From Candidatus Rokuibacteriota bacterium (GTDB lineage: Bacteria > Methylomirabilota > Methylomirabilia > Rokubacteriales > CSP1-6): a stretch of DNA of 64,000 nucleotides. The position numbers and the translations under genes are program-made. Under the pieces are notes generated by a model, which saw nothing but the letters and a program-made list of their open reading frames with translations, had not been told where the DNA came from and searched no databases. Location: contig VGLJ01000003.1 in NCBI GenBank assembly GCA_016866775.1, positions 62,001 through 126,000 on the forward strand. The letters are read 5' to 3'. Every line of letters starts with the position of its first letter. Position 1 is the first letter of the stretch. Below, one piece after another: positions 1-64,000 of this stretch.

Positions 1-577
1 TGCACGGGCTCTTGTTGATCTCGCCCTCGCCCTGGCACTTCGGGCACGTGCGCGCGACGGTGAGGAAGCCCTGGCTGAAGCGCACCTGGCCCTGGCCGCG
101 GCAGGTCTCGCACGTCGTGCGCGTCGAGCCGGGCTCACCGCCGGTGCCGCGGCAGGTCTCGCACGCTTCGAGACGCGGGACCTGCACTTTCGTCTCGATG
201 CCGGTGGCCGCTTCCTCCAGCGTGATCTTCAGCTCGTACTGGAGATCGTCGCCGCGCGCCGCGCGCGGCCGCCGCGCGCGGCCGCCGCCCGCGAAGAAGT
301 TCTCGAAGATGTCCTCGAAGAGCGTGCCGAAGCCGCCGCCGTCGAACCCGCCGCCCGCGCCCGGCGCCACGCCGAAGCGGTCGTAGTGCGCGCGCTTGTC
401 GGCATCCGAGAGCACGGCGTACGCCTCGCTGATCTGCTTGAAGCGTTCCTCGGCGGCCTTGTCCCCGGCGTTCTTGTCGGGGTGGTACTGCATCGCGAGC
501 TGGCGATAGGCGCGCTTGAGCTCGGCGTCACTGGCTTCGCGCCCGACGCCCAGCACCTCGTAGTAGTCGGTGGCCAC
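1..577 (-). CDS. dnaJ: Chaperone protein DnaJ (3' end outside window)
   Basis: Hsp40 co-chaperone that delivers substrates to DnaK and stimulates its ATPase. About 192 codons are visible from a GTG start. The N-terminus begins V-A-T-D-Y-Y-E-V-L and carries a J domain with the HPD motif. A Gly/Phe-rich linker with DIFENFF follows, and then the first CxxCxGxG zinc repeats ([24 protein letters not shown]). The gene runs off the left edge within the zinc-finger region. It lies 3 bases after grpE and is probably cotranscribed with hrcA-grpE. A GTG start was chosen because it matches the usual family N-terminus and follows the grpE stop directly. Identity is secure; only the C-terminal part is unseen. 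Confidence 0.95.
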
Positions 578-580
578 GAG

Positions 581-1111
581 CTAGGCCGCGTCCTCGTCGG
601 GCGCCGCCGCGACGGCCACCTGGGCCGGGCGCAGCACGCGTCCACGCAGCGAGTAGCCGGGCACGGTCTCGCCCACGACCGTGTCGGGCTCCTTGTCGAG
701 GCTCACCACGCGCGCGATCGCTTCGTGGTGATTCGGATCGAAGCGCTCGCCGAGGGCCGAGTAGCGGGTGACGCCGTGGCGCTCGAGGACCTTCAGGAAC
801 TCGCGGCGGATCAGGTCCACGCCGTCGACGATCGCCGAGGACTCGCCCGCCGCGCGCGCGGCGTCGAGCGCACGGTCGAGGTTGTCGATGACGGGGATGA
901 CGTCGCGCACGAGGGTCTCGGCGGCGAAGCGGACGGCGTCCTCGCGGTCGCGCTGCGCGCGCCGCCGGGTGTTGTCCGCCTCGGCCAGCGCACGGAGCAG
1001 ACGGTCGTTCTTCTCGGCGAGCTCGCGGCGGAGCTCGTCGATCTCGGGCGTGCCGCCGGGAGCTTCCGTCCCGCGGCCGTCCATGGCGGTGCGATCGTCG
1101 CCGGATTCCAT
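581..1111 (-). CDS. grpE: Nucleotide exchange factor GrpE
   Basis: Cytoplasmic nucleotide exchange factor for DnaK, 176 aa. Residues about 20-65 form a charged predicted coiled coil (IDELRRELAEKNDRLL). The conserved GrpE core follows, including DVIPVIDNLDRAL, FDPNHHEAI and the C-terminal GY.LRGRVLRPA.V motif. It is the middle gene of an hrcA-grpE-dnaJ order in which dnaK, usually located between grpE and dnaJ, is absent. The ATG is only 7 bases downstream of a TATAAT hexamer, so a leaderless transcript is possible alongside read-through from hrcA. Confidence 0.96.
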   Translation of the reverse strand: MESGDDRTAMDGRGTEAPGGTPEIDELRRELAEKNDRLLRALAEADNTRRRAQRDREDAVRFAAETLVRDVIPVIDNLDRALDAARAAGESSAIVDGVDLIRREFLKVLERHGVTRYSALGERFDPNHHEAIARVVSLDKEPDTVVGETVPGYSLRGRVLRPAQVAVAAAPDEDAA

Positions 1112-1118
1112 GAGGGAA

Positions 1119-1124
1119 ATTATA
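1119..1124 (-). promoter_or_regulatory. -10 hexamer for grpE, leaderless spacing
   Basis: Perfect TATAAT on the minus strand ending 7 bases before the grpE ATG. No convincing -35 hexamer is visible 16-18 bases upstream. A small CCGC-GAA-GCGG inverted repeat lies just upstream, at the end of hrcA. Transcription from this box would start at or next to the ATG. Confidence 0.5.
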
Positions 1125-1139
1125 GCAACCGCTTCGCGG

Positions 1140-2159
1140 TCAGGACGGCAGGTAGAGATCCTGGCGGACGCGGGAGAGCGCGTCGGTGACGTGGCGCGCC
1201 GTCTCGTCGACCACCGACATGATCTCGGGATAGGGCAGGCGGCGCGGCCCCACGACCCCGAGGATGCCGAGCACCTGGTCGCGGTACATGTACGACGCGG
1301 TGATCACCGTGCAGTCGCGCATCTCCGCGACGGGGTTCTCCTCGCCGATCGTCACCCGCACGCCCTGCTCTTCGGCCATCGACGCGAGCAGCTCGGCGAG
1401 CCGCTGCTTCTGCTCGAACATCCGGAGCAGGGCGCGCGTCGACTCGAGGTCGCCGAACTCGGGATGATCGAGGATGTTCATGGCGCCGCTCACGTAGAGC
1501 GTGCGGCCGCTCAGCAGCGCATACACCTGGTCCAGCACGCCGCCCGCGCGCGCCGTGAGCGGATCCAGCGGATCGCGCCGGCGCGCCGACTCCATGATCT
1601 CGGCGACCGTGCGGTCGCGGAAGCGCCGCGTGAGCTCTCGGCCGACCTCGCGGACGTCCGACTCCCGCAGCGGCGGGTCGACCGTGACCGCGCGCACCGT
1701 CAGCCAGCCGGCATCCGTCACGACCACCGCGAGCGCGCGGTCACCCTCGAGCGGGATGAGATCGACGCGGGCGATGCGCGTGTGCGAGAGCGGCGGCGCG
1801 AGCAGGAGGCCGGTGAGCCGCGTGGCGTTCGACAGGTGCGCGGACGCGCGCTCCATGAAGCCGTCGATGCCCGAGCGGCGCGCGGGCAGGGTGTCGGCGC
1901 GCGGTGCCGTCGCCCCGCTGGGCGGCGGGAACGACTCGACGTAGAAGCGATACGCCTTGTCCGTCGGCACCCGGCCGGCGCTCGTGTGGGGCTGGGCGAG
2001 ATAGCCGAGCTCCTCGAGGTCCGACATCACGTTGCGGATCGTGGCGGGCGACAGCGACGGGAAGTACCGCCTGCTCAGCGCGCGGGAGCCGACGGGCTCC
2101 GCGGTGTCCACGTACTCCCGGATGACGGCGACCAGGACTTCTCGATGACGCGCATCCAT
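1140..2159 (-). CDS. hrcA: Heat-inducible transcription repressor HrcA
   Basis: Repressor of class I heat-shock genes that binds CIRCE operators and is folded with help from GroEL. 339 aa, the usual family length. The N-terminal winged helix includes TAEPVGSRALSRR, SPATIRNVMSDLEELGYL and the HTSAGRVPTDKAYR motif. The C-terminal HrcA domain covers about residues 100-335 and includes the GEEN motif. It heads the hrcA-grpE-dnaJ block. I looked for the CIRCE inverted repeat (TTAGCACTC-N9-GAGTGCTAA) upstream of hrcA, grpE, dnaJ2 and clpB and found none, so its targets probably lie elsewhere (groESL is the usual candidate). Confidence 0.95.
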   Translation of the reverse strand: MDARHREVLVAVIREYVDTAEPVGSRALSRRYFPSLSPATIRNVMSDLEELGYLAQPHTSAGRVPTDKAYRFYVESFPPPSGATAPRADTLPARRSGIDGFMERASAHLSNATRLTGLLLAPPLSHTRIARVDLIPLEGDRALAVVVTDAGWLTVRAVTVDPPLRESDVREVGRELTRRFRDRTVAEIMESARRRDPLDPLTARAGGVLDQVYALLSGRTLYVSGAMNILDHPEFGDLESTRALLRMFEQKQRLAELLASMAEEQGVRVTIGEENPVAEMRDCTVITASYMYRDQVLGILGVVGPRRLPYPEIMSVVDETARHVTDALSRVRQDLYLPS

Positions 2160-2174
2160 GTGTGTCGCACTACG

Positions 2175-2180
2175 ATTCTA
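2175..2180 (-). promoter_or_regulatory. Probable -10 element of hrcA
   Basis: TAGAAT within TATAGAAT on the minus strand, 15 bases before the hrcA ATG and overlapping the hemW stop codon region. No clear -35 box is seen. It suggests hrcA has its own promoter although it follows hemW closely. Confidence 0.4.
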
Positions 2181-3323
2181 TAGCAGATCGACGAACAGCG
2201 CGTCCGAGACGAGGAAGCCGCGCTCCGTGAGGCGGACGCGCGCGCCACGACGCTCCATCAGGCCTTCCCCGAGCCACTCGTCCACCCGCCCGCGAAGCGC
2301 GGGCGTGGCATCCACGCGCTCGTCGAGCGTCTCCCGCGCCACGCCGTCGGCGGTGCGCAGGCCGAGGAAGAGCCGCTCGGCCAGAGCCTGGTCGGCCGTG
2401 AGGTGTTCGGCGCGCTCGATCGGCAACGCGCCGCCCTCGAGGAGCGCGGCGTACCGGGCGATGGGCTTGACGTTCGCGTAGCGCACGTCGCCGACGAAGC
2501 CGCACGCGCCGGGGCCGAGTGCCAGGTACTCGCCGCGGCGCCAGTAGATCTGGTTGTGACGCGAGCGGCGCGCGGGGCGCGCGTAGTTCGAGATCTCGTA
2601 ATGCTCGAGGCCGCGGTCGCGCGCCTCGTGCGCGAGCGCCCAGTACTGCGCGACGACGGCCTCTTCGGGCGGCAAGCCGCGCACGCCGGTCGCGCCCCAG
2701 AGGCTGCCGTCGTCGAGCGTGAGGCCGTACGCGGAGAGGTGGTCGGGCTCCCAGTCGAGGACCGCGCGGATCGCGCGCGTCCATCCCTCGAGATCGAGCC
2801 CGGGCAGGCCGTACACGAGGTCGACGCTGACGTTGTCGAACCCCGCCTCGCGACACAAGGCGAAGGCGTGCCGCGAGCCGTGCGCGTCGTGCAGTCTCCC
2901 GATCGCGGGCAGGATCGCGTCGTCCATCGCCTGCACGCCGAGGCTGATCCGATTCACCCCGCTCGCGCGGTACCGACGCAGCTTTTCAAGATCGAGGCTC
3001 TCGGGATTGCTCTCGACGGTGACCTCGAAGCCCTCCGCGAGCGCGAGGCGCTCGCGCACGTGATCGAGAATGCCGTTGAGCTCCGCCCCGCTCAGCAATG
3101 AAGGGGTTCCGCCGCCGAAGAACGCGCTCTCGAGCCGAGTGCGTGATGCCCACGGCGCGGCGGCGACGAGGTCGATCTCTCGATGCAGCGCATCGAGATA
3201 GCGCCGCATGGATCCCTCGTCCATGGGCGCGGTATTGAACGAGCAGAAGTAGCACTTTTTCGTACAGAACGGCACGTGCACATACAGCCCGAGCGTGTCC
3301 GAGCGCGGGCGTTGCCCGCGCAA
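2178..3323 (-). CDS. hemW: Radical SAM protein HemW (coproporphyrinogen oxidase-like)
   Basis: HemW-family radical SAM protein. Characterised members are heme chaperones rather than true oxygen-independent coproporphyrinogen oxidases. The sequence LYVHVPFC begins the core and the CTKKCYFC cluster motif (CxxxCxxC) follows at about residues 20-27. FFGGGTPSLL, VSVDLVYGLPG and the C-terminal HemN domain (LFLGLRT) are also visible. About 381 aa from the chosen TTG. There is no ATG or GTG between that TTG and LYVHVPFC, and longer starts run into lepB. The TTG lies inside an interspersed repeat, so the start is uncertain. hrcA follows 18 bases later. Confidence 0.88.
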   Translation of the reverse strand: MRGQRPRSDTLGLYVHVPFCTKKCYFCSFNTAPMDEGSMRRYLDALHREIDLVAAAPWASRTRLESAFFGGGTPSLLSGAELNGILDHVRERLALAEGFEVTVESNPESLDLEKLRRYRASGVNRISLGVQAMDDAILPAIGRLHDAHGSRHAFALCREAGFDNVSVDLVYGLPGLDLEGWTRAIRAVLDWEPDHLSAYGLTLDDGSLWGATGVRGLPPEEAVVAQYWALAHEARDRGLEHYEISNYARPARRSRHNQIYWRRGEYLALGPGACGFVGDVRYANVKPIARYAALLEGGALPIERAEHLTADQALAERLFLGLRTADGVARETLDERVDATPALRGRVDEWLGEGLMERRGARVRLTERGFLVSDALFVDLL

Positions 3324-3404
3324 TCCTTCCTCAGGGGGAGGCAGGGAGGAGCGCGCCGCACGGCGCGCGACGACCGCCGGAAGGGGGACGAAGTCCCCCT
3401 CCGG
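3298..3404 (-). repeat. Double-hairpin interspersed repeat, copy 1
   Basis: Lies between lepB and hemW. In the minus direction it consists of a G-rich hairpin after the lepB stop, a spacer, a C-tract (CCTCCCCC), a short purine stretch, TTGCGC, and a second hairpin of GCGGGC/GCCCGC type ending GCTCGGA. Two other copies with the same order lie at 27037-27116 (plus) and 35497-35590 (minus), also directly after a gene end. Confidence 0.6.
3377..3404 (-). terminator. Strong GC hairpin after lepB
   Basis: Stem CCGG-A-GGGGGAC pairs with GTCCCCC-T-CCGG around a 3-base loop, starting 3 bases after the lepB stop codon. There is no clear T-tract, so intrinsic termination is possible but not certain. 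It could equally be the first arm of the repeat described here. Confidence 0.55.
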
Positions 3405-3406
3405 GT

Positions 3407-4090
3407 TCACGGAATGTAGTTGGCGAGGCGCCACCAACGCAGCCAGTGACGGTCGCTGTCCCACGACCAGTAGATGAGGAACGCCTTGCCCTTGATCTTG
3501 TCGCGCTTCACGAAGCCCCAGTACCGGCTGTCCTGCGAGTTGTCGCGGTTGTCGCCCATCACGAAGTACGAGCTCGCGGGGACGACCGTCGGCTCGCAGC
3601 CGTACGCGTACCCGCAATAGGTCTGCCCGCCCGGCGGCGGCGGCGGGTCCGGCCGCTTGACGTACGCCTCCCGGAGCGGACGTCCGTCGACGAACACCTG
3701 CGACCCGCGGATCTGCACGGTCTCGCCCGGCCCGGCGACGATGCGCTTGATGAAGTCGCGCTTCTCGTCCTGCGGGTACTTGAAGACGATGATGTCGCCG
3801 CGCTGCGGATCGCGCAGGCCCGGCACGCGCGCGTCGGTGAACGGCACCTCGGGCCCGTAGAGGAACTTGTTCACGAGGATGTAGTCGCCGACCAGCAGCG
3901 TGTCCATCATCGAGCCCGACGGGATGGTGAACGCCTGCACGACCAGCGTCCGGATGACCAGCGCGAGCAGGATCGCGATCGCGATCGCTTCGCCGTACTC
4001 CCGGATGAGCGACTTGTGCCGGGGCTTCGCGGGCGCAGCGGGAACCACGCCGTCGGTCGGGGTCGTGCCGACGACCGCGGGCGCGTCCAT
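3407..4090 (-). CDS. lepB: Signal peptidase I
   Basis: Type I signal peptidase that removes signal peptides at the outer face of the inner membrane. 227 aa from the ATG at 4090. One N-terminal membrane helix spans about residues 33-53. The catalytic serine is in IPSGSM (Ser60). The catalytic lysine is in FIKRIVAGPGE (Lys115). The downstream GDNRDNSQDSRYWG box is canonical. A proline-rich insert (PDPPPPPGG) sits before it. A TTG at 4114 overlapping the lepA stop (TTGA) is an alternative start that would give translational coupling. It is ordered lepA-lepB, as in many bacteria. Confidence 0.95.
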   Translation of the reverse strand: MDAPAVVGTTPTDGVVPAAPAKPRHKSLIREYGEAIAIAILLALVIRTLVVQAFTIPSGSMMDTLLVGDYILVNKFLYGPEVPFTDARVPGLRDPQRGDIIVFKYPQDEKRDFIKRIVAGPGETVQIRGSQVFVDGRPLREAYVKRPDPPPPPGGQTYCGYAYGCEPTVVPASSYFVMGDNRDNSQDSRYWGFVKRDKIKGKAFLIYWSWDSDRHWLRWWRLANYIP

Positions 4091-4110
4091 GCCGACCTTG
4101 CGTTCGTCCG

Positions 4111-5901
<1,791 letters not shown>

Positions 5902-5907
5902 CAACCC

Positions 5908-5913
5908 AGTTTA
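5908..5913 (-). promoter_or_regulatory. Possible -10 element of lepA, leaderless spacing
   Basis: TAAACT on the minus strand, ending 6 bases before the lepA ATG, with no Shine-Dalgarno sequence between. One of nine similar arrangements in the window. Confidence 0.35.
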
Positions 5914-5935
5914 ACAGGCCCGAGGCTTGGGTCCG

Positions 5936-7021
5936 TCACCCGAGTCGCGATCTCTCGGCCACGATCGCGCCGGCCTCGAGCGTCACCCCGGGGCCGACCT
6001 CGGCGTGCGCGCCGATGCGCGCGCCGGATGCCACCACACAGTCGCGGAGGATCGCGCCGGCGCCCACCGTGACGTCGTCCCAGAGCACCGTCCCGCGCAC
6101 GCGCGCGCCGGCGCCGATGCGGCAGCGGGCGCCGAGGACCGCGTGGGGGCCGACGACCGCGCCCTCGCCGAGCTCGACGCCGCTGCCGATCACCGATGGT
6201 GCCTCGACGCGCGCGTCGCGCCCGGCCTGCACGCCGTCCGCGAGCCAGCTCCCATCCTTCGCGTCGCCCGGCGGGGCCAACGGGGAGGCGACGCGACCGT
6301 CGAGCAGATCGACCTGCGCCTCGCGATACGCGGCGGGCGCGCCGATGTCGCGCCAGTAGGGCTCGGCGATCCAGCCGAAGCACGGCGTGTCGTCGGCGAC
6401 GACGGCGGGAAAGAACTCGCGCTCGATCGACACGGGCCGATCGGCGGGGATGCGCGCGAGCAGCGCGGCGTCGATCAGGTAGACGCCGCCGTTGATCGTG
6501 CGGGCGGTGATCCCTTCCAGCGATTCGGGCTTCTCGCGGAAGGCCAGGATGCGGCCGTCGTCGGCGCACTCGACGAGGCCGTAGGGCCGCGGATCCTCGA
6601 CCGTGCGGAGGAAGAGCGTGACACGCGAGCGGCGCGCGTCGTGAAAGCGCCGCATCGCGGTGAGGTCGACATCCGTGAGGACGTCGCCGTTCAGGACGCA
6701 CACCACCCCGTGCGCGAGGTCGGCCGCGTTGCGGACGCCGCCGCCCGTGCCCCGCGGAACGTCTTCGACGACGTAGCGCAGCCGTGTTCCGAGCGCGGCG
6801 CCGTCGCCGAGCGCCGCGCGCACGTCCTCCACGCGGTAGGAGCACGCGAGGACGACGTCGGCGACACCGTGACGCCGGAGCAGCGCGAGCTGGTACGCGA
6901 GCAGCGGGCGGTTCAACAACGGAACGACGGGCTTGGCTCGCGAAAGGGTGAGCGGGCGAAGGCGCGTGCCTTCGCCCCCCGCGAGAATGACCGCCTGGGC
7001 TCCGTCTAGGGGCCGATCCAG
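5936..7021 (-). CDS. Sugar nucleotidyltransferase with left-handed beta-helix domain
   Basis: Probable mannose-1-phosphate guanylyltransferase or glucose-1-phosphate nucleotidyltransferase for cell-surface polysaccharide. The N-terminal Rossmann-like domain has the nucleotide signature GGEGTRLRP at about residues 15-23, AKPVVPLLNRP, the metal-binding NGDVLTD and EKPES. From about residue 240 a hexapeptide-repeat beta-helix (VIGSGVELGEG, GAGARVRGTVLW) caps the protein. There is no ATG, GTG or TTG between the preceding stop and AVILAGG. I placed the start at a CTG with GAGG six bases upstream, which overlaps the Trm112-like gene; this start is tentative. Substrate cannot be fixed from sequence alone. 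Confidence 0.85.
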   Translation of the reverse strand: MDRPLDGAQAVILAGGEGTRLRPLTLSRAKPVVPLLNRPLLAYQLALLRRHGVADVVLACSYRVEDVRAALGDGAALGTRLRYVVEDVPRGTGGGVRNAADLAHGVVCVLNGDVLTDVDLTAMRRFHDARRSRVTLFLRTVEDPRPYGLVECADDGRILAFREKPESLEGITARTINGGVYLIDAALLARIPADRPVSIEREFFPAVVADDTPCFGWIAEPYWRDIGAPAAYREAQVDLLDGRVASPLAPPGDAKDGSWLADGVQAGRDARVEAPSVIGSGVELGEGAVVGPHAVLGARCRIGAGARVRGTVLWDDVTVGAGAILRDCVVASGARIGAHAEVGPGVTLEAGAIVAERSRLG

Positions 7022-7173
7022 CTCTCGGCCTCGTTGATCAGCATCACCGGGATGCCGTCGCGAATCGGATACGCCTTCCGGCACGCGGGGCAGATGATCC
7101 GCTGCTCCTCGAAGCGCAGATCGCCCTTGCACGCCGGGCACACGAGGATCGCTTTGAGCTCGTCGTCGATCAT
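7006..7173 (-). CDS. Trm112/YcaR-like zinc-ribbon small protein
   Basis: 55 aa protein of the Trm112-like (UPF0434) family. Four cysteines in two pairs, C12-P-A-C15 and C28-P-A-C31, are set up to bind zinc, followed by AYPIRDGIPVML, which is typical of the family. Eukaryotic Trm112 activates methyltransferases; bacterial roles are poorly defined. The ATG at 7173 fits the family N-terminus (IDDELKAILVCP). It sits in a nucleotide-sugar cluster and overlaps the downstream nucleotidyltransferase, so the two are probably translationally coupled. Confidence 0.85.
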   Translation of the reverse strand: MIDDELKAILVCPACKGDLRFEEQRIICPACRKAYPIRDGIPVMLINEAESWIGP

Positions 7174-7190
7174 GGAATCCAACCCCTCTC

Positions 7191-8120
7191 TCAGACCTTC
7201 GTTCGGAACCACGCGAGCGTGCGACGCAGGCCCTCGTCGGTCTCGACGCGGGGCTCCCAGCCGAGGACCGTGCGCGCGCGCGTGATGTCCGGCTGCCGCA
7301 CTTTCGGATCATCCACCGGAAGCGGCTGGAAGACGATCTCGCTCCGGCTCGCGGCGAGGCGGATGATGCGCTTGGCGAGGTCGAGGAGCGTCATCTCCTG
7401 CGGGTTCCCGACGTTCACGGGTTCGGTGATCTGCGAGTTCATCAGCCGCCAGATGCCGTCGATGAGATCGTCGACGTATTGAAACGATCGGGTCTGCGAG
7501 CCGTCCCCGAAGACCGTGACCGGCTCGCCACGAAGCGCCTGCGTCATGAACGCCGGGATCGCGCGGCCGTCGTTGAGCCGCATCTGCGGACCGTGACAAT
7601 TGAAGATCCGCACGATCCGCGTCGACACGCCGTGCGTGCGGTGATACGCCATCGTCATCGCCTCGGCGAAGCGCTTCGCTTCGTCGTAGACCCCGCGCGG
7701 GCCCACCGGGTTCACGTTGCCCCAGTACTCCTCGCGCTGCGGGTGGACGAGCGGGTCGCCGTACACCTCGGACGTGGACGCGAGGAAGAACGACGCGCGC
7801 TTCGCCTTCGCGACGCCGAGCGCGTTGTGGGTGCCGAGCGCGCCGACCTTGAGCGTCTGGATCGGGAACTCGAGGTAATCGCGGGGCGACGCCGGGCTCG
7901 CGAGGTGCAGGACCCAGTCCAGCGGCCCGTCGATCGCGATGTGGGACGTGACGTCCTGCTGAACGAACGCGAAGCCGCGGTGCGCGCGGAGCGGCGCGAT
8001 GTTCTCCGGCGAGCCCGTGATGAAGTTGTCCATGCACACGACGTCGCAGCCGCGGGCGAGGAGGAAGCCGGCGAGATGGGAGCCGATGAACCCCGCGCCG
8101 CCCGTGAGCAGGATTCGCAT
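7191..8120 (-). CDS. UDP-glucuronate decarboxylase (UDP-xylose synthase) family
   Basis: Extended short-chain dehydrogenase of 309 aa. The NAD-binding motif GGAGFIGSH is at residues 7-15. The active site includes the STSEVYGDP loop (about 115-123) and Tyr145-x3-Lys149. HLASPASP and [14 protein letters not shown] are hallmarks of UDP-glucuronate decarboxylases, which make UDP-xylose from UDP-glucuronate. Its substrate would be produced by the next gene upstream, UDP-glucose 6-dehydrogenase, 16 bases away. A dTDP-glucose dehydratase is less likely given these motifs. Confidence 0.88.
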
Positions 8121-8136
8121 CGGCGCGCCCTCGCCG

Positions 8137-9447
8137 TCAGGCGGGGTGGGCCGGACGGCGGCCGATGGAGTGGTACGCGAACCCGAGGCGGCGCATGCGC
8201 TCGGGCTCCCAGATGTTGCGCCCGTCGAAGACGACGGGCTGGCGCATCACCGAGCGCAGGCGCTCGAGGTTGAGGAACTTGAACTCGTTCCACTCGGTCA
8301 CGAGCGCCACCGCGTCCGCGTCCTCGGCCGCGGCGTACGGCGACTCCGCGTACTCGACCACCGCCGGCAGGATCTTGCGCGCGTTGTCCATCGCGACGGG
8401 ATCATAGGCGCGCACGGTCGCGCCCGCTTCCAGCAGCTGGGTCACGATCTCGAGGCTCTTGGCCTCGCGCATGTCGTCCGTGTTCGGCTTGAAGGCGAGA
8501 CCCAGCACCGCGATGGTGCGCGTGTGCATCGCGCCGAGCGTGTCGGCGATCATCCGCACGAAGTGGCGCGCGCGGTCGCGGTTGATGTCGATGACCGCGC
8601 GCAGCAGCGCGAAGTCGTAGCCGAGCGCGCCCGCGGTGTGGACGAGCGACTCGGTGTCCTTCGGGAAGCAGCTCCCGCCGTAGCCGAGGCCCGCCTGGAG
8701 GAACGCGGCGCCGATGCGCGAGTCGAGTCCCACGCCCTTCATGACCTGCGTGACGTCGGCGCCGGCCAGCTCGCAGATGTTCGCGACGGCGTTCATGAAC
8801 GAGATCTTCGTCGCGAGCAGGGCGTTGGACGCGTACTTGATCATCTCGGCCGACGGCACGTCGGTGATGATCATCGGGCGCTCGAGCGGCGCGTAGAGCT
8901 CGAGGAGCGACATCGCGACCTGCTGCGTCGGCGCGCCGATGACGATGCGGTCGGGCCGCAGGGTGTCTTCGATGGCCGAGCCCTCGCGCAGGAACTCGGG
9001 GTTCGAGACGACGTCGAAGCGCACGGGCCGGGGCTGATGCCGCTCGATCACCTCGCGCACGAACTCGCCCGTGCCGACCGGCACCGTCGACTTGGTCACG
9101 ATGACCGTGTAGCTCTCCATCGCCTCGGCGATGCCGCGCGCGACGGTCTCGACGGCGGTGAGGTCGGTCTGGCCGTCGGCGCCGGGCGGGGTCCCGACCG
9201 TGATGAACACGATCACCGAGCGGCGGACGGCCGCGGGGAGGTCGGTCGTGAACGACAGGCGGCGGTCGGCGACGTTGCGGGCGACCATCTCCTCCAGGCC
9301 GGGCTCGTAGATGGGCATGCGTCCGGCCTCGAGCGCCGCGATCTTGTCCGGCAGGTTGTCGACGCAGACGACGTCGTTGCCGAGGTCAGCGAAGACGGCG
9401 CCCGTCACGAGTCCAACGTAGCCCGTGCCGACGACGCAGATGTTCAT
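8137..9447 (-). CDS. ugd: UDP-glucose 6-dehydrogenase
   Basis: Oxidises UDP-glucose to UDP-glucuronate with two NAD+. 436 aa. It has an N-terminal NAD-binding motif [10 protein letters not shown] (7-16), [16 protein letters not shown], and the catalytic cysteine in [10 protein letters not shown] (Cys260). A C-terminal UDP-binding domain contains [13 protein letters not shown]. It is first in a cluster with UDP-glucuronate decarboxylase, so the pair would supply UDP-xylose for surface glycans. A TATGAT hexamer lies 11 bases before the ATG. Confidence 0.95.
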
Positions 9448-9510
9448 GCCGAGGAGCCATCATAGCCGATGGCCTTGTAAGACTTGCCAAGGAATGGCTG
9501 AACAGGGGCG

Positions 9511-9723
9511 TCAGGCGACGGCCGGACCGTCGTCGTCGCCGTCGTCGGCGAGGCCCCAGAACTGCGTGCGCGCGTCGCGGACGGCGTCCCTGAGGGAGTC
9601 GAAGCGCTGGCCCGAGATCGTGATGGTGTCGCTGCCATCACGCGCTTTCCACATCCATTCCCGGCGCTGGCGTCCCACGGGAACGAATTGCACCTTCACG
9701 CCGTCGTTGTCCGGGCCGTTCAT
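9511..9723 (-). CDS. Small hypothetical protein
   Basis: 70 aa soluble protein starting at an ATG with an AAGGAG ribosome-binding site 8 bases upstream. The central part (REWMWKARDGSD, then SGQRFDSLRDAVRDAR) is faintly like short domains that read as an amino-acid strand plus a repeated helix, such as the YegP-type DUF1508 fold, but I cannot assign it. The C-terminus is acidic (DDGDDDG). It stands alone between ctaG and ugd, with about 60 bases on either side. Function unknown. Confidence 0.6.
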   Translation of the reverse strand: MNGPDNDGVKVQFVPVGRQRREWMWKARDGSDTITISGQRFDSLRDAVRDARTQFWGLADDGDDDGPAVA

Positions 9724-9780
9724 GGAGCGTCTCCTTCAGGGCGGGGACAACTGCAACACAGATGCCACACCGCATCCGCG

Positions 9781-10566
9781 TCACCGAAGCGCGGGACGCT
9801 CGTCGGGATCGCGCACCGCGACGTCCTCGTCGCGCTCGGCCGCGACCCACCTGAAGAAGACGGCGGTGAACGCGATGAGCGGGACCACGGCGGCGGGTAC
9901 CCACATGAGCACGCCGCCGAGCCGCTGATCGTCGAACGGCGTGAGCCCGACGAGCCGCGGCGCCTCCGCGTAGAAGGGGTAGAGCAGCGCCTCCGAGCCC
10001 GTGATCATCGCGGCGACCGCCGTCATGGGCATCCCGAACGCGAAGAGATGGAGGATCTGCGCGGCGTATGGGAGCCGCGGCGCCAGGCTCGAGCGCCCGA
10101 GGACAGGCCACCACGCGAGCGTGGCCGCCGCCATCAACGTCAGGTGCTGGACGATGTGCCAGCCGTGGACCTCGAGCGCCCGCGTGTACGCGGCGGGGAG
10201 ATGCCAGGTGACGAGCGCGATGGTGTAGAGCGCGAGCGCGGGCACGGGACGCGTGAGCGCGCGCACGAGCGTGTCGAGACGCGCCGCGCGCAGGAGACCG
10301 TCGATCATCCAGCCGGGGACCGCGAGCAGCACCAGCGGCGGCACGACGAGCGTCAGCACGAGGTGCTGCGCCATGTGCGCGCTGAAGAGGACCCGATCGC
10401 TCAGGTCGTGCATCGGCCCGTTGAGCATGCCGAGCAGCGCGACGAGCGCGAGCGCGAGTGCGGCGATCTCCGCCCCGCGCGGCCGAGCCCCGCGCGTGGC
10501 CCACGCGCCCGCCCACGCGCCGGCGAGCACGCCGACGCCGATCACGACGTCGAGGTGAATCGTCAT
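9781..10566 (-). CDS. ctaG: Cytochrome c oxidase assembly protein CtaG (caa3 type)
   Basis: Multi-pass membrane protein of about 261 aa in the CtaG/Caa3_CtaG family, linked to assembly of copper-containing caa3 oxidases. About seven hydrophobic helices are visible. Family features include HMAQHLVLT, PVPALALYTIALVTWHLP and HLFAFGMPM, which contain the conserved histidines. The ATG at 10566 avoids a Gly/Arg-rich extension. It is the last gene of the ctaC-ctaDE-subunit IV-ctaG operon, consistent with a copper-insertion role for that oxidase. Confidence 0.88.
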   Translation of the reverse strand: MTIHLDVVIGVGVLAGAWAGAWATRGARPRGAEIAALALALVALLGMLNGPMHDLSDRVLFSAHMAQHLVLTLVVPPLVLLAVPGWMIDGLLRAARLDTLVRALTRPVPALALYTIALVTWHLPAAYTRALEVHGWHIVQHLTLMAAATLAWWPVLGRSSLAPRLPYAAQILHLFAFGMPMTAVAAMITGSEALLYPFYAEAPRLVGLTPFDDQRLGGVLMWVPAAVVPLIAFTAVFFRWVAAERDEDVAVRDPDERPALR

Positions 10567-10630
10567 CTGGAATCGGGGGTGTGCGAGACGCACCCCCCGC
10601 ATCCCCTCCGGCGACGTCCGCGGTGACTGG

Positions 10631-10891
10631 TCATCGCCCGTACACGAGGAATGCGCCCGTCAACGTCGTCAGGGCGACGACGATGCCGATCGCGATCAGG
10701 AGCGGGCCCACGAAGACGAGCGACAGCACGCGGGAGTCGTAGCGCAGGTGCATGAAGAACAGCACCACGAGCGCGAACTTGCCGGCGGACATCACGAGCA
10801 GCAGCGGCACCACGATCGGCGTGAGCGCGCGGATGTAGAGCACCGCGAACTCGAGCGCGGTGATCACCGTGAGGATCACCGCCACCTTCAC
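10631..10891 (-). CDS. Cytochrome c oxidase subunit IV (prokaryotic type)
   Basis: Short membrane protein, 86 aa from the only in-frame GTG, with three hydrophobic helices and the FFMHLRYDSR motif seen in bacterial subunit IV (CtaF/CyoD-like). The frame is open back to the stop of the preceding fused subunit, and the coding sequence AEAHSGGHAG upstream of the GTG resembles the usual His-rich N-terminus. The real start may therefore be a non-standard codon near 10940. It lies between ctaDE and ctaG, as expected. Confidence 0.75.
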   Translation of the reverse strand: MKVAVILTVITALEFAVLYIRALTPIVVPLLLVMSAGKFALVVLFFMHLRYDSRVLSLVFVGPLLIAIGIVVALTTLTGAFLVYGR

Positions 10892-10941
10892 GTAGATGGC
10901 GACGCCGGCGTGGCCCCCGGAGTGGGCCTCGGCTTCGGCGA

Positions 10942-13353
10942 CTACGGGATCAGGTACACGAGGGTGAAGATCGCGATCCATACGATGTCCACGAAGTGCC
11001 AGTAGAGGCCGGCGACCTCGACCTTCAGCGCGTCGGCGACCGTGAGGCGGCCGCGCAGGTCGAGGATCAGCAGCGTGGTGAGCCACGTCACCCCGATGGC
11101 GACGTGCCCGCCGTGAAAGCCCGTGAGCGTGAAGAACGTGGAGCCGAAGAGGTTCGTCCGGAGCGTGAGCCCCTCGTGGACGAACTCCGTGAACTCCCAC
11201 GCCTGGAAGCCGAGGAAGATCACGCCGAAGAGCACGGTCCCCGCGAGCCAGAGCCGCGTCTGCGTGCGATCCCCCCGCTGCGCCGCCGCGAGCGCCAGCA
11301 CCATCAGCAGCGACGACATGAGCAGGTCGAACGTGCTCAGCGTCGTCAGCGGCAGGTTGAGGATCTCGTGCGGATGCGGTCCCACCACGTTGCGTCCCTT
11401 GTACGCGAGGTACGTCGCGATGAGCGTGCCGAAGAAGAAGCACTCGGAGCCGAGGAACGTCCACATCGCCAGCTTGCGGTGGTCCACGGCCAGCTCGCCC
11501 ACCTGGTGGGCGTGCGCGGGATTGCCATGGTGCTCGAGCGCGAACGCGAAGATCGCGACGACCGTGACCGCGGCGCCGGCCACGACGAGCGCCAGATGCG
11601 TGAGCGCGCCGACGGCGGCCGCGAGGATGCCGACGGCGGCGACGATCGGCCAGAACGACGGCGCCGGGAGGTGGATCCCGTGCGGCTCCGGCATCGGCGG
11701 GCGCGGAACGGGCTTGCGCCCGTGGCGGTCGCCGTACTTCTCGCGCCAGAACGTGTCGCGGCTGTAGACCGGCGGAATCTGGTCGAAGTCGTGCACCGGC
11801 GGCGGCGAGGAGGTCCGCCACTCGAGCGTGCGGCCGTCCCACGGATCGCCGGCGGCGCGCGCGCCGCGGCGCATGGTCAGCGCCGCGTTGACGAGGAAGA
11901 GCGCGACGCCGAGCCCCAGCACGAACGCGCCCGCCGTCGAGACGAAGTTCCACAGCGTCCACCCCGCGTCGGCAGGGTAGGTGTAGATCCGCCGCGGCAT
12001 GCCGAGCGCGCCGAGGAAGTGCTGCGGGAAGAACGCGACGTTGAAGCCGAGGAACATCGTCCAGAAGTTGATCCGGCCGAGCCGCTCGTCGAGCAGCCGC
12101 CCCGTCATCTTCGGCCACCAGTAGTAGAGCCCGGCGAAGATCCCGAAGAGCGTGCCGCCGATCAGCACGTAGTGCATGTGCGCGACGACGAAGTAGCTGT
12201 CGGTTTGCTGGAGATCGACGGGCGGCGACGCGTGCATGACGCCGGAGAGGCCGCCGATGGTGAAGACACCGAGGATGCCCGCGGCGAAGCGGAAGGCGGT
12301 CGTGACGTGGATCCGCCCGCCCCAGAGCGTCGCGAGCCAGTTGAAGATCTTGATGCCGGTCGGGATCGCGATGAGCATGGTCGCGATCGAGAACGCGGCG
12401 TCGGCGACCGGCCCCATCCCCGACGCGAACATGTGGTGGCTCCACACGCCGAAGCCGAGGAAGGCGATGAGGATGCCGGAGTAGATCATGACCGGCGCGC
12501 CGAAGAGCGGCTTGCGCGCGAAGGTCGGGATGACCTCCGACACGATGCCGAACGCGGGCAGGATGAGGATGTAGACCTCCGGGTGGCCGAAGGCCCAGAA
12601 GACGTGCTGCCAGAGGTGGAGATCCGCACCCGCGGCCACGTCGAAGAAGTGCGTGCCGAAGAACCGGTCCATCATCAGGAAGATCAGCCCGACGGTGATG
12701 ATCGGAAACGCGAGCACGACGAGGAACTGCACGATCAGGCTCATCCAGACGAAGAGCGGCATCCGCATCAGCGTCATGCCCGGCGCGCGCATGTTCATGA
12801 TGGTCACGGCGAAGTTGACGCTCGCCACCACCGACGAGACGCCGAGGACCTGCAAGCCGATCACCCAGAAGTCGATGCTCGGGCCCGGGCTGAACGGCCG
12901 CGTCGTCAGGTTCGCGTAGCCGAACCAGCCGCCGTCGGGCGGCGTCCCGACGAGGAAGCTCAGGTTGATGAAGATGCCGCCCGACAGGTAGACCCAGTAC
13001 GAGAACGCGTTCAGCCGCGGGAACGCGACGTCGCGCGCGCCGATCATCAGCGGGATCATGTAGTTGAAGAACATCGCGTTCAGCGGCATGACGGCGAGGA
13101 AGATCATCGTCGTGCCGTGCATGGTGAACAGCGCGTTGTAGAACTCGGCGCCCACGATGCGCTGGTGCGGCAGCGCCAGCTGCAGGCGGATCAGCAGCGC
13201 TTCGAGCCCGCCCACGAGCAGGAACACGAAGGCCGTGACGCCGTAGAGGATCCCGATCCGCTTGTGATCGACGGTCGTGAGCCACGCGACGAGGCCGGTC
13301 GCCTCGGCGTGCGCCGCGACCGGATGGGGGTGCGTGTCGATGCGCGTCGCCAT
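10942..13353 (-). CDS. ctaD: Cytochrome c oxidase subunit I/III fusion
   Basis: 803 aa fusion of the catalytic subunit I (about 1-570) with subunit III (about 590-803), as known for Thermus caa3 oxidase. Subunit I has TTVDHKRIG, the heme-copper motif GHPEVYILILP, the two-histidine WSHHMFASGM and VAHMHYVL. The subunit III part has WTFLGSECFFFGTL, GFHGGHVAIG and the terminal LYWHFVDIVWI. It reduces oxygen using electrons from the ctaC-encoded CuA/heme c subunit. Its ATG overlaps the ctaC stop (ATGA). Confidence 0.95.
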   Translation of the reverse strand: MATRIDTHPHPVAAHAEATGLVAWLTTVDHKRIGILYGVTAFVFLLVGGLEALLIRLQLALPHQRIVGAEFYNALFTMHGTTMIFLAVMPLNAMFFNYMIPLMIGARDVAFPRLNAFSYWVYLSGGIFINLSFLVGTPPDGGWFGYANLTTRPFSPGPSIDFWVIGLQVLGVSSVVASVNFAVTIMNMRAPGMTLMRMPLFVWMSLIVQFLVVLAFPIITVGLIFLMMDRFFGTHFFDVAAGADLHLWQHVFWAFGHPEVYILILPAFGIVSEVIPTFARKPLFGAPVMIYSGILIAFLGFGVWSHHMFASGMGPVADAAFSIATMLIAIPTGIKIFNWLATLWGGRIHVTTAFRFAAGILGVFTIGGLSGVMHASPPVDLQQTDSYFVVAHMHYVLIGGTLFGIFAGLYYWWPKMTGRLLDERLGRINFWTMFLGFNVAFFPQHFLGALGMPRRIYTYPADAGWTLWNFVSTAGAFVLGLGVALFLVNAALTMRRGARAAGDPWDGRTLEWRTSSPPPVHDFDQIPPVYSRDTFWREKYGDRHGRKPVPRPPMPEPHGIHLPAPSFWPIVAAVGILAAAVGALTHLALVVAGAAVTVVAIFAFALEHHGNPAHAHQVGELAVDHRKLAMWTFLGSECFFFGTLIATYLAYKGRNVVGPHPHEILNLPLTTLSTFDLLMSSLLMVLALAAAQRGDRTQTRLWLAGTVLFGVIFLGFQAWEFTEFVHEGLTLRTNLFGSTFFTLTGFHGGHVAIGVTWLTTLLILDLRGRLTVADALKVEVAGLYWHFVDIVWIAIFTLVYLIP

Positions 13354-14303
13354 CACTGCAGCGCGAGGAGGTACGCGGCGAGCGCGCGCGCCTGCTCGTC
13401 GGTGAGCCGGAACGGAGGCATCTTGGCGCCGGGCTTGAGCGCCGGCGCGTCGCGCACCCACGCGACGAGATTCTGCGGCGTGTTCGGCAGCATGCCGGCG
13501 CCGAGCGTCGTGCGCGAGCCGAAGTGCGTCAGATCGGGGCCGAGGGTGCCCGCGGACACGCCGCGGACCGTGTGGCAGCCGACGCACGCGCTCGCGGCGA
13601 AGAGCGCCTTGCCCGTGGTCGCGGGCTCACCGGCGGGCTCGACGGCGGGCGCGCGCTGCGCCCTCACCCACGCGTCGAAGCGCTCGGGCGCGTGCACGAC
13701 CACGCGCATGCCCATGTTCGCGTGCGAGGCGCCGCAGAACTCCGCGCACTGCCCCCAGAAGTCGCCGGCGGACGACGGCATCAGCGTCATCGTGTTCGCG
13801 CGGCCCGGCACCACGTCCCGCTTGCCGCCGAACTTCGGCACCCAGAAGCTGTGAATCACGTCCGGGCCCTCGAGGCGGAAGACCACGCGGCGTCCCGCGG
13901 GCACCACGAGCTCGTTGGCGGTGACGACGCCGAGCGACGGATACGAGAACTCCCACCACCACTGGTAGCCGCGCACGACGACCTCGAGCGCGTCGCGCGG
14001 CGTCGCCAGCGTCTGCGTGCGGAAGATCACCTGGATGGTCGGCACCGCGATGACCAGCAGCACGATCGCCGGTCCGAGCGTCCACGCGATCTCGAGCCAC
14101 GGGCGGCCGTGGCTCTGTGCCGGCAGCGGCGCGCCGGGCCGCTCGCGGAACCTGACGAGCACGTAGCCGAGCACCGCGAAGACGAGCGTGCCGATGGCGA
14201 CGCAGATCCACGTGATCAGGCCGTAGAGCGCGAGGACGTCGCGCGCCATGTCGGAGGCGGCGACGACCGTGGACATCGGGCCGTCCCAGGCGAAGGGGCC
14301 CAC
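13353..14303 (-). CDS. ctaC: Cytochrome c oxidase subunit II with cytochrome c domain
   Basis: 316 aa subunit of a caa3-type oxidase. Two N-terminal membrane helices lie at about 28-50 and 72-95. The periplasmic cupredoxin domain carries the CuA ligands His151, Cys186, Cys190, His194 and Met197 (CAEFCGASHANM). A C-terminal cytochrome c domain has C240-VGC-H244 and a distal Met in KMPPF. It starts at GTG. Electrons pass from this heme c to CuA and then to the fused subunit I/III. The gene begins 7 bases after an unrelated M20 hydrolase gene. Confidence 0.95.
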   Translation of the reverse strand: MGPFAWDGPMSTVVAASDMARDVLALYGLITWICVAIGTLVFAVLGYVLVRFRERPGAPLPAQSHGRPWLEIAWTLGPAIVLLVIAVPTIQVIFRTQTLATPRDALEVVVRGYQWWWEFSYPSLGVVTANELVVPAGRRVVFRLEGPDVIHSFWVPKFGGKRDVVPGRANTMTLMPSSAGDFWGQCAEFCGASHANMGMRVVVHAPERFDAWVRAQRAPAVEPAGEPATTGKALFAASACVGCHTVRGVSAGTLGPDLTHFGSRTTLGAGMLPNTPQNLVAWVRDAPALKPGAKMPPFRLTDEQARALAAYLLALQ

Positions 14304-14310
14304 GCCGATC

Positions 14311-15549
14311 CTAGGCGCCGATGGTCAGGAGCGTGTGGAGCAGGACGTTGGTGCCCCGCTCGATCGCGCGGGGATCGCTCGTCTCGTCGGTGCGATGGCT
14401 CTTGCCGCCGACCGAGGGAATGAAGATCATGCCCGCCTCCGTCACGGCCGCGAGGTTCTGGGCGTCGTGGCCCGCCGCCGAGTACATCCGCTGCGTGCTG
14501 AAGCCGAGCTTGCCGCACACCGCCTCGATCGCGCTCTGCACGTTCGGCGAGCACGGCGCGGGGACCGTCGCCGACGTCGGCCGGATCTCGACCCGAAGCT
14601 GACGCTCGCCGGCGATGCGCTCCGCGATGTCGCGGCACTCGTTCCAGAGGCGCTCGAGCACGGCGGGATCGGGATCGCGCATCTCGTGCACCAGCTCCAC
14701 GCGCCCGGGGACGATGTTGGACGCGCCGGGATGGACGTAGACGACGCCGATGTTCGTCACGCTGACGTCGCTGCCGCGCGTGACGACGTGCTCGCGGGCG
14801 CGGAGCGCGTACTCGGCGGCGCCGAGGAACGCGTCGCGCCGCCGCGGCATGGGCGTCGTCCCCGCGTGATCGGCCTGTCCGTGAAAGATGAAGCGCGAGC
14901 GGCGCACGCCGACGATCGCCTGCACGATGCCGATCTCGACGCCCGCTTCCTCGAGCCGCGGGCCCTGCTCGATGTGCAGCTCGACGTACGACGCCACCGC
15001 GCCGGCCGGCGCCTTCGCTTCGGGGACGCGCGCGGGATCGAAGCCCGCGCGGCGCATGACGTCGACGAGCTTCTCGCCGTCGACGGCCGCCATCTCCGGC
15101 ATCTGCGCCGGATCGATGCCCTTGCAGAAGGCCCGCGAGCCGAAGAGGCTCCCGTAGCGTCCTTCCTCGTCGCTCCACGCCGCCACCGCGAGCGGCCGCC
15201 GCGGCGTGGCCTTCGCCTCGACGATCGTCTGCAGACACTCGAGCCCGGCGATCACCCCGAGCGCGCCGTCGAGCGTCCCGCCCTCCGGCACCGTGTCGAT
15301 GTGAGAGCCGGTGAGCACGATCGGCCGCTCGGCGCTGAAGCGGTCGGCGCCGATGGCCCCGAAGACGTTGCCCGCCCCGTCGACCCACGTCGTGAGGCCC
15401 GCGGCCCGCATCTCACCGAGCAGCCACGCGCGCGCCTCTTCGTAGGCGGATCCCCAGCAGTGGCGGGTCACGCCGCCGCCCGGCAACCCGCCGAAGCGGG
15501 AGAGCTCGGTGAGGCGGCGGGTCAAACGGGTCGCGCTGATGGAGAGCAC
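14311..15549 (-). CDS. M20-family amidohydrolase (N-carbamoyl amino acid hydrolase/allantoate amidohydrolase type)
   Basis: 412 aa zinc-dependent hydrolase of the M20 allantoate/N-carbamoyl-L-amino-acid/beta-ureidopropionase group. Metal-binding features are GSHIDTVPEGG, LDGALGV, SDEEGR, the histidine in ELHIEQGP, and the terminal GG.SH region. The dimerisation-domain signature FHGQADHAGTTPM is present. Members act on ureido or carbamoyl nitrogen compounds; the exact substrate cannot be read from sequence. It lies upstream of ctaC with a 7-base gap and is divergent from the acyl-CoA dehydrogenase operon. Confidence 0.88.
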   Translation of the reverse strand: MLSISATRLTRRLTELSRFGGLPGGGVTRHCWGSAYEEARAWLLGEMRAAGLTTWVDGAGNVFGAIGADRFSAERPIVLTGSHIDTVPEGGTLDGALGVIAGLECLQTIVEAKATPRRPLAVAAWSDEEGRYGSLFGSRAFCKGIDPAQMPEMAAVDGEKLVDVMRRAGFDPARVPEAKAPAGAVASYVELHIEQGPRLEEAGVEIGIVQAIVGVRRSRFIFHGQADHAGTTPMPRRRDAFLGAAEYALRAREHVVTRGSDVSVTNIGVVYVHPGASNIVPGRVELVHEMRDPDPAVLERLWNECRDIAERIAGERQLRVEIRPTSATVPAPCSPNVQSAIEAVCGKLGFSTQRMYSAAGHDAQNLAAVTEAGMIFIPSVGGKSHRTDETSDPRAIERGTNVLLHTLLTIGA

Positions 15550-15568
15550 GATTCGCGGAGTATATGCC

Positions 15569-15598
15569 TTGACTTGATTCGCGCGCGGTCCCTACAAT
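15569..15598 (+). promoter_or_regulatory. Sigma70-like promoter of acyl-CoA dehydrogenase operon
   Basis: TTGACT at 15569-15574, an 18-base spacer, and TACAAT at 15593-15598. A CCAC-CGTTCA-GTGG inverted repeat lies just downstream, over the expected start of transcription, and AGGAGG precedes the GTG start codon. Confidence 0.65.
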
Positions 15599-15630
15599 GA
15601 ACCACCGTTCAGTGGGGCCAGGAGGACTCT

Positions 15631-16821
15631 GTGGACTTCACATTGACGCCCGATCAGGAAGCGTTTCGCGAGCGTGTCCGCTCGTGGCTCAAGGCCAACA
15701 TTCCGGCCGACTGGCAGCGCAAGATCGGGTCCTCCGACGTGCCTCGACCCGAAGCCTACGAGTTCCTCCGGCGGTGGCAGCACACGCTCCACGACGCCGG
15801 CTTCATCGGGCTCACGTGGCCGAAGGAGGCCGGCGGCCAGGGCCTGACGTTCATGGAAGAGCTGATCCTGCACGAGGAGATGGCCGTCGCGAAGGCGCCC
15901 CCGATGCTCAACATCCTCGGGGTCGGCATGGCCGGGCCCACGATCATCGCGTACGGCACCGAGGCGCAGAAGAAGCGCTATCCCGCGAAGATCCTCTCGT
16001 GCGAGGAGATCTGGTGCCAGGGCTACTCCGAGCCGAACTCCGGCTCCGACCTCGCGGGACTGCAGACCCGCGCGGTGAAGGACGGCGATCACTACGTCAT
16101 CAACGGCCAGAAGGTGTGGACGTCGCTCGCGCACATCGCCGACTGGATGATGCTGCTCGCGCGCACGGACCCCGACGCGCCGAAGCACAAGGGCATCACG
16201 TACTTCCTCCTCGACATGAAGACGCCCGGCGTGACGGTGAAGCCGCTCAAGCAGATCACCGGCGACCCGGAGTTCAACGAGGTCTTCTTCGACAACGTGC
16301 GCGTGCACGAGTCGCAGGTGCTCGGTGAGGTCAACGGGGGCTGGCAGGTCGGGCTCACGACGCTGATGTACGAGCGTCTCGCGCTCGGCTTCGGCCTGCA
16401 GGTGCGGCTGCGCATCACGCTCGAGAGCCTGATCGAGCTGGCGCGGAAGATGGAGAAGAGCGGGCGCACGGTGACGAAGGATCCGGTCATGCGGCAGAAG
16501 ATCGCGCAGCTCTGGATCGACACCGAGTCGCTGAAGTACACGGGCGCGCGCGCGATCACCAAGCTCCTGAAGGGTGAGATGCCGGGTCCCGAAGCGTCCG
16601 CGGGGAAGATGGTGTGGGTCGAGACGCACCAGCGCCTGCAGGAGCTCGCGATGGAGATCGAAGGGCCCTACTCGCAGCTGATGCAGGGCACCGACTGGGC
16701 GCTCGACGGCGGCACGTGGCAGTACACGTTCCTCCGCTCGCGCGCGAACTCGATCGAGGGCGGCACGACGGAGATCCAGAAGAACATCATCGGCGAGCGC
16801 GTGCTCGGCCTGCCGAAATAG
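15631..16821 (+). CDS. Acyl-CoA dehydrogenase (large-subunit type)
   Basis: FAD-dependent acyl-CoA dehydrogenase of 396 aa that introduces the alpha,beta double bond into an acyl-CoA. WCQGYSEPNSGSDLAGL and VINGQKVWTS are family flavin/substrate motifs. The C-terminal region has SIEGGTTEIQKNII. It starts at GTG with AGGAGG 7 bases upstream. Eight bases later comes a second acyl-CoA dehydrogenase; such large/small pairs occur in pimeloyl-CoA (PimC/PimD) and steroid side-chain systems and often form heteromers. Substrate unknown. Confidence 0.92.
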   Translation: MDFTLTPDQEAFRERVRSWLKANIPADWQRKIGSSDVPRPEAYEFLRRWQHTLHDAGFIGLTWPKEAGGQGLTFMEELILHEEMAVAKAPPMLNILGVGMAGPTIIAYGTEAQKKRYPAKILSCEEIWCQGYSEPNSGSDLAGLQTRAVKDGDHYVINGQKVWTSLAHIADWMMLLARTDPDAPKHKGITYFLLDMKTPGVTVKPLKQITGDPEFNEVFFDNVRVHESQVLGEVNGGWQVGLTTLMYERLALGFGLQVRLRITLESLIELARKMEKSGRTVTKDPVMRQKIAQLWIDTESLKYTGARAITKLLKGEMPGPEASAGKMVWVETHQRLQELAMEIEGPYSQLMQGTDWALDGGTWQYTFLRSRANSIEGGTTEIQKNIIGERVLGLPK

Positions 16822-16829
16822 GGGCGCGT

Positions 16830-17957
16830 ATGGACTTTGGATTCAGCCCGGAGCAGGAGATGCTCCGCGCGACCGCGCGGAAGTTCCTCGAGAACGAGTG
16901 CAAGTCCGAGTTCGTGCGCGCGCGCATGGCGGAGCCGGCGGGCGTCACCGACGAGTTCTGGAAGAAGCTCGGCGAGCAGGGCTGGCTCGGGCTGGTCTAT
17001 CCGGAAGAGTTCGGCGGCACCGGTCTCGGCTTCGTCGACCTGACGGTCTTGATGGAAGAGATGGGGCGCGCGGTCATGCCCGGGCCGTTCCTCTCCACGC
17101 TGCTGGGCGGGCTCGCGATCCTCGAAGCCGGCTCGAGCGACCAGAAGAAGGAGTGGCTCGGCAAGATCTCCGACGGCACCGCGAAGGCGACGCTCGCGTG
17201 GACGGAGCCGAGCGCGCGCTGGGACGCCCCCGGCGTGACCACCACGGCGCGCGCGGCCGGCGGCGGGTTCACGCTCACCGGCACGAAGCTCTTCGTGCCG
17301 GACGCGCACGTCGCGGACGTGCTGGTGGTGGTCGCGCGGACGTCCGAAGGCAAGCGCGCGGAGGACGGTGTGAGCCTCTTCCTCGTCCCGCGCGGCGCCA
17401 AGGGCCTCACGACGAAGCTCCTGCCCACGATGGACCAGACCCGCAAGCTCTGCGAGGTCAAGCTCGAGGACACGCCGGCGACGCTGCTCGGCGCGAAGGA
17501 CGGCGGCTGGGCGCCGCTCGAGCGCGTGGTCCAGCGCGCGACGGTCGCGCTGTGCGCCGAGATGTGCGGCGGCGCGCAGAAGGTCCTCGACATGACGACC
17601 GAGTACGCGAAGATCCGCATCGCGTTCGGCAAGCCGATCGGCTCGTACCAGGGCGTGAAGCATCGCGCGGCGGACATGCTCGTGGACGTCGAGAACGCGA
17701 AGTCGCTGACGTACTACGCGGCGTGGGCGGTGGACGAGAACGTCCCCGAGGCGGCGCTGGCGAGCTCGATGGCGAAGGCCTACACGTCCGACGCGTACCG
17801 CAAGGTGGCGGGCGCGGGGATCCAGCTCCACGGCGGCATCGGCTTCACGTGGGAGCACGACCTGCACCTCTACTTCAAGCGGGCGAAGTCGTCGGAGTTC
17901 ACGTTCGGCGACGCGACGTACCACCGGGAGAAGGTCGCGCAGCTCATCAACCTGTAG
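16830..17957 (+). CDS. Acyl-CoA dehydrogenase (small-subunit type)
   Basis: 375 aa acyl-CoA dehydrogenase paired with the preceding one. The N-terminal helical domain contains GWLGLVYPEEFGGTGLGF. The flavin-domain serine/threonine motif is degenerate (LAWTEPSARWD), whereas the C-terminal domain keeps QLHGGIGFTWEHDLHLYFKR, with the histidine/glutamate features of PimD-like or FadE small subunits. The pair is probably a heteromeric enzyme in fatty or dicarboxylic acyl-CoA breakdown. A GC hairpin follows the stop. Confidence 0.92.
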   Translation: MDFGFSPEQEMLRATARKFLENECKSEFVRARMAEPAGVTDEFWKKLGEQGWLGLVYPEEFGGTGLGFVDLTVLMEEMGRAVMPGPFLSTLLGGLAILEAGSSDQKKEWLGKISDGTAKATLAWTEPSARWDAPGVTTTARAAGGGFTLTGTKLFVPDAHVADVLVVVARTSEGKRAEDGVSLFLVPRGAKGLTTKLLPTMDQTRKLCEVKLEDTPATLLGAKDGGWAPLERVVQRATVALCAEMCGGAQKVLDMTTEYAKIRIAFGKPIGSYQGVKHRAADMLVDVENAKSLTYYAAWAVDENVPEAALASSMAKAYTSDAYRKVAGAGIQLHGGIGFTWEHDLHLYFKRAKSSEFTFGDATYHREKVAQLINL

Positions 17958-17964
17958 GCACCAT

Positions 17965-17994
17965 GCGCCGCCGCTTCGGCGCGGGCGGCGGCGC
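17965..17994 (+). terminator. GC-rich hairpin after acyl-CoA dehydrogenase pair
   Basis: GCGCCGCCGC (17965-17974) pairs perfectly with GCGGCGGCGC (17985-17994) around a 10-base loop, 8 bases after the stop codon. No T-tract follows. Confidence 0.45.
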
Positions 17995-18002
17995 CCGCAC
18001 GC

Positions 18003-18008
18003 TAGAAT
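18003..18008 (+). promoter_or_regulatory. -10 hexamer of Nudix gene, leaderless spacing
   Basis: TAGAAT ending 7 bases before the GTG start of the Nudix hydrolase gene, with no ribosome-binding site between. No good -35 hexamer, because the hairpin of the previous gene occupies the position. Confidence 0.45.
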
Positions 18009-18015
18009 CGCCTTC

Positions 18016-18804
18016 GTGACCGCACCAGCCGTTCCGAGACCTGCCGCATCGGTGGTGCTCGTACGCGATGCCGCCACGGCCGCGGGCGTCGAGGTCTACA
18101 TGATCCGGCGCAACCGCGGGATGAAGTTCCTCGGCGGCTACTACGCGTTTCCCGGAGGGAAGGTCGATCCGGCCGACGGCGAGCCGCGCGCCGTCGCGCA
18201 CGTGCGCGGGGTCACGGCGGACGAGTGCGCGCGATGCTTCACCGACGGCGTCGCGCCGATCGCGTACTGGATCACCGCCGCGCGCGAGCTCCTGGAGGAG
18301 ACCGGCGTGCTGCTCGCGTGCGACGGCAAGGGCCGGCACATCGACGTGGCGCAGGACGCGATCGACGCGTGCCGCCGCGAGGTGATGGACGGCGCCGCGT
18401 TCGTCGACACGCTCGCGCGGCGTGCGTGGCACGTCGACCTCCGCGCGCTGCGCTACCTCTCGCACTTCACGACGCCGCCGCGGAGTCCGATCCGCTTCAC
18501 CGCGCGCTTCTTCCTCTGTCCGCTCCCGCCGGGCCAGGCGCCGCGCCTGTTCACCGAGGAGACGTCGGAAGGGTTCTGGATCGCGCCTCACGAGGCGTAC
18601 TGGAAGTACGTCGACGGCGAGATGGCGATGGCCGAGCCCGCGGAGTACGCGGTCGGCTATCTCGCGCAGTTCGAGTCGCTCGACGCGCTGTGGCCGGCGC
18701 ACGCGGACGGGCAGGCGCGCTTCGAAGGCATCAGTCACCGCAGCGAGCGCATCGCCGACGACTGGAAGACCGCACGGTTCGCGTATCGAGCGAGGCGATC
18801 GTGA
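18016..18804 (+). CDS. NUDIX hydrolase (NUDT19/CoA-diphosphatase-like)
   Basis: 262 aa Nudix hydrolase. The start of the Nudix box (FPGGKVDPADGE, residues 45-56) is separated from its catalytic second half (A-A-RELLEETGV, 89-97) by an insertion of about 30 residues. This layout is seen in NUDT19-like acyl-CoA/CoA diphosphatases. That would fit a role in turning over CoA thioesters beside acyl-CoA dehydrogenases and a thioesterase. Start is GTG. The stop overlaps the next GTG by 4 bases (GTGA). Confidence 0.85.
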   Translation: MTAPAVPRPAASVVLVRDAATAAGVEVYMIRRNRGMKFLGGYYAFPGGKVDPADGEPRAVAHVRGVTADECARCFTDGVAPIAYWITAARELLEETGVLLACDGKGRHIDVAQDAIDACRREVMDGAAFVDTLARRAWHVDLRALRYLSHFTTPPRSPIRFTARFFLCPLPPGQAPRLFTEETSEGFWIAPHEAYWKYVDGEMAMAEPAEYAVGYLAQFESLDALWPAHADGQARFEGISHRSERIADDWKTARFAYRARRS

Positions 18805-19607
18805 GCCAGGCGTCGTCCGCGGCGCGCGGCCGGCGCGCCGAGCGGCTGCCGATCGGGCGGGAGATCACGTGGGGCGCCTTCCGCGGCACGCGGAAGTTCG
18901 AGTCGCCGTCCGAGCTGCCCGCCGGCTACGCCGACATGCTCGTGAAGATCCTCCACGCGCAGGCGTCGTCCGAGATCATGTCGGTGCTCACCTTCCGCGA
19001 CTACCTCGACCGCGCGCCGACGCTCGACGACCGCTGGGCGCTCGCGCGGGTCATCGCCGACGAGATGCGCCACGGGATGCAGGTCTGCCGCGTGCTGGAC
19101 GACTTCGGCGCGCCGGGCAAGGCCGTCGTCGCGCAGGTCATGGCGATGCGCCTGGGCGAGGCCAAGATGGACGCGTTCAACGAGCCGCTCGAGAGCTGGG
19201 GCGACCTGCTCGCGTTCATGACGCTGATCGACCGCGTGGGCGACTTCCAGCTCCGCAACTTCGAGGAGGGCAGCTACGCGCCGCTCGCGCGCGCGATCCC
19301 GCTCATGCTGCACGAGGAGCAGCTCCACATCGCGATCGGCGTGAATGGGATGCGCCGGATGGTGAGCGATGCGGAGTACTACGGCAGCGCGGCCGAGGCG
19401 CAGGCGCTCGTCGACCGCTGGTACCCGCGCGCGCTCGACATGTTCGGCCACTCCGGCTCGGCGGCGAGCCGCCAGGCGATCGAGTGGGGCATCAAGAAGT
19501 GGGACAACGACGAGGTGCGCACGATGTACGTGGACGAGGTCGGGCAGGTGATTCGCGATCTCGGCCTCACCGTCCCGCCGCCGGATCGCGGCCGCCGCAT
19601 CGCCTGA
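18801..19607 (+). CDS. PaaA/PaaC-like ferritin-fold diiron protein
   Basis: 268 aa protein of the phenylacetate-CoA epoxidase (PaaA/PaaC) family. Two EXXH motifs, E88-M-R-H91 and E173-Q-L-H176, plus Glu58 provide a plausible diiron centre in a four-helix bundle. In this family the catalytic PaaA subunit epoxidises phenylacetyl-CoA, while PaaC is structural and has lost ligands; the intact motifs favour a catalytic type. No PaaB, PaaD or PaaE reductase genes are adjacent, so the electron donor is unknown. It is coupled to the Nudix and thioesterase genes. Confidence 0.82.
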   Translation: MSQASSAARGRRAERLPIGREITWGAFRGTRKFESPSELPAGYADMLVKILHAQASSEIMSVLTFRDYLDRAPTLDDRWALARVIADEMRHGMQVCRVLDDFGAPGKAVVAQVMAMRLGEAKMDAFNEPLESWGDLLAFMTLIDRVGDFQLRNFEEGSYAPLARAIPLMLHEEQLHIAIGVNGMRRMVSDAEYYGSAAEAQALVDRWYPRALDMFGHSGSAASRQAIEWGIKKWDNDEVRTMYVDEVGQVIRDLGLTVPPPDRGRRIA

Positions 19608-19608
19608 G

Positions 19609-20025
19609 GTGGCGAGCCGGAGCGTCGACATCCAGGTCCGCTGGAGCGACTCCGATCCCGCGGGCATCGCGTTCTATCCGACGTTCTTCGAGTGGTACGA
19701 CATCGCGTGCGCGGCGCTGTTCGACGGGATCGGCCTGCCGTGGCCCACGCTCTTCCCCGAGCGCGGCATCGTGGGCGTGCCGATCGTCGAATGCGGCTCG
19801 CGCTTCACCGCCCCGGTGCGCTGGGGCGACACGATCACGGTCACGGCGACCGTCGCGTGGGTGAAGGAGAAGATGTTCCGCGTGGAGTACGCGGTCAGCG
19901 TCGGTGACCGCGCGTGCGCCACGGGCTTCGAGGTCCGCGCGTGGGTGGGCCGGCCCGCCGCGCCGGGCGAGCCGCTGCGTGCGCTTCCGCTCCCCGCCGA
20001 CGTCGCCGCGAAGCTCGCATCGTGA
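19609..20025 (+). CDS. Acyl-CoA thioesterase (4-hydroxybenzoyl-CoA thioesterase family)
   Basis: 138 aa hot-dog-fold thioesterase. The family active-site segment reads RWSDSDPAGIAFYPTFFEW, with Asp as the expected catalytic acid, and RFTAPVRWGDTI follows. Members hydrolyse aromatic or short acyl-CoAs (4-hydroxybenzoyl-CoA thioesterase, YbgC). GTG start one base after the diiron protein stop; its own stop overlaps the next gene (GTGA). Together with the diiron protein this looks like an aryl-CoA catabolic step. Confidence 0.85.
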   Translation: MASRSVDIQVRWSDSDPAGIAFYPTFFEWYDIACAALFDGIGLPWPTLFPERGIVGVPIVECGSRFTAPVRWGDTITVTATVAWVKEKMFRVEYAVSVGDRACATGFEVRAWVGRPAAPGEPLRALPLPADVAAKLAS

Positions 20026-21254
20026 GGCGTCTCGGCGCCTGGCTCGCGCTTGCCATCGTCGCCGCGGCGCGCGCCGTCACGCCCGCAGGCTCACCCGAGC
20101 GTCAGACGTCCATCGCGCTCGTCGGAGGACGCGTCCAGCCATCACCCGACGCGGCGGCGATCCCGGACGGCGCCGTGATCGTCGAGGGCGGTGTCATCAC
20201 CACCGTCGGCCCGCGGTCGGACGTGCGCGTGCCGCCGGGCGCCACGGTGATCGATTGCGCGGGCGGCGCGGTGCTCGCGGGCTTCTGGAACAACCACGTG
20301 CATTTCCTGGAGCCCGTGTGGAACGACGCCGCGACGGCGCCGGCCGAGCGCCTCGCTGGCGCGCTCCGCGCGATGCTGACCTCCTATGGTGTCGTCCACG
20401 CGCTGGACACCGGCTCGGGTCCGCAGACCACGCTGGCGCTGCGGCGGCGTGTCACGAGCGGCGAGATCCCCGGGCCCACGATCATGACCACGGGCGCCTA
20501 TCTGGTGCCGGAAGGCGGAAGTCCGTTCTACATCCGCTCGCGCTTGCCGGAGCTGAAGAGCGCGGCGATGGCGGCCGCGAGCGTCGACGGGGCCATCGAC
20601 ACAGGCGCGGACGGGATCAAGATCCTCACCGGATCGTTCGCGAGCGCGCGCTCGATCGTGGTGATGCCGCTCGAGCACGCGCGCGCCGTCACGGAGGCGG
20701 CGCATCGCCGCGGCACGTTCGTGATCGCGCATCCGTCGAACAGCGCCGGCGCGCGCGTGGCGATCGAGGGCGGCGTCGACATCCTCGCGCACACGTTCCC
20801 CGCCCAGCTGGACGGTCGCCCCTGGGACCGCGCGTTGCCCGGCTTGATGGTAGAGCGGCGCGTGGCCCTCGTGCCCACCTTGAAGCTCGTGCCCGACGAC
20901 TTGCGACGGCTCGGTTTGCCTCCGGCCGTCATCCAGCTCCTGCTCGGCAACGCACAGGCCCAGCTCCGCGCGTTCGCGGACGCCGGCGGGCAGGTGCTGT
21001 TCGGCTCGGACGTCGGGTACCTTCGTGACTACGATCCCACCGATGAGTACGTGCTGATGCAGCAAGCGGGCCTGTCCTACGCGCGCATCCTTGCCGCGCT
21101 GACGACGGCGCCCGCCGAGCGGTTCGGGGCGGCGACGCGTGCTGGACGCCTCGCGCGGGGCTTCGCCGCCGACGTGGTGGTGGTCGACGGCAACCCGCGA
21201 GCGACATTCGCGCCCTCGCGAAGGTGCGCTACACGCTGCGGGCGGGTCGTGTGA
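20022..21254 (+). CDS. Secreted amidohydrolase, frameshifted near C-terminus
   Basis: Metal-dependent amidohydrolase of the imidazolonepropionase/prolidase-like group, 410 aa in the present frame. It has a signal peptide (RLGAWLALAIVAAARA), the metal motif NNHVHFLE, GADGIKILTG with the probable bridging lysine, FVIAHPSNS and LFGSDVGYLRDY. After VVVVDGNPRA the frame changes. One missing base near 21202 would restore D-I-R-A-L-A-K-V-R-Y-T-L-R-A-G-R-V, the expected family ending, and would end at a TGA (21278-21280) overlapping the next ATG. The active site is intact, so a sequencing or assembly error or a recent mutation are both possible. Confidence 0.8.
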   Translation: MRRLGAWLALAIVAAARAVTPAGSPERQTSIALVGGRVQPSPDAAAIPDGAVIVEGGVITTVGPRSDVRVPPGATVIDCAGGAVLAGFWNNHVHFLEPVWNDAATAPAERLAGALRAMLTSYGVVHALDTGSGPQTTLALRRRVTSGEIPGPTIMTTGAYLVPEGGSPFYIRSRLPELKSAAMAAASVDGAIDTGADGIKILTGSFASARSIVVMPLEHARAVTEAAHRRGTFVIAHPSNSAGARVAIEGGVDILAHTFPAQLDGRPWDRALPGLMVERRVALVPTLKLVPDDLRRLGLPPAVIQLLLGNAQAQLRAFADAGGQVLFGSDVGYLRDYDPTDEYVLMQQAGLSYARILAALTTAPAERFGAATRAGRLARGFAADVVVVDGNPRATFAPSRRCATRCGRVV

Positions 21255-21276
21255 TCTTTGCGCGGGGAGGACCGTC

Positions 21277-21547
21277 ATGAAACCCGAAGTCGTGTTCACC
21301 AAAGCCGCGCCGAAGACCAGGTTCTCCGAGGGGACCGAGTCGCCGATCGCCCAGGGCGTGAAGTGCGGCGACTTCGTCTTCGTGTCGGGGCAGGGCCCGC
21401 TCGATCCCATGACGAAGCAGATCGTCTCCGACGACGTCGCGGAGCTACATGAAGGGTGTCCAACCCGCGCGCACGACGGTCGAGGCCGCGCCGCCGCGCG
21501 CCGGCGTGAACGTGGAGATCGACGCGATCGCCTGGATCCCGCGGTAG
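21277..21547 (+). pseudogene. RidA-family deaminase, internally deleted
   Basis: Remnant of a RidA/YjgF-like enamine deaminase. The N-terminus (GTESPIAQGVKCGDFVFVSGQGP) is normal up to DDVAE at 21444. The sequence then jumps, in another frame starting at 21446, to the family C-terminus KGVQPARTTVEAAPP and VEIDAIAW before a stop at 21545. About 50-60 residues of the central domain are missing, so no functional protein is expected. It is coupled to the frameshifted amidohydrolase, so two adjacent genes show damage. Confidence 0.8.
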
Positions 21548-21561
21548 ATCGCGCGGCTCCG

Positions 21562-22404
21562 CTACAGGGTGCGGGCGAAGAACTCGCCGAGCAGGCGCTC
21601 GAAGTCCTGGGCGCGGTCGTTGTGGAGGCCGCGGCCGAACTGGAACTCGGCGCGCGGGTTGTTCGCGAGCGCGCGCTGCAGCCGCTCCGCGTGAGCGAAC
21701 GGGATCTGGTCGTCGTCGCGGCTCGCCCAGATCTGGACGGGGATCGTGAGCTGCGCCACCGCCATCTCGGGTGACGGCCGCGTGATGTCCGCGCCGAGGA
21801 ACAGACGGCCCCACACGATCATCAGCTCGACGAACGGGTACTTCAGCAGCCAGAAGATCGCGTAGAGCTCGCGCGCGAGCACCCGCAGGTCCGCGAACGG
21901 CGCCCACGCCGCCACCGCGCGGATGCGCGGGTCCTCGGCCGCGCCGAGCAATGCGACGGCGCCGCCGAGCGAGTAGCCGAACACGCCGATCCGCGTGTGG
22001 CCGCGCTGTGCGAGCGCGTCGACAGCCGCGCGCAGGTCGGCGCGCTCGCGGAAGCCGAGCGTGGTCGCGGAGCCCTCGCTGCTCCCGAAGGATCGAAAGT
22101 CAACGAGCAGCACGGTGAAGCGCGAGCTCAACGCGCCGGCGATCGGCAGGAGATCCGCCTTGTTCGCGGGATACCCGTGCAGGACGACGACGGCCGGGGA
22201 GTCGGCCTTGGCCGACGGAATCAGCCACGCGGCGAGCTTCACGCCGTCGGCCGTCGTGAGCGTCAGCTCTTCGGCCTTCAGCCGATAGTCGCTCGGCGTG
22301 CCGGGGATCGAGAGGCGTGGGGGACGGACCGCCATCCAGAACGTCCACAGGCTGATCGCGACGAGGGCGCCGCAAGCGATCGCGAGCCAGAGAAGCGCTC
22401 TCAC
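21562..22404 (-). CDS. Membrane-anchored alpha/beta hydrolase
   Basis: 280 aa alpha/beta hydrolase with one N-terminal membrane helix (about residues 4-26), resembling BEM46/YfhR-like serine hydrolases. The oxyanion HGYPANK, the nucleophile elbow GYSLGG, and the C-terminal acid and histidine regions (ASRDDDQIP, GLHND) make a complete Ser-Asp-His triad. It is convergent with the broken ridA and divergent from the liv operon. Substrate unknown; an esterase or thioesterase is likely. Confidence 0.82.
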   Translation of the reverse strand: MRALLWLAIACGALVAISLWTFWMAVRPPRLSIPGTPSDYRLKAEELTLTTADGVKLAAWLIPSAKADSPAVVVLHGYPANKADLLPIAGALSSRFTVLLVDFRSFGSSEGSATTLGFRERADLRAAVDALAQRGHTRIGVFGYSLGGAVALLGAAEDPRIRAVAAWAPFADLRVLARELYAIFWLLKYPFVELMIVWGRLFLGADITRPSPEMAVAQLTIPVQIWASRDDDQIPFAHAERLQRALANNPRAEFQFGRGLHNDRAQDFERLLGEFFARTL

Positions 22405-22470
22405 GCGGGGGGATATAGCACGCCCCTCGTGCTAAGATTTCGCCGCTTTTTCGGAGAGAAGCGCTCCCTA

Positions 22471-22512
22471 GAGGGGTTTGGGGTCCTCAGTTGCGGGGCC
22501 CCATGTCCAAGG
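22471..22512 (+). repeat. Mosaic interspersed repeat, part B copy
   Basis: A stretch of about 42 bases containing GAGGGGTTTGGGGTCCTC, then GTTGCGGGGCCCCATGT and CAAGG. It matches the reverse complement of 50086-50127 almost base for base. It lies just upstream of livK and runs into its AAGGAGG ribosome-binding site. Confidence 0.65.
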
Positions 22513-22521
22513 AGGTCACCC

Positions 22522-23697
22522 GTGCGTACAGTCACCCGCATCGCCTTCCTCCTTCTCGCGATGCTGCTCGCCGTCACCCCGGCAGCCGCCCAGGAGAAGG
22601 TCAAGATCGGTTTCATCACGACGCTGTCCGGCCCGCAGGGCGTCATCGGCGAGCACATGAAGAACTCCGTCGAGCTCGCGCTCGACCACCTCGGCCGCAA
22701 GATCGGCGGGCTGCCCGTCGAGGTCATCTACGGCGACGATCAGGTGAAGCCGGACGTGGGCAAGCAGGTGGCCGACGAGATGCTCAAGCGCCACAAGGTC
22801 CACTTCGTGAGCGGCGTCATCTGGTCGAACGTCATGCTTGCGGTCGCGCCGACCGTGACCGCCGCGGGCACGTTCATGATCGGCACCAACGCCGGGCCGC
22901 ACGACCTCGCCGGCAAGCTCTGTCACGAGCTCTTCTTCACGACGTCGTGGCAGAACGACCAGACACCCGAGGCCATGGGCAAGTACATGCAGGACCAGGG
23001 CATCACGGACGTCTACGCGATGGCCCCGAACTATGCCGCGGGCAAGGATATGGTCTCGGGCTTCAAGCGCTATTTCAAAGGCAAGATCGTCGACGAGGTC
23101 TACACGAAGCTCGGCCAGACCGACTACCAGGCCGAGATCAGCCAGCTCCGCGCGAAGAATCCCAAGGCGGTCTTCGTGTTCTACCCCGGCGGCATGGGGA
23201 TCCAGTTCCTCAAGCAGTACGCGGAGGCCGGGTTGCGCGGACAGATCCCGCTCTACTCGGTCTATACCGTCGACGAGATTTCGCTGCCCGCGGTCAAGGA
23301 AGCCGCGAGCGGCCAGTTCGAGACGCGCTACTGGAGCCCCGATCTCAAGAACGCCGCCAACGAGAAGTACGTGAACGACTTCAAGAAGAAGTACGGCAAG
23401 ATGCCGGTGTTCTACGGCGCCCAGAGCTACGACGGCATGTTCCTGATCGATTCGGCCGTGAAGGCGGTGAAGGGGAACCTCGCCGACCAGAAGGGCATGA
23501 TCGCGGCCATGCGCAAGGCCGACTATCCGTCGACGCGCGGAAAGTACACGTACAACATCAATCACTTCCCCATCCAGAACTTCTACCTGCTGAAGGCCGT
23601 CGCCGGACCGGGCGGCGAGCCGGTCATGCAGATCCAGAAGACGGTCTTCGAGAACCACAAGGACTCCTACTCGAAGGAATGCGGGATGAAGTGGTAG
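22522..23697 (+). CDS. livK: Branched-chain amino acid ABC transporter substrate-binding protein
   Basis: 391 aa periplasmic binding protein of the Leu/Ile/Val-binding family (Peripla_BP_6). A cleavable signal peptide (FLLLAMLLAVTPAAAQ) is followed by VKIGFITTLSGPQG, the typical first strand. The GTG start has a strong AAGGAGG 7 bases upstream. It is first in a complete livKHMGF operon. In environmental lineages such systems often import aromatic or other carboxylates rather than amino acids, so the ligand is open. Confidence 0.92.
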   Translation: MRTVTRIAFLLLAMLLAVTPAAAQEKVKIGFITTLSGPQGVIGEHMKNSVELALDHLGRKIGGLPVEVIYGDDQVKPDVGKQVADEMLKRHKVHFVSGVIWSNVMLAVAPTVTAAGTFMIGTNAGPHDLAGKLCHELFFTTSWQNDQTPEAMGKYMQDQGITDVYAMAPNYAAGKDMVSGFKRYFKGKIVDEVYTKLGQTDYQAEISQLRAKNPKAVFVFYPGGMGIQFLKQYAEAGLRGQIPLYSVYTVDEISLPAVKEAASGQFETRYWSPDLKNAANEKYVNDFKKKYGKMPVFYGAQSYDGMFLIDSAVKAVKGNLADQKGMIAAMRKADYPSTRGKYTYNINHFPIQNFYLLKAVAGPGGEPVMQIQKTVFENHKDSYSKECGMKW

Positions 23698-23739
23698 CAC
23701 CGCCGGGATTGCTCGGGGCGGGAGCGCGGGTCCGCTGAC

Positions 23740-24657
23740 GTGCTCCTCGTCCTCGAGCAGGCGCTGAACGGCGTCCAGTTCGGCGTCACGCTCTTCCTCA
23801 TGGCCGCGGGGCTCACGCTCGTGTTCGGCATCATGAACCTCGTCAACCTGGCGCACGGCGCGCTCTACATGCTGGGCGCGTATCTCGCCGCGACGTTCTA
23901 TCAGCGCACCGGGTCGTTCTTCACTGCGCTCGCGCTCGCGCTGGTCGTGACGCTGGTGATCGGCATCCTCGTCGAGCTGGTGGCGCTCCGTACGCTCTAC
24001 GAGCGCGATCACCTCGACCAGGTCCTCGCGACGTTCGGCCTGATCCTCTTCTTCAACGAGATGGTGGCGATCGTGTGGGGGCGGGCCGCGATCTACGCGA
24101 AGCTGCCGGCGTGGCTCTCCGGCCACATCCAGGTCCTGCCCGGCATCCGCTATCCGCTCTATCGCGCGCTCGTGATCGTGGTGGGCCTGCTCGTCGCCGT
24201 GCTGCTGTGGCTGCTCGTGAATCGCACGCGCCTCGGCATGCTGATCCGCGCGGGCGCCAGCAACCGCACGATGGTCTCGGCGCTCGGCGTGAACATCCGT
24301 CTGCTCTACACGCTCGTGTTCGGGCTCGGGGCCGCGCTCGCGGGTCTCGCCGGGCTCATGGCCGGGCCGATCTACGCGGTGCAGATCGGGATGGGCGAGG
24401 AGATCCTCATCCAGGTCTTCGTGGTCATCGTGATCGGCGGCATCGGGTCGATCAAGGGCGCGCTGGTCGGCGCGCTCGTGGTCGGCATGGTCGACACGCT
24501 CGGCCGCGCGTTCCTCCGCCCGACGCTCGCGACCGTGCTCTCGCCGAGCGCCGCGGACAGCGCGGGCCCGGCGCTCGCGTCGGTGCTGATCTACATCCTC
24601 ATGGCCGCCGTGCTGTTCTTCCGGCCGCAGGGCCTCTTCCCGGCCGCGTCGCGGTGA
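23740..24657 (+). CDS. livH: Branched-chain amino acid ABC transporter permease LivH
   Basis: 305 aa integral membrane permease with about eight helices. The family signature FGIMNLVNLAHGALYMLGAY is in the second helix, and GGIGSIKGALVGALVVG, the cytoplasmic loop that contacts the ATPase, lies near residue 235. GTG start. Its stop overlaps the livM GTG start (GTGA). It forms the channel with LivM. Confidence 0.93.
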   Translation: MLLVLEQALNGVQFGVTLFLMAAGLTLVFGIMNLVNLAHGALYMLGAYLAATFYQRTGSFFTALALALVVTLVIGILVELVALRTLYERDHLDQVLATFGLILFFNEMVAIVWGRAAIYAKLPAWLSGHIQVLPGIRYPLYRALVIVVGLLVAVLLWLLVNRTRLGMLIRAGASNRTMVSALGVNIRLLYTLVFGLGAALAGLAGLMAGPIYAVQIGMGEEILIQVFVVIVIGGIGSIKGALVGALVVGMVDTLGRAFLRPTLATVLSPSAADSAGPALASVLIYILMAAVLFFRPQGLFPAASR

Positions 24658-25589
24658 GCCGCCGCGCCGCCGTCCTGGCGATCGGCCTCGTGCTGCTGGC
24701 GCTCGTGCCGCCGGTCGCGGCCGCCATCGGCCAGCCGTTCTACGTGGACGTGTTCCGGCGCGTGATGATCTTCGCCATCGCGGCCATCAGCCTCGACCTG
24801 ATCCTCGGGTACGGCGGGATGGTGTCGTTCGGCCACGCCGCGTACCTCGGGATCGGCGCGTACGCCGTCGGCATCCCGGCGTTCTATGGGATCCACAACG
24901 GCTGGCTCCAGTGGACGATCGCGATCGTCGTCTCGGCCGCGGTCGCGCTCCTGATCGGCGCGGTGTCGCTGCGGACGAGCGGCGTCTACTTCATCATGAT
25001 CACGCTCGCCTTCGCGCAGATGCTCTACTACCTCGGCAACAGCGTCGAGGAGTACGGCGGCGACGACGGCATGCGTCTCGCAGCGCGCAGCGCGCTGGGC
25101 GTCGTCGACCTCCGGAACGGCACGACGTTCTACTACGTCGTGCTGGCGCTCCTGGTGCTCTCGCTCGCGGTCGGGCATCGCCTGATCAACTCGCGGTTCG
25201 GGATGGTCGTCCGCGGGGTCAGGTCGAACGAGCCGCGCATGCGCGCGATCGGGTTCTCGACGTTCCGGTACAAGCTGGTCGCGTTCATGGTGGCGGGCGC
25301 GATGTGCGGGCTCGCGGGCGCGCTGCTCGTCAACCACACCGAATACGTGACGCCGGAGTTCATGCACTGGACGCGCTCCGGCGACATCATGTTCATGGTG
25401 ATCCTCGGCGGGATGGGCACGCTCGGCGGCCCGGTGCTCGGCGCCGTCGTGCTCCGTCTGCTCGAAGACCTCATCCTGCCGGCGTGGACGCAGCACTGGC
25501 AGGCGATCCTCGGCCCCTTCCTCGTGCTGATCGTCCTCTTCGCGAAGCGCGGGCTCGTCGGCCTCCTGCCGGAGCGCCGCGATGGGTGA
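24654..25589 (+). CDS. livM: Branched-chain amino acid ABC transporter permease LivM
   Basis: 311 aa permease with about nine helices. It carries GYGGMVSFGHAAYLGIGAY and the ATPase-coupling motif ILGGMGTLGGPVLGAV, both hallmarks of LivM. The GTG start is coupled to livH by 4 bases, and the 3' end overlaps livG by 8 bases. It partners LivH. Confidence 0.93.
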   Translation: MSRRAAVLAIGLVLLALVPPVAAAIGQPFYVDVFRRVMIFAIAAISLDLILGYGGMVSFGHAAYLGIGAYAVGIPAFYGIHNGWLQWTIAIVVSAAVALLIGAVSLRTSGVYFIMITLAFAQMLYYLGNSVEEYGGDDGMRLAARSALGVVDLRNGTTFYYVVLALLVLSLAVGHRLINSRFGMVVRGVRSNEPRMRAIGFSTFRYKLVAFMVAGAMCGLAGALLVNHTEYVTPEFMHWTRSGDIMFMVILGGMGTLGGPVLGAVVLRLLEDLILPAWTQHWQAILGPFLVLIVLFAKRGLVGLLPERRDG

Positions 25590-26334
25590 CGTGCTGCTCG
25601 AGGTGCGCGGGCTCACCAAGAGCTTCGGCGGGTTGATCGCCACCAACCGCGTCGACCTGCAGATCCTCGAGGGCGAGAGCCACGCGATCATCGGACCGAA
25701 CGGCGCGGGGAAGACGACGCTGATCGCTCAGCTCGCAGGGGACTTACGCCCGGATGCTGGAACCATCGCGTTCGCCGGCGGCGACATCACCGCGCTGACG
25801 GCCCCCGCGCGCTCGCGCCGCGGGCTCGCGAGGTCGTTCCAGATCACGAGCGTGTTCCGCGACTTCACCGCGCTCGACAACGTGGCGCTCGCGGTGCAGG
25901 CGCACGCCGGGCACAGCTTCCGCTTCTGGCGCCCCGCGCGGCGGGACGGGACGCTCCGTCAGCCCGCCGCGGCCGTTTTGGAGTCCGTCGGGCTCGGCGC
26001 GCGCGCCGGCGTGCTCGCGGCGAACCTCGCGCACGGGGAGCAGCGGCAGCTCGAGATCGCGATGGTGCTGGCGACGCGCCCGCGGCTGCTGCTCCTCGAC
26101 GAGCCGATGGCGGGCATGGGGCTCGAGGAGTCGCAGCGCATGATCGACCTGCTCCGGACATTGAAGGGCTCGCACACGCTGCTACTCGTCGAGCACGACA
26201 TGGACGCGGTGTTCGCGCTCGCGGACCGGATCTCGGTGATGGTCTACGGACGGATCATCGCGAGCGGCCCGCCGGAAGAGATCCGCGCCAACGCGGAAGT
26301 GCGCGAGGCCTACCTCGGCGAGGACGCGCGGTAA
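25582..26334 (+). CDS. livG: Branched-chain amino acid ABC transporter ATP-binding protein LivG
   Basis: 250 aa ABC ATPase. Walker A is GPNGAGKTT, the signature is LAHGEQRQLE, and Walker B is LLLLDEPMAGMG. The C-terminal extension (ASGPPEEIRANAEVREAYLG) is characteristic of LivG. It powers transport with LivF. ATG overlaps livM. Confidence 0.94.
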   Translation: MGDVLLEVRGLTKSFGGLIATNRVDLQILEGESHAIIGPNGAGKTTLIAQLAGDLRPDAGTIAFAGGDITALTAPARSRRGLARSFQITSVFRDFTALDNVALAVQAHAGHSFRFWRPARRDGTLRQPAAAVLESVGLGARAGVLAANLAHGEQRQLEIAMVLATRPRLLLLDEPMAGMGLEESQRMIDLLRTLKGSHTLLLVEHDMDAVFALADRISVMVYGRIIASGPPEEIRANAEVREAYLGEDAR

Positions 26335-27035
26335 TGCTCGAAGTCCGCGCGCTCGAGGCCGCGTACGGCGCGAGCCAGGTGCTGTTCGGCATCGACTTCG
26401 CGGTGCGTGCGGGCGAGGTGGTGACGCTGCTCGGCCGCAACGGCATGGGCAAGACCACGACGGTGCGCACGATCATGGGCATCCTGCCGGCGCGCGCGGG
26501 CGCGGTGCACCTCGACGGCACGCCGCTGACGGGCTTGCCCGCGTATCGCGTCGCGCAGCGCGGCCTCGGGCTCGTGCCGGAGGGCCGCCAGGTCTTTCCG
26601 ACGCTGACCGTGCGCGAGAACCTCGTCGCCACCGCCGCGAACCGGCTGCGCCTGCCGGATCCGTGGACGGTGGAGAAGGTCTTCGCGCTGTTCCCGCAGC
26701 TCGCCGCGCGCGCGAGCGCGTACGGCGGGACGCTGTCCGGCGGCGAGCAGCAGATGCTGGCGATCGGGCGCGCGCTGATGACGAATCCGCGCCTGCTGAT
26801 CCTCGACGAGGCGACGGAAGGCCTGGCGCCGCTCATCCGCGCGGAGATCTGGCGCTGCGTGGAGCGCGTGAAGGCCGCCGGCCAGTCGATCCTGCTGATC
26901 GACAAGAACGTGCGCGCGCTGACGCGCGTCGCCGACACCCACTACGTGCTGGAGAAGGGCCGTATCGTGTGGACAGGGACCTCGGCGGAGCTCGCCTCGC
27001 GCGAGGACGTGCAGCACCGGTATCTCGGTGTCTAA
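26334..27035 (+). CDS. livF: Branched-chain amino acid ABC transporter ATP-binding protein LivF
   Basis: 233 aa ABC ATPase, second ATPase of the Liv system. Walker A is GRNGMGKTT, the signature is LSGGEQQMLAIGRAL and Walker B is LLILDEATEGLAP. Its ATG overlaps the livG stop (TAATG). A strong hairpin follows the stop, closing the livKHMGF operon. Confidence 0.94.
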   Translation: MLEVRALEAAYGASQVLFGIDFAVRAGEVVTLLGRNGMGKTTTVRTIMGILPARAGAVHLDGTPLTGLPAYRVAQRGLGLVPEGRQVFPTLTVRENLVATAANRLRLPDPWTVEKVFALFPQLAARASAYGGTLSGGEQQMLAIGRALMTNPRLLILDEATEGLAPLIRAEIWRCVERVKAAGQSILLIDKNVRALTRVADTHYVLEKGRIVWTGTSAELASREDVQHRYLGV

Positions 27036-27036
27036 T

Positions 27037-27063
27037 CGGAGGGGGCCTCGACGGCCCCCTCCG
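27037..27063 (+). terminator. Hairpin terminator of liv operon
   Basis: CGGAGGGGGCC pairs perfectly with GGCCCCCTCCG around a 5-base loop, 2 bases after the livF stop. No T-tract. It forms the first half of repeat copy 2. Confidence 0.6.
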
Positions 27064-27116
27064 AAGCCTCCCCCAGGAGTAGGCTTGCGCCGGCCAAGCC
27101 GGCGCTCGAAAGTGGA
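27037..27116 (+). repeat. Double-hairpin interspersed repeat, copy 2
   Basis: Same order as copies at 3298-3404 and 35497-35590: G-rich hairpin, CCTCCCCC, a purine stretch, then TTGCGC. The second hairpin pairs GCGCCGGC with GCCGGCGC around a CAA loop and ends CTCGAA. It fills the gap between livF and the MBL-fold hydrolase. Confidence 0.65.
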
Positions 27117-27122
27117 GAGTGC

Positions 27123-27977
27123 ATGAGCTGGATCGATCCGGATTTCCCGAAGACAGCAACGCCAAGCGATTTGGTGGGACGTGTGCTTGGTCTGAACCCC
27201 GGCATGATGACGGGCCCCGGGACGAACACGTACCTCGTCGGCCGGCGCCACCCGATCCTCATCGACACCGGGATCGGCGTGCCCGAGTACGTCCCGCTGC
27301 TCGAAGGGTATCTGCGCGAGCGTGGGTGGCGCGCGCCCGAGCGCGTGATCCTCACACACCGGCACAAGGATCATCTCGGCGGGGTGAAGGATCTTCGCGC
27401 GAAATTCCCGGGTCTGCCGGTCGCGAAGCGCATCCATCGCGACGAAGACTTGCCGGAAGGCATCACCGACCTCCGCGACAGCGACGTGATCGAAGGTGAC
27501 GGCGTGACGCTCGTCGCGGTCTACACGCCGGGCCACGCGTCGGATCACCTCTGCTACTACATGCCGGAGGAGAAGGCGCTGTTCACCGGCGACGTGGTGC
27601 TCTCGGGCTCGACGAGCGTGATCCCGTCGGGCGACGGCGATCTGCTCGACTACATGAACTCGCTGAAGCGCCTGCAGGCGCTCGACGTGCGCCGGATCTA
27701 CTCCGCGCACGGTCCGGTCATCGAGGACGGTCCGGAGCGCATCGCCGAGTACATCGCGCATCGGCGCATGCGCGAGCGCCAGATCCTCGAAGCGCTCGGC
27801 GACGGCCTCGACACGATCCCGGCGATGGTGAAGCGGATCTACGCCGACGTGCCGGAGAAGCTGCACATGATGGCGGCGCAGTCGGTCGAATCGCACCTGA
27901 AGAAGCTCGCGCGCGAGGATCGCGTGCGGGAGACGATCGTGCGCGACAAGCCGTCGCGCTGGGCGCTGATCGGCTAG
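27123..27977 (+). CDS. MBL-fold metallo-hydrolase (LACTB2-like)
   Basis: 284 aa metallo-beta-lactamase-fold hydrolase. The zinc-binding motif is THRHKDH (His79, His81, Asp83, His84). GHASDHLCYY, FTGDVVL and SAHGP supply the remaining ligands. The C-terminal helical domain (about 215-284) resembles the LACTB2/glyoxalase-II-like winged helix. The LACTB2 family includes endoribonucleases and other hydrolases, so specificity is open. Its stop overlaps that of the convergent amidotransferase by 4 bases (CTAG). Confidence 0.85.
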   Translation: MSWIDPDFPKTATPSDLVGRVLGLNPGMMTGPGTNTYLVGRRHPILIDTGIGVPEYVPLLEGYLRERGWRAPERVILTHRHKDHLGGVKDLRAKFPGLPVAKRIHRDEDLPEGITDLRDSDVIEGDGVTLVAVYTPGHASDHLCYYMPEEKALFTGDVVLSGSTSVIPSGDGDLLDYMNSLKRLQALDVRRIYSAHGPVIEDGPERIAEYIAHRRMRERQILEALGDGLDTIPAMVKRIYADVPEKLHMMAAQSVESHLKKLAREDRVRETIVRDKPSRWALIG

Positions 27978-28705
27978 CGCCGGCGCTGGCGCGCCGCGTC
28001 GACCAGCGCCTGGAACAGGCGCAGCGAGGCGGGGTCGTCTTCCACCAGCTCTTCCGGGTGCCACTGCACGGCGAGCACGAAGCCGCGCGCGCCCGGGAGC
28101 TCGACCGCCTCGATCACCTTGTCTTCCGACCACGCCACCGGCTTGAGGCCGTCGCCGAGGTCCTTGATCGCCTGGTGGTGGAAGCTGTTCACGCTGAGGT
28201 GCTCGGCCCGGCTCAGATCGGCGAGGAGCGTTCCGGGCTCGATCGTCACTTCATGTGACGCGTCACTGCGCGCGCCGCTCTGCGTGTGCGCGATCGTCTG
28301 GCCGAAGACGTCCGGCACGTGCTGGTGCAGGGTGCCGTTGAGCGCGACGTTCAGGACTTGCAGTCCGCGGCAGATCGCGAGCAGCGGTGTGCCGGTGTCG
28401 AGCGCCCGGCGCGTGACGTGCTCGAGCTCGAGCGTGTCGCGCTCGGCCGACACGCGGTCGGCCTTCGCGTGCGGCGCCTCGCCCCAGCGCGCCGGGTCGA
28501 TGTCGCCGCCGCCGGTGAGGAGCACGCCGTCCATGACCTCGCTCAACCGCGCGAGCGCGGCGGGCGAGTGCTGCGGCGCGAGGAGCAAGGGCACGCCGCC
28601 GGCGCGCTCGATCGCGCGGATGTACGACGCGTTCAGGAACGCACGCTCGACACCCTTGGCGCTGATCTCTTCGGACGTCGTGACGCCGATGATCGGTGCG
28701 GGCAT
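27974..28705 (-). CDS. Gamma-glutamyl-gamma-aminobutyrate hydrolase-like class I amidotransferase (peptidase C26)
   Basis: 243 aa protein of the PuuD/peptidase C26 family. The nucleophile is Cys112 in LAICRGLQVLNV. The oxyanion loop is GGGDIDPARWGE, and the catalytic His-x-Glu is in VQWHPEE. Relatives hydrolyse gamma-glutamyl conjugates. It is divergent from a gamma-glutamyltransferase gene across a 42-base gap, which suggests a shared gamma-glutamyl peptide function. A TAGGCT hexamer ends 6 bases before the ATG. Confidence 0.88.
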   Translation of the reverse strand: MPAPIIGVTTSEEISAKGVERAFLNASYIRAIERAGGVPLLLAPQHSPAALARLSEVMDGVLLTGGGDIDPARWGEAPHAKADRVSAERDTLELEHVTRRALDTGTPLLAICRGLQVLNVALNGTLHQHVPDVFGQTIAHTQSGARSDASHEVTIEPGTLLADLSRAEHLSVNSFHHQAIKDLGDGLKPVAWSEDKVIEAVELPGARGFVLAVQWHPEELVEDDPASLRLFQALVDAARQRRR

Positions 28706-28711
28706 GTCTCG

Positions 28712-28739
28712 AGCCTAGCACGCCCCACTCGCGTATCAT
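28712..28739. promoter_or_regulatory. Divergent leaderless-type promoter region
   Basis: Within 42 bases separating two divergent genes, the minus strand has TAGGCT (28712-28717) 6 bases before the amidotransferase ATG, and the plus strand has TATCAT (28734-28739) 8 bases before the gamma-glutamyltransferase ATG. Good -35 hexamers are not evident on either side. Confidence 0.4.
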
Positions 28740-28747
28740 GTCGGGCC

Positions 28748-30493
28748 ATGAGCCTAGATTCCGCGTCCTCCCAGAGCTCGGCCCCGTCCTATTCGCCCAC
28801 CCGGACCGTGCAGATCGTCGGCCGCCGCTGGGCCGTCGCGGCGGGCCACCCGCTCGCGGCTGCCGCCGCCGCGCGCGTGCTCGAAGCCGGAGGCAACGCC
28901 GTCGATGCGGGCGTCGCCGCGGGCATCACGCTCGGCACCGTCCACTGCGACATGGTCAGCGTCGCGGGCGTGGCGCCGATCCTGGTGCACCAGGCGTCGA
29001 CGCGGCAGACGTGGCAGGTCGCGGGGGTCGGGCCGTATCCGCGCACGTCGACGCCGGAGTACTTCCGCGACAAGCACGGCAACCAGATCGCGCCGGGCCT
29101 CGCGCGCACCGTCGTCCCCGCCGCCCCTGACGCGTGGCTCACCGCGCTGCAGCGCTGGGGAACGATGTCGTTCGCGGACGTCGCCCACGCGCCGACGCTC
29201 CTGGCCGAGCGCGGCTTCGCCGTGTCCGACTTCTCCGCGTACCAGATGGGCGCGAACGAGGCGAAGTACAAGCGCTGGCCGACGTCGGCCGCGCTGTACC
29301 TCAAGAACGGGCGCGCGCTCAGGACCGGCGAGACGCTCGTGCTGGCCGAGCTCGGCGAGACGCTGCGCCGGATGGCGCGCGCGGAATCGAAGGCCGGCGG
29401 ATCGCGCGAAGCCGGCGTCCGCGCCGCGCGCGACGAGTTCTACAAGGGCGAGACCGCGAAGCGCATCGCCGACTTCCACCTGAAGGAAGACGGTCCGCTC
29501 AGGGCCGAGGACCTCGCGTCGTTCGAGGTCGAAGTCTCGCAGGCGCTGATGGGGCGCTTCCGCGACTACGGGATGGCGGTGTGCGGCTTCTGGTGTCAGG
29601 GACCGGTGTTCCTGCAGATGCTCAACTTGCTCGACGGCGTCGATCTCGAGCGCCTCGGCCACAACTCGCCCGCGTACCTGCATCGGATCGTCGAGAGCAT
29701 GAAGCTCGCGTTCGCCGACCGCGAGGCGTACTACGGCGATCCGCACTTCGTCGACATTCCGGCGGAGCGGCTCCTCTCGTCGGAGTACGCCGCGGAGCGC
29801 CGCAGGCTGATCTGCGACACGGCATGGCCCGAGATGCCGCCGGCCGGTGAATTCCGCGAAGTCGCGCGCGGCCGCGCCGCCGCGATCGCGGGCGGCTCGA
29901 CGGACGACGCGCTCGACACGAGCTACGTGGCGGTCGTCGACGCGGAGGGCGACGCGTTCTCGGCGACGCCGAGCGATCCCAACACCGACTCGCCGGTCGT
30001 GGCGGGCGTGGGCTGCGTGGTGTCGCCGCGCGGCTCGCAGGGCTGGCTCGATGCCGCGCACAAGAGCGTCGTCGCGCCGGGCAAGCGGCCGCGGCTCACG
30101 CCGGCGCCGGCGATGGCGTTCAAGAACGGGCGCGTGTTCATGCCGTTCGGGACGCCGGGCGGCGACGTCCAGCAGCAGGCGATGCTGCAGTTCTTCCTCA
30201 ACGTCACCGTCTTCGGCATGCCCCCGCAGCGCGCGGTCGAGCAGCCGCGCGTGGCGACGCGCAGCTTCCCCGACTCGTTCTGGCCGCACGCGTACGCGCC
30301 CGGCAAGCTGGAGGCGGAGAGCCGCATTCCGGCCGAGACGCGTCAGGCGCTCGCGGACCTCGGCCACTCGGTGTCGGCGTGGCCGGAGCTCGAGTGGCGC
30401 GCGGGCGCGGTCGACGCGGTGATGGTCGACGACGAAGGCACGCGCTGGGCCGCCGCCGACCCGCGCCGCGGCGCGCAAGCGATCGCGAACTAA
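28748..30493 (+). CDS. Gamma-glutamyltransferase family protein
   Basis: 581 aa Ntn-hydrolase of the gamma-glutamyltransferase family. It should self-cleave before Thr391 in ALDTSYVAVVDAEG. GGNAVDAGVAA and the large-subunit motif SMKLAFADREAYYGDP are clear. No signal peptide is evident, unlike periplasmic glutathione-degrading enzymes, so it may be a cytoplasmic acylase-type member or act on other gamma-glutamyl compounds. It is divergent from the peptidase C26 gene, and its stop overlaps that of the convergent MFS gene. Confidence 0.88.
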   Translation: MSLDSASSQSSAPSYSPTRTVQIVGRRWAVAAGHPLAAAAAARVLEAGGNAVDAGVAAGITLGTVHCDMVSVAGVAPILVHQASTRQTWQVAGVGPYPRTSTPEYFRDKHGNQIAPGLARTVVPAAPDAWLTALQRWGTMSFADVAHAPTLLAERGFAVSDFSAYQMGANEAKYKRWPTSAALYLKNGRALRTGETLVLAELGETLRRMARAESKAGGSREAGVRAARDEFYKGETAKRIADFHLKEDGPLRAEDLASFEVEVSQALMGRFRDYGMAVCGFWCQGPVFLQMLNLLDGVDLERLGHNSPAYLHRIVESMKLAFADREAYYGDPHFVDIPAERLLSSEYAAERRRLICDTAWPEMPPAGEFREVARGRAAAIAGGSTDDALDTSYVAVVDAEGDAFSATPSDPNTDSPVVAGVGCVVSPRGSQGWLDAAHKSVVAPGKRPRLTPAPAMAFKNGRVFMPFGTPGGDVQQQAMLQFFLNVTVFGMPPQRAVEQPRVATRSFPDSFWPHAYAPGKLEAESRIPAETRQALADLGHSVSAWPELEWRAGAVDAVMVDDEGTRWAAADPRRGAQAIAN

Positions 30494-31761
30494 CCCGCGG
30501 GAGCGGGGGCGGGCGCGAGCGGGCGCGTGCTCACGGGCTCCTCGCGGATCATCAGCGAGAGCCCGGCGCCCACGATGGCGACGATCGCGGCCGACACGAA
30601 CGCCGGGCCGTAGCCGCCGGTCCACTCGAAGAACCAGCCCGCGAGCGCCGCGCCGAGCGCGGAGCCGACCTGGTGCGCGAAGAAGATCCAGCCGAGGAGC
30701 TCGCCGACCGAATAGCGTCCGAAGATGTTCGCCGTCAGCGTGGTCGTCGGCGGGACGGTCGAGATGTAGTTCAGGCCGAAGATCGCCGCCCACAGGTGCA
30801 GTGACGGCACGTTCCACACGTAGAGCAGGAAGAGCAGCGAGAGCCCGCGCACGAAGTAGTAGAACGCGAGCGGCCCGCGCCGCCCGAAGCGGTCGCAGAT
30901 CCATCCGGAGCCGATCGTGCCGAGCACGTTCATCGCGCCCATCACGCCGAGCGCGGCCGAGGCCTGCAGCTCGGTGAAGTTGTGCTCGAGCGCGTGCGGC
31001 ATGAAGTGCGTGAGCACCATGCCGTTCGAGGTGTAGCCGCAGACGAAGAACGTCGCCATCAGCAGCCAGAACTGCGGCACGCGCGCCGCCTCCGCGAAGC
31101 TGACGCGCCCGGCCTTCTGCTGCGCCGCCGCCTCGCCGGTCGTGCGCGCCGGCCCTGTCGCGCCGTAGGGCGCGAGGCCGCGCTCCTCCGGATCGTTACG
31201 GAGGATCGAGAGTCCGATCGGAACGATCAGCGCGAACAGCGCGACGCCGAGCCAGAGGAAGCTCGCGCGCCACCCGTACGCGATCGTGAGCCCGGCGGCG
31301 AGCGGGATGACGACGAGCTGGCCCGCCGACATCGCACCGCCCGCGATGCCGATCGCGAGGCCCCGTCGCGCCTCGAACCACCGCGCGATCACGGTCGAGC
31401 CCGTGGTGAGCGCGACGCCGCCGGCGCCGAGCGCCATCAGGCTCGTGGCGACGTAGACGTGCCAGAGACTTTGTACGACCGCCGAGCCCAGCGTGCCGGC
31501 GCCGAGGAGCACGAGCGCGATGCCGATGGCGCGACGGGGACCCCAGCGATCGGCGAGCCGTCCCCACATCGGGCCGGCGGCGCCGAGCAGGAGGAGCGAG
31601 ATCGCCGCCGCGCCGGAGAGCGCGCCGCGGCTCCAGCCGAACTCACCTTCCATCGGCTTGATGTAGACGCCGAAGGCCGAGCGCACGCCGGACGCCGCCA
31701 GCATGCACAGAGTGAGGGCACCGAGCACGATCCAGGCGGGGTGAATCCGGCGCTCGTTCAT
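30490..31761 (-). CDS. Major facilitator superfamily transporter
   Basis: 423 aa membrane protein with about twelve hydrophobic helices in two halves. The loop motif GRLADRWGPRRA after helix 2 and its partner GWICDRFGRRGPLAFYY in the second half are MFS hallmarks. Similar in style to oxalate/formate or monocarboxylate (MCT-like) antiporters, but the substrate cannot be assigned. The ATG at 31761 was preferred because the upstream extension is Arg/Pro-rich and overlaps the clpB hairpin. Confidence 0.85.
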   Translation of the reverse strand: MNERRIHPAWIVLGALTLCMLAASGVRSAFGVYIKPMEGEFGWSRGALSGAAAISLLLLGAAGPMWGRLADRWGPRRAIGIALVLLGAGTLGSAVVQSLWHVYVATSLMALGAGGVALTTGSTVIARWFEARRGLAIGIAGGAMSAGQLVVIPLAAGLTIAYGWRASFLWLGVALFALIVPIGLSILRNDPEERGLAPYGATGPARTTGEAAAQQKAGRVSFAEAARVPQFWLLMATFFVCGYTSNGMVLTHFMPHALEHNFTELQASAALGVMGAMNVLGTIGSGWICDRFGRRGPLAFYYFVRGLSLLFLLYVWNVPSLHLWAAIFGLNYISTVPPTTTLTANIFGRYSVGELLGWIFFAHQVGSALGAALAGWFFEWTGGYGPAFVSAAIVAIVGAGLSLMIREEPVSTRPLAPAPAPAG

Positions 31762-31773
31762 GCGGCTTGAGAG

Positions 31774-31810
31774 GCGCGGAAGGGGGCGCGCGATGCACCC
31801 CCTTCCGCGC
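31774..31810 (-). terminator. Hairpin terminator of dnaJ2-clpB operon
   Basis: GCGCGGAAGGGGG (31774-31786) pairs perfectly with CCCCCTTCCGCGC (31798-31810) around an 11-base loop, 2 bases after the clpB stop. Confidence 0.6.
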
Positions 31811-31812
31811 AT

Positions 31813-34404
31813 TCACGCGATCTCCGCCCTGACTTCCCGGCGGAACGTGAGGGTGTCGCCGTCGGCGTCGACCACGACCACGTCGCCCTCGCGGAACGCG
31901 CCTTCGAGGATCCGCAGCGCGAGCGGGTCCTGGACCAGCCGCTGGATCGTCCGCTTGAGCGGCCGCGCGCCGAACGTCGGGTCGTAACCCTCGCGCCCGA
32001 GCACCTCTTTCGCGGCGTCGGTGACCTCGATCTCGATCCGCCGATCGGCGAGCCGCCGGCGGAGGTGTCCGAGCTGGATGTCGACGATGCGCGCGAGCTG
32101 CGCGCGGTCGAGCGGCGTGAAGATCACGACCTCGTCGATCCGGTTGAGGAACTCGGGACGCAGCGTGTTGCGGAGCTCCTGCATCACGAGCGGCCGCAGC
32201 TTCTCGGGGTGCTCGTAGTCCCGGAAGAGGTGGCTGCCGAGGTTCGAGGTCATGATCACGACGGTGTTGCGGAAGTCCACCGTGCGGCCGTGGCCGTCGG
32301 TGAGCCGTCCGTCGTCGAGGAGCTGCAGCAGCACGTTGAACACGTCGCCGTGCGCCTTCTCGATCTCGTCGAAGAGCACGACGGAGTACGGGCGCCGGCG
32401 CACGGCCTCGGTGAGCTGGCCGCCCTCGTCGTAGCCGACGTAGCCGGGCGGCGCGCCGATGAGCCGCGCCACCGTGTGCTTCTCCATGTGCTCCGACATG
32501 TCGAGGCGGATCATGGCGCGCTCGTCGTCGAACATGAACTCGGCGAGCGCCCGCGCGAGCTCGGTCTTGCCGACGCCCGTCGGGCCGAGGAACAGGAACG
32601 AGCCGATCGGCCGGTTCGGATCCGAGAGCCCGGCGCGCCCGCGGCGGACCGCGTTCGCGACCGCGCGGATCGCTTCCTCCTGGCCGATCACGCGCTGCGA
32701 GAGCCGCTCCTCCATCTTGACGAGCTTCTGGACCTCGCCTTCGAGCAGCCGCGTGACGGGGATGCCCGTCCACTTCGCGACCACGGCGGCGATATCTTCC
32801 TCGTCGACCTCGTTGCGGACCATCGGCGCCTCCGCGCCGTCGCCGCCCTGTGCCTCGAGGTCCCCGCGCTCGCGCTCCAGGCGCGGCAGCACGCTGTGCT
32901 GCAGCTCCGCGGCGCGGCTCCAGTCCGCGGCACGGGTCGCCTCGTCGAGCGCCTGGCGCGTCTCGTCGATCTGCCGCTTGACGGTCGTCAGGCGGCCCAT
33001 GCCGCCCTTCTCGGCCTGCCACCGCGCGGTGAGCGCCGCCGACTTCTCCTTGAGCGTGGCGAGCTCGGCGTCGAGGCGCGCGAGGCGCTCGCGAGAGGCG
33101 GGATCGTCGTCACGCGCGATCGACACGCGGTCGATCTCGAGCTGCATGATGCGGCGATCGACGTCGTCGAGCTCCTGGGGCTTCGACTCCATCTGCATGC
33201 GGATGCGCGCGGCCGACTCGTCGACGAGGTCGATCGCCTTGTCCGGCAGGAAGCGGTCGGCGATGTAGCGGTGCGAGAGCACCGCCGCGGCCACGAGCGC
33301 CGCGTCCTTGATCTTCACGTTGTGGTGCTGCTCGTACTTCGGCTTGAGGCCGCGGAGGATCGAGATCGTGTCCTCGACCGACGGCTCGCGCACCATGACC
33401 GGCTGGAACCGCCGCTCGAGCGCGGGGTCCTTCTCGACGTGCTTGCGGTACTCGTCGAGCGTCGTCGCGCCCACGCAGCGCAGCTCGCCGCGCGCCAGCG
33501 CCGGCTTCAGCATGTTGGCCGCGTCCACCGCGCCTTCCGCCGCGCCCGCGCCGACGAGCGTGTGGAGCTCGTCGATGAAGCAGATGATCTCGCCCTCGGA
33601 CTCCGTGATCTCCTTCAGCACGGCTTTCAGACGGTCCTCGAACTCGCCGCGGTACTTCGAGCCCGCGACCATCGCGCCGATGTCGAGCGACACGAGACGC
33701 TTGTCCTTCAGCCCCTCGGGGACGTCGCCGGCGACGATGCGTTGCGCGAGGCCCTCGACGATCGCGGTCTTGCCGACGCCCGGCTCGCCGATGAGCACCG
33801 GGTTGTTCTTCGTCCGGCGCGAGAGCACCTGGATCACGCGGCGCACTTCCTCGTCACGGCCGATGACCGGATCGAGCTTGCCCTTCCGTGCCGCGTCGGC
33901 CAGATCGCGCGCGTAGCGCTGGAGCGCCTGGTACTTGTCCTCCGGGTTCTGATCGGTGACGCGCTGGGTGCCGCGCACCTCGACGAGCGCGCGGTAGATG
34001 CCTTCGGACGTGATGCCGCTCGCCGCGAGCACGCGGCCCGCGCCGCCGTCGCGATCCTGCGTCGCGGCCACGAGCAAGTGCTCCGTCGAGACGTACTCGT
34101 CCTTCAGCCGCTCCGCTTCCCGCTCCGCGCGCTCGACGAGCACGCGCGTGCGGTCGCTCACGTACCGGCCGCTCCCGCCGCGCACGGTCGGAAGCTTCGC
34201 GAGCTCGGCCTCGAGCGCCTGCTGCAGCGCGTCCGGCCGCGCCCCGAGCTTCGCGAGCACGGGCCCGACGACGCCCTCGCGCTGCTGGAGCAGCGCCACG
34301 AGCAGGTGCTCGGGCTCGATCGCCTGGTGGCCGTGCTGGTCCGCGAGCGACTGGGCGGCCTGCACCGCCTCCTGCGCCTTCACCGTCAACTTGTCGAGTC
34401 TCAT
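31813..34404 (-). CDS. clpB: ATP-dependent disaggregase ClpB
   Basis: 863 aa hexameric Hsp100 that works with DnaK/DnaJ to extract proteins from aggregates. Clp N-domain repeats span about 1-145. AAA1 has GEPGVGKT and [10 protein letters not shown]. The coiled-coil middle domain is at about 400-530. AAA2 has [18 protein letters not shown], and the substrate-pore GYVGYDEGG. Length and order match ClpB rather than ClpA or ClpC. It lies 6 bases after a dnaJ-like gene, so disaggregase and co-chaperone are coexpressed. Confidence 0.97.
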
Positions 34405-34410
34405 AGCCCC

Positions 34411-35439
34411 TTAACCTTGATATGCGCGCGGGTTGTCCGAGCGCAGTCCCTTCAGCTGCTGGTAGAGCGCGGTCTCTTCCGTGGTCAGAGACGACGGCAT
34501 CACGATCTTCACCTTCACGAGCTGGTCACCGGCGCCGCCCGTCTTCGGCTTCGGCATCCCGTAGGTGCGCAGGCGGAACGTGCGTCCGCTCGACGTCCCG
34601 GGCGGAATCTTCATCGACACCTTGCCCTTGAGCGTCGGCATCTCGACCGTCGCGCCGAGCGCGGCCTCGGGCGCCGTGACCGGCAGGTCGAGCAGGATGT
34701 CGTCGCCCTTTCGCTCGAACTGGGGATGCGGCGCCACCGTGATCTCGAGATAGAGATCGCCGCGCCCCGCGCCACCGCCGCCGCCTTCACCCGACACCCG
34801 CACGCGCTGCCCGGTGCGGACGCCCGCCGGAATACGCACGTCCACTTGACGTCGCGTTCGCTGCCAGCCGCTGCCGCCACACGCGTCGCACGACGTGCCG
34901 CTCACATTCCCCGCGCCGCCGCACGTCGCGCAGGCCTCCTGGCCCTCGAGCGTCAAGTTCTTGCGCGTGCCGTGGAACGCCTCCTCGAGCGAGATCTCCA
35001 CGGCCGCCTGCACGTCGCCCCCGCGTCCGTGTGCGCCGGCGCCCGCGCGGCCGAAGAGATCCTCGACGCGGAGCCCGGGGCCACGCCCTCGGCCTCCCGC
35101 GGTGCGCGCGCCGAGATCCCCGAAGATCGTGCGGAAGAAGTCCGAGAAGTCGCCGGCGTCCTCGAAGTGCTCGACGCGGAAGCCGCCCGGGCCCCCCGAC
35201 GGCGGCTGCTGCGCGTAGCGCTGCCAGTCGGGCCCCAGGGTGTCGTAGCGCCGGCGCTTCTCGGGATCGGAGAGGACCTCGTAGGCCTCGCTGATCTGCT
35301 TGAACTTGTCGTCCTCGCCCTTGTTCACGTCCGGGTGGTACTTGCGCGCCAGCTTCCGGTACGCGGACTTGATCGTCTTCTCGTCCGCCTTCCGGTCGAC
35401 CCCAAGGATCTTGTAGTAGTCGCGGTATTCGACAGTCAT
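34411..35439 (-). CDS. DnaJ-class co-chaperone with half zinc domain
   Basis: 342 aa Hsp40. The J domain has YHPDVNKG (HPD). A Gly-rich linker follows, then only two of the usual four CxxCxGxG repeats (CATCGGAG and CDACGGSG), and two C-terminal beta domains (LTLEG.E and [22 protein letters not shown]). It is thus intermediate between DnaJ and CbpA. It forms an operon with clpB, in line with a role in disaggregation. Confidence 0.92.
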
Positions 35440-35496
35440 GCTTATAGGAAGTGTAGCAGACGATTTGAGTCTCGCACACTCACTGATGGTTGCGGG

Positions 35497-35590
35497 TCCA
35501 AGCGCTGGCTTTGCCGGCGCAAAGTCTTTTCTGGGGGGAGTTTAGAGGGGGGCCGTCGCGCCGGAGGCGCACATGCGCGTCGCCCCCCTC
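35497..35590 (-). repeat. Double-hairpin interspersed repeat, copy 3
   Basis: Between degP and dnaJ2. In the minus direction it reads as a G-rich hairpin after the degP stop, CTCCCCCC, a purine run, TTTGCGC, then a GCGCCGGC/GCCAGCGC hairpin ending TTGGA. It is more diverged than copies at 3298-3404 and 27037-27116 but keeps the same order and position relative to genes. Confidence 0.6.
35545..35590 (-). terminator. Long hairpin after degP
   Basis: GAGGGGGGC (35545-35553) pairs with GCCCCCCTC (35582-35590), and inner CGCGC/GCGCG segments extend the stem with mismatches. It overlaps the degP stop codon edge and is the first arm of repeat copy 3. Confidence 0.5.
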
Positions 35591-37067
35591 TACGATTTGC
35601 CGAGGCTGAAGGCGACGAAGAGCGACATCTGGCCCCGCTGGAGGAGAACCGTGAGGCGGTCGCCCTCCTTCGCGTCCTTGGTCAGGCGGTCGAAGTCGCC
35701 CATCGTCCGGACGCGCTGGCGGTTGATCTCACGGATGACGTCACCGCGCTGGACGCCCGCTTCGGCGGCGGGGCTCCCGTCTTCCACGCGCGCGACGACG
35801 ACCCCCTCGGGCGAGGGGAGGTTGAGCTGGCGGGCGATCTCCGGCGTCACCGCGCGCACGTCGAGACCGAGCAGGGACCGGCCGCGGCTCCCGTTGTCCC
35901 GGCGTGCCTCCGCGCGCTCCTCCGGCGCTTCGCCGATCTTGATGTCGAGCGTGCGCTCCGACTGGTCGCGGAGCACCTTCACCTTCGCGTCCTGGTTCGG
36001 GCTCGAGAGGCCGACCGCGCGCTGCAGGTCCGACGGCGTCTCCATCTTCTTGCCGTTGAACTCGAGCAGGACGTCACCCGACTTGAGCCCGCTCTTGCTC
36101 GCGGGAGAGTCGGGGACGATGTCGGAGATCAGCACACCCTTCGTGTCTCTCGCGCCGAACGACTTCGCGAGCTCGGGCGTGAGCGGCTGAATGGAGACGC
36201 CGAGCCAGCCGCGGGTCACGCGCCCCTTCGCGACGAGCTCCGTGTAGATCTTCTTGGCCATGTTGATCGGGATCGCGAACCCGATCCCCGAGCCGCCGGC
36301 GACGATCGCGGTGTTGATGCCGATGACCTCACCCTGCATGTTCACGAGCGGGCCGCCCGAGTTCCCGGGATTGATCGCCGCGTCGGTCTGCAGGAAGTCG
36401 TCGAACGGGCCCTGGCCGATCTGGCGGGCCTTCGCGCTGATGATGCCGGCGGTGACCGTGGCCTGGAGGCCGAACGGCGAGCCGACGGCGATGACCCAGT
36501 CACCGACCTGCATGCGCTCGGAGTCGCCGAGGCGCGCGTACTTGAACGACCCCTTGCCGTCGTCGAGCCGGAGCACGGCGAGGTCGGTCTTCTTGTCCAG
36601 GCCGATGACCTTCGCCCGGTGCTTGGCGCCCTCGACGGTCACGACCTCGATGTCGCTCGCCTTCTCGACGACGTGCGCGTTGGTCAGCGCGATCCCGCTG
36701 GGATCGACGATGACGCCCGAGCCGAGGCTGCGCTGCGGGATGCGCTCGGGCGCGTCGCCGAAGAACCGCCGGAAGAACTCCTCGCCGAAGAACTCCTCGA
36801 ACGGCGTCCGCCCGGGCAGGCCGCGGGCGCCCTTCGTCAGCGTGTTGATGTTGATGACGGCCGGCTTGATCGCCTCGGCCACCTTCGCGAACGTGCCGGT
36901 GGTGAGCGGCATCTGCACGGGGAGGATCGGCGCTTCCACGAACGGCGCGGCCGGCGTCCGCCCGCGCACGAGCTCCGCGGCGCGGCCCGTGGCGAACGCG
37001 CCCAGACCGCCGCCCACGAGCAGCGCGACGATCACGATGGCGACGAACGATCTCCGCGTGATCCGCA

Positions 37068-37071
<4 letters not shown>
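35590..37071 (-). CDS. degP: Periplasmic serine protease DegP/HtrA (Do family)
   Basis: 493 aa envelope protease and chaperone. An N-terminal signal anchor (about 9-28) is followed by a trypsin-like domain with His133 (TNAHVV), Asp163 (KTDLAVLRL) and Ser238 (NPGNSGGPL). Two PDZ domains lie at about 275-375 and 390-485. The start ATG overlaps the ftsH stop by 4 bases, making an ftsH-degP quality-control operon that links inner-membrane and periplasmic proteolysis. Confidence 0.95.
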
Positions 37072-38972
<1,901 letters not shown>

Positions 38973-38990
38973 TCCGAGGGCTCGAAAGTC

Positions 38991-39019
38991 ATGCTAGCCA
39001 CCGTGCGGAGGAGTGTCAA
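38991..39019 (-). promoter_or_regulatory. Sigma70-like promoter of ftsH
   Basis: On the minus strand TTGACA (39019-39014), a 17-base spacer and TAGCAT (38996-38991). The predicted transcription start lies only about a dozen bases before the ftsH ATG. Confidence 0.7.
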
Positions 39020-39038
39020 ACCGGCTGCGGCTTTGTGC

Positions 39039-39067
39039 TTGACAGTACAGGGCGTTGGCCGTACAAA
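39039..39067 (+). promoter_or_regulatory. Sigma70-like promoter of the respiratory island
   Basis: TTGACA at 39039-39044, exactly 17 bases, then TACAAA at 39062-39067. It reads toward the bd-like oxidase gene at 39168 and leaves a leader of about 95 bases. The spacer is bounded by two GTAC motifs. No strong terminator was seen until 54204, so it could drive much of the island. Confidence 0.65.
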
Positions 39068-39167
39068 ACCGCTGAAACGGTCATGTGACTTCGGGAACAA
39101 GCTCTGTCCACTGACTTGATCCCTTAGAGAGGGTTTTCCGACGCTCTCGCGACGGTCCGTATCGAAG

Positions 39168-40922
39168 GTGGTAGGGGCGGGGCTCGTCCTGGCGGGCGTG
39201 GCACTCCTCGTCACCGCGCTCCCGGCGTTCGCTCAGGAAGCCGCCAGGGAGCCCGCGTACCGCAACTTCCCGTGGATCGGCTCGCGGCTCGCGGTCTGGG
39301 CGGTGGCGCAGCTCCACCTGAACTTCGCGGCGTTCATCCTCGGCGTCCCCATCTTCGCGGTCATCATCGAGATCATCGGCTGGCGCACGCGCGACCCGCG
39401 GTACGACTGGCTCTCGCACGAGTTCGTCAAGCTCACGTTCGCCGCCTTCTCCACGACGGCGCTGCTCGGCGCGCTGCTGCTCTTCCTCTTCGTCGGCTAC
39501 TACCCGAAGTTTTGGACGTACATGACGTCCATCTTCTTCCCGACCTACTGGGTGTACGCGCTCCTCTTCTTCGCCGAGACCTTCACCGTCTACCTCTGGT
39601 ACTACGGCTGGGACTGGCTCTCGGGCTCGCGGAAGTGGATCCACGTGAGCCTCGGCGTGCTCTCCAACCTCTTCGGCACGGCGATCCTCTTCCTCGCGAA
39701 CTCGTGGGTCACGTTCATGGTCTCGCCTGCCGGTGTCGACGAGTCCGGCGCGCTCAAGGGGGGCGTCTGGGCGGCGATCAACAACTACGCGTGGATGCCG
39801 ATCAACATCCACCGGCTCATCGCCAACATCGTGTTCGGCGGCACGATCGCTGCCGCGTACGCCGCCTTCCGGTTCCTCGGCGCGCGCACCGACGAGGAGC
39901 GGGCTCGCTACGACTGGATGGGCTACATCGGCAACTTCGTGGCGCTCTCGGCCTTCATCGTGCTGCCGTTCGCCGGCTACTACCTGGGCCGCGAGATCTA
40001 CGCGTTCAACCAGACGATGGGTATCACGATGATGGGCGGCTTCATGTCGTGGCTCTGGATCATCCAGGCGATCCTCATCGGCGTGCTCTTCATCGGCTCG
40101 AACTACTACCTCTGGCTCGGCATGGAGCGCATTCCGGGCTCCGAGCGCTACCGCAAGTACGTCCCCCCCATGCTCATCATCCTGGCGATCGGGTTCATGG
40201 TGTGGGCGACGCCGCGCTCCATGGTCGTGACGCTCGACGAGGCGCGCGCAATGGGCGGCACGCACCACCCCATCCTCGGCTTCCTCGGCGTCATGTCCGC
40301 GAAGAACACCGCGGTCAACCTGATGATCCTCACCACGTTCCTCTCCTTCGTGCTCTATCGCCGCGCGAATCGCGTGTCGCAGAAGCCGTGGGTGAAGACA
40401 GGGATGGCGGTGCAGTGGGCGGTGATCGCGCTCGCCGCCGTCATCGTGACGTTCTACGGCGTGTACGGCTACTTCGTGGAGTCGCTGGTCCGCATCGGCT
40501 TCTCGGTCTACCAGGTCGTGGCCGTGCTCGCCGCGATCGTGATCGTGATGGCGATCGACATCCCGATGTTCAAGGGCGCGCGCTCGACCGGCGTGATCCG
40601 CTGGGGCACCATCGCGCCGCGTTCTCAGTACGTGCTGATCATCCTCGCCGTCACGTTCACGTGGCTCATGGGCCTGATGGGCTTCGCGCGCTCCGGCATC
40701 CGCCAGCACTGGCACGTCTACGGCGTCCTGCGCGACACCTCCGCGGAGGCGGTCACGCCGGCGCTCGGCTACGCCGCCAACGTCATCTCCGTCGTCACGC
40801 TGGTGTTCTTCGCGCTCGTGATGTTCATCTTCTGGCTCGGCGGCCTCAGCGAGAAGGGCAAGGCCGGCGCCCACGGCCACGTCGCTCCCGCCATCGCCGG
40901 CGGCAGCGAGGACCACGGCTAG
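39168..40922 (+). CDS. Cytochrome bd-like oxidase subunit I (CydA-related, atypical)
   Basis: 584 aa membrane protein related to cytochrome bd subunit I. A signal-like helix leads in. His50 (AVAQLH) matches the high-spin heme ligand. Glu137 (FFAETFTVYLWYYGWDW) matches the second conserved acid of CydA, while the first seems replaced. LANSWVT and His215 (NIHRLIANIVFGG) match CydA landmarks. GIRQHWHVYGVL (510-521) is a variant of the GRQPW motif. The usual hydrophilic quinol loop is not seen; instead several extra hydrophobic helices fill 250-470. No cydB follows, but three c-type cytochromes do, so electrons may come from cytochrome c. Resembles the OR-C/OR-N branches of the bd superfamily. 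GTG start is uncertain. Confidence 0.8.
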   Translation: MVGAGLVLAGVALLVTALPAFAQEAAREPAYRNFPWIGSRLAVWAVAQLHLNFAAFILGVPIFAVIIEIIGWRTRDPRYDWLSHEFVKLTFAAFSTTALLGALLLFLFVGYYPKFWTYMTSIFFPTYWVYALLFFAETFTVYLWYYGWDWLSGSRKWIHVSLGVLSNLFGTAILFLANSWVTFMVSPAGVDESGALKGGVWAAINNYAWMPINIHRLIANIVFGGTIAAAYAAFRFLGARTDEERARYDWMGYIGNFVALSAFIVLPFAGYYLGREIYAFNQTMGITMMGGFMSWLWIIQAILIGVLFIGSNYYLWLGMERIPGSERYRKYVPPMLIILAIGFMVWATPRSMVVTLDEARAMGGTHHPILGFLGVMSAKNTAVNLMILTTFLSFVLYRRANRVSQKPWVKTGMAVQWAVIALAAVIVTFYGVYGYFVESLVRIGFSVYQVVAVLAAIVIVMAIDIPMFKGARSTGVIRWGTIAPRSQYVLIILAVTFTWLMGLMGFARSGIRQHWHVYGVLRDTSAEAVTPALGYAANVISVVTLVFFALVMFIFWLGGLSEKGKAGAHGHVAPAIAGGSEDHG

Positions 40923-41726
40923 ATGCGGCTGCCCGTTGGCGTCAAGGTCGCCATCGTCGCGATCGTGGTCATGGGCTCGTATTCCGGGTACGCGAACTAC
41001 ATCCCCCAGATCGAGTCGAAGCCGCCGCAGGAGCTCTCGCTCGAAGGCGGCAACGTGACACCGGCGCAGCTCATCAAGGCGGGGGATGAGATCTACAAGA
41101 CGAAGGGCACGTGCGAGATCTGTCACAAGATCGGGCAGAAGGGGACGCGGGCGCCCGACCTCGCCGGCGTCGGCGCCCGCGCGGCGAAGGCGAAGCCGGG
41201 CATGACCGCGAAGGCGTACCTCATCGAGTCGCTGATCAACCCCAACGCCGTGATCGTCGAAGGCTACCCGCCGATCATGCCCGCGGTCGACAAGCCGCCG
41301 ATCGCGCTCAATCGCTCCGAGGTCTGGGCGCTGACCGCGTTCCTGCAGGCGCAGGGCGGAACGGTCGACGTCGCGCTGAACGACATTCCCGCGACCGTGG
41401 GCGCGGGGGGGGGTGGCGGCGGCGCCGCGGCGGCCGCGGTGACGATGCCGGGCGACGCGAAGGTCGGCAAGACGATCTACATGGGCAAGGGCGGCTGCCT
41501 CGCGTGCCACAAGGCGAAGGACATCCCCGGCACGCCCGTCGGGCCGGACCTCTCGCAGATCGCGAAGATCCAGACGCCGGACTACATCATGAAGAAGATC
41601 CTCGATCCGAAGGGGATGGGCACGGTCGCCGGATTCCCGCCCGGCGTGATGCCGCAGACGTTCGGGCAGACGCTCACGGCGAAGGAGTACACCGACCTCG
41701 TCGCCTTCATGCTCACGTTGAAGTAG
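40923..41726 (+). CDS. Membrane-anchored diheme cytochrome c
   Basis: 267 aa protein with an N-terminal membrane anchor (about 6-24) and two class I cytochrome c domains. The first heme site is C64-EIC-H68, the second C192-LAC-H196. They are joined by a Gly/Ala-rich linker (about 160-172). Met residues in PPIMPAVD and PPGVMPQTF are likely sixth ligands. Its ATG abuts the stop of the bd-like subunit, which makes a direct electron-donor or subunit role likely. No known partner genes such as bc1 are adjacent. Confidence 0.88.
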   Translation: MRLPVGVKVAIVAIVVMGSYSGYANYIPQIESKPPQELSLEGGNVTPAQLIKAGDEIYKTKGTCEICHKIGQKGTRAPDLAGVGARAAKAKPGMTAKAYLIESLINPNAVIVEGYPPIMPAVDKPPIALNRSEVWALTAFLQAQGGTVDVALNDIPATVGAGGGGGGAAAAAVTMPGDAKVGKTIYMGKGGCLACHKAKDIPGTPVGPDLSQIAKIQTPDYIMKKILDPKGMGTVAGFPPGVMPQTFGQTLTAKEYTDLVAFMLTLK

Positions 41727-41730
41727 GCCG

Positions 41731-42492
41731 ATGAACCTCCTACGCTCGCGCCTCGTGCAAGCCGCGCTGATCCTGATCGTCTCGTACCTGATCTTCCAGT
41801 TCGCGATCCGGCCGCCCGCGCCGTTCAGCGTGCTGTCGCTCTACATGGGCATCGTGCTGCTCGCGGTGCTCGTGTACGTGTCGTCGGACTCGGACTCGTG
41901 GCGCGCGTTCCTGCGCCCGATGCACGCGACGCTCGTGGACCCGGGAAAGCGCGCGCTGCGCCTGGCGCTGATGATCGTGATCCCGCTCCTGCTCGGCTAC
42001 TACGCGTACACGCAGGCCGCGGCCAAGCCCCAGGCGCCGCCCGAGCTCCGCGCGGTGCATCCGGCGCCGCCCGACACGATCCAGTTCCGCGGCAAGGACT
42101 TCAAGATCGCCGGCGGGGACAACCCGCTGCGCAAGGACGCGGCCGCGATCCCGAAGCACGTCGCGGCGGGCGGCGAGATCTACGTCCGCAACTGCATGTA
42201 CTGCCACGGCGACAACCTCGACGGCAAAGGCCACTTCGCGCACGGCTTCAACCCGCCGCCCGCGAACTTCCAGGACCCGGGCACGATCGCGATGCTGCAG
42301 GAGGCCTTCCTCTTCTGGCGCATCGCGAAGGGCGGACCCGGGCTGCCGAAGGAAGCAACGCCGTGGAACTCCGTCATGCCCGCATGGGAAGACCGGCTGA
42401 CGGAGGAGCAGATCTGGCAGGTCATCATGTATCTCTACGACGCGACCGGGCAGCAGCCACGCCGCTGGGAGACCGCGCATGGCGCGCACTAG
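41731..42492 (+). CDS. Membrane-bound monoheme cytochrome c
   Basis: 253 aa protein. Three hydrophobic helices (about 10-26, 35-51 and 77-95) precede a periplasmic cytochrome c domain with C155-MYC-H159 and a probable Met ligand in WNSVMPAWEDRLT. The layout recalls subunits that hand electrons to membrane oxidoreductases. It lies 4 bases after the diheme cytochrome gene. Its 3' end overlaps the proposed start of the next gene, next to a 120-base palindrome. Confidence 0.86.
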   Translation: MNLLRSRLVQAALILIVSYLIFQFAIRPPAPFSVLSLYMGIVLLAVLVYVSSDSDSWRAFLRPMHATLVDPGKRALRLALMIVIPLLLGYYAYTQAAAKPQAPPELRAVHPAPPDTIQFRGKDFKIAGGDNPLRKDAAAIPKHVAAGGEIYVRNCMYCHGDNLDGKGHFAHGFNPPPANFQDPGTIAMLQEAFLFWRIAKGGPGLPKEATPWNSVMPAWEDRLTEEQIWQVIMYLYDATGQQPRRWETAHGAH

Positions 42493-44110
42493 CGCGGGGC
42501 GCGCGACGAGAAGGGCCCATCTGCTTCGTTGCCTCCTCGGGCCACTCCCTGCGGCGTACTCGGAGTACGCCGCAGTCGGGCCCTCGTCGGCGCCTCGCAT
42601 CTGGACCCTTCTCGTCGCGCTATTTCGCGCACGTGTCGGACTGCATGCGCTCGGGGTATCGCTGATCATCGGCGTGGTCTTTGCGCCGTCGGAGGGCTCG
42701 GCGCAGGCGGGCGACGCCAACGCCGGGAAGGCCGTCTACGAGCGGAAGTGCGCGATGTGCCACGGGGTGAAGGGCGACGGCAAGGGCGCCGGCGCCGAGC
42801 TTCTTGATCCAAAGCCGCGCGACTTCACCTCGGGCGTCTACAAGATCCGCACGACAGCCAACAAGACGCCGTCCGACCAGGACCTGTTCCGGATCATCAC
42901 CGCCGGGATGCCCGGGACCTCGATGCCGCCGTGGGACGTTCTTCCAGAGAAGGAACGCTGGAATCTCGTGGCGTACATCAAGACGTTCGCGGCCGACAAG
43001 TTCAAGGAGGCGCCGAAGAAGCTCGAGCTGCCGAAGGAGGTCTCCTCCTCCGAGGCCTCGATCAAGCGCGGCAAGGAGATGTACGAGGCGATCGAGTGCC
43101 ACAAGTGCCACGGCAACCTGGGACGCGCGGACGGGCCCTCGCGGCCCGAGCTGAAGGACGACTGGGGCCATCCGATCGCGCCCGCGAACCTCACCAAGCG
43201 CTGGACGTTCCGCGGCGGCGCCTCGCGCACGGAGATCGCGACCCGCATCGCGAACGGCGTGCTCGGCACGCCGATGCCGTCGTTCATCGACAGCGTGGAG
43301 AAGCCCGAGGACGTCTGGCACCTGACCAACTACATCCTGTCGCTCGGGCCCGAGTCTCCGGCGTATGCGACGCTCGTGACCGTCAACGGCACTACGGACG
43401 CGATCCCGGACGATCCGAACGCGGAGTTCTGGAAGAAGGCCGCGCCCAACACCATTCCGCTGATGGGGCAGGTCATCGTCGACCCGCGCAACTTCAACCC
43501 CATCATCGACCTCGTGATCGTGCGCGGCGCGTACAACGACAAGGAGATCGCGTTCCACCTCACGTGGGACGATCCGAGCCAGACCACGGCCGAGGGGCGC
43601 GCGGACGCGCCCGGCGCGGCGAAGAAGATCGCGGCGGACGCGATCGCGCTGCAGTTCCCGAGCAAGATCGTGCCCGGCACGGAGCGGCCGTACTTCCTCA
43701 TGGGCGACGCGACCGACTCCGTCTACCTCCTGCGCTGGGAGGGCGGCAAGGCTGGCGAGGTCTCGGCGAGCGGCCCCACGAAGCTCAAGACGCTCGAAGG
43801 CGGCGAGGTCGTCTCGAAGACCGTCTACGAAAATGGTCAGTATCGCGTCGTGATCAAGCGGCCGCTCGCAGGCAAGGGTGAGGAGCGGCCGACGTTCCAG
43901 CCGTCCACGTTCGTGCCGGTCGCGTTCCAGGCGTGGGACGGCGGTGCGGGGGAGACCGGGACCCGGATGTCCCTGACATCGTGGTACTATCTGCGCCTGG
44001 AGCCACCGCAGTCCAACCGTCGTTTCGTCGTTCCTCCGGTCGTGGCGCTCCTGACGTTGGTGGCGATGCTGCTCGTGGTGCGCGCGGCCTCGCGCGGCCG
44101 CGGCAGGTGA
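42479..44110 (+). CDS. Diheme cytochrome c with ethylbenzene-dehydrogenase-type heme domain
   Basis: 543 aa. Two cytochrome c sites, C91-AMC-H95 and C207-HKC-H211, are followed by a domain at about 310-520 like the heme-b-binding gamma subunits of ethylbenzene/DMSO dehydrogenases (AFHLTWDDPSQT, DAIALQFPSK, YFLMGDATDSVYLLRWEGG). A C-terminal membrane helix lies at about 523-541. The only standard in-frame start is the ATG inside the previous gene, so residues 8-47 are encoded by a palindromic repeat, ahead of a normal-looking secretion signal ending SAQAG. It may link several hemes within the bd-like oxidase complex. Similar domains occur in nitrite oxidoreductase gamma subunits, but no molybdopterin partner is here. 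Confidence 0.8.
   Translation: MARTSAGRATRRAHLLRCLLGPLPAAYSEYAAVGPSSAPRIWTLLVALFRARVGLHALGVSLIIGVVFAPSEGSAQAGDANAGKAVYERKCAMCHGVKGDGKGAGAELLDPKPRDFTSGVYKIRTTANKTPSDQDLFRIITAGMPGTSMPPWDVLPEKERWNLVAYIKTFAADKFKEAPKKLELPKEVSSSEASIKRGKEMYEAIECHKCHGNLGRADGPSRPELKDDWGHPIAPANLTKRWTFRGGASRTEIATRIANGVLGTPMPSFIDSVEKPEDVWHLTNYILSLGPESPAYATLVTVNGTTDAIPDDPNAEFWKKAAPNTIPLMGQVIVDPRNFNPIIDLVIVRGAYNDKEIAFHLTWDDPSQTTAEGRADAPGAAKKIAADAIALQFPSKIVPGTERPYFLMGDATDSVYLLRWEGGKAGEVSASGPTKLKTLEGGEVVSKTVYENGQYRVVIKRPLAGKGEERPTFQPSTFVPVAFQAWDGGAGETGTRMSLTSWYYLRLEPPQSNRRFVVPPVVALLTLVAMLLVVRAASRGRGR
42501..42620. repeat. 120-base imperfect palindrome
   Basis: Outer arms GCGCGACGAGAAGGG (42501-42515) and CCCTTCTCGTCGCGC (42606-42620) are perfect complements. 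The centre is GCGGCGTACTC-GGAGTACGCCGC, and CTCGGGCC/GGGCCCTCG partially pair between them. It can form a large cruciform or RNA hairpin between two cytochrome genes. It is translated into the N-terminus of the downstream cytochrome (AAYSEYAAVG). Confidence 0.7.
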
Positions 44111-44137
44111 AAGACAACCTTTGAAGGAGACGGAGCA

Positions 44138-44839
44138 ATGATGCGCAAGGCTCTCGCAGGCTTCGCGGCGGTCGCGCTGATGGCCGGCACGGCGTGGGTC
44201 GCCGCTCCCCCGTTTGCCGACGCCCAGGGCGGCGGCACCGTCGAGGTCGAGGTCAAGTACAGCGGCGCGGCCGATGTCCAGACGCTCAAGGTGAACAAGG
44301 ACACCGAGCAGTGCGGCAAGGAAGCGAAGGTCGAGAACATCGTGGTGGGCGGCAACAAGGGGCTCGCCAACGCCGTCGCGTCGATCGCCGGCGCCAAGGG
44401 CCAGCCCACGGGGAAGAAGGCCGCGATCGACCAGAAGGGCTGCAAGTTCGTCCCGCACGTGATCGCGACGACGCCGGGCGAGGTCGACATCCTCAACTCG
44501 GACGGCATCCTCCACAACATCCACACCTATTCGACCGCGAATCCGTCCATCAACAAGGCGCAGCCGAAGTTCAAGAAGACGATGACGGAGAAGTTCGAGA
44601 AGCCGGAGTTCATCAAGGTCACCTGCGACGTGCACTCGTGGATGCTCGGCTGGATCGCCGTGATGCCGCACCCCTACTTCGGCGTGACCAACGAGAGCGG
44701 CGTCGCGAAGATCGAGAACGCGCCGGCGGGCAAGCAGACGGTGGAGGTGTGGCACGAGAAGCTCGGCAAGGTCACCAAGGACGTCGAGGTGAAGCCGGGC
44801 GCGACCACGAAGGTCACCGTCGAGATGGTGAAGAAGTAG
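44138..44839 (+). CDS. Periplasmic cupredoxin-like protein with carboxypeptidase-regulatory-like tail
   Basis: 233 aa secreted protein with a signal peptide ending near residue 30. A cupredoxin-like beta domain has candidate copper ligands His126 (GILHNIH), Cys163, His166 and Met169 (TCDVHSWM), the order of a type 1 site. A small beta domain (about 180-230, GVAKIENAPAGKQTVEVWH) resembles carboxypeptidase regulatory-like domains. AAGGAG-type ribosome-binding site upstream. It lies between the cytochromes and the aa3 oxidase, so it could shuttle electrons or copper. A paralogue is at 51501-52274. Confidence 0.8.
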   Translation: MMRKALAGFAAVALMAGTAWVAAPPFADAQGGGTVEVEVKYSGAADVQTLKVNKDTEQCGKEAKVENIVVGGNKGLANAVASIAGAKGQPTGKKAAIDQKGCKFVPHVIATTPGEVDILNSDGILHNIHTYSTANPSINKAQPKFKKTMTEKFEKPEFIKVTCDVHSWMLGWIAVMPHPYFGVTNESGVAKIENAPAGKQTVEVWHEKLGKVTKDVEVKPGATTKVTVEMVKK

Positions 44840-44863
44840 TCAGCCAGGACATCTGAGGACGAC

Positions 44864-45562
44864 ATGCTCAACTGGTGGCTGCCCGAAAACGTCTCGAGCT
44901 TCGGCGGAGACATCGACTGGTTGTTCCACCTGATCTACGCGATCACCGCGATCACGGGGATCCTCGTGTTCGTGGCGATGGGCGCCTTCCTCGTGATGTA
45001 CCGCGACCGGCCCGGACGCCGGGCGCGGTACACGCACGGCAACACCACGCTCGAGATCGTGTGGACGATCGTGCCCGCGCTCATCCTCGTCGTGCTGACG
45101 TTCCTCAGCGTGCCGGCGTGGTCGAAGATCAAGATGTCGATGCCGCCCACGGACTTCGTGGTCGAGGTGAACGCCAAGCAGTTCAACTGGCAGGTCAGCT
45201 ATCCTGGCCCCGACGGCAAGTTCGGCACCGAGGACGACACGCTGTTCCTCGACGAGATGCACGTCCCCGTCAACAAGCCGATCCGCGTGGTCCTCAAGTC
45301 CCAGGACGTCATTCACAGCTTCTTCGTCCCGTCCTTCCGCATCAAGCAGGACGCCGTGCCGGGCCGTGCGATCCAGGCCTGGTTCGACGCCACCAAGCCC
45401 GGCAAGTATGAATGGCCGTGCGCGGAGCTCTGCGGCTTCGGCCACTCGGGCATGAAGGGCTGGGTCTACGTGCACACGCCCGCCGATTACGAGAAGTGGG
45501 CCGCCGAGAACCTCAAGGGAGGTGGCACGGCGCCCGCTCAGGAGGCGAAGCCCAAGTCATGA
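44864..45562 (+). CDS. coxB: Cytochrome c oxidase subunit II
   Basis: 232 aa CuA subunit of an aa3-type oxidase. Two membrane helices lie at about 20-44 and 65-85. CuA ligands are His151, Cys186, Cys190, His194 and Met197 (CAELCGFGHSGM). Unlike the ctaC product encoded at 13353-14303 it lacks a fused cytochrome c domain, so it needs a separate donor, which nearby cytochromes or cupredoxins may supply. Its stop overlaps the coxA ATG (ATGA). Confidence 0.95.
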   Translation: MLNWWLPENVSSFGGDIDWLFHLIYAITAITGILVFVAMGAFLVMYRDRPGRRARYTHGNTTLEIVWTIVPALILVVLTFLSVPAWSKIKMSMPPTDFVVEVNAKQFNWQVSYPGPDGKFGTEDDTLFLDEMHVPVNKPIRVVLKSQDVIHSFFVPSFRIKQDAVPGRAIQAWFDATKPGKYEWPCAELCGFGHSGMKGWVYVHTPADYEKWAAENLKGGGTAPAQEAKPKS

Positions 45563-47310
45563 GCGCGCACGCCGCGACCGCCCACGGTCACGCCACGCAC
45601 GAGCACCACGACCTGGGGTTCCTCAGGACGTACGTCTTCTCGACCGATCACAAGATGATCGCGAAGCAGTTCCTGTTCATGGGGCTCTTCATGTTCGTCA
45701 TCGGCGGGCTCCTCGCGCTGCTCGTCCGCTGGCAGCTCGCGTGGCCGGAGACCCCGGTCCCGGGCCTCGCCGGCATCCTCACGGAGACGGGCGGCGTGCT
45801 GGAGCCGTCGCAGTACAACATGGCGTTCACGATGCACGCCACCATCATGGTGTTCTTCGTGATCATGCCGATCCTCGCGGGCGCGTTCGGCAACTTCTGC
45901 ATCCCGCTGATGATCGGCGCCCGCGACATGGCGTTTCCCACGCTCAACATGCTCTCGTTCTGGACGACGTTCACGGCGGGCCTCGTCATGCTCGCCGGCT
46001 TCTTCGTGCCCGGCGGTCACGCGGCCGCGGGCTGGACGTCGTACGCGCCGCTGTCGTCGGTGGTGCAGTACACCGGCGTCAACTGGGGCCAGAACATCTG
46101 GTGCATCAGCCTGTTCACGATGGGTATCGGCTCCATGATGGGGTCGATCAACTACATCACCACCGTCATCAACATGCGCGCGCCGGGCATGAGCCTGTTC
46201 CGCATGCCGCTGGTGGTCTGGTCGCTCTTCATCACGGCCATCCTGCTGCTGCTCGCACTCCCCGTGCTCACGTCGGGCGTCGCGATGCTGCTCTTCGATC
46301 GCTGGCTCGGCACGAGCTGGTTCCTGCCGTCGGGTGGCGGCGAGCCGCTGCTCTGGCAGCACCTCTTCTGGTACTTCGGGCACCCCGAGGTCTACATCCT
46401 GATCCTGCCCGCCATGGGCATCGCCTCGGAGATCCTGCCGGTGTTCTCGCGCAAGCCGATCTTCGGCTACCACGCGATGGCGTTCTCGATGATCGCGATC
46501 GCGTTCCTCTCCTGGATCGTCTACGGTCACCACATGTTCGTGAGCGGCATGAACCCCGCGCTCGGCATGGCCTTCATGGTGACGACGATGATCATCGCCG
46601 TCCCCTCGGCCATCAAGACGTTCAACTGGCTCGGGACACTCTGGGGCGGCCGGATCCAGTTCACGGTGCCGATGCTGAACGCGCTCGCGTTCGTGTCGAT
46701 GTTCGTGATCGGCGGGCTCTCCGGCATCTTCATGGCCTCGACGCCGGTCGACATCTACATCCAGGACACGTACTTCATCGTCGCCCACATCCACTACGTG
46801 GTGTTCGGCGGCTCGATCTTCGGCGCGTTCGCCGCCATCTACTTCTGGTTCCCCAAGATGTTCGGGCGGCTGACGAACACCGCTCTCGGCCACCTCCACT
46901 TCTGGCCGAGCTTCGTCTTCTTCAACCTGACGTTCTTCCCCATGCACATCATCGGCGTGGGTGGCCAGATGCGGCGGATCTACAACCCGCTGCAGTACGA
47001 GTTCCTGCAGCACCAGCAGCACTGGAACGTCATCATCACGATCGGCGCGATCGGGCTCGGGATCTCGCAGATCCCGTTCATCGTCAACTTCTTCTGGTCG
47101 ATGGTCGCGGGGAAGCCGGCGCCCCTGAACCCCTGGAACTCGACCACGCTCGAGTGGACGGCCGCGTCGCCGCCGCCGCACCTGAACTGGGGCCCGACGC
47201 TGCCGACCGTGTACCGCGGCCCGTACGAGTACAGTGTCCCCGAGGAAAGCGCGGACTTCTCGCCGCAGACGCAGCCGCCGCGCGCCGTGGCGGGAGCTCG
47301 CCGCCACTGA
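45559..47310 (+). CDS. coxA: Cytochrome c oxidase subunit I
   Basis: 583 aa catalytic subunit of an A-type heme-copper oxidase. It shows STDHKMIAKQ, GHPEVYILILP with the Glu of the D pathway and the crosslinked His-Tyr, YGHHMFVSGMNP for CuB, and VAHIHYVVFGG for the two hemes. Not fused to subunit III, in contrast to the caa3 operon in this window. It is coupled to coxB. Confidence 0.96.
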   Translation: MSAHAATAHGHATHEHHDLGFLRTYVFSTDHKMIAKQFLFMGLFMFVIGGLLALLVRWQLAWPETPVPGLAGILTETGGVLEPSQYNMAFTMHATIMVFFVIMPILAGAFGNFCIPLMIGARDMAFPTLNMLSFWTTFTAGLVMLAGFFVPGGHAAAGWTSYAPLSSVVQYTGVNWGQNIWCISLFTMGIGSMMGSINYITTVINMRAPGMSLFRMPLVVWSLFITAILLLLALPVLTSGVAMLLFDRWLGTSWFLPSGGGEPLLWQHLFWYFGHPEVYILILPAMGIASEILPVFSRKPIFGYHAMAFSMIAIAFLSWIVYGHHMFVSGMNPALGMAFMVTTMIIAVPSAIKTFNWLGTLWGGRIQFTVPMLNALAFVSMFVIGGLSGIFMASTPVDIYIQDTYFIVAHIHYVVFGGSIFGAFAAIYFWFPKMFGRLTNTALGHLHFWPSFVFFNLTFFPMHIIGVGGQMRRIYNPLQYEFLQHQQHWNVIITIGAIGLGISQIPFIVNFFWSMVAGKPAPLNPWNSTTLEWTAASPPPHLNWGPTLPTVYRGPYEYSVPEESADFSPQTQPPRAVAGARRH

Positions 47311-47320
47311 CGGACGCTCC

Positions 47321-48226
47321 GTGGCGCATCGCCTCGCTCTCGCCACTGTCGCCGCGACGTTCGTCCTGATCCTCTTCGGAGGGCTGGTGACGAACACCGG
47401 CGCGGCGCTGGCCGTCCCGGACTGGCCGACGACCTTCGGCTACACGATGTTCTTCTATCCGTGGTCGCGGATGGTCGGCGGGATCTTCTACGAGCACAGC
47501 CACCGGCTGCTCGGCTCGCTCGTCGGGCTCCTGACGATCGCGCTCGCCGTCGCGCTCTGGCGCAAGGGCGGACGCCTGCGCGCGCTCGGTCTCGTGATGG
47601 TCGTCGCCGTCGTCACCCAGGGCATCCTGGGCGGGCTCAGGGTGGTGCTGCTGAAGGAGACGCTCGCGATCGTCCACGGCTGTCTCGCGCAGGCGTTCTT
47701 CGCGCTCGCCGTCGTGGCGGTCCTGCTCACCTCCGTCTCGCATCGGCTGCCCGTGCAGGGCTTCGATGGAGCGCTCCGCCGCCTCACCGTCGCGGCGGCG
47801 GTGCTCGTGTACGCGCAGATCGTGCTGGGCGCGCTGCTCACCCACGCGGGGTGGATCGTGCCCCACCTGATCGGCGCCGCGGCGGTGTTCGTGTTCGTCC
47901 CGCTCGTGACCGCGCGCCTGCGCCGCACGCGCGACGCGATCGCGGCGCCGGTCGGGAGCGCGCTCGTCCTGCTGCTCGGCCTGCAGCTCCTGCTCGGCGC
48001 CGGCAGCTTCGTCTCGCGCTTCATGTCCGTGTGGATTCCGGGCGGCCAGGCCACGATGCTCGTCCTGCCGGTGACGCATCGGCTCGTGGCGAGCCTGATT
48101 CTCGCCGGCGCGGTCGTCGGCGCCGTGCGTGCGCTCAGCGCGGGGCAGTCATACCGGCCCGCCTCCGGCGGGACGCCGACGCACGTCATGCGGACGCAGC
48201 CGTCGCTCCGGCTGGTGCGCGGATGA
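47321..48226 (+). CDS. ctaA: Heme A synthase (CtaA/COX15)
   Basis: About 301 aa multi-helix protein that oxidises the C8 methyl of heme O to give heme A. It has FGGLVTNTGAALAVPDWP, the conserved YEHSHRLLGSLVG and a second His in PVTHRLVASLILAG. The GTG at 47321 was chosen, 10 bases after coxA; longer starts would add an Arg-rich segment read from within coxA. Its stop overlaps ctaB by 4 bases. Confidence 0.9.
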   Translation: MAHRLALATVAATFVLILFGGLVTNTGAALAVPDWPTTFGYTMFFYPWSRMVGGIFYEHSHRLLGSLVGLLTIALAVALWRKGGRLRALGLVMVVAVVTQGILGGLRVVLLKETLAIVHGCLAQAFFALAVVAVLLTSVSHRLPVQGFDGALRRLTVAAAVLVYAQIVLGALLTHAGWIVPHLIGAAAVFVFVPLVTARLRRTRDAIAAPVGSALVLLLGLQLLLGAGSFVSRFMSVWIPGGQATMLVLPVTHRLVASLILAGAVVGAVRALSAGQSYRPASGGTPTHVMRTQPSLRLVRG

Positions 48227-49119
48227 CGCAGGAGCTGATCGTCGCGCCGCTCGTGCGGGACCGCCGCCGGTTCCTCGCGGACCTCGTGGTGCTGACGAAG
48301 CCGCGCGTGGTGCTGATGGTCCTCGTCACCACGCTCGTCGGGTACTACGTCGCGCTCTCGGGCCCCGCGGACTGGGCGCGCGTCCTCCATCTCGTCGTGG
48401 GGACGCTGCTCGCCGCCGGCGGCACGCTCGCGCTGAATCAGTACCGCGAGCGGGAGATCGACGGGCTGATGGAGCGCACGCGCCTCAGGCCGCTGCCGGA
48501 CGGCCGCGTGATGCCGCTCGAGGCGCTGCTCTTCGGCGCGATCATCACCGTGGTCGGCCTCGTGTACCTGGCGGCGACGGTCAACGTGCTCTCCGCGCTC
48601 GTCACGGCGGCGATCGTCGTGTTGTACCTCTTCGTGTACACGCCGCTCAAGGTGCGCACGCCCCTCGCCACGCTGATCGGCGCGATCCCGGGCGCGCTGC
48701 CTCCGGTCACCGGGTGGGTCGCCGCGCGCGACGACGTCGGGGTCGGCGCCGCCGTGCTGTTCGGCATCCTCTTCCTGTGGCAGCTGCCGCACACGCTCGC
48801 GATCGCGCGGCTCTACCGCGACGACTACGCGCGCGCAGGCGTGCTGGTCTTGCCGGTCGTCGACGAGCAGGGCGGCAGCACCGAGCGCCAGATGATGACG
48901 GGCGTGGTGGGGCTGCTCGTCGTGAGCCTGCTGCCGACGCTCATCGGGCTCGCCGGCGGCGTGTACTTCGCCGGGGCGCTCCTCCTCGGCGTGGCGTTCA
49001 CCGCCGCGAGCGCGGTCCAGGCGCGGGCGCGCACGAGCGCGGCCGCGCGCTGGGTGCTCTTCGCGTCGCTCCTCTACCTGCCGGTCCTGCTGGCGCTGCT
49101 GGCCTTCGACAAGGCATGA
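48223..49119 (+). CDS. ctaB: Protoheme IX farnesyltransferase (heme O synthase)
   Basis: 298 aa UbiA-family prenyltransferase that farnesylates heme B to heme O, the substrate of CtaA. Family motifs are LTKPRVVLMVL, NQYREREIDGLMERTRLRPLP (the Asp-rich prenyl diphosphate site) and YTPLKVRTPLATLIGAIPGALPP. About eight to nine helices. ATG overlaps the ctaA stop, and its own stop overlaps the next small gene. Confidence 0.95.
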   Translation: MTQELIVAPLVRDRRRFLADLVVLTKPRVVLMVLVTTLVGYYVALSGPADWARVLHLVVGTLLAAGGTLALNQYREREIDGLMERTRLRPLPDGRVMPLEALLFGAIITVVGLVYLAATVNVLSALVTAAIVVLYLFVYTPLKVRTPLATLIGAIPGALPPVTGWVAARDDVGVGAAVLFGILFLWQLPHTLAIARLYRDDYARAGVLVLPVVDEQGGSTERQMMTGVVGLLVVSLLPTLIGLAGGVYFAGALLLGVAFTAASAVQARARTSAAARWVLFASLLYLPVLLALLAFDKA

Positions 49120-49238
49120 GCGACGAGGGAGCGACCGCGGTGGACCTGCACGACCGGAACCGGCGCGTGCTCCGCGTGATCCTCGCGGTGATGGGCACGC
49201 TCATCGTCGCGTCCTTCCTGGTGGGGATCCGCTGGTGA
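49116..49238 (+). CDS. Tiny membrane protein of the aa3 operon
   Basis: 40 aa protein with a charged N-terminus (DRNRRVLR) and a single helix (VILAVMGTLIVASFLVGI). The gene is coupled at both ends: its ATG overlaps the ctaB stop and its stop overlaps the coxC start (GTGA). Such placement argues for a real gene, probably a small structural or assembly subunit of the oxidase. No family recognised. Confidence 0.65.
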   Translation: MSDEGATAVDLHDRNRRVLRVILAVMGTLIVASFLVGIRW

Positions 49239-49909
49239 GCGGGATCGGCGCGGTTCTCGATCCGCCACGCCCCGTCACCCGGCGCACGAACGGCCGCGTG
49301 CCGCCGCCTCCGCCGCCGACGGGCGGGGGAGACGGCGACGACCGCGACCGCGAGCCCCGGCCGCGCGGGCTCGACAACGCGCGGCTCGCCACGATGTTCT
49401 TCATCGGCGCCGAGGTGATGTTCTTCTCGGGGCTGATCTCCGCGTACTTCGTCCTGCGGATGGGCGCGGCGCAGTGGCCGCCGCCGCTCCAGCCGCGGCT
49501 GCCCATCCTGGTGACCGGCCTCAACACCCTCGTGCTGCTCGGCTCGAGCGTCGCGATGGTGCGCGCGCTGCGCGCGCGCGGCGATCACGTGCGCCTCGTC
49601 CGCGGCCTCGCGCTCACCGGCGCGCTCGGGGTCGTCTTCCTGCTCGTGCAGGGATACGAGTGGGCGCGGCTCGTGAGCTACGGGTTCACGGTGACGTCCG
49701 GCGCGTACGGCGTCACGTTCTACACGCTGATCGGCGTGCACGGGCTGCACGTCCTCGGCGCGCTGGCGTGGCTCGCGATCGTCTTGCTGGGCGCGCGGCG
49801 CGGCCGGTTCATCGAGCCGCCCGCCACGGGCCTCCGCGCCTGCGGCATGTACTGGCACTTCGTCGTCGCGCTGTGGCCGATCCTCTACGTGACGGTGTAC
49901 CTGCTGTGA
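49235..49909 (+). CDS. coxC: Cytochrome c oxidase subunit III, first copy
   Basis: 224 aa membrane protein of the heme-copper oxidase subunit III family. After a Pro/Gly/Asp-rich hydrophilic N-terminus (about 1-45) come five helices with FFIGAEVMFFSGLISAYFVLR, TFYTLIGVHGLHVLGAL and CGMYWHFVVALWPILYVTVYL. GTG start coupled to the 40-aa gene. A second subunit III gene follows at 50193. Confidence 0.9.
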   Translation: MSGIGAVLDPPRPVTRRTNGRVPPPPPPTGGGDGDDRDREPRPRGLDNARLATMFFIGAEVMFFSGLISAYFVLRMGAAQWPPPLQPRLPILVTGLNTLVLLGSSVAMVRALRARGDHVRLVRGLALTGALGVVFLLVQGYEWARLVSYGFTVTSGAYGVTFYTLIGVHGLHVLGALAWLAIVLLGARRGRFIEPPATGLRACGMYWHFVVALWPILYVTVYLL

Positions 49910-50196
49910 TCCGCGCCGCGACCCTGGCCTGCGCGACCTGCATCGCGTCACCGTTCGGTGATCGCACGTACAACTGGCCCTATCTCATGCTGATCCTGCT
50001 GCCGTTCGTGGTGGCGGCCGTGATCGGCGGCGTCCTCGCGCACGTGAACGGCGTGATCCCTAGATTGGGGGGCTCCGGGCGCGCCTTTGAACATGGGGCC
50101 CCGCAACCGGAGGACCCCAAACCCCTCAGTCCCCCGCTCCGGGCCCGGAGTGAATCCGGGCCCTCCGCGCCTGAACGGCACAAGGAGACGACATGA
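49906..50196 (+). CDS. Small membrane protein extended by a repeat
   Basis: 96 aa in the open frame. The N-terminal half has C-A-T-C and one clear helix (YLMLILLPFVVAAVIGGVLAHV). From about residue 52 the coding sequence runs through the mosaic repeat at 50086-50163 and becomes Pro/Arg-rich and low in complexity. The gene is coupled on both sides (GTGA with coxC, ATGA with the second subunit III), so reading frame is kept through the repeat. Probably an oxidase accessory protein; no family recognised. Confidence 0.55.
   Translation: MIRAATLACATCIASPFGDRTYNWPYLMLILLPFVVAAVIGGVLAHVNGVIPRLGGSGRAFEHGAPQPEDPKPLSPPLRARSESGPSAPERHKETT
50086..50163 (-). repeat. Mosaic interspersed repeat, parts A and B
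   Basis: Reverse orientation. Part A is a perfect hairpin GGGCCCGGA/TCCGGGCCC (50141-50163), shared with 61756-61778 together with flanking GAGCG and a G-run. Part B (50086-50127) matches 22471-22512 nearly base for base. The element is read through by the small membrane protein gene. Confidence 0.65.
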
Positions 50197-50810
50197 GCGC
50201 TGCGACCCACGCGACTCACGCGGTCGAGCCCGCGGAGACACCCCTCACCCCCGAAAGCTGGGGCAAGCTCGGCATGTGGATCTTCCTGGCCGGCGACGCC
50301 GTCGGCTTCGGGACGCTGCTCGCCGGCTACGGCATCATGCGCGCGTCCAGCGCCGACTGGCCGGATCCCTACGCGGCCCTCGGGATCAACCTCACCGCGC
50401 TGATGACGTTCCTCCTGATCTGCTCGAGCGTGACGATGGTCAAGGCGCTCGAGTGGCTCGGCAAGGGCGACAAGCGCCGGGCGATCAACTACCTGCTCTT
50501 CACGGCCCTCGGCGGCACGATCTTCGTCTCGCTCCAGGCGTACGAGTGGACGCACCTGATCCATCGCGGTCTGCTCATCAACGGCAACCCGTGGGGCGCG
50601 GCGCTCTTCGGGACCTCGTTCTTCCTCGTCACCGGCTTCCACGGCCTGCACGTCACCGGCGGCGTGATCTACCTCCTGTCGATGGTCCGCTGGATCCTGA
50701 ACCGGCCCGATCCCGCCGCCAGCTACAACGCGGTCGAGATCGCGGGGCTGTACTGGCACTTCGTCGACCTCGTCTGGATCATGGTCTTCACCTTCATGTA
50801 CCTCCTGTAG
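50193..50810 (+). CDS. Cytochrome c oxidase subunit III, second copy
   Basis: 205 aa subunit III family protein with five helices. It has KLGMWIFLAGDAVGFGTLLAGY, FFLVTGFHGLHVTGGVIYL and GLYWHFVDLVWIMVFTFMYLL. It is only distantly like the copy 300 bases upstream and closer in style to the subunit III portion of the caa3 fusion in this window. Both copies in one operon might be used together, or one might serve another oxidase or nitric-oxide-reductase-type complex. Confidence 0.88.
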   Translation: MSAATHATHAVEPAETPLTPESWGKLGMWIFLAGDAVGFGTLLAGYGIMRASSADWPDPYAALGINLTALMTFLLICSSVTMVKALEWLGKGDKRRAINYLLFTALGGTIFVSLQAYEWTHLIHRGLLINGNPWGAALFGTSFFLVTGFHGLHVTGGVIYLLSMVRWILNRPDPAASYNAVEIAGLYWHFVDLVWIMVFTFMYLL

Positions 50811-50818
50811 GAGGCGCG

Positions 50819-51151
50819 ATGGCGACTGTGGCGCACAAGCATCCCAACTACATGGCCATCTTCTGGTGGCTCACGGCGCTCACCATCCTCGAGCTCGCCG
50901 TCGTCTTCCTGCCGTTCGGCAAGACGGTGAACGGCACGCTCCTGTGCGCGCTGGCGATCGGCAAGGCGGCGCTCGTGGCCGCGTACTTCATGCATCTGAG
51001 GTTCGAGTATCGGTCGCTCACGCTGATCGCCTTCACGCCGCTCGCGATCGCCGTGCTGCTGATCTTCGTCCTCATGCCCGACAGCTTCGCCGTGCAGAAG
51101 AAGACCGCGGGCGTCAAGGCGCCGGCGGCGTCGGCACCGGCGAAACACTGA
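50819..51151 (+). CDS. Cytochrome c oxidase subunit IV
   Basis: 110 aa three-helix protein of the prokaryotic cytochrome oxidase subunit IV family, with HPNYMAIFWWLTALTILE and AYFMHLRFEYRSLTLI. ATG follows a GGAGG-like site 9 bases after the second subunit III gene. The C-terminal 20 residues are Ala/Lys-rich. Confidence 0.88.
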   Translation: MATVAHKHPNYMAIFWWLTALTILELAVVFLPFGKTVNGTLLCALAIGKAALVAAYFMHLRFEYRSLTLIAFTPLAIAVLLIFVLMPDSFAVQKKTAGVKAPAASAPAKH

Positions 51152-51157
51152 CGGTGC

Positions 51158-51499
51158 GTGCGCCTGCTCTCCGTCCTGCGCCGGGCCTTGACGCTCCGGT
51201 GCCCGCGCTGCGGCGGGAGCCGGCTCTTCACCGGCTGGGTCGCCATGGCCAGGGCCTGCGCGCTCTGCGGGCTCCGCTACGAGCGGGCGCAGGGCTACTG
51301 GGTCGGTGCGATCTACGTGAACTACGGCGTGACGACCGTCATCGCGCTGCTCGGGTTCTTCCTCACGTGGCCGCGGTGGTCGATGCGCGCCGAGCTGGTC
51401 GTCTGGGGCACGTTCGTGGTGGTCTTTCCCGTGTGGTTCTTCCGGTACAGCCGGAGTCTCTGGCTGGCCGTCGAGACGTTGGTGAATCCCGAGCTGTGA
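51158..51499 (+). CDS. DUF983-family membrane protein
   Basis: 113 aa protein with an N-terminal zinc-ribbon-like pair (C-P-R-C and C-A-L-C), then ERAQGYWVGAIYVNYG and two helices, matching the DUF983 family. Such genes often sit beside cytochrome oxidase clusters but have no firm function. GTG start; a second GTG lies 4 bases earlier out of frame. It ends the aa3 oxidase gene run. Confidence 0.82.
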   Translation: MRLLSVLRRALTLRCPRCGGSRLFTGWVAMARACALCGLRYERAQGYWVGAIYVNYGVTTVIALLGFFLTWPRWSMRAELVVWGTFVVVFPVWFFRYSRSLWLAVETLVNPEL

Positions 51500-51500
51500 G

Positions 51501-52274
51501 GTGTTGCCGGTGACGTCCGTCCCGCGGCCGATCGTGCTGGTGATGATGGTGCTGAGCATGTGGTCCGCGCCCGCGTCCGCCGCGTACGAGGAGGTCGCCG
51601 TGAAGGACGGCGGCACGGTGAGCGGCCTCGTCCGGTTCACCGGCACGCCGCCGAAGCTCGAGCCGATCGCGGTCAACAAGAACCGCGACGTGTGCGGCGA
51701 GCAGAAGCCGTCCGAGGCGCTGATCGTCGGCGGCGACCGGGGCGTGAAGGGCTCGGTGATCCTGCTCGAAGGCGTCACGAAGGGCAAGAAGGGCGCGGGC
51801 GACGTCATCGTCGACAACGCGAAGTGCCTCTTCATCGGCCACGTCACCGCCGTCGGTCCGGGTGACCGCGTGCGGATCAAGAACTCGGACCCGATCCTCC
51901 ACAACACGCACGGCAAGCTCGGCAAGCCGACCGTGTTCAACCTCGCGCTCCCGAACAAGGAGCAGATGGTCGACATCACCAAGCGGCTGGCCAAGCCCGG
52001 CGTGGTGCGCGTGCTCTGCGACGCGCACCCGCACATGATGGCGTGGATGATCGTCCACGACAGCCCGTACTACGCGGTCACCGACGAGCGCGGCGCGTTC
52101 AAGATCGACGGCGTGCCGCCCGGCACGTACAAGGTCACCATGTGGCACGAGGGCTTCCGCGCCAGGGGCGTGGACAAGGACGGCCGGCCCGCGTACGAGG
52201 ATCCGGTCACGCTCACGAAGGAAGTCACCGTCGCGCCGAAGGGCGCCGCGACGATCGAATTCGAGCTCAAATAG
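51501..52274 (+). CDS. Second periplasmic cupredoxin-like protein
   Basis: 257 aa secreted paralogue of the 44138-44839 product. A signal peptide ends near residue 28 (MWSAPASA). Candidate copper ligands are His134 (PILHNTHG), Cys173, His176 or His178, and Met179 or Met180 (LCDAHPHMM). The C-terminal domain (about 187-255) again resembles a carboxypeptidase regulatory-like fold (GAFKIDGVPPGTYKVTMWHEG). A GTG 9 bases further in is an alternative start. The two paralogues bracket the aa3 operon. Confidence 0.8.
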   Translation: MLPVTSVPRPIVLVMMVLSMWSAPASAAYEEVAVKDGGTVSGLVRFTGTPPKLEPIAVNKNRDVCGEQKPSEALIVGGDRGVKGSVILLEGVTKGKKGAGDVIVDNAKCLFIGHVTAVGPGDRVRIKNSDPILHNTHGKLGKPTVFNLALPNKEQMVDITKRLAKPGVVRVLCDAHPHMMAWMIVHDSPYYAVTDERGAFKIDGVPPGTYKVTMWHEGFRARGVDKDGRPAYEDPVTLTKEVTVAPKGAATIEFELK

Positions 52275-52294
52275 GCAGGCTCCCGGAGGGGCGC

Positions 52295-54199
52295 ATGTAC
52301 AAGCACATCTACGTCCCGGTCGACAACTCCGACTTCTCGAACCGGGCCATCGACCTGGCCGTCGAGCTCGGGAAGGCGTTCGGAGCGGCGCTGACCGGAA
52401 TCCACGTCTACGCCGCCCGTCTGCACGACTATCGCTTCAAGCAGATGGAGTACACGCTCCCCGAGGAATACAAGGACGAGAACGAGCTCGAGCGGCAGCG
52501 CAAGATCCACGACTCGCTGATCGCGATGGGGCTGCAGCTCATCTCCGATTCCTACCTCGACGTCATGGGCCAGAAGGCGGAGGCGGCCGGCCTCGCGTTC
52601 GAGCGCAAGATGATCGACGGCAAGCACTACAAGGTCCTGATCGAGGACACGCAGGCCTCGGACTACGACCTCGTGGTGATGGGCGCGCTCGGCATGGGCG
52701 CCGTGAAGGACAGCCAGCTCGGCTCGGTGACCGAGCGCTACGTGCGCCACGTCGACCGCGACACGCTCGTCGTCCGTAACGCCGACGCGCTCAAGGATCA
52801 GCAAGGCGCGATCGTCGTGTGCATCGACGGCTCGCCGCAGTCGTTCCACGGCCTCAAGATCGGCATCGCGCTCGCGAAGGCGACGGGGCGGCCGGTGCAG
52901 GCGATCGGCGTGTACGACCCGTACCTCCACTACGCGATGTTCAACGGCATCGTCGGCGTGCTCAACGAGAAGGCCTCGAAGATCTTCCGGTTCAAGGAGC
53001 AGGAGCAGCTGCACGAGGAGATCATCGACACCGGGCTGGCGAAGATCTACCAGTCGCATCTGGAGATCGGGCGCAAGCTCGCGGCCGACGACGGCGTCGA
53101 TCTGTCCATCACCCTTCTCGACGGGAAGTGCTTCGAGAAGATCCTCACGTTCGCGCGCAAGGAGCAGCCGTGGCTGCTCATCCTGGGCCGCGTGGGCGTG
53201 CACTCCGACGAGCACGAGACCGACCTCGGCTCCAACACCGAGAACCTCCTGCGCCTCGCGCCGTGCAACGTCCTCCTGACGGGCGGGAAGTTCTATCCGC
53301 CGCTCGACGTGAAGGCCGAGGAGATCATCTCGTGGACGGAGGAAGCCGAGGCGCGCATGGAGCGCGTGCCGCCGCAGGTGAAGGGCGTGGCCCGCACCGC
53401 GCTGCTGCGCTACGCCATCGAGCAGGGCCACACGGTGATCACCAACAAGGTGATCGACGAGGCGATGGCGATCTTCATGCCCACGCGCATGGCGGAGAAG
53501 ATGCAGATCATGGCCGAGGACCTCGCGGTCGCGAAGCTCCGCGCCGAGAACCAGACCGCGACGGCGATCTGCTCGATCTGCGGCTACACGGTCAAGGGCC
53601 CGAACCCCGTCGTGACGTGCCCGGTCTGCAAGGCCGACGCGGGCAAGTTCCAGGTGATCTCGCGCGACGTCGTCGAAGCGATCGCGACCCAGGAGGGCGG
53701 CATCGAGGAGGAAGAGTCGATGCCGGGCGTGCAGGTGAAGTGGTCGGCCGACGCGCGCGACGCCCTGCGCGAGGTGACCGACGCCTACCTGCGCCGGCGC
53801 GCGAAGGCCCGGATCGAGAAGTACGCGCGCTCGAAGAAGATCGCGGTCATCACGTGCCAGCTCGCGCTGCCGATGATCGAGGAGACGGTCGGCCGCGAGA
53901 AGCTCGGCGCCGGCTGGGACACGCTGCTCGCGAAGACGAAGTTCGAGCCCGCGCAGGCGCCGGCGGGCGAGACCGCGCCCGCGTCACCGTTCACGTGGAC
54001 GGACGACGCCACGGCGCGTCTGAACCGCGTGCCCGCGGGGTTCATGCGCGACATGACGCGCGAGGAAGTCGAGAAGGTCGCGACCGGCAAGGGCGTGACG
54101 ACGATCGACCTCGCGGTCTGCGAAGAGGGCATCGGCCACGCGCGCGAGACGATGAACGAGGTCATCGCGGGGTATGTCTCGCAGAAGAAGCCCCGCTGA
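52295..54199 (+). CDS. Universal-stress-protein/PCP_red/zinc-ribbon fusion
   Basis: 634 aa cytoplasmic multidomain protein. Two UspA-like domains come first (about 1-162 and 171-332), with nucleotide-loop glycines in GALGMGAVKDSQLGS and GRVGVHSDEHETDLGS. Three copies of a short domain like the C-terminal PCP_red domain of protochlorophyllide reductase subunit B follow (about 346-395, 482-531, 566-622; each starts with a W-[ST]-x-[DE]-A pattern). Between the first two is a zinc ribbon (C426-SIC-C429, C442-PVC-C445). No enzyme motif is seen. The gene ends the aa3 cluster just before a hairpin terminator. It may sense nucleotide or redox state; function unknown. Confidence 0.82.
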   Translation: MYKHIYVPVDNSDFSNRAIDLAVELGKAFGAALTGIHVYAARLHDYRFKQMEYTLPEEYKDENELERQRKIHDSLIAMGLQLISDSYLDVMGQKAEAAGLAFERKMIDGKHYKVLIEDTQASDYDLVVMGALGMGAVKDSQLGSVTERYVRHVDRDTLVVRNADALKDQQGAIVVCIDGSPQSFHGLKIGIALAKATGRPVQAIGVYDPYLHYAMFNGIVGVLNEKASKIFRFKEQEQLHEEIIDTGLAKIYQSHLEIGRKLAADDGVDLSITLLDGKCFEKILTFARKEQPWLLILGRVGVHSDEHETDLGSNTENLLRLAPCNVLLTGGKFYPPLDVKAEEIISWTEEAEARMERVPPQVKGVARTALLRYAIEQGHTVITNKVIDEAMAIFMPTRMAEKMQIMAEDLAVAKLRAENQTATAICSICGYTVKGPNPVVTCPVCKADAGKFQVISRDVVEAIATQEGGIEEEESMPGVQVKWSADARDALREVTDAYLRRRAKARIEKYARSKKIAVITCQLALPMIEETVGREKLGAGWDTLLAKTKFEPAQAPAGETAPASPFTWTDDATARLNRVPAGFMRDMTREEVEKVATGKGVTTIDLAVCEEGIGHARETMNEVIAGYVSQKKPR

Positions 54200-54203
54200 C
54201 TCC

Positions 54204-54222
54204 CGGAGGGGTTAACCCTCCG
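54204..54222 (+). terminator. Hairpin after the USP/PCP_red gene
   Basis: CGGAGGG pairs with CCCTCCG around GTTAA, beginning 5 bases after the stop codon. First clear hairpin after about 15 kb of same-strand genes. Confidence 0.5.
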
Positions 54223-54285
54223 ATGGTCCTCGCATGCCGGAAGGCGTGCTCCTCCGTGCCTCCTCGCGGGTAGGACGGCAGGAGC

Positions 54286-54880
54286 ATGTACGTTGTGGGG
54301 AACCAGGTGATCCGCGCGGCGCTCGCGATGCTGGCCGTCCTGCTCACCGCCGGCTGCACGACGGCGTCCGGCCACGCTCGACGAGGTCGTGAGCGACGCC
54401 TTGGCCGCGGCGGCCCATCTCCGGACCCGTCCGAACGTCGATCCCGCGCGCATCGGCGTGCTGGGGTTCTCGTGGGGCGCGAGCGCGGCGCTGCGCACGT
54501 CGAGCGCTGGGTATCGGCGCGGCGTGCCGGGCGGCGGGTTCCGCGCGGCGGCCGCGTACGATCCGCTGTGCATGAGCGGGCGCGGTGACCTCCCGCGCGA
54601 CGCGCAGGAGCGCTCGACGAACCTTCTCCCGGACATCGAAGTGCCGACGCTGATCCTCATGGGCGCCGACGACGTGGATACTCCCAGCGTGGCGCAGAAT
54701 TGCTCGATCGCTGTCGGCGTCGCGCGACGCGCCGGACAGCCCGTGGCGATCGAGCTCTACCCAGGTGCCGGGCACGTGTTCGACATGGGCCCGTCGCGGC
54801 CTCCGCAAGCGGCGGCGAAGGCGATGAACGACCTGCTCGCGTTCTTCTCGCGGCACCTCGGCAAGGGAGGCGGAGCGTGA
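54286..54880 (+). pseudogene. Dienelactone-hydrolase-like lipoprotein, internally deleted
   Basis: The 5' end encodes a good lipoprotein signal (ALAMLAVLLTAGC) and the 3' part (54371-54880) encodes, in another frame, the second half of a dienelactone hydrolase: GVLGFSWGAS nucleophile elbow, GADDVDTP acid and GAGHVFD histidine. The join near 54370 lacks the first hundred or so residues of the hydrolase and shifts the frame. A shorter product from a GTG at 54389 could be made but would lack the N-terminal half of the fold. The 3' end overlaps the radical SAM gene by 4 bases. Confidence 0.72.
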
Positions 54881-56247
54881 GCGCGCCGTCGCCGTACACG
54901 GCGTACTCGGTCTCGTGGAACCTCACGCAGCGCTGCAACCTCGAGTGCGCGCATTGCTACATGTCCGCGTTCGCCGGGGCCGACACGCGCGGTGAGCTCA
55001 CCACCGATGAGTGCCGGCGGGTGATCGACGAGATCGCGGCCGTCAATCCCAGCGTCTTCCTGATCCTCACCGGCGGCGAGCCGCTGCTCAGGAAGGACAT
55101 CTGGGACATCGCGGGCTACGCGGCCGAGCGGCGCTTCACCACCGTGTTCGGGACCAACGGCGTGCTGCTCCGCGAGCGCGAGGCGAAGCTGATGCGCGAG
55201 CGCGGCGTGCTCGGCGCGTCGATCAGCCTCGACTCGACGGATCCGAGGAAGCACGACGCCTTCCGGCACCTGCCCAGCGCGTGGGACGGCGCCGTGCGCG
55301 CGACGCGCGTCCTCAACGACGCGGGCCTCGACTTCTCGCTGCACATGTCGGTGACCGACTGGAACGTCGGCGAGGTCCCCGCGATGGTCGACCTCGCGAA
55401 GGAACTCGGGGCGAAGGTGCTGAACTTCTTCTTCCTCGTGCGGACCGGGCGGGGGCGCGACCTGACGGACATCGACGCCGCCGCGTACGAGCGGATCCTC
55501 ACGTGGCTCGCGAAGGCGCAGGGCGTCGGCCCGGGGCCACCGAGCTTCGTCCAGCGGCTGCTCGGCCGCGCGCCCGCGGCGGAGCCGTCGGCCTTCGAAG
55601 ACCCGTGGTCGACGCCCGTCGGCCGCGCCGACGGCCTGCTGATCCGCGCGAAGTGCGCGCCGCACTTCCGCCGGATCATCTGGGAGCTCAATCCCGATTC
55701 GCCGCTGCTGAAGAACTACGCGCACGGGTCGTGCCCCGCCGGGAAGTATTACTGCCGCATCACGCCCGAGGGCGACGTCACGCCGTGCCCGTACATGCCG
55801 GTCTCGGCCGGGAACCTGCGCGCGACGAGCTTCGGTGACCTCTGGCGCTCGGCGCCGGTCTTCGACGACCTGCGTGAGCCGAAGCTCGGCGGCCGATGCG
55901 GCGCGTGCGAGTTCTCGAAAGCCTGCGGCGGCTGCCGGTGCCGCGCGTACGCGACGTACGGCGACTACCTCGCCGAGGATCCCGCGTGCGGCTATCAGCC
56001 GGGCGCGCACGGAGGCGCCGTCATCGACCTGCCGGCGACGATGACGTTCGGCCTCCCGGTCAGCGAGGAGCTCACGTGGGAGCCTGCCGCGCGCGAGCGG
56101 CTCTCGGCGATCCCGTCGTTCGCGCGGGGGATGGTCGTGAAGGCCGTCGAAGCCTACGCGCGCGGGCGCGGCCAGACGGTCGTCACGCCCGCGCTGCTCG
56201 CCGAGGTCCGCAACACGTGGGGCGCGAGGTTCCGCCCGCGTGAGTGA
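54877..56247 (+). CDS. Radical SAM/SPASM enzyme with C-terminal PCP_red domain
   Basis: 456 aa. The radical SAM cluster motif is C20-x3-C24-x2-C27 (CNLECAHC), followed by LTGGEPLLRKD and SISLDS. A Cys-rich SPASM-like region holds further Fe-S ligands (SCPAGKYYC, TPCPYMP, GRCGACEFSKACGGCRC). The overall order resembles heme-modifying enzymes such as NirJ (heme d1) and AhbD (alternative heme synthesis). The last 60 residues are a PCP_red domain (EELTWEPAARERLSAIP), the same small domain found three times in the protein encoded at 52295. A role in heme or cofactor maturation for the neighbouring oxidases is inference. Confidence 0.82.
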   Translation: MSAPSPYTAYSVSWNLTQRCNLECAHCYMSAFAGADTRGELTTDECRRVIDEIAAVNPSVFLILTGGEPLLRKDIWDIAGYAAERRFTTVFGTNGVLLREREAKLMRERGVLGASISLDSTDPRKHDAFRHLPSAWDGAVRATRVLNDAGLDFSLHMSVTDWNVGEVPAMVDLAKELGAKVLNFFFLVRTGRGRDLTDIDAAAYERILTWLAKAQGVGPGPPSFVQRLLGRAPAAEPSAFEDPWSTPVGRADGLLIRAKCAPHFRRIIWELNPDSPLLKNYAHGSCPAGKYYCRITPEGDVTPCPYMPVSAGNLRATSFGDLWRSAPVFDDLREPKLGGRCGACEFSKACGGCRCRAYATYGDYLAEDPACGYQPGAHGGAVIDLPATMTFGLPVSEELTWEPAARERLSAIPSFARGMVVKAVEAYARGRGQTVVTPALLAEVRNTWGARFRPRE

Positions 56248-56686
56248 CCGCCGCTACCGCGTCGCCGCCTGCGTGTACCTGGTCTACGGCGTCGTGTACT
56301 GGCTCGGCGGCATGTGGCTCCTGTCCCAGGGTGTCGGCGTGATGGGCGGCAGGGGCGGCGACGGAACGACGGCGAGCCTGGTGCGCTGGGGACTCATCGG
56401 CGCCATCCCGCTGCTCGCCATCCCGCTCCTCTTGTCGCGTCGCTGGTCCTGGCTCGGCGGCATCGTGTCCCGGCGGACGTTCGCCGCGCTGGTCGCGCTG
56501 CTCCTCGCGTTCCGCGCGTGGAAGGTCGGGGGCGTCGCGCTGCACGGCGGCGGCGCGTCGGTCGCGGCACCGTGGGGCGGATCGATGAGCTTCCAGGCCG
56601 GGGCCGCGATCTTCCTGGTCGTGACGCTTCTCGCGCTCCTCGCCGTCGCGCGCGCGGCGTTCACACCCGAGCGGGCGAGCGCGTGA
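56240..56686 (+). CDS. Four-helix membrane protein, unknown function
   Basis: 148 aa with about four hydrophobic helices (CVYLVYGVVYWLGGMWLL, LVRWGLIGAIPLLAIPLLL, FAALVALLLAFRAWKVGGV, and a final FQAGAAIFLVVTLLALLAV). It overlaps the radical SAM gene by 8 bases and the Mrp-type ATPase gene by 4 bases (GTGA), so the three form a tightly coupled unit. No family recognised. Confidence 0.65.
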   Translation: MSDRRYRVAACVYLVYGVVYWLGGMWLLSQGVGVMGGRGGDGTTASLVRWGLIGAIPLLAIPLLLSRRWSWLGGIVSRRTFAALVALLLAFRAWKVGGVALHGGGASVAAPWGGSMSFQAGAAIFLVVTLLALLAVARAAFTPERASA

Positions 56687-57543
56687 AACGCTATCGCGAC
56701 ATCGCCGGCGACGGCGGCTCGAACATCGTCGGCCAGGTGCAGGCGCAGCAGGCCCGCCTGCGCGAGCGGCTCGCCGGCGTGCGGTCGATCGTGGCGGTCG
56801 TCTCCGGCAAGGGCGGGGTCGGGAAGTCGTCGATCACCGCGAATCTCGCCGGCGCCTGCGCGCTCGACGGCGCGCGCGTGGGGGTCCTCGACGCCGACCT
56901 GAACGGCCCGAGCATGGCCAAGATGCTCGGCGTGCGCGGGGGCAAGCTGGTCGTGCGCGACGGCGCCGTCGAGCCGCCGCGGAGCGCGCTGGGCGTCAAG
57001 GTCATGTCGATGGACCTGCTGCTGCCGTCCGACGCCGCGCCGCTCACGTGGGAGGCGCCGACGCAGGACGAAGCGCACACGTGGCGCGGAACCATGGAGG
57101 CGAACGCGCTCCGAGAGTTCCTCGCCGACACGGCGTGGGGCGATCTCGACCTCCTGCTGCTCGATCTCCCCCCGGGCACGGACCGTCTGCTCACCGTCGC
57201 GTCGCTCGTGCCCGTCCTCTCGGGAACCGTCGTGGTCACGATCCCGTCGGACGTCTCGCAGCTCGTGGTGCGCCGGTCGCTGACGGTGGCGCGGGAGAGC
57301 CGCGCGCCGGTCCTGGGCCTCGTGGAGAACATGGCGGGCCTGTTCCCGGGCCCGGACGCCGAGGTGCTGGCGAGGGATGCCGGCGTGCCGTTCCTGGGCC
57401 GTGTGGCGTTCGACGCAGACCTCGCGCGCGCCGCCGACGCGGGCGAGGCTTTCGTGGCGACCTTCCCCGACCGCGAGGCCGCGCGTTCTCTCCGCGCGAT
57501 CGCGTCGTCGCTCCGCGCCGCGCTCGCAGCCCCCGCCGGCTAA
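56683..57543 (+). CDS. Mrp/NBP35-type P-loop ATPase (Fe-S carrier)
   Basis: 286 aa ATPase of the Mrp/ApbC/MinD superfamily. The deviant Walker A is GKGGVGKSS (42-50), followed by DADLNGPSM and LLLDLPPGTDRL. Members carry and transfer Fe-S clusters. The CxxC pair typical of many Mrp proteins is not obvious near the C-terminus, where ENMAGLFPG replaces the usual ENM.Y.xC region. GTG start. Downstream of a Cys-rich radical SAM gene, it may load that enzyme. Confidence 0.85.
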   Translation: MKRYRDIAGDGGSNIVGQVQAQQARLRERLAGVRSIVAVVSGKGGVGKSSITANLAGACALDGARVGVLDADLNGPSMAKMLGVRGGKLVVRDGAVEPPRSALGVKVMSMDLLLPSDAAPLTWEAPTQDEAHTWRGTMEANALREFLADTAWGDLDLLLLDLPPGTDRLLTVASLVPVLSGTVVVTIPSDVSQLVVRRSLTVARESRAPVLGLVENMAGLFPGPDAEVLARDAGVPFLGRVAFDADLARAADAGEAFVATFPDREAARSLRAIASSLRAALAAPAG

Positions 57544-57561
57544 CGCGCGCGAGAGAACGAC

Positions 57562-58254
57562 CTAGTTACAGACGACCCCGGGCTCCAGCTGATAGTTGGC
57601 GACCTTGAACGTCGCCACGAAGTTGTCGTCCCACGCCGGCCCGAGGGTGATCTGGCCCAGCGGCGTCTCGCCGTCGAAGCCGAGCACGCGCGCGTGGCTC
57701 GGCAGCGTCTTGATGTCGCCCCGGCCCGAGAGGAACTCGAGCGCGCTCGCCTTGTCGATGAAGACCGCGATGGTCTCGCTGACGGGCCGCCCGGTGCCGC
57801 GGGGCGCGGGCTTCGGCCAGTCCACGATGGCCGTGAAGCCGTCGAGCTTCGGATCCGCCGCGACGTTCGGATCCTTCGTCATGCGACGCAGCAGGGGCGG
57901 GATGTAACGCGAGAACATCGCCGTGGCGCGCTCCTCGAACCGGAGGCTCGCGAACGCCGGCGACGGCTCCTGCTCGATCGAGATCCGGGTGGAGAGGTGG
58001 CGATCGTCCTGCTGGGCGCCCCTCGGCCGGTAGAACCCGATCCCGTTCCGTGGGACGTCGACCCACGGCCAGCAGTGATAGATGCCCGCGCTCAGCTCTT
58101 GGAGGGCGTGGACGTGCGCGGAGGCGAGGGCGCGCGCCTTCTCGGTCGTGTATTCGTGCGCGGGCAGCACCCGGTCGGTCGGCGCCGCCGCGATCGCCAC
58201 GCCGGCGGTGAGCGCGACGAGCGCGACGACGGCGACGAGACGTTTACCGCTCAA
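57562..58254 (-). CDS. Secreted protein of unknown function
   Basis: About 230 aa from a TTG start that overlaps the preceding lipoprotein gene. A signal peptide (KRLVAVVALVALTAGVAIA) is followed by a soluble domain with no recognised motif; YHCWPWVDVPRNG and GFYRPRG are notable. The protein ends with a Cys-Asn. The TTG is the only reasonable start before the signal peptide. The gene pair (with the lipoprotein) is convergent with the Mrp gene, with 18 bases between. Confidence 0.65.
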   Translation of the reverse strand: MSGKRLVAVVALVALTAGVAIAAAPTDRVLPAHEYTTEKARALASAHVHALQELSAGIYHCWPWVDVPRNGIGFYRPRGAQQDDRHLSTRISIEQEPSPAFASLRFEERATAMFSRYIPPLLRRMTKDPNVAADPKLDGFTAIVDWPKPAPRGTGRPVSETIAVFIDKASALEFLSGRGDIKTLPSHARVLGFDGETPLGQITLGPAWDDNFVATFKVANYQLEPGVVCN

Positions 58255-58501
58255 GCATCTGCTCCTGGCTGACGGTGATGGCCTTGCCCCACCACCCCTC
58301 GTCGCGCGCGAGCTGGATGTCCTTGCGCGTGACCTTGGGGGAGGACCCTTCGGTGTTGCGAACGGAGAATCCCAGGTGCTCGTACGACGCGAAGTGCGTC
58401 CGATGCGTGTACCACGTGTTCCATTCCTCGCTGGTGGCACAACCCGCCGTGGCGATCAGCACGGCGCTAAGCAGCAGCAGCTTGCCACGGACGCTTCGCA
58501 T
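58244..58501 (-). CDS. Small lipoprotein
   Basis: 85 aa with a clear lipoprotein signal (LLLLSAVLIATAGC). The mature part (EEWNTWYTHRTHFAS, SSPKVTRKDIQLARDEGWWG) is soluble and not recognised. It has its own sigma70-like promoter and a GGAGG site. It overlaps the following secreted-protein gene by 11 bases, so the two are probably expressed together at the envelope. Confidence 0.75.
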   Translation of the reverse strand: MRSVRGKLLLLSAVLIATAGCATSEEWNTWYTHRTHFASYEHLGFSVRNTEGSSPKVTRKDIQLARDEGWWGKAITVSQEQMLER

Positions 58502-58539
58502 GATTGGTGACCTCCGCTCGGAGAGTGAAAACCGCCCTC

Positions 58540-58568
58540 ATGCTACCGACGCCGCGCACAGTGGTCAA
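58540..58568 (-). promoter_or_regulatory. Sigma70-like promoter of the lipoprotein gene
   Basis: On the minus strand TTGACC (58568-58563), a 17-base spacer and TAGCAT (58545-58540), with a 5' leader of about 30 bases containing GGAGG. Confidence 0.65.
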
Positions 58569-58597
58569 CCGCTGGCGGGCCCGTCGCGTCGGCGTGG

Positions 58598-58603
58598 TAG
58601 ACT
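58598..58603 (+). promoter_or_regulatory. -10 hexamer of PAC2 gene, leaderless spacing
   Basis: TAGACT ending 7 bases before the ATG of the PAC2-family gene; no ribosome-binding site and no clear -35. Confidence 0.4.
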
Positions 58604-58610
58604 CGCGCGC

Positions 58611-59495
58611 ATGGACCATCTGACGGTCCACCACCTCCCCGAAGGCCTGCGGCGCCCGATCCTGATCATGGCGTTTCCGGGCTGGAACGACGCGGCTGAA
58701 GCCGCCTCGACCGCCGCCCGCTACCTCGCCACGAGCTTCCAGGCGGAGAAGTTCGCCGAGATCGACCCCGAGGAGTTCTATCACTTCGGCCTCACGCGGC
58801 CGCTCGTCCGCTACAAGACCGACGCGCCGGACGAGCGCGAGATCGTGTGGCCCGCGACGGAGTTCTCCGTGGCGCGGTCGAGCGCGCTGACCCGCGACGT
58901 GATCGTCGGCGTGGCCGCCGAGCCTCACCTGCGGTGGAAGACCTACTGCGCGGCGGTGATCGAGCTCGCCCGGCGGTGCGGGGTCACGCTGATGTTGACG
59001 CTGGGCGCGCTGCTCGCGGAGGTGCCGCACACCCGGCCGGTCCGGCTCTCCGGCACCGCGACCGATCCGGAGCTGCGGACCCTCATCGGCGCGCGACCGT
59101 CGCGCTACGAAGGCCCCACCGGCATCGTCGGCGTGCTCAACACCGTATGCCGCGAGCAGGGTCTGCCGACGGCGAGTCTCTGGGCGAACGTCCCGCACTA
59201 CATCTCCGGGATCGAGAATCCGAAGGCGACCCTCGCGCTCGTCAAGCGCGTCCTCACGCTCCTGTCCGCGACGATCGACCTCGGCGATCTCGACGAGGCG
59301 GTCAAGCAGTTCGATCAGAACCTCGCGGAGATCGTGTCGCAGAACGCGAAGATCGCCGGCTACGTCCAGAAGCTCGAGCGCGCCGCCCCCGACGAGGAAG
59401 AAGCGACCGAGACCGCCGCGCAGAGCGAGCTGCCGCCCGCGTCGGAGCTCGTCGCCGAGATCGAGCAGTTCCTCCGCCAGCAACGGCCCGAGTGA
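58611..59495 (+). CDS. PAC2-family protein
   Basis: 294 aa protein of the PAC2 (proteasome assembly chaperone 2) superfamily, visible from ILIMAFPGWNDAAEAAS, TLGALLAEVPHTRP, GPTGIVGVLN and WANVPHYISGIENPKATLAL. Bacterial members have no settled role and occur mostly in actinobacteria and other environmental phyla. The C-terminus is acidic and helical. No proteasome genes are seen here. The stop overlaps the M23 gene (GTGA). Confidence 0.85.
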   Translation: MDHLTVHHLPEGLRRPILIMAFPGWNDAAEAASTAARYLATSFQAEKFAEIDPEEFYHFGLTRPLVRYKTDAPDEREIVWPATEFSVARSSALTRDVIVGVAAEPHLRWKTYCAAVIELARRCGVTLMLTLGALLAEVPHTRPVRLSGTATDPELRTLIGARPSRYEGPTGIVGVLNTVCREQGLPTASLWANVPHYISGIENPKATLALVKRVLTLLSATIDLGDLDEAVKQFDQNLAEIVSQNAKIAGYVQKLERAAPDEEEATETAAQSELPPASELVAEIEQFLRQQRPE

Positions 59496-60373
59496 CGGCG
59501 GCCCGCGGCCGCCTTCTTCTCTGGGCACTCCTGCTCCACGGCCTCTGGCCCGCCGCCGTCCACGCCGCGGGCGGCCTCCGGGTCACCTGGGAGCCTTCTC
59601 ACCCGCGCGCCGGCGACGTCGTACTGCTCCGCGTGCAGGGGGTGCCCTCGGCGGCGACGCTCGAGGTGACCGTCGACCGTCAACCGATCAGCACGTTCCC
59701 GACCTCCGACGGCCACGGCGCCGTCATCGGGATCGACATGGACGCCTCCGCGGGTCCGCGCCGCTGGCGTGTCGCCGTGCGTGGTGGGGCCGGCGCGACG
59801 GGCGAGATCCCGCTGGTCGCCCGCACCTACACCGTCCAGCACCTCACGGTCGCGCCGTCGATGGTCGAGCTCGATCCGGCAACCGAGCGCCGGGCGGTGG
59901 CGGAAGGCGAGCGGATGCGGCAGATCTACCGGACGATCAGCGGCGAGCGGCTGTGGCGGGGGCGCTGGCTACGCCCGGTGGGCGGTGACGAGCCGGGGAC
60001 GGGCTTCGGCGCCAGGCGCGTGATCAACGGCCAGCCGCGGGCGCCGCACAGCGGGATCGACTTCGCGGCGCCCGTGGGCGCCCCTGTCCTCGCCGCGAAC
60101 CGCGGCCGTGTGGCGATCGTCGCCGAGTTCTTCTTCCCCGGGCGGCTCGTGATCCTCGACCACGGCCTCGGCCTGCACACGGCGTACTTCCACCTCGACA
60201 CGATTGCCGTGAGCGAAGGGCAGCTCGTCGAGCGGGGCGACACGCTCGGGACGGTCGGCATGACCGGCCGGATCACGGGCCCGCATCTCCACTTCGGAGC
60301 GCAGGTCGGGCCGGCGCGGATCGATCCCGCCGTGCTCCTCGGCCTGGCCCCGCCCGACGAGCAGCGCGACTAG
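59492..60373 (+). CDS. M23-family (LytM-type) peptidase
   Basis: 293 aa secreted protein. A signal peptide (LLLWALLLHGLWPAAVHA) precedes a beta-sandwich region (about 30-130) and a C-terminal M23 domain with zinc ligands in HSGIDFA (HxxxD) and GPHLHFG (HxH). Such enzymes cut peptidoglycan cross-bridges or act as degenerate activators; here the ligands are present, so it is probably active. GTG start. The stop overlaps that of a convergent basic-protein gene (CTAG). Confidence 0.88.
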   Translation: MTAARGRLLLWALLLHGLWPAAVHAAGGLRVTWEPSHPRAGDVVLLRVQGVPSAATLEVTVDRQPISTFPTSDGHGAVIGIDMDASAGPRRWRVAVRGGAGATGEIPLVARTYTVQHLTVAPSMVELDPATERRAVAEGERMRQIYRTISGERLWRGRWLRPVGGDEPGTGFGARRVINGQPRAPHSGIDFAAPVGAPVLAANRGRVAIVAEFFFPGRLVILDHGLGLHTAYFHLDTIAVSEGQLVERGDTLGTVGMTGRITGPHLHFGAQVGPARIDPAVLLGLAPPDEQRD

Positions 60374-60636
60374 CGCCGTCCCCGAGACCGCTTGCGCGCG
60401 CGGCCGCCCTTGCGCGCCTTGCGGCCGCCCCGTGCCCGCGCCTTCGATGCCTTGCGCTTCGGGCGGGCCTTCGCGCGGGTCTTCCGCTTCGCCTTGGGGC
60501 GCGAGCGCTTCTTCGCCCCGCCACTCTTCTTCGGGCGCGAGGCGCGGCGCGCGGGCGCCGGACGGCTCGCCGGCGCCTCGCTGGGCATCGAGTCCGAAGG
60601 CAGCATCTCGGGCGGCATCGGTGACGGGATCTCCAT
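60370..60636 (-). CDS. Small histone-H1-like basic protein
   Basis: 88 aa. The first 30 residues are Met/Pro/Ser-rich (MPPEMLPSDSMPSEA); the rest is almost wholly Lys/Arg/Ala/Gly in repeated patterns (KKRSRPKAKRK, RKASKARARGG), like the C-terminal tails of bacterial histone H1-like proteins. It probably binds nucleic acid without sequence specificity. A GGAGG site lies 4 bases before the ATG, which supports translation. Low-complexity composition makes family assignment loose. Confidence 0.6.
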   Translation of the reverse strand: MEIPSPMPPEMLPSDSMPSEAPASRPAPARRASRPKKSGGAKKRSRPKAKRKTRAKARPKRKASKARARGGRKARKGGRARKRSRGRR

Positions 60637-60716
60637 CGCGTCCTCCGTCGTGATCGATGGTTCTGTTGCCGCCTTACCCTGCACAGCGCGTACCGGCTGC
60701 GCAAGAGGAAATTTCG

Positions 60717-61748
60717 TCAGCGCGCGGGCGCGCCGCGCGCGCGCGTCGCCTCGGCGGCGAGCGCGCGATTCGACCAGACGGCGGCGATCGAGTGCGTGAG
60801 GAGCGCGCGGACGCGCGCGCGCGGAATCTTGACGGGCGTGGTGGCGGCGAGCGGGTTGTCGTGACGGCGCAGCATCGCCAGCGTCGCCTCGCCGATGAGC
60901 AGCGGCCACGCGCACGCCAGGCGCATGCGCCACTCGCGGCGCGGGATCGCGAGCGTGTAGCGCCAGCCCGCGTGGTAATGCGCGTCGGCGAGCTCGAGCA
61001 GCGCTTCGTACAGCGGGCGGAGCTTCGGCATCGCGGACGGATCGAGCAGATCCGCCGGCGCGAGACCGTGCGCCGCGAGCTCGTCCGCGGGCAGGTAACA
61101 CCGCCCCTGCCGGAGATCGCTCGGCACGTCGCGCAGCACGTTGGTCATCTGCAGCGCCTTGCCGAAACGGACACCGTTCGTGCTCATCGCGGCCACGTCC
61201 CAGCGCGCGAGGCGCGGACGATGCGCGGCGTGGATGACCGTCCAGAACTCGCCGACGCAGCCCGCCACGAGGTAGACGTAGCGGTCGAGGTCGGCGCGCG
61301 TGCCGAGCGCGGTCACGTGCGCGGCGTCCTCGCCCGGAAACGTCGCGAGGTCGAAGACCATCCCGCTCGTGAGCGTCGCCAGCACGCCCCGGACCGCGGC
61401 ACGGTCCGGCGCATCGAGGCGCTCGAGCTCCGCCACCGCCTCCGGGAGCCGCGTGAGCAGCGTCGCCTCGGCGGCCTTGCCCTGGTGCGGGCGGCAGGCG
61501 GCGATCGCCCCGGCCACGTCCACGGGCGTTCCCGCGAAGGCGCGGCGCAGCGTCTCGAGGTGGGCGAGCCGCGCGTCGCGCGCGATCAGCCGCGTGTCCG
61601 CGACGGTGTCGGCCGCGCGGGCGAGCAGGTACGCGAGCCCGACGGGCGCGCGGAGGTCGCGCGGCAGAATGCGCAGCGAAAGATAAAAACTCCGGCTGAC
61701 GTCGCGCAGGAGGCCCCGCAGCAGACTGTCGTGCGACTGGCGCGGCAC
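60717..61748 (-). CDS. Squalene/phytoene synthase family protein
   Basis: 343 aa head-to-head prenyl synthase. The two Asp-rich motifs are A-A-DTVAD (about 46-50) and NVLRDVPSDLRQGRCYLP. SRSFYLSLRILP is the typical N-terminal motif. DTVAD resembles squalene synthase more than phytoene synthase, so a product for hopanoids or sterol-like lipids is possible. No shc or hpn genes are in the window. GTG start. Confidence 0.85.
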   Translation of the reverse strand: MPRQSHDSLLRGLLRDVSRSFYLSLRILPRDLRAPVGLAYLLARAADTVADTRLIARDARLAHLETLRRAFAGTPVDVAGAIAACRPHQGKAAEATLLTRLPEAVAELERLDAPDRAAVRGVLATLTSGMVFDLATFPGEDAAHVTALGTRADLDRYVYLVAGCVGEFWTVIHAAHRPRLARWDVAAMSTNGVRFGKALQMTNVLRDVPSDLRQGRCYLPADELAAHGLAPADLLDPSAMPKLRPLYEALLELADAHYHAGWRYTLAIPRREWRMRLACAWPLLIGEATLAMLRRHDNPLAATTPVKIPRARVRALLTHSIAAVWSNRALAAEATRARGAPAR

Positions 61749-61755
61749 TCGCGAA

Positions 61756-61786
61756 GGGCCCGGATTTATTCCGGGCCCGGAGCGCG
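61756..61786 (+). repeat. Mosaic interspersed repeat, part A copy
   Basis: Perfect hairpin GGGCCCGGA/TCCGGGCCC followed by GGAGCG and a G-run. It matches the reverse complement of 50134-50163. It lies between the squalene/phytoene synthase gene and the zinc-motif gene. Confidence 0.6.
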
Positions 61787-61793
61787 GGGGGGT

Positions 61794-61818
61794 CGGGGGG
61801 CGCGTCTCGCGCCCCCCG
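61794..61818 (-). terminator. Hairpin after the zinc-motif gene
   Basis: CGGGGGGCGCG pairs perfectly with CGCGCCCCCCG around a TCT loop, 2 bases past the stop of the minus-strand gene at 61821. Confidence 0.6.
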
Positions 61819-61820
61819 AA

Positions 61821-62117
61821 TCATTCATAGTCGTAGCGGCGGACGGGCGGGTCGGGGGAATCCTTGGCTTTCTTCAGGCTCTCCTGGAACTTGCGGTCGA
61901 GCAGCTTGCCCTTCTGCGCTTCGGCCTGCATCTGCTGCTTGAACCGCTCTTCCCGCTCGGCCGACTTCGAGCGGAGCTGGTCGATCGCGGCGCCGAGATC
62001 GCCGGTGGACCGCTGGCGCGGCGGCTCTTCGTGCGAGATGACCGCGCCCAGCTCCGGGTCGATCGTCAGCTTCGCCTGGCAGCACGGGCACGGCACCACG
62101 AATGACGGCTTTGCCAT
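61821..62117 (-). CDS. Small protein with CPCC zinc motif and coiled coil
   Basis: 98 aa. VPCPCCQAKLTIDPELG near the N-terminus looks like half of a zinc ribbon. The middle (about 45-85, AAIDQLRSKSAEREERFKQQ) is charged and probably a coiled coil. The C-terminus is Pro/Arg-rich. ATG chosen because it begins the conserved-looking Cys motif. A TATAGT hexamer lies 6 bases before it. Divergent from the nuclease gene. Function unknown. Confidence 0.7.
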   Translation of the reverse strand: MAKPSFVVPCPCCQAKLTIDPELGAVISHEEPPRQRSTGDLGAAIDQLRSKSAEREERFKQQMQAEAQKGKLLDRKFQESLKKAKDSPDPPVRRYDYE

Positions 62118-62123
62118 GGCGCA

Positions 62124-62129
62124 ACTATA
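62124..62129 (-). promoter_or_regulatory. -10 hexamer of zinc-motif gene, leaderless spacing
   Basis: TATAGT on the minus strand ending 6 bases before the ATG at 62117. Confidence 0.4.
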
Positions 62130-62174
62130 CACCGTGCACGGAAAGACACGTTGGAGGGGACGTCCCGAGCACCG

Positions 62175-62180
62175 TAGAAT
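62175..62180 (+). promoter_or_regulatory. -10 hexamer of nuclease gene, leaderless spacing
   Basis: TAGAAT ending 6 bases before the GTG start of the PD-(D/E)XK nuclease gene; no ribosome-binding site. Confidence 0.45.
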
Positions 62181-62186
62181 CCGGGC

Positions 62187-63116
62187 GTGGCCGACCTGAC
62201 CAACGACTTTTCGTGGTCGCGGAGCAGGGACGGCGCCTTCCAGGAGTGCAAGCGCCGCTACTTCTACCAGTACTACGGCTCGTGGGGCGGCTGGGCCGGC
62301 GACGCGCCGCCCGACGTGCGGCGCCTCTACATCCTCAAGCAGCTCGCCTCGCGACAGATGTGGGGCGGACGCATCGCCCACGACGCCATCGAGATGGCGT
62401 TCAACGCGTTCCGCGAGGGTCTCGAGATTCCCGTCGAGCCGTTCGTCCGGGACGCGGTCGAGCGCATGCGGGCCGAGTTCCGTTCCTCTCGGGCCGGCGT
62501 CTACAACGACAAGCCGAAGACCACGGCGCTGTTCGAGCACGAGTACAAGGTCGTGATCCGCGACGAGGCCTGGCTCGCGCTCGCCACGTCCGTGCAGACG
62601 TGCCTCCGGAACTTCTTCCGGCTGCCGCTGCTGGCGGAGATCCGCCGCACGTCACCGGAGCACTGGTCGATCGAGCACTGGTCGAAGACCTTCGACTTCG
62701 AGGGCACCCGCGTCTGGTCCGCGCCGGACTTCGGGTACTGGACCCCGGAGGGACGCCTGGCGCTCGTCGACTGGAAGACGGGCGGTGGAGGCGGCGAGGA
62801 CGCCTCGTTCCAGCTGGGATGCTACGCGCTGTACGCGCACGAGGTGCTCGGCGTGCCGCCGCACAACGTCGACCTCTACGAGGTCAACCTGCGCGAGCCC
62901 GTGGTCACGCCGCACACCTGGAGCGACGACCGGCTCGAGGGCGTGCGCGAGCGGCTGCGCCTGTCGGTCCGCGGCATGAAGTCGTACCTCAAGGATCCCG
63001 ACGCGAACGTGGCGGTGATCACCGACTTCGAGCTCACCGAGAACCTGAGAATCTGCCGCTGGTGCAACTTCAAGGCGGTGTGCCGTCCCGATCTGGACGC
63101 GGCGCCTGCGCCTTGA
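62187..63116 (+). CDS. PD-(D/E)XK-family nuclease with Fe-S-type cysteines
   Basis: 309 aa RecB/Cas4-like nuclease domain protein. S-R-D-GAFQECKRRYFYQYYG at the N-terminus, GRIAHDAIE, LALVDWKTG (catalytic Asp-x-Lys) and FQLGCYALY (QxxxY) form the core. One Cys near the N-terminus (C21) and three near the C-terminus (CRWCNFKAVC) match the four ligands of the Fe-S cluster in AddB/Cas4-type nucleases. No helicase, cas gene or CRISPR array is near. GTG start. It may act in repair as a standalone exonuclease. Confidence 0.85.
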   Translation: MADLTNDFSWSRSRDGAFQECKRRYFYQYYGSWGGWAGDAPPDVRRLYILKQLASRQMWGGRIAHDAIEMAFNAFREGLEIPVEPFVRDAVERMRAEFRSSRAGVYNDKPKTTALFEHEYKVVIRDEAWLALATSVQTCLRNFFRLPLLAEIRRTSPEHWSIEHWSKTFDFEGTRVWSAPDFGYWTPEGRLALVDWKTGGGGGEDASFQLGCYALYAHEVLGVPPHNVDLYEVNLREPVVTPHTWSDDRLEGVRERLRLSVRGMKSYLKDPDANVAVITDFELTENLRICRWCNFKAVCRPDLDAAPAP

Positions 63117-63142
63117 CAGGCGCGACGCTCGCACCATAGTCT
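63113..63142 (+). promoter_or_regulatory. Sigma70-like leaderless promoter of second livG
   Basis: TTGACA (63113-63118), an 18-base spacer and TAGTCT (63137-63142), ending 7 bases before the GTG start. TTGACA overlaps the nuclease stop codon. Confidence 0.6.
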
Positions 63143-63149
63143 CGCGGTC

Positions 63150-63896
63150 GTGTCCGCGGCCCCGCTCCTCCGCACCGAAAAACTCGTCCGCGCCTACGGC
63201 AGCCTCCTGGCGGTCAACGGAGTCGATTTCACCGTCCGCGAGGGCGAGCTGCGCTCGATCATCGGCCCCAACGGCGCGGGCAAGACGACGTTCTTCAAGC
63301 TGATCGCCGGGGAGGTGACGCCGACCTCCGGCCGCATCTGGTTCCGCGACCAGGAGGTCACCGGGATGCCGCAGCACGGGATGGCGCGGCTCGGCGTCGC
63401 CAAGTCGTACCAGATCACGTCGATCTTTCCGCACCTGACGGTCTTCGAGAACGTCCGTGTCGCGGCGCAGGGCGCGGGCCAGGCCTACGATTTCTGGCGC
63501 CGCGCGGACGCGCTCACCGAGGCGCGCGCGCGGGCCGAGGAAGTGCTCGTGACCGTCGGCCTCGCGCCCAAGGCGGGGCTCCTCGGCACGCACCTCTCGC
63601 ACGGCGAGCAGCGCCATCTCGAGCTGGCCATCGCGCTCGCGGCAAACCCCGTATTGCTGCTCCTCGACGAGCCGACGGCGGGGATGAGCCCCGAGGAGAC
63701 CGACGAGACGATGGTGCTCATCAGCGAGCTCCGCGCCGGGCGGACGATCATCCTCGTCGAGCACAAGATGAAGCTCGTGATGAAGATCTCGGATCGCATC
63801 ACCGTGCTGCATCAGGGCCAGGTGCTCGCGGACGGCACGCCCGAGGAGATCCGCGCGAACGAGACGGTGCAGCGGACCTACCTGGGCGCGTCGTGA
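63150..63896 (+). CDS. Branched-chain amino acid-type ABC transporter ATP-binding protein (LivG), second set
   Basis: 248 aa ABC ATPase. Walker A GPNGAGKTT, signature LSHGEQRHLE, Walker B LLLLDEPTAGMS, and a LivG-type C-terminus (EEIRANETVQRTYLGAS). It starts a second Liv-type set in which the ATPases come first; permeases and binding protein, if present, lie beyond the right edge. Leaderless-type promoter upstream. The stop overlaps the next ATG (TGATG). Confidence 0.93.
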   Translation: MSAAPLLRTEKLVRAYGSLLAVNGVDFTVREGELRSIIGPNGAGKTTFFKLIAGEVTPTSGRIWFRDQEVTGMPQHGMARLGVAKSYQITSIFPHLTVFENVRVAAQGAGQAYDFWRRADALTEARARAEEVLVTVGLAPKAGLLGTHLSHGEQRHLELAIALAANPVLLLLDEPTAGMSPEETDETMVLISELRAGRTIILVEHKMKLVMKISDRITVLHQGQVLADGTPEEIRANETVQRTYLGAS

Positions 63897-64000
63897 TGGG
63901 ATCGCTCCTCGAAGTCGACGACCTCCACACCTACTACGGCGAGGCGCACATCCTCCAGGGCGTCTCGCTGGCCGTCGGCGAGCGCGAGGTGGTCACGCTC
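63896..64000 (+). CDS. LivF-type ABC transporter ATP-binding protein (3' end outside window)
   Basis: Only 35 codons are visible. The start ATG overlaps the livG stop. The sequence begins LLEVDDLHTYYGEAHILQG and continues VSLAVGEREVVTL, the usual LivF N-terminus just before Walker A. Partial at the window edge. Confidence 0.85.
   Translation, partial: MGSLLEVDDLHTYYGEAHILQGVSLAVGEREVVTL

Follow-up and report, generated by a model that had tools for sequence, protein, structure and literature searches.

The PCP_red domain (PF08369) is known almost only from chlorophyll synthesis, where it forms the C-terminus of BchB/ChlB, the protochlorophyllide reductase (DPOR) subunit whose partner is the NifH-like BchL. 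The family is listed among the most prevalent phototrophy-linked Pfams in a 2026 study (PMC12815261), and a 2025 survey of archaeal Usp proteins (PMC12159084) mentions a Usp fused to LI-POR_suB-like_C in Methanomicrobiaceae, which it calls an unusual automatic annotation. A further point of reference is provided by the NXR clusters of Nitrospina, Nitrospira and Kuenenia, which contain NxrC, cytochromes c, cupredoxin-like proteins, a putative zinc finger protein and a bd-like oxidase, an enigmatic gene set for which an alternative-complex-III-like role was suggested (PMC3578206).

The protein described here, which we term UspPCP, is encoded by a 634-aa open reading frame without internal stops in a 64-kb stretch of DNA from a Candidatus Rokuibacteriota genome (the whole stretch being the window hereafter); its start codon lies 20 bp past the preceding gene and a ribosome-binding site, GGAGG, is present (Table 1). 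An initial annotation, made from the sequence, had described this protein as a fusion of two Usp and three PCP_red domains, and the Pfam profile search bore this out, returning two stretches of Usp (PF00582; E 1.5e-39, 136.2 bits against a cut-off of 24) and, in the C-terminal part, three of PCP_red (E 1.5e-27, 95.8 bits against a cut-off of 32.5). The zinc ribbon that it had placed between PCP_red copies 1 and 2 was found in that position with all four cysteines, but its generic zinc type was not: residues 426-452 match RUBY_RBDX (E 2e-8, 34 bits against a cut-off of 26.5), which points to a rubredoxin-like ribbon and possibly an Fe site.

The solved structures nearest in sequence to UspPCP are those of tandem Usps and of the C-terminal part of protochlorophyllide reductase subunit B. 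The nitrogenase-like body of BchB was not found in the protein: the NCBIfam BchB models scored 60 bits against cut-offs near 500 and aligned over their last ~50 positions alone, so that UspPCP has the PCP_red domain without the rest of BchB, and its membership in the BchB family was rejected. A six-frame PCP_red scan of the window's genome likewise gave no BchB-like PCP_red frame, on which ground we rejected a remnant of photosynthesis as the origin of the gene; the earlier statement that photosynthesis genes are absent holds in so far as the genome has no such frame.

UspPCP, preceded by a gene for cytochrome c/EB_dh and by a full cox cluster, had been taken for the end of this oxidase operon. 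It is not the last gene of the cluster, since it is followed by genes for a radical SAM enzyme that itself carries PCP_red (rSAM-PCP, a second PCP_red gene that the initial annotation had missed), a membrane protein and an Mrp/NBP35-type ATPase (Mrp). A gene for a Zn-ribbon+PCP_red protein (ZnR-PCP) is found on another contig of the same genome. Two side observations concern the window itself. The one oxidase cluster holds two different COX3-family genes (49235-50810), both of which are kept in relatives, and an alpha/beta-hydrolase-like coding stretch with a GFSWGAS-type motif, recognized by eye, lies between the UspPCP and radical SAM genes (54286-54880), where the ORF tested gave no Pfam match.

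Table 1. Features of the UspPCP gene neighbourhood, with positions counted from the first nucleotide of the window.
Feature	Position	Strand	Basis
Diheme cytochrome c with EB_dh heme-binding domain; first gene of upstream oxidase cluster	42479..44110	+	
Exported protein, CarboxypepD_reg-like end, cupredoxin-like by eye	44138..44839	+	also syntenic in relatives
Oxidase genes CoxB, CoxA, CtaB/UbiA, two COX3-family subunits	44864..50810	+	
Small membrane protein, COX4-like by eye	50819..51151	+	reading frame
Small membrane protein with Cys pairs, DUF983-like by eye	51158..51499	+	synteny
Exported protein with CarboxypepD_reg domain, immediately 5' of UspPCP	51501..52274	+	synteny
UspPCP, Usp-Usp-PCP_red-ribbon-PCP_red-PCP_red, 634 aa	52295..54199	+	ORF, Pfam, conserved family
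Usp domain 1, residues 1-161, motif G2xG9xG(S/T) at 130-144	52295..52777	+	Pfam; motif in 42/43 relatives
Usp domain 2, ~residues 171-331, glycine motif at 298-313	52805..53287	+	Pfam; motif in 40/43 relatives
PCP_red copy 1	53333..53464	+	Pfam; six-frame scan 44.5 bits
Rubredoxin-like four-Cys ribbon (C426, C429, C442, C445)	53570..53650	+	RUBY_RBDX E 2e-8; Cys 43/43
PCP_red copy 2 (weakest)	53741..53860	+	six-frame scan 30.3 bits, slightly below the cut-off of 32.5 alone
PCP_red copy 3	53996..54127	+	six-frame scan 45.5 bits
Radical SAM/SPASM enzyme, C-terminal PCP_red domain at 56077-56211	54877..56247	+	
Small hydrophobic (membrane) protein, 8-nt overlap with radical SAM gene	56240..56686	+	syntenic in relatives
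Mrp/NBP35-type P-loop ATPase (ParA/NUBPL family), 4-nt overlap with membrane gene, without ENM..CxxC pair	56683..57543	+	

The AF2 model of UspPCP (mean pLDDT 76.6, pTM 0.57) contains confident Usp domains and three helical triplets at the PCP_red sites, connected by linkers of low confidence, so the relative placement of the domains is not readable from it. Foldseek aligned the model with the tandem ATP-binding Usps 3ab8 (TMt 0.82) and 3cis (0.67-0.74), a whole-protein result that is dominated by the Usp half and says nothing on the PCP_red copies. As for these, the predicted helices at residues 349-356, 360-377 and 384-394, and their equivalents, agree with the three-helix fold of the solved PCP_red domain 2KRU; direct superposition was confined to ZnR-PCP, whose modelled PCP_red domain fits 2KRU with an rmsd of 1.0 A and BchB of DPOR (2YNM) with 1.2 A. 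A histone-like resemblance of PCP_red appeared in weak Foldseek matches only (E 0.4 or worse).

Across 40 related genomes, full-length UspPCP was found in most genera of its family, at 82-90% identity, and identity was 57-62% in genomes of the same class that are more distant. Scanning named genomes yielded 414 stretches encoding relatives, and our family survey rests on the best 80 of these, which come (by the taxon names in the record titles) from Rokubacteria/Methylomirabilota, Acidobacteria, Rhodothermales, Chloroflexi, Entotheonella, Planctomycetota, Deltaproteobacteria and others. All four cysteines of the ribbon are invariant in an alignment of 43 sequences (43/43), which rules out a chance fusion. 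In the same alignment the ATP motif G2xG9xG(S/T) is kept in 42 of the 43 sequences in Usp1 and, allowing one extra residue, in 40 of them in Usp2, and the two domains are predicted to bind ATP or ADP; they also have family-specific motifs, MHDYRFKQMEYTLPEEY...RKIHDSLI and FRFKEQEQLHEEIIDTGLAKIYQSHLE. UspPCP is a conserved family in many non-photosynthetic bacteria, not an accident of one genome.

Several relatives have a different layout. Three from Chloroflexi (L132, L140 and L141) are longer, at about 840 aa, and the L141 copy has five PCP_red domains according to Pfam. The ribbon cysteines are missing from relative L055, and at locus L054 the three PCP_red domains and the Usp domain are split into separate ORFs: standalone three-PCP_red proteins are encoded there at 5335-6228 and 16792-18535, one of them directly before a Usp gene, like a split UspPCP.

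A lack of PCP_red matches in the C-terminal segments, or a random genomic context in homologues, would have told against the initial annotation; both went the other way, partner genes being conserved at the relatives' loci. Among Rokubacteria, the order UspPCP, radical SAM, membrane protein, Mrp is fixed wherever the contig is long enough. For other lineages, we scored genes within 10 kb of UspPCP at the 25 loci flanked by over 8 kb on either side, using a simple ORF caller and BLAST clustering to define neighbours. Cytochrome c/EB_dh was present at 21 of the 25 loci, Mrp at 20, ZnR-PCP (about 160 aa) at 19, a bd-like membrane protein with cytochrome c at 18, radical SAM+PCP_red at 16 and cox genes at 12; therefore, the PCP_red proteins, Mrp and cytochrome c/EB_dh are the constant partners and the oxidase type varies. 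At three loci (L124, L129 and L130) the bd-like and cytochrome genes next to UspPCP come after a gene for an ActB-like Fe-S protein, suggesting a hybrid with alternative complex III.

The association extends to genomes in which the genes are scattered, as those with UspPCP usually hold all three kinds of PCP_red protein. In the 40 relatives, UspPCP and ZnR-PCP were both present in 24, one only in six and neither in ten (p 7e-5, Fisher test, which ignores kinship), and a 60-genome sample of another phylum contained all three PCP_red proteins in three genomes, a lone PCP_red in one and none in 56; frame length, rather than a second profile, decided which partner type a frame was assigned to in these whole-genome scans. 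For UspPCP, Mrp and rSAM-PCP, pairwise distances correlate (r 0.85-0.95), a correlation for which shared descent alone could suffice. The three PCP_red proteins thus form a trio inherited largely together, beside cytochrome c/EB_dh and bd-like or cox genes, though not a strictly obligatory one, as some genomes have ZnR-PCP without UspPCP. Judging from these scans, PF08369 is not specific to phototrophy: it is common in genomes that lack a BchB-like PCP_red protein.

The partner proteins offer further indications. The best models for rSAM-PCP are NirJ2 (302-340 bits) and the heme b synthase AhbD (299-304 bits), both below cut-offs of 500, while for the Rhodothermales copy peptide-modifying radical SAM models score far lower (about 160 bits or less). 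CX3CX2C is kept in all 49 copies of rSAM-PCP and CX2CX5CX20C in 48; the latter is the second motif reported for AhbD (PMC3942049), but it is near the general SPASM pattern and therefore weakly diagnostic for NirJ2/AhbD. ZnR-PCP has four invariant cysteines and an invariant CPF motif, which may recall heme regulatory motifs. In two genomes (G006 and G020) ZnR-PCP occurs without a Usp fusion, directly after a cNMP-binding-type ORF (L059:9336-10195 and L060:466-1331). The window's Mrp has the ATPase domain, and Mrp matches the Fe-S carriers MrpORP/ApbC. The C-terminal CxxC of Mrp/NBP35 Fe-S carriers was not found in this copy: the ENM..CxxC pair is gone in nearly all Rokubacteria copies and kept in nearly all others, which weakens an Fe-S carrier role in the Rokubacteria.

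Two candidate products were rejected. Canonical ferrochelatase was present in each of the 23 genomes examined for it; the module is thus dispensable for ordinary heme, and a replacement of ordinary heme synthesis was dismissed. A strong Cytochrom_D1 match was obtained in only one of the 23, with weak partial matches in the others; heme d1 for cd1 nitrite reductase was accordingly discarded for most genomes and is not the module's general product.

The conserved neighbourhood of UspPCP hints at a module, so far undescribed, that matures or assembles heme or iron-sulfur proteins or cofactors. Starting from what was observed, namely the domains present, the kept motifs, the shared synteny and the joint inheritance, we tentatively read UspPCP as the scaffold subunit of a PCP_red maturation/assembly module for the adjoining heme-rich respiratory complexes, and put the probability of this reading at roughly 0.4. 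The tandem Usp half would bind ATP (or ADP) and thereby set the conformation of UspPCP or its affinity for partners, the rubredoxin-type ribbon and the three PCP_red domains would hold partners or cofactor, and rSAM-PCP (heme-type) and ZnR-PCP (Zn-ribbon/CPF), with one PCP_red each, would serve the same client together with the Mrp/NBP35-type ATPase. This client would be the heme-rich respiratory complex encoded alongside, comprising cytochrome c with EB_dh and oxidase subunits of the bd-like or A type. What we infer for the module is thus the binding of ATP, the docking of partners and a tetrapyrrole or Fe-S cargo. Points against it are the change of oxidase partner between lineages, the general presence of ferrochelatase, the rarity of cd1 nitrite reductase, the CxxC loss from Mrp in nearly all Rokubacteria and the genomes that have ZnR-PCP but no UspPCP.

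The main rival to the maturation scaffold holds that PCP_red docks ATPases of the NifH/BchL/Mrp type and that the module does no more than supply the respiratory complexes with Fe-S clusters, handling no tetrapyrroles. Mrp is indeed the commonest partner without PCP_red after cytochrome c/EB_dh (20/25 loci) and matches the Fe-S carriers MrpORP/ApbC, the classical PCP_red protein BchB works with the NifH-like BchL, and several loci encode an ActB-like Fe-S protein. We nevertheless consider this account rather unlikely, given that the top-scoring relatives of the radical SAM enzyme are heme-biosynthesis enzymes and that Mrp in Rokubacteria lost its CxxC while the rest was kept; moreover, we know of no report of BchL docking on the C-terminal domain of BchB.

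The initial annotation had proposed that the protein could sense redox state or nucleotides and dock on enzymes of respiration or heme maturation. Docking fits the conserved neighbourhood; for sensing, the Usp domains and the ribbon are the only positive evidence. In its full form, in which Usp senses ATP or stress, the ribbon senses redox state and the PCP_red arms gate respiratory enzymes, the proposal seems doubtful to us: no output or DNA-binding domain was found in UspPCP, it is constantly accompanied by an enzyme and an ATPase and not by signalling proteins, and its association survives a change of oxidase type, even if the intact ATP motifs of the tandem Usp, the invariant four-Cys ribbon and the position of ZnR-PCP after a cNMP-binding-type ORF in two genomes would all suit a sensor. 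That UspPCP merely shares its expression with respiratory genes and serves in the general stress response, unconnected with them, is very improbable, for although Usp proteins are frequently encoded near metabolic operons without a direct mechanistic link, PCP_red is common to three different proteins, two of them neighbours, which are present together even where their genes are not adjacent, the window's own genome being an example.

A bolder version of the scaffold reading, which we regard as a long shot, is that PCP_red serves non-phototrophs generally as a tetrapyrrole-handling domain and that the module makes or inserts an undiscovered modified heme, with UspPCP as an ATP-gated scaffold. 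If true, this heme would serve the bd-like and cytochrome c/EB_dh respiratory complexes, and the PCP_red of chlorophyll synthesis would be one use of an older heme-handling domain. The trio provides a second, respiratory setting for PCP_red across many non-phototrophic lineages and, with Mrp, a concrete and testable set of four co-inherited genes; in practical terms, PF08369 flags many genomes in which the proteins with PCP_red are something other than BchB.

Compared with described systems, UspPCP shares with the tandem Usps TTHA0350 (3ab8) and Rv2623 (3cis) two Usp domains and both glycine ATP motifs, and 3ab8, which was solved with ATP, aligns with its predicted model at a TMt of 0.82. It differs from them by about 300 extra residues (the ribbon and three PCP_red copies), by long extra helices in each Usp domain and by its own motifs, MHDYRF.QME and FKEQEQLHEEIIDTGLAKIY. 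With BchB/ChlB of DPOR it has the C-terminal PCP_red in common, the same domain by profile in UspPCP and by fold in ZnR-PCP, whereas the nitrogenase-like body is missing, PCP_red is present in three copies and the host genome has no BchB-like frame. Since a fusion of Usp with PCP_red was already noted in archaea (PMC12159084), the fusion as such is not new; where that survey treats the Methanomicrobiaceae proteins, they are given as annotation alone, with no ribbon, three-copy layout, operon or partners described. In the searchable literature we found no description of the ribbon/three-copy form, of a PCP_red radical SAM enzyme or of the module.

Among radical SAM enzymes, rSAM-PCP is like NirJ/NirJ2/AhbC/AhbD, scoring best with NirJ2 and AhbD and having CX3CX2C and CX2CX5CX20C in common with them; unlike these two, it remains below both curated cut-offs and has an added C-terminal PCP_red domain. 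Further differences are that ferrochelatase is present in its genomes and cd1 nitrite reductase mostly absent. Finally, although no NXR catalytic subunits were recognized at the UspPCP loci examined, these loci resemble the NXR clusters in combining a bd-like protein with cytochromes, cupredoxin-like and zinc-finger proteins.
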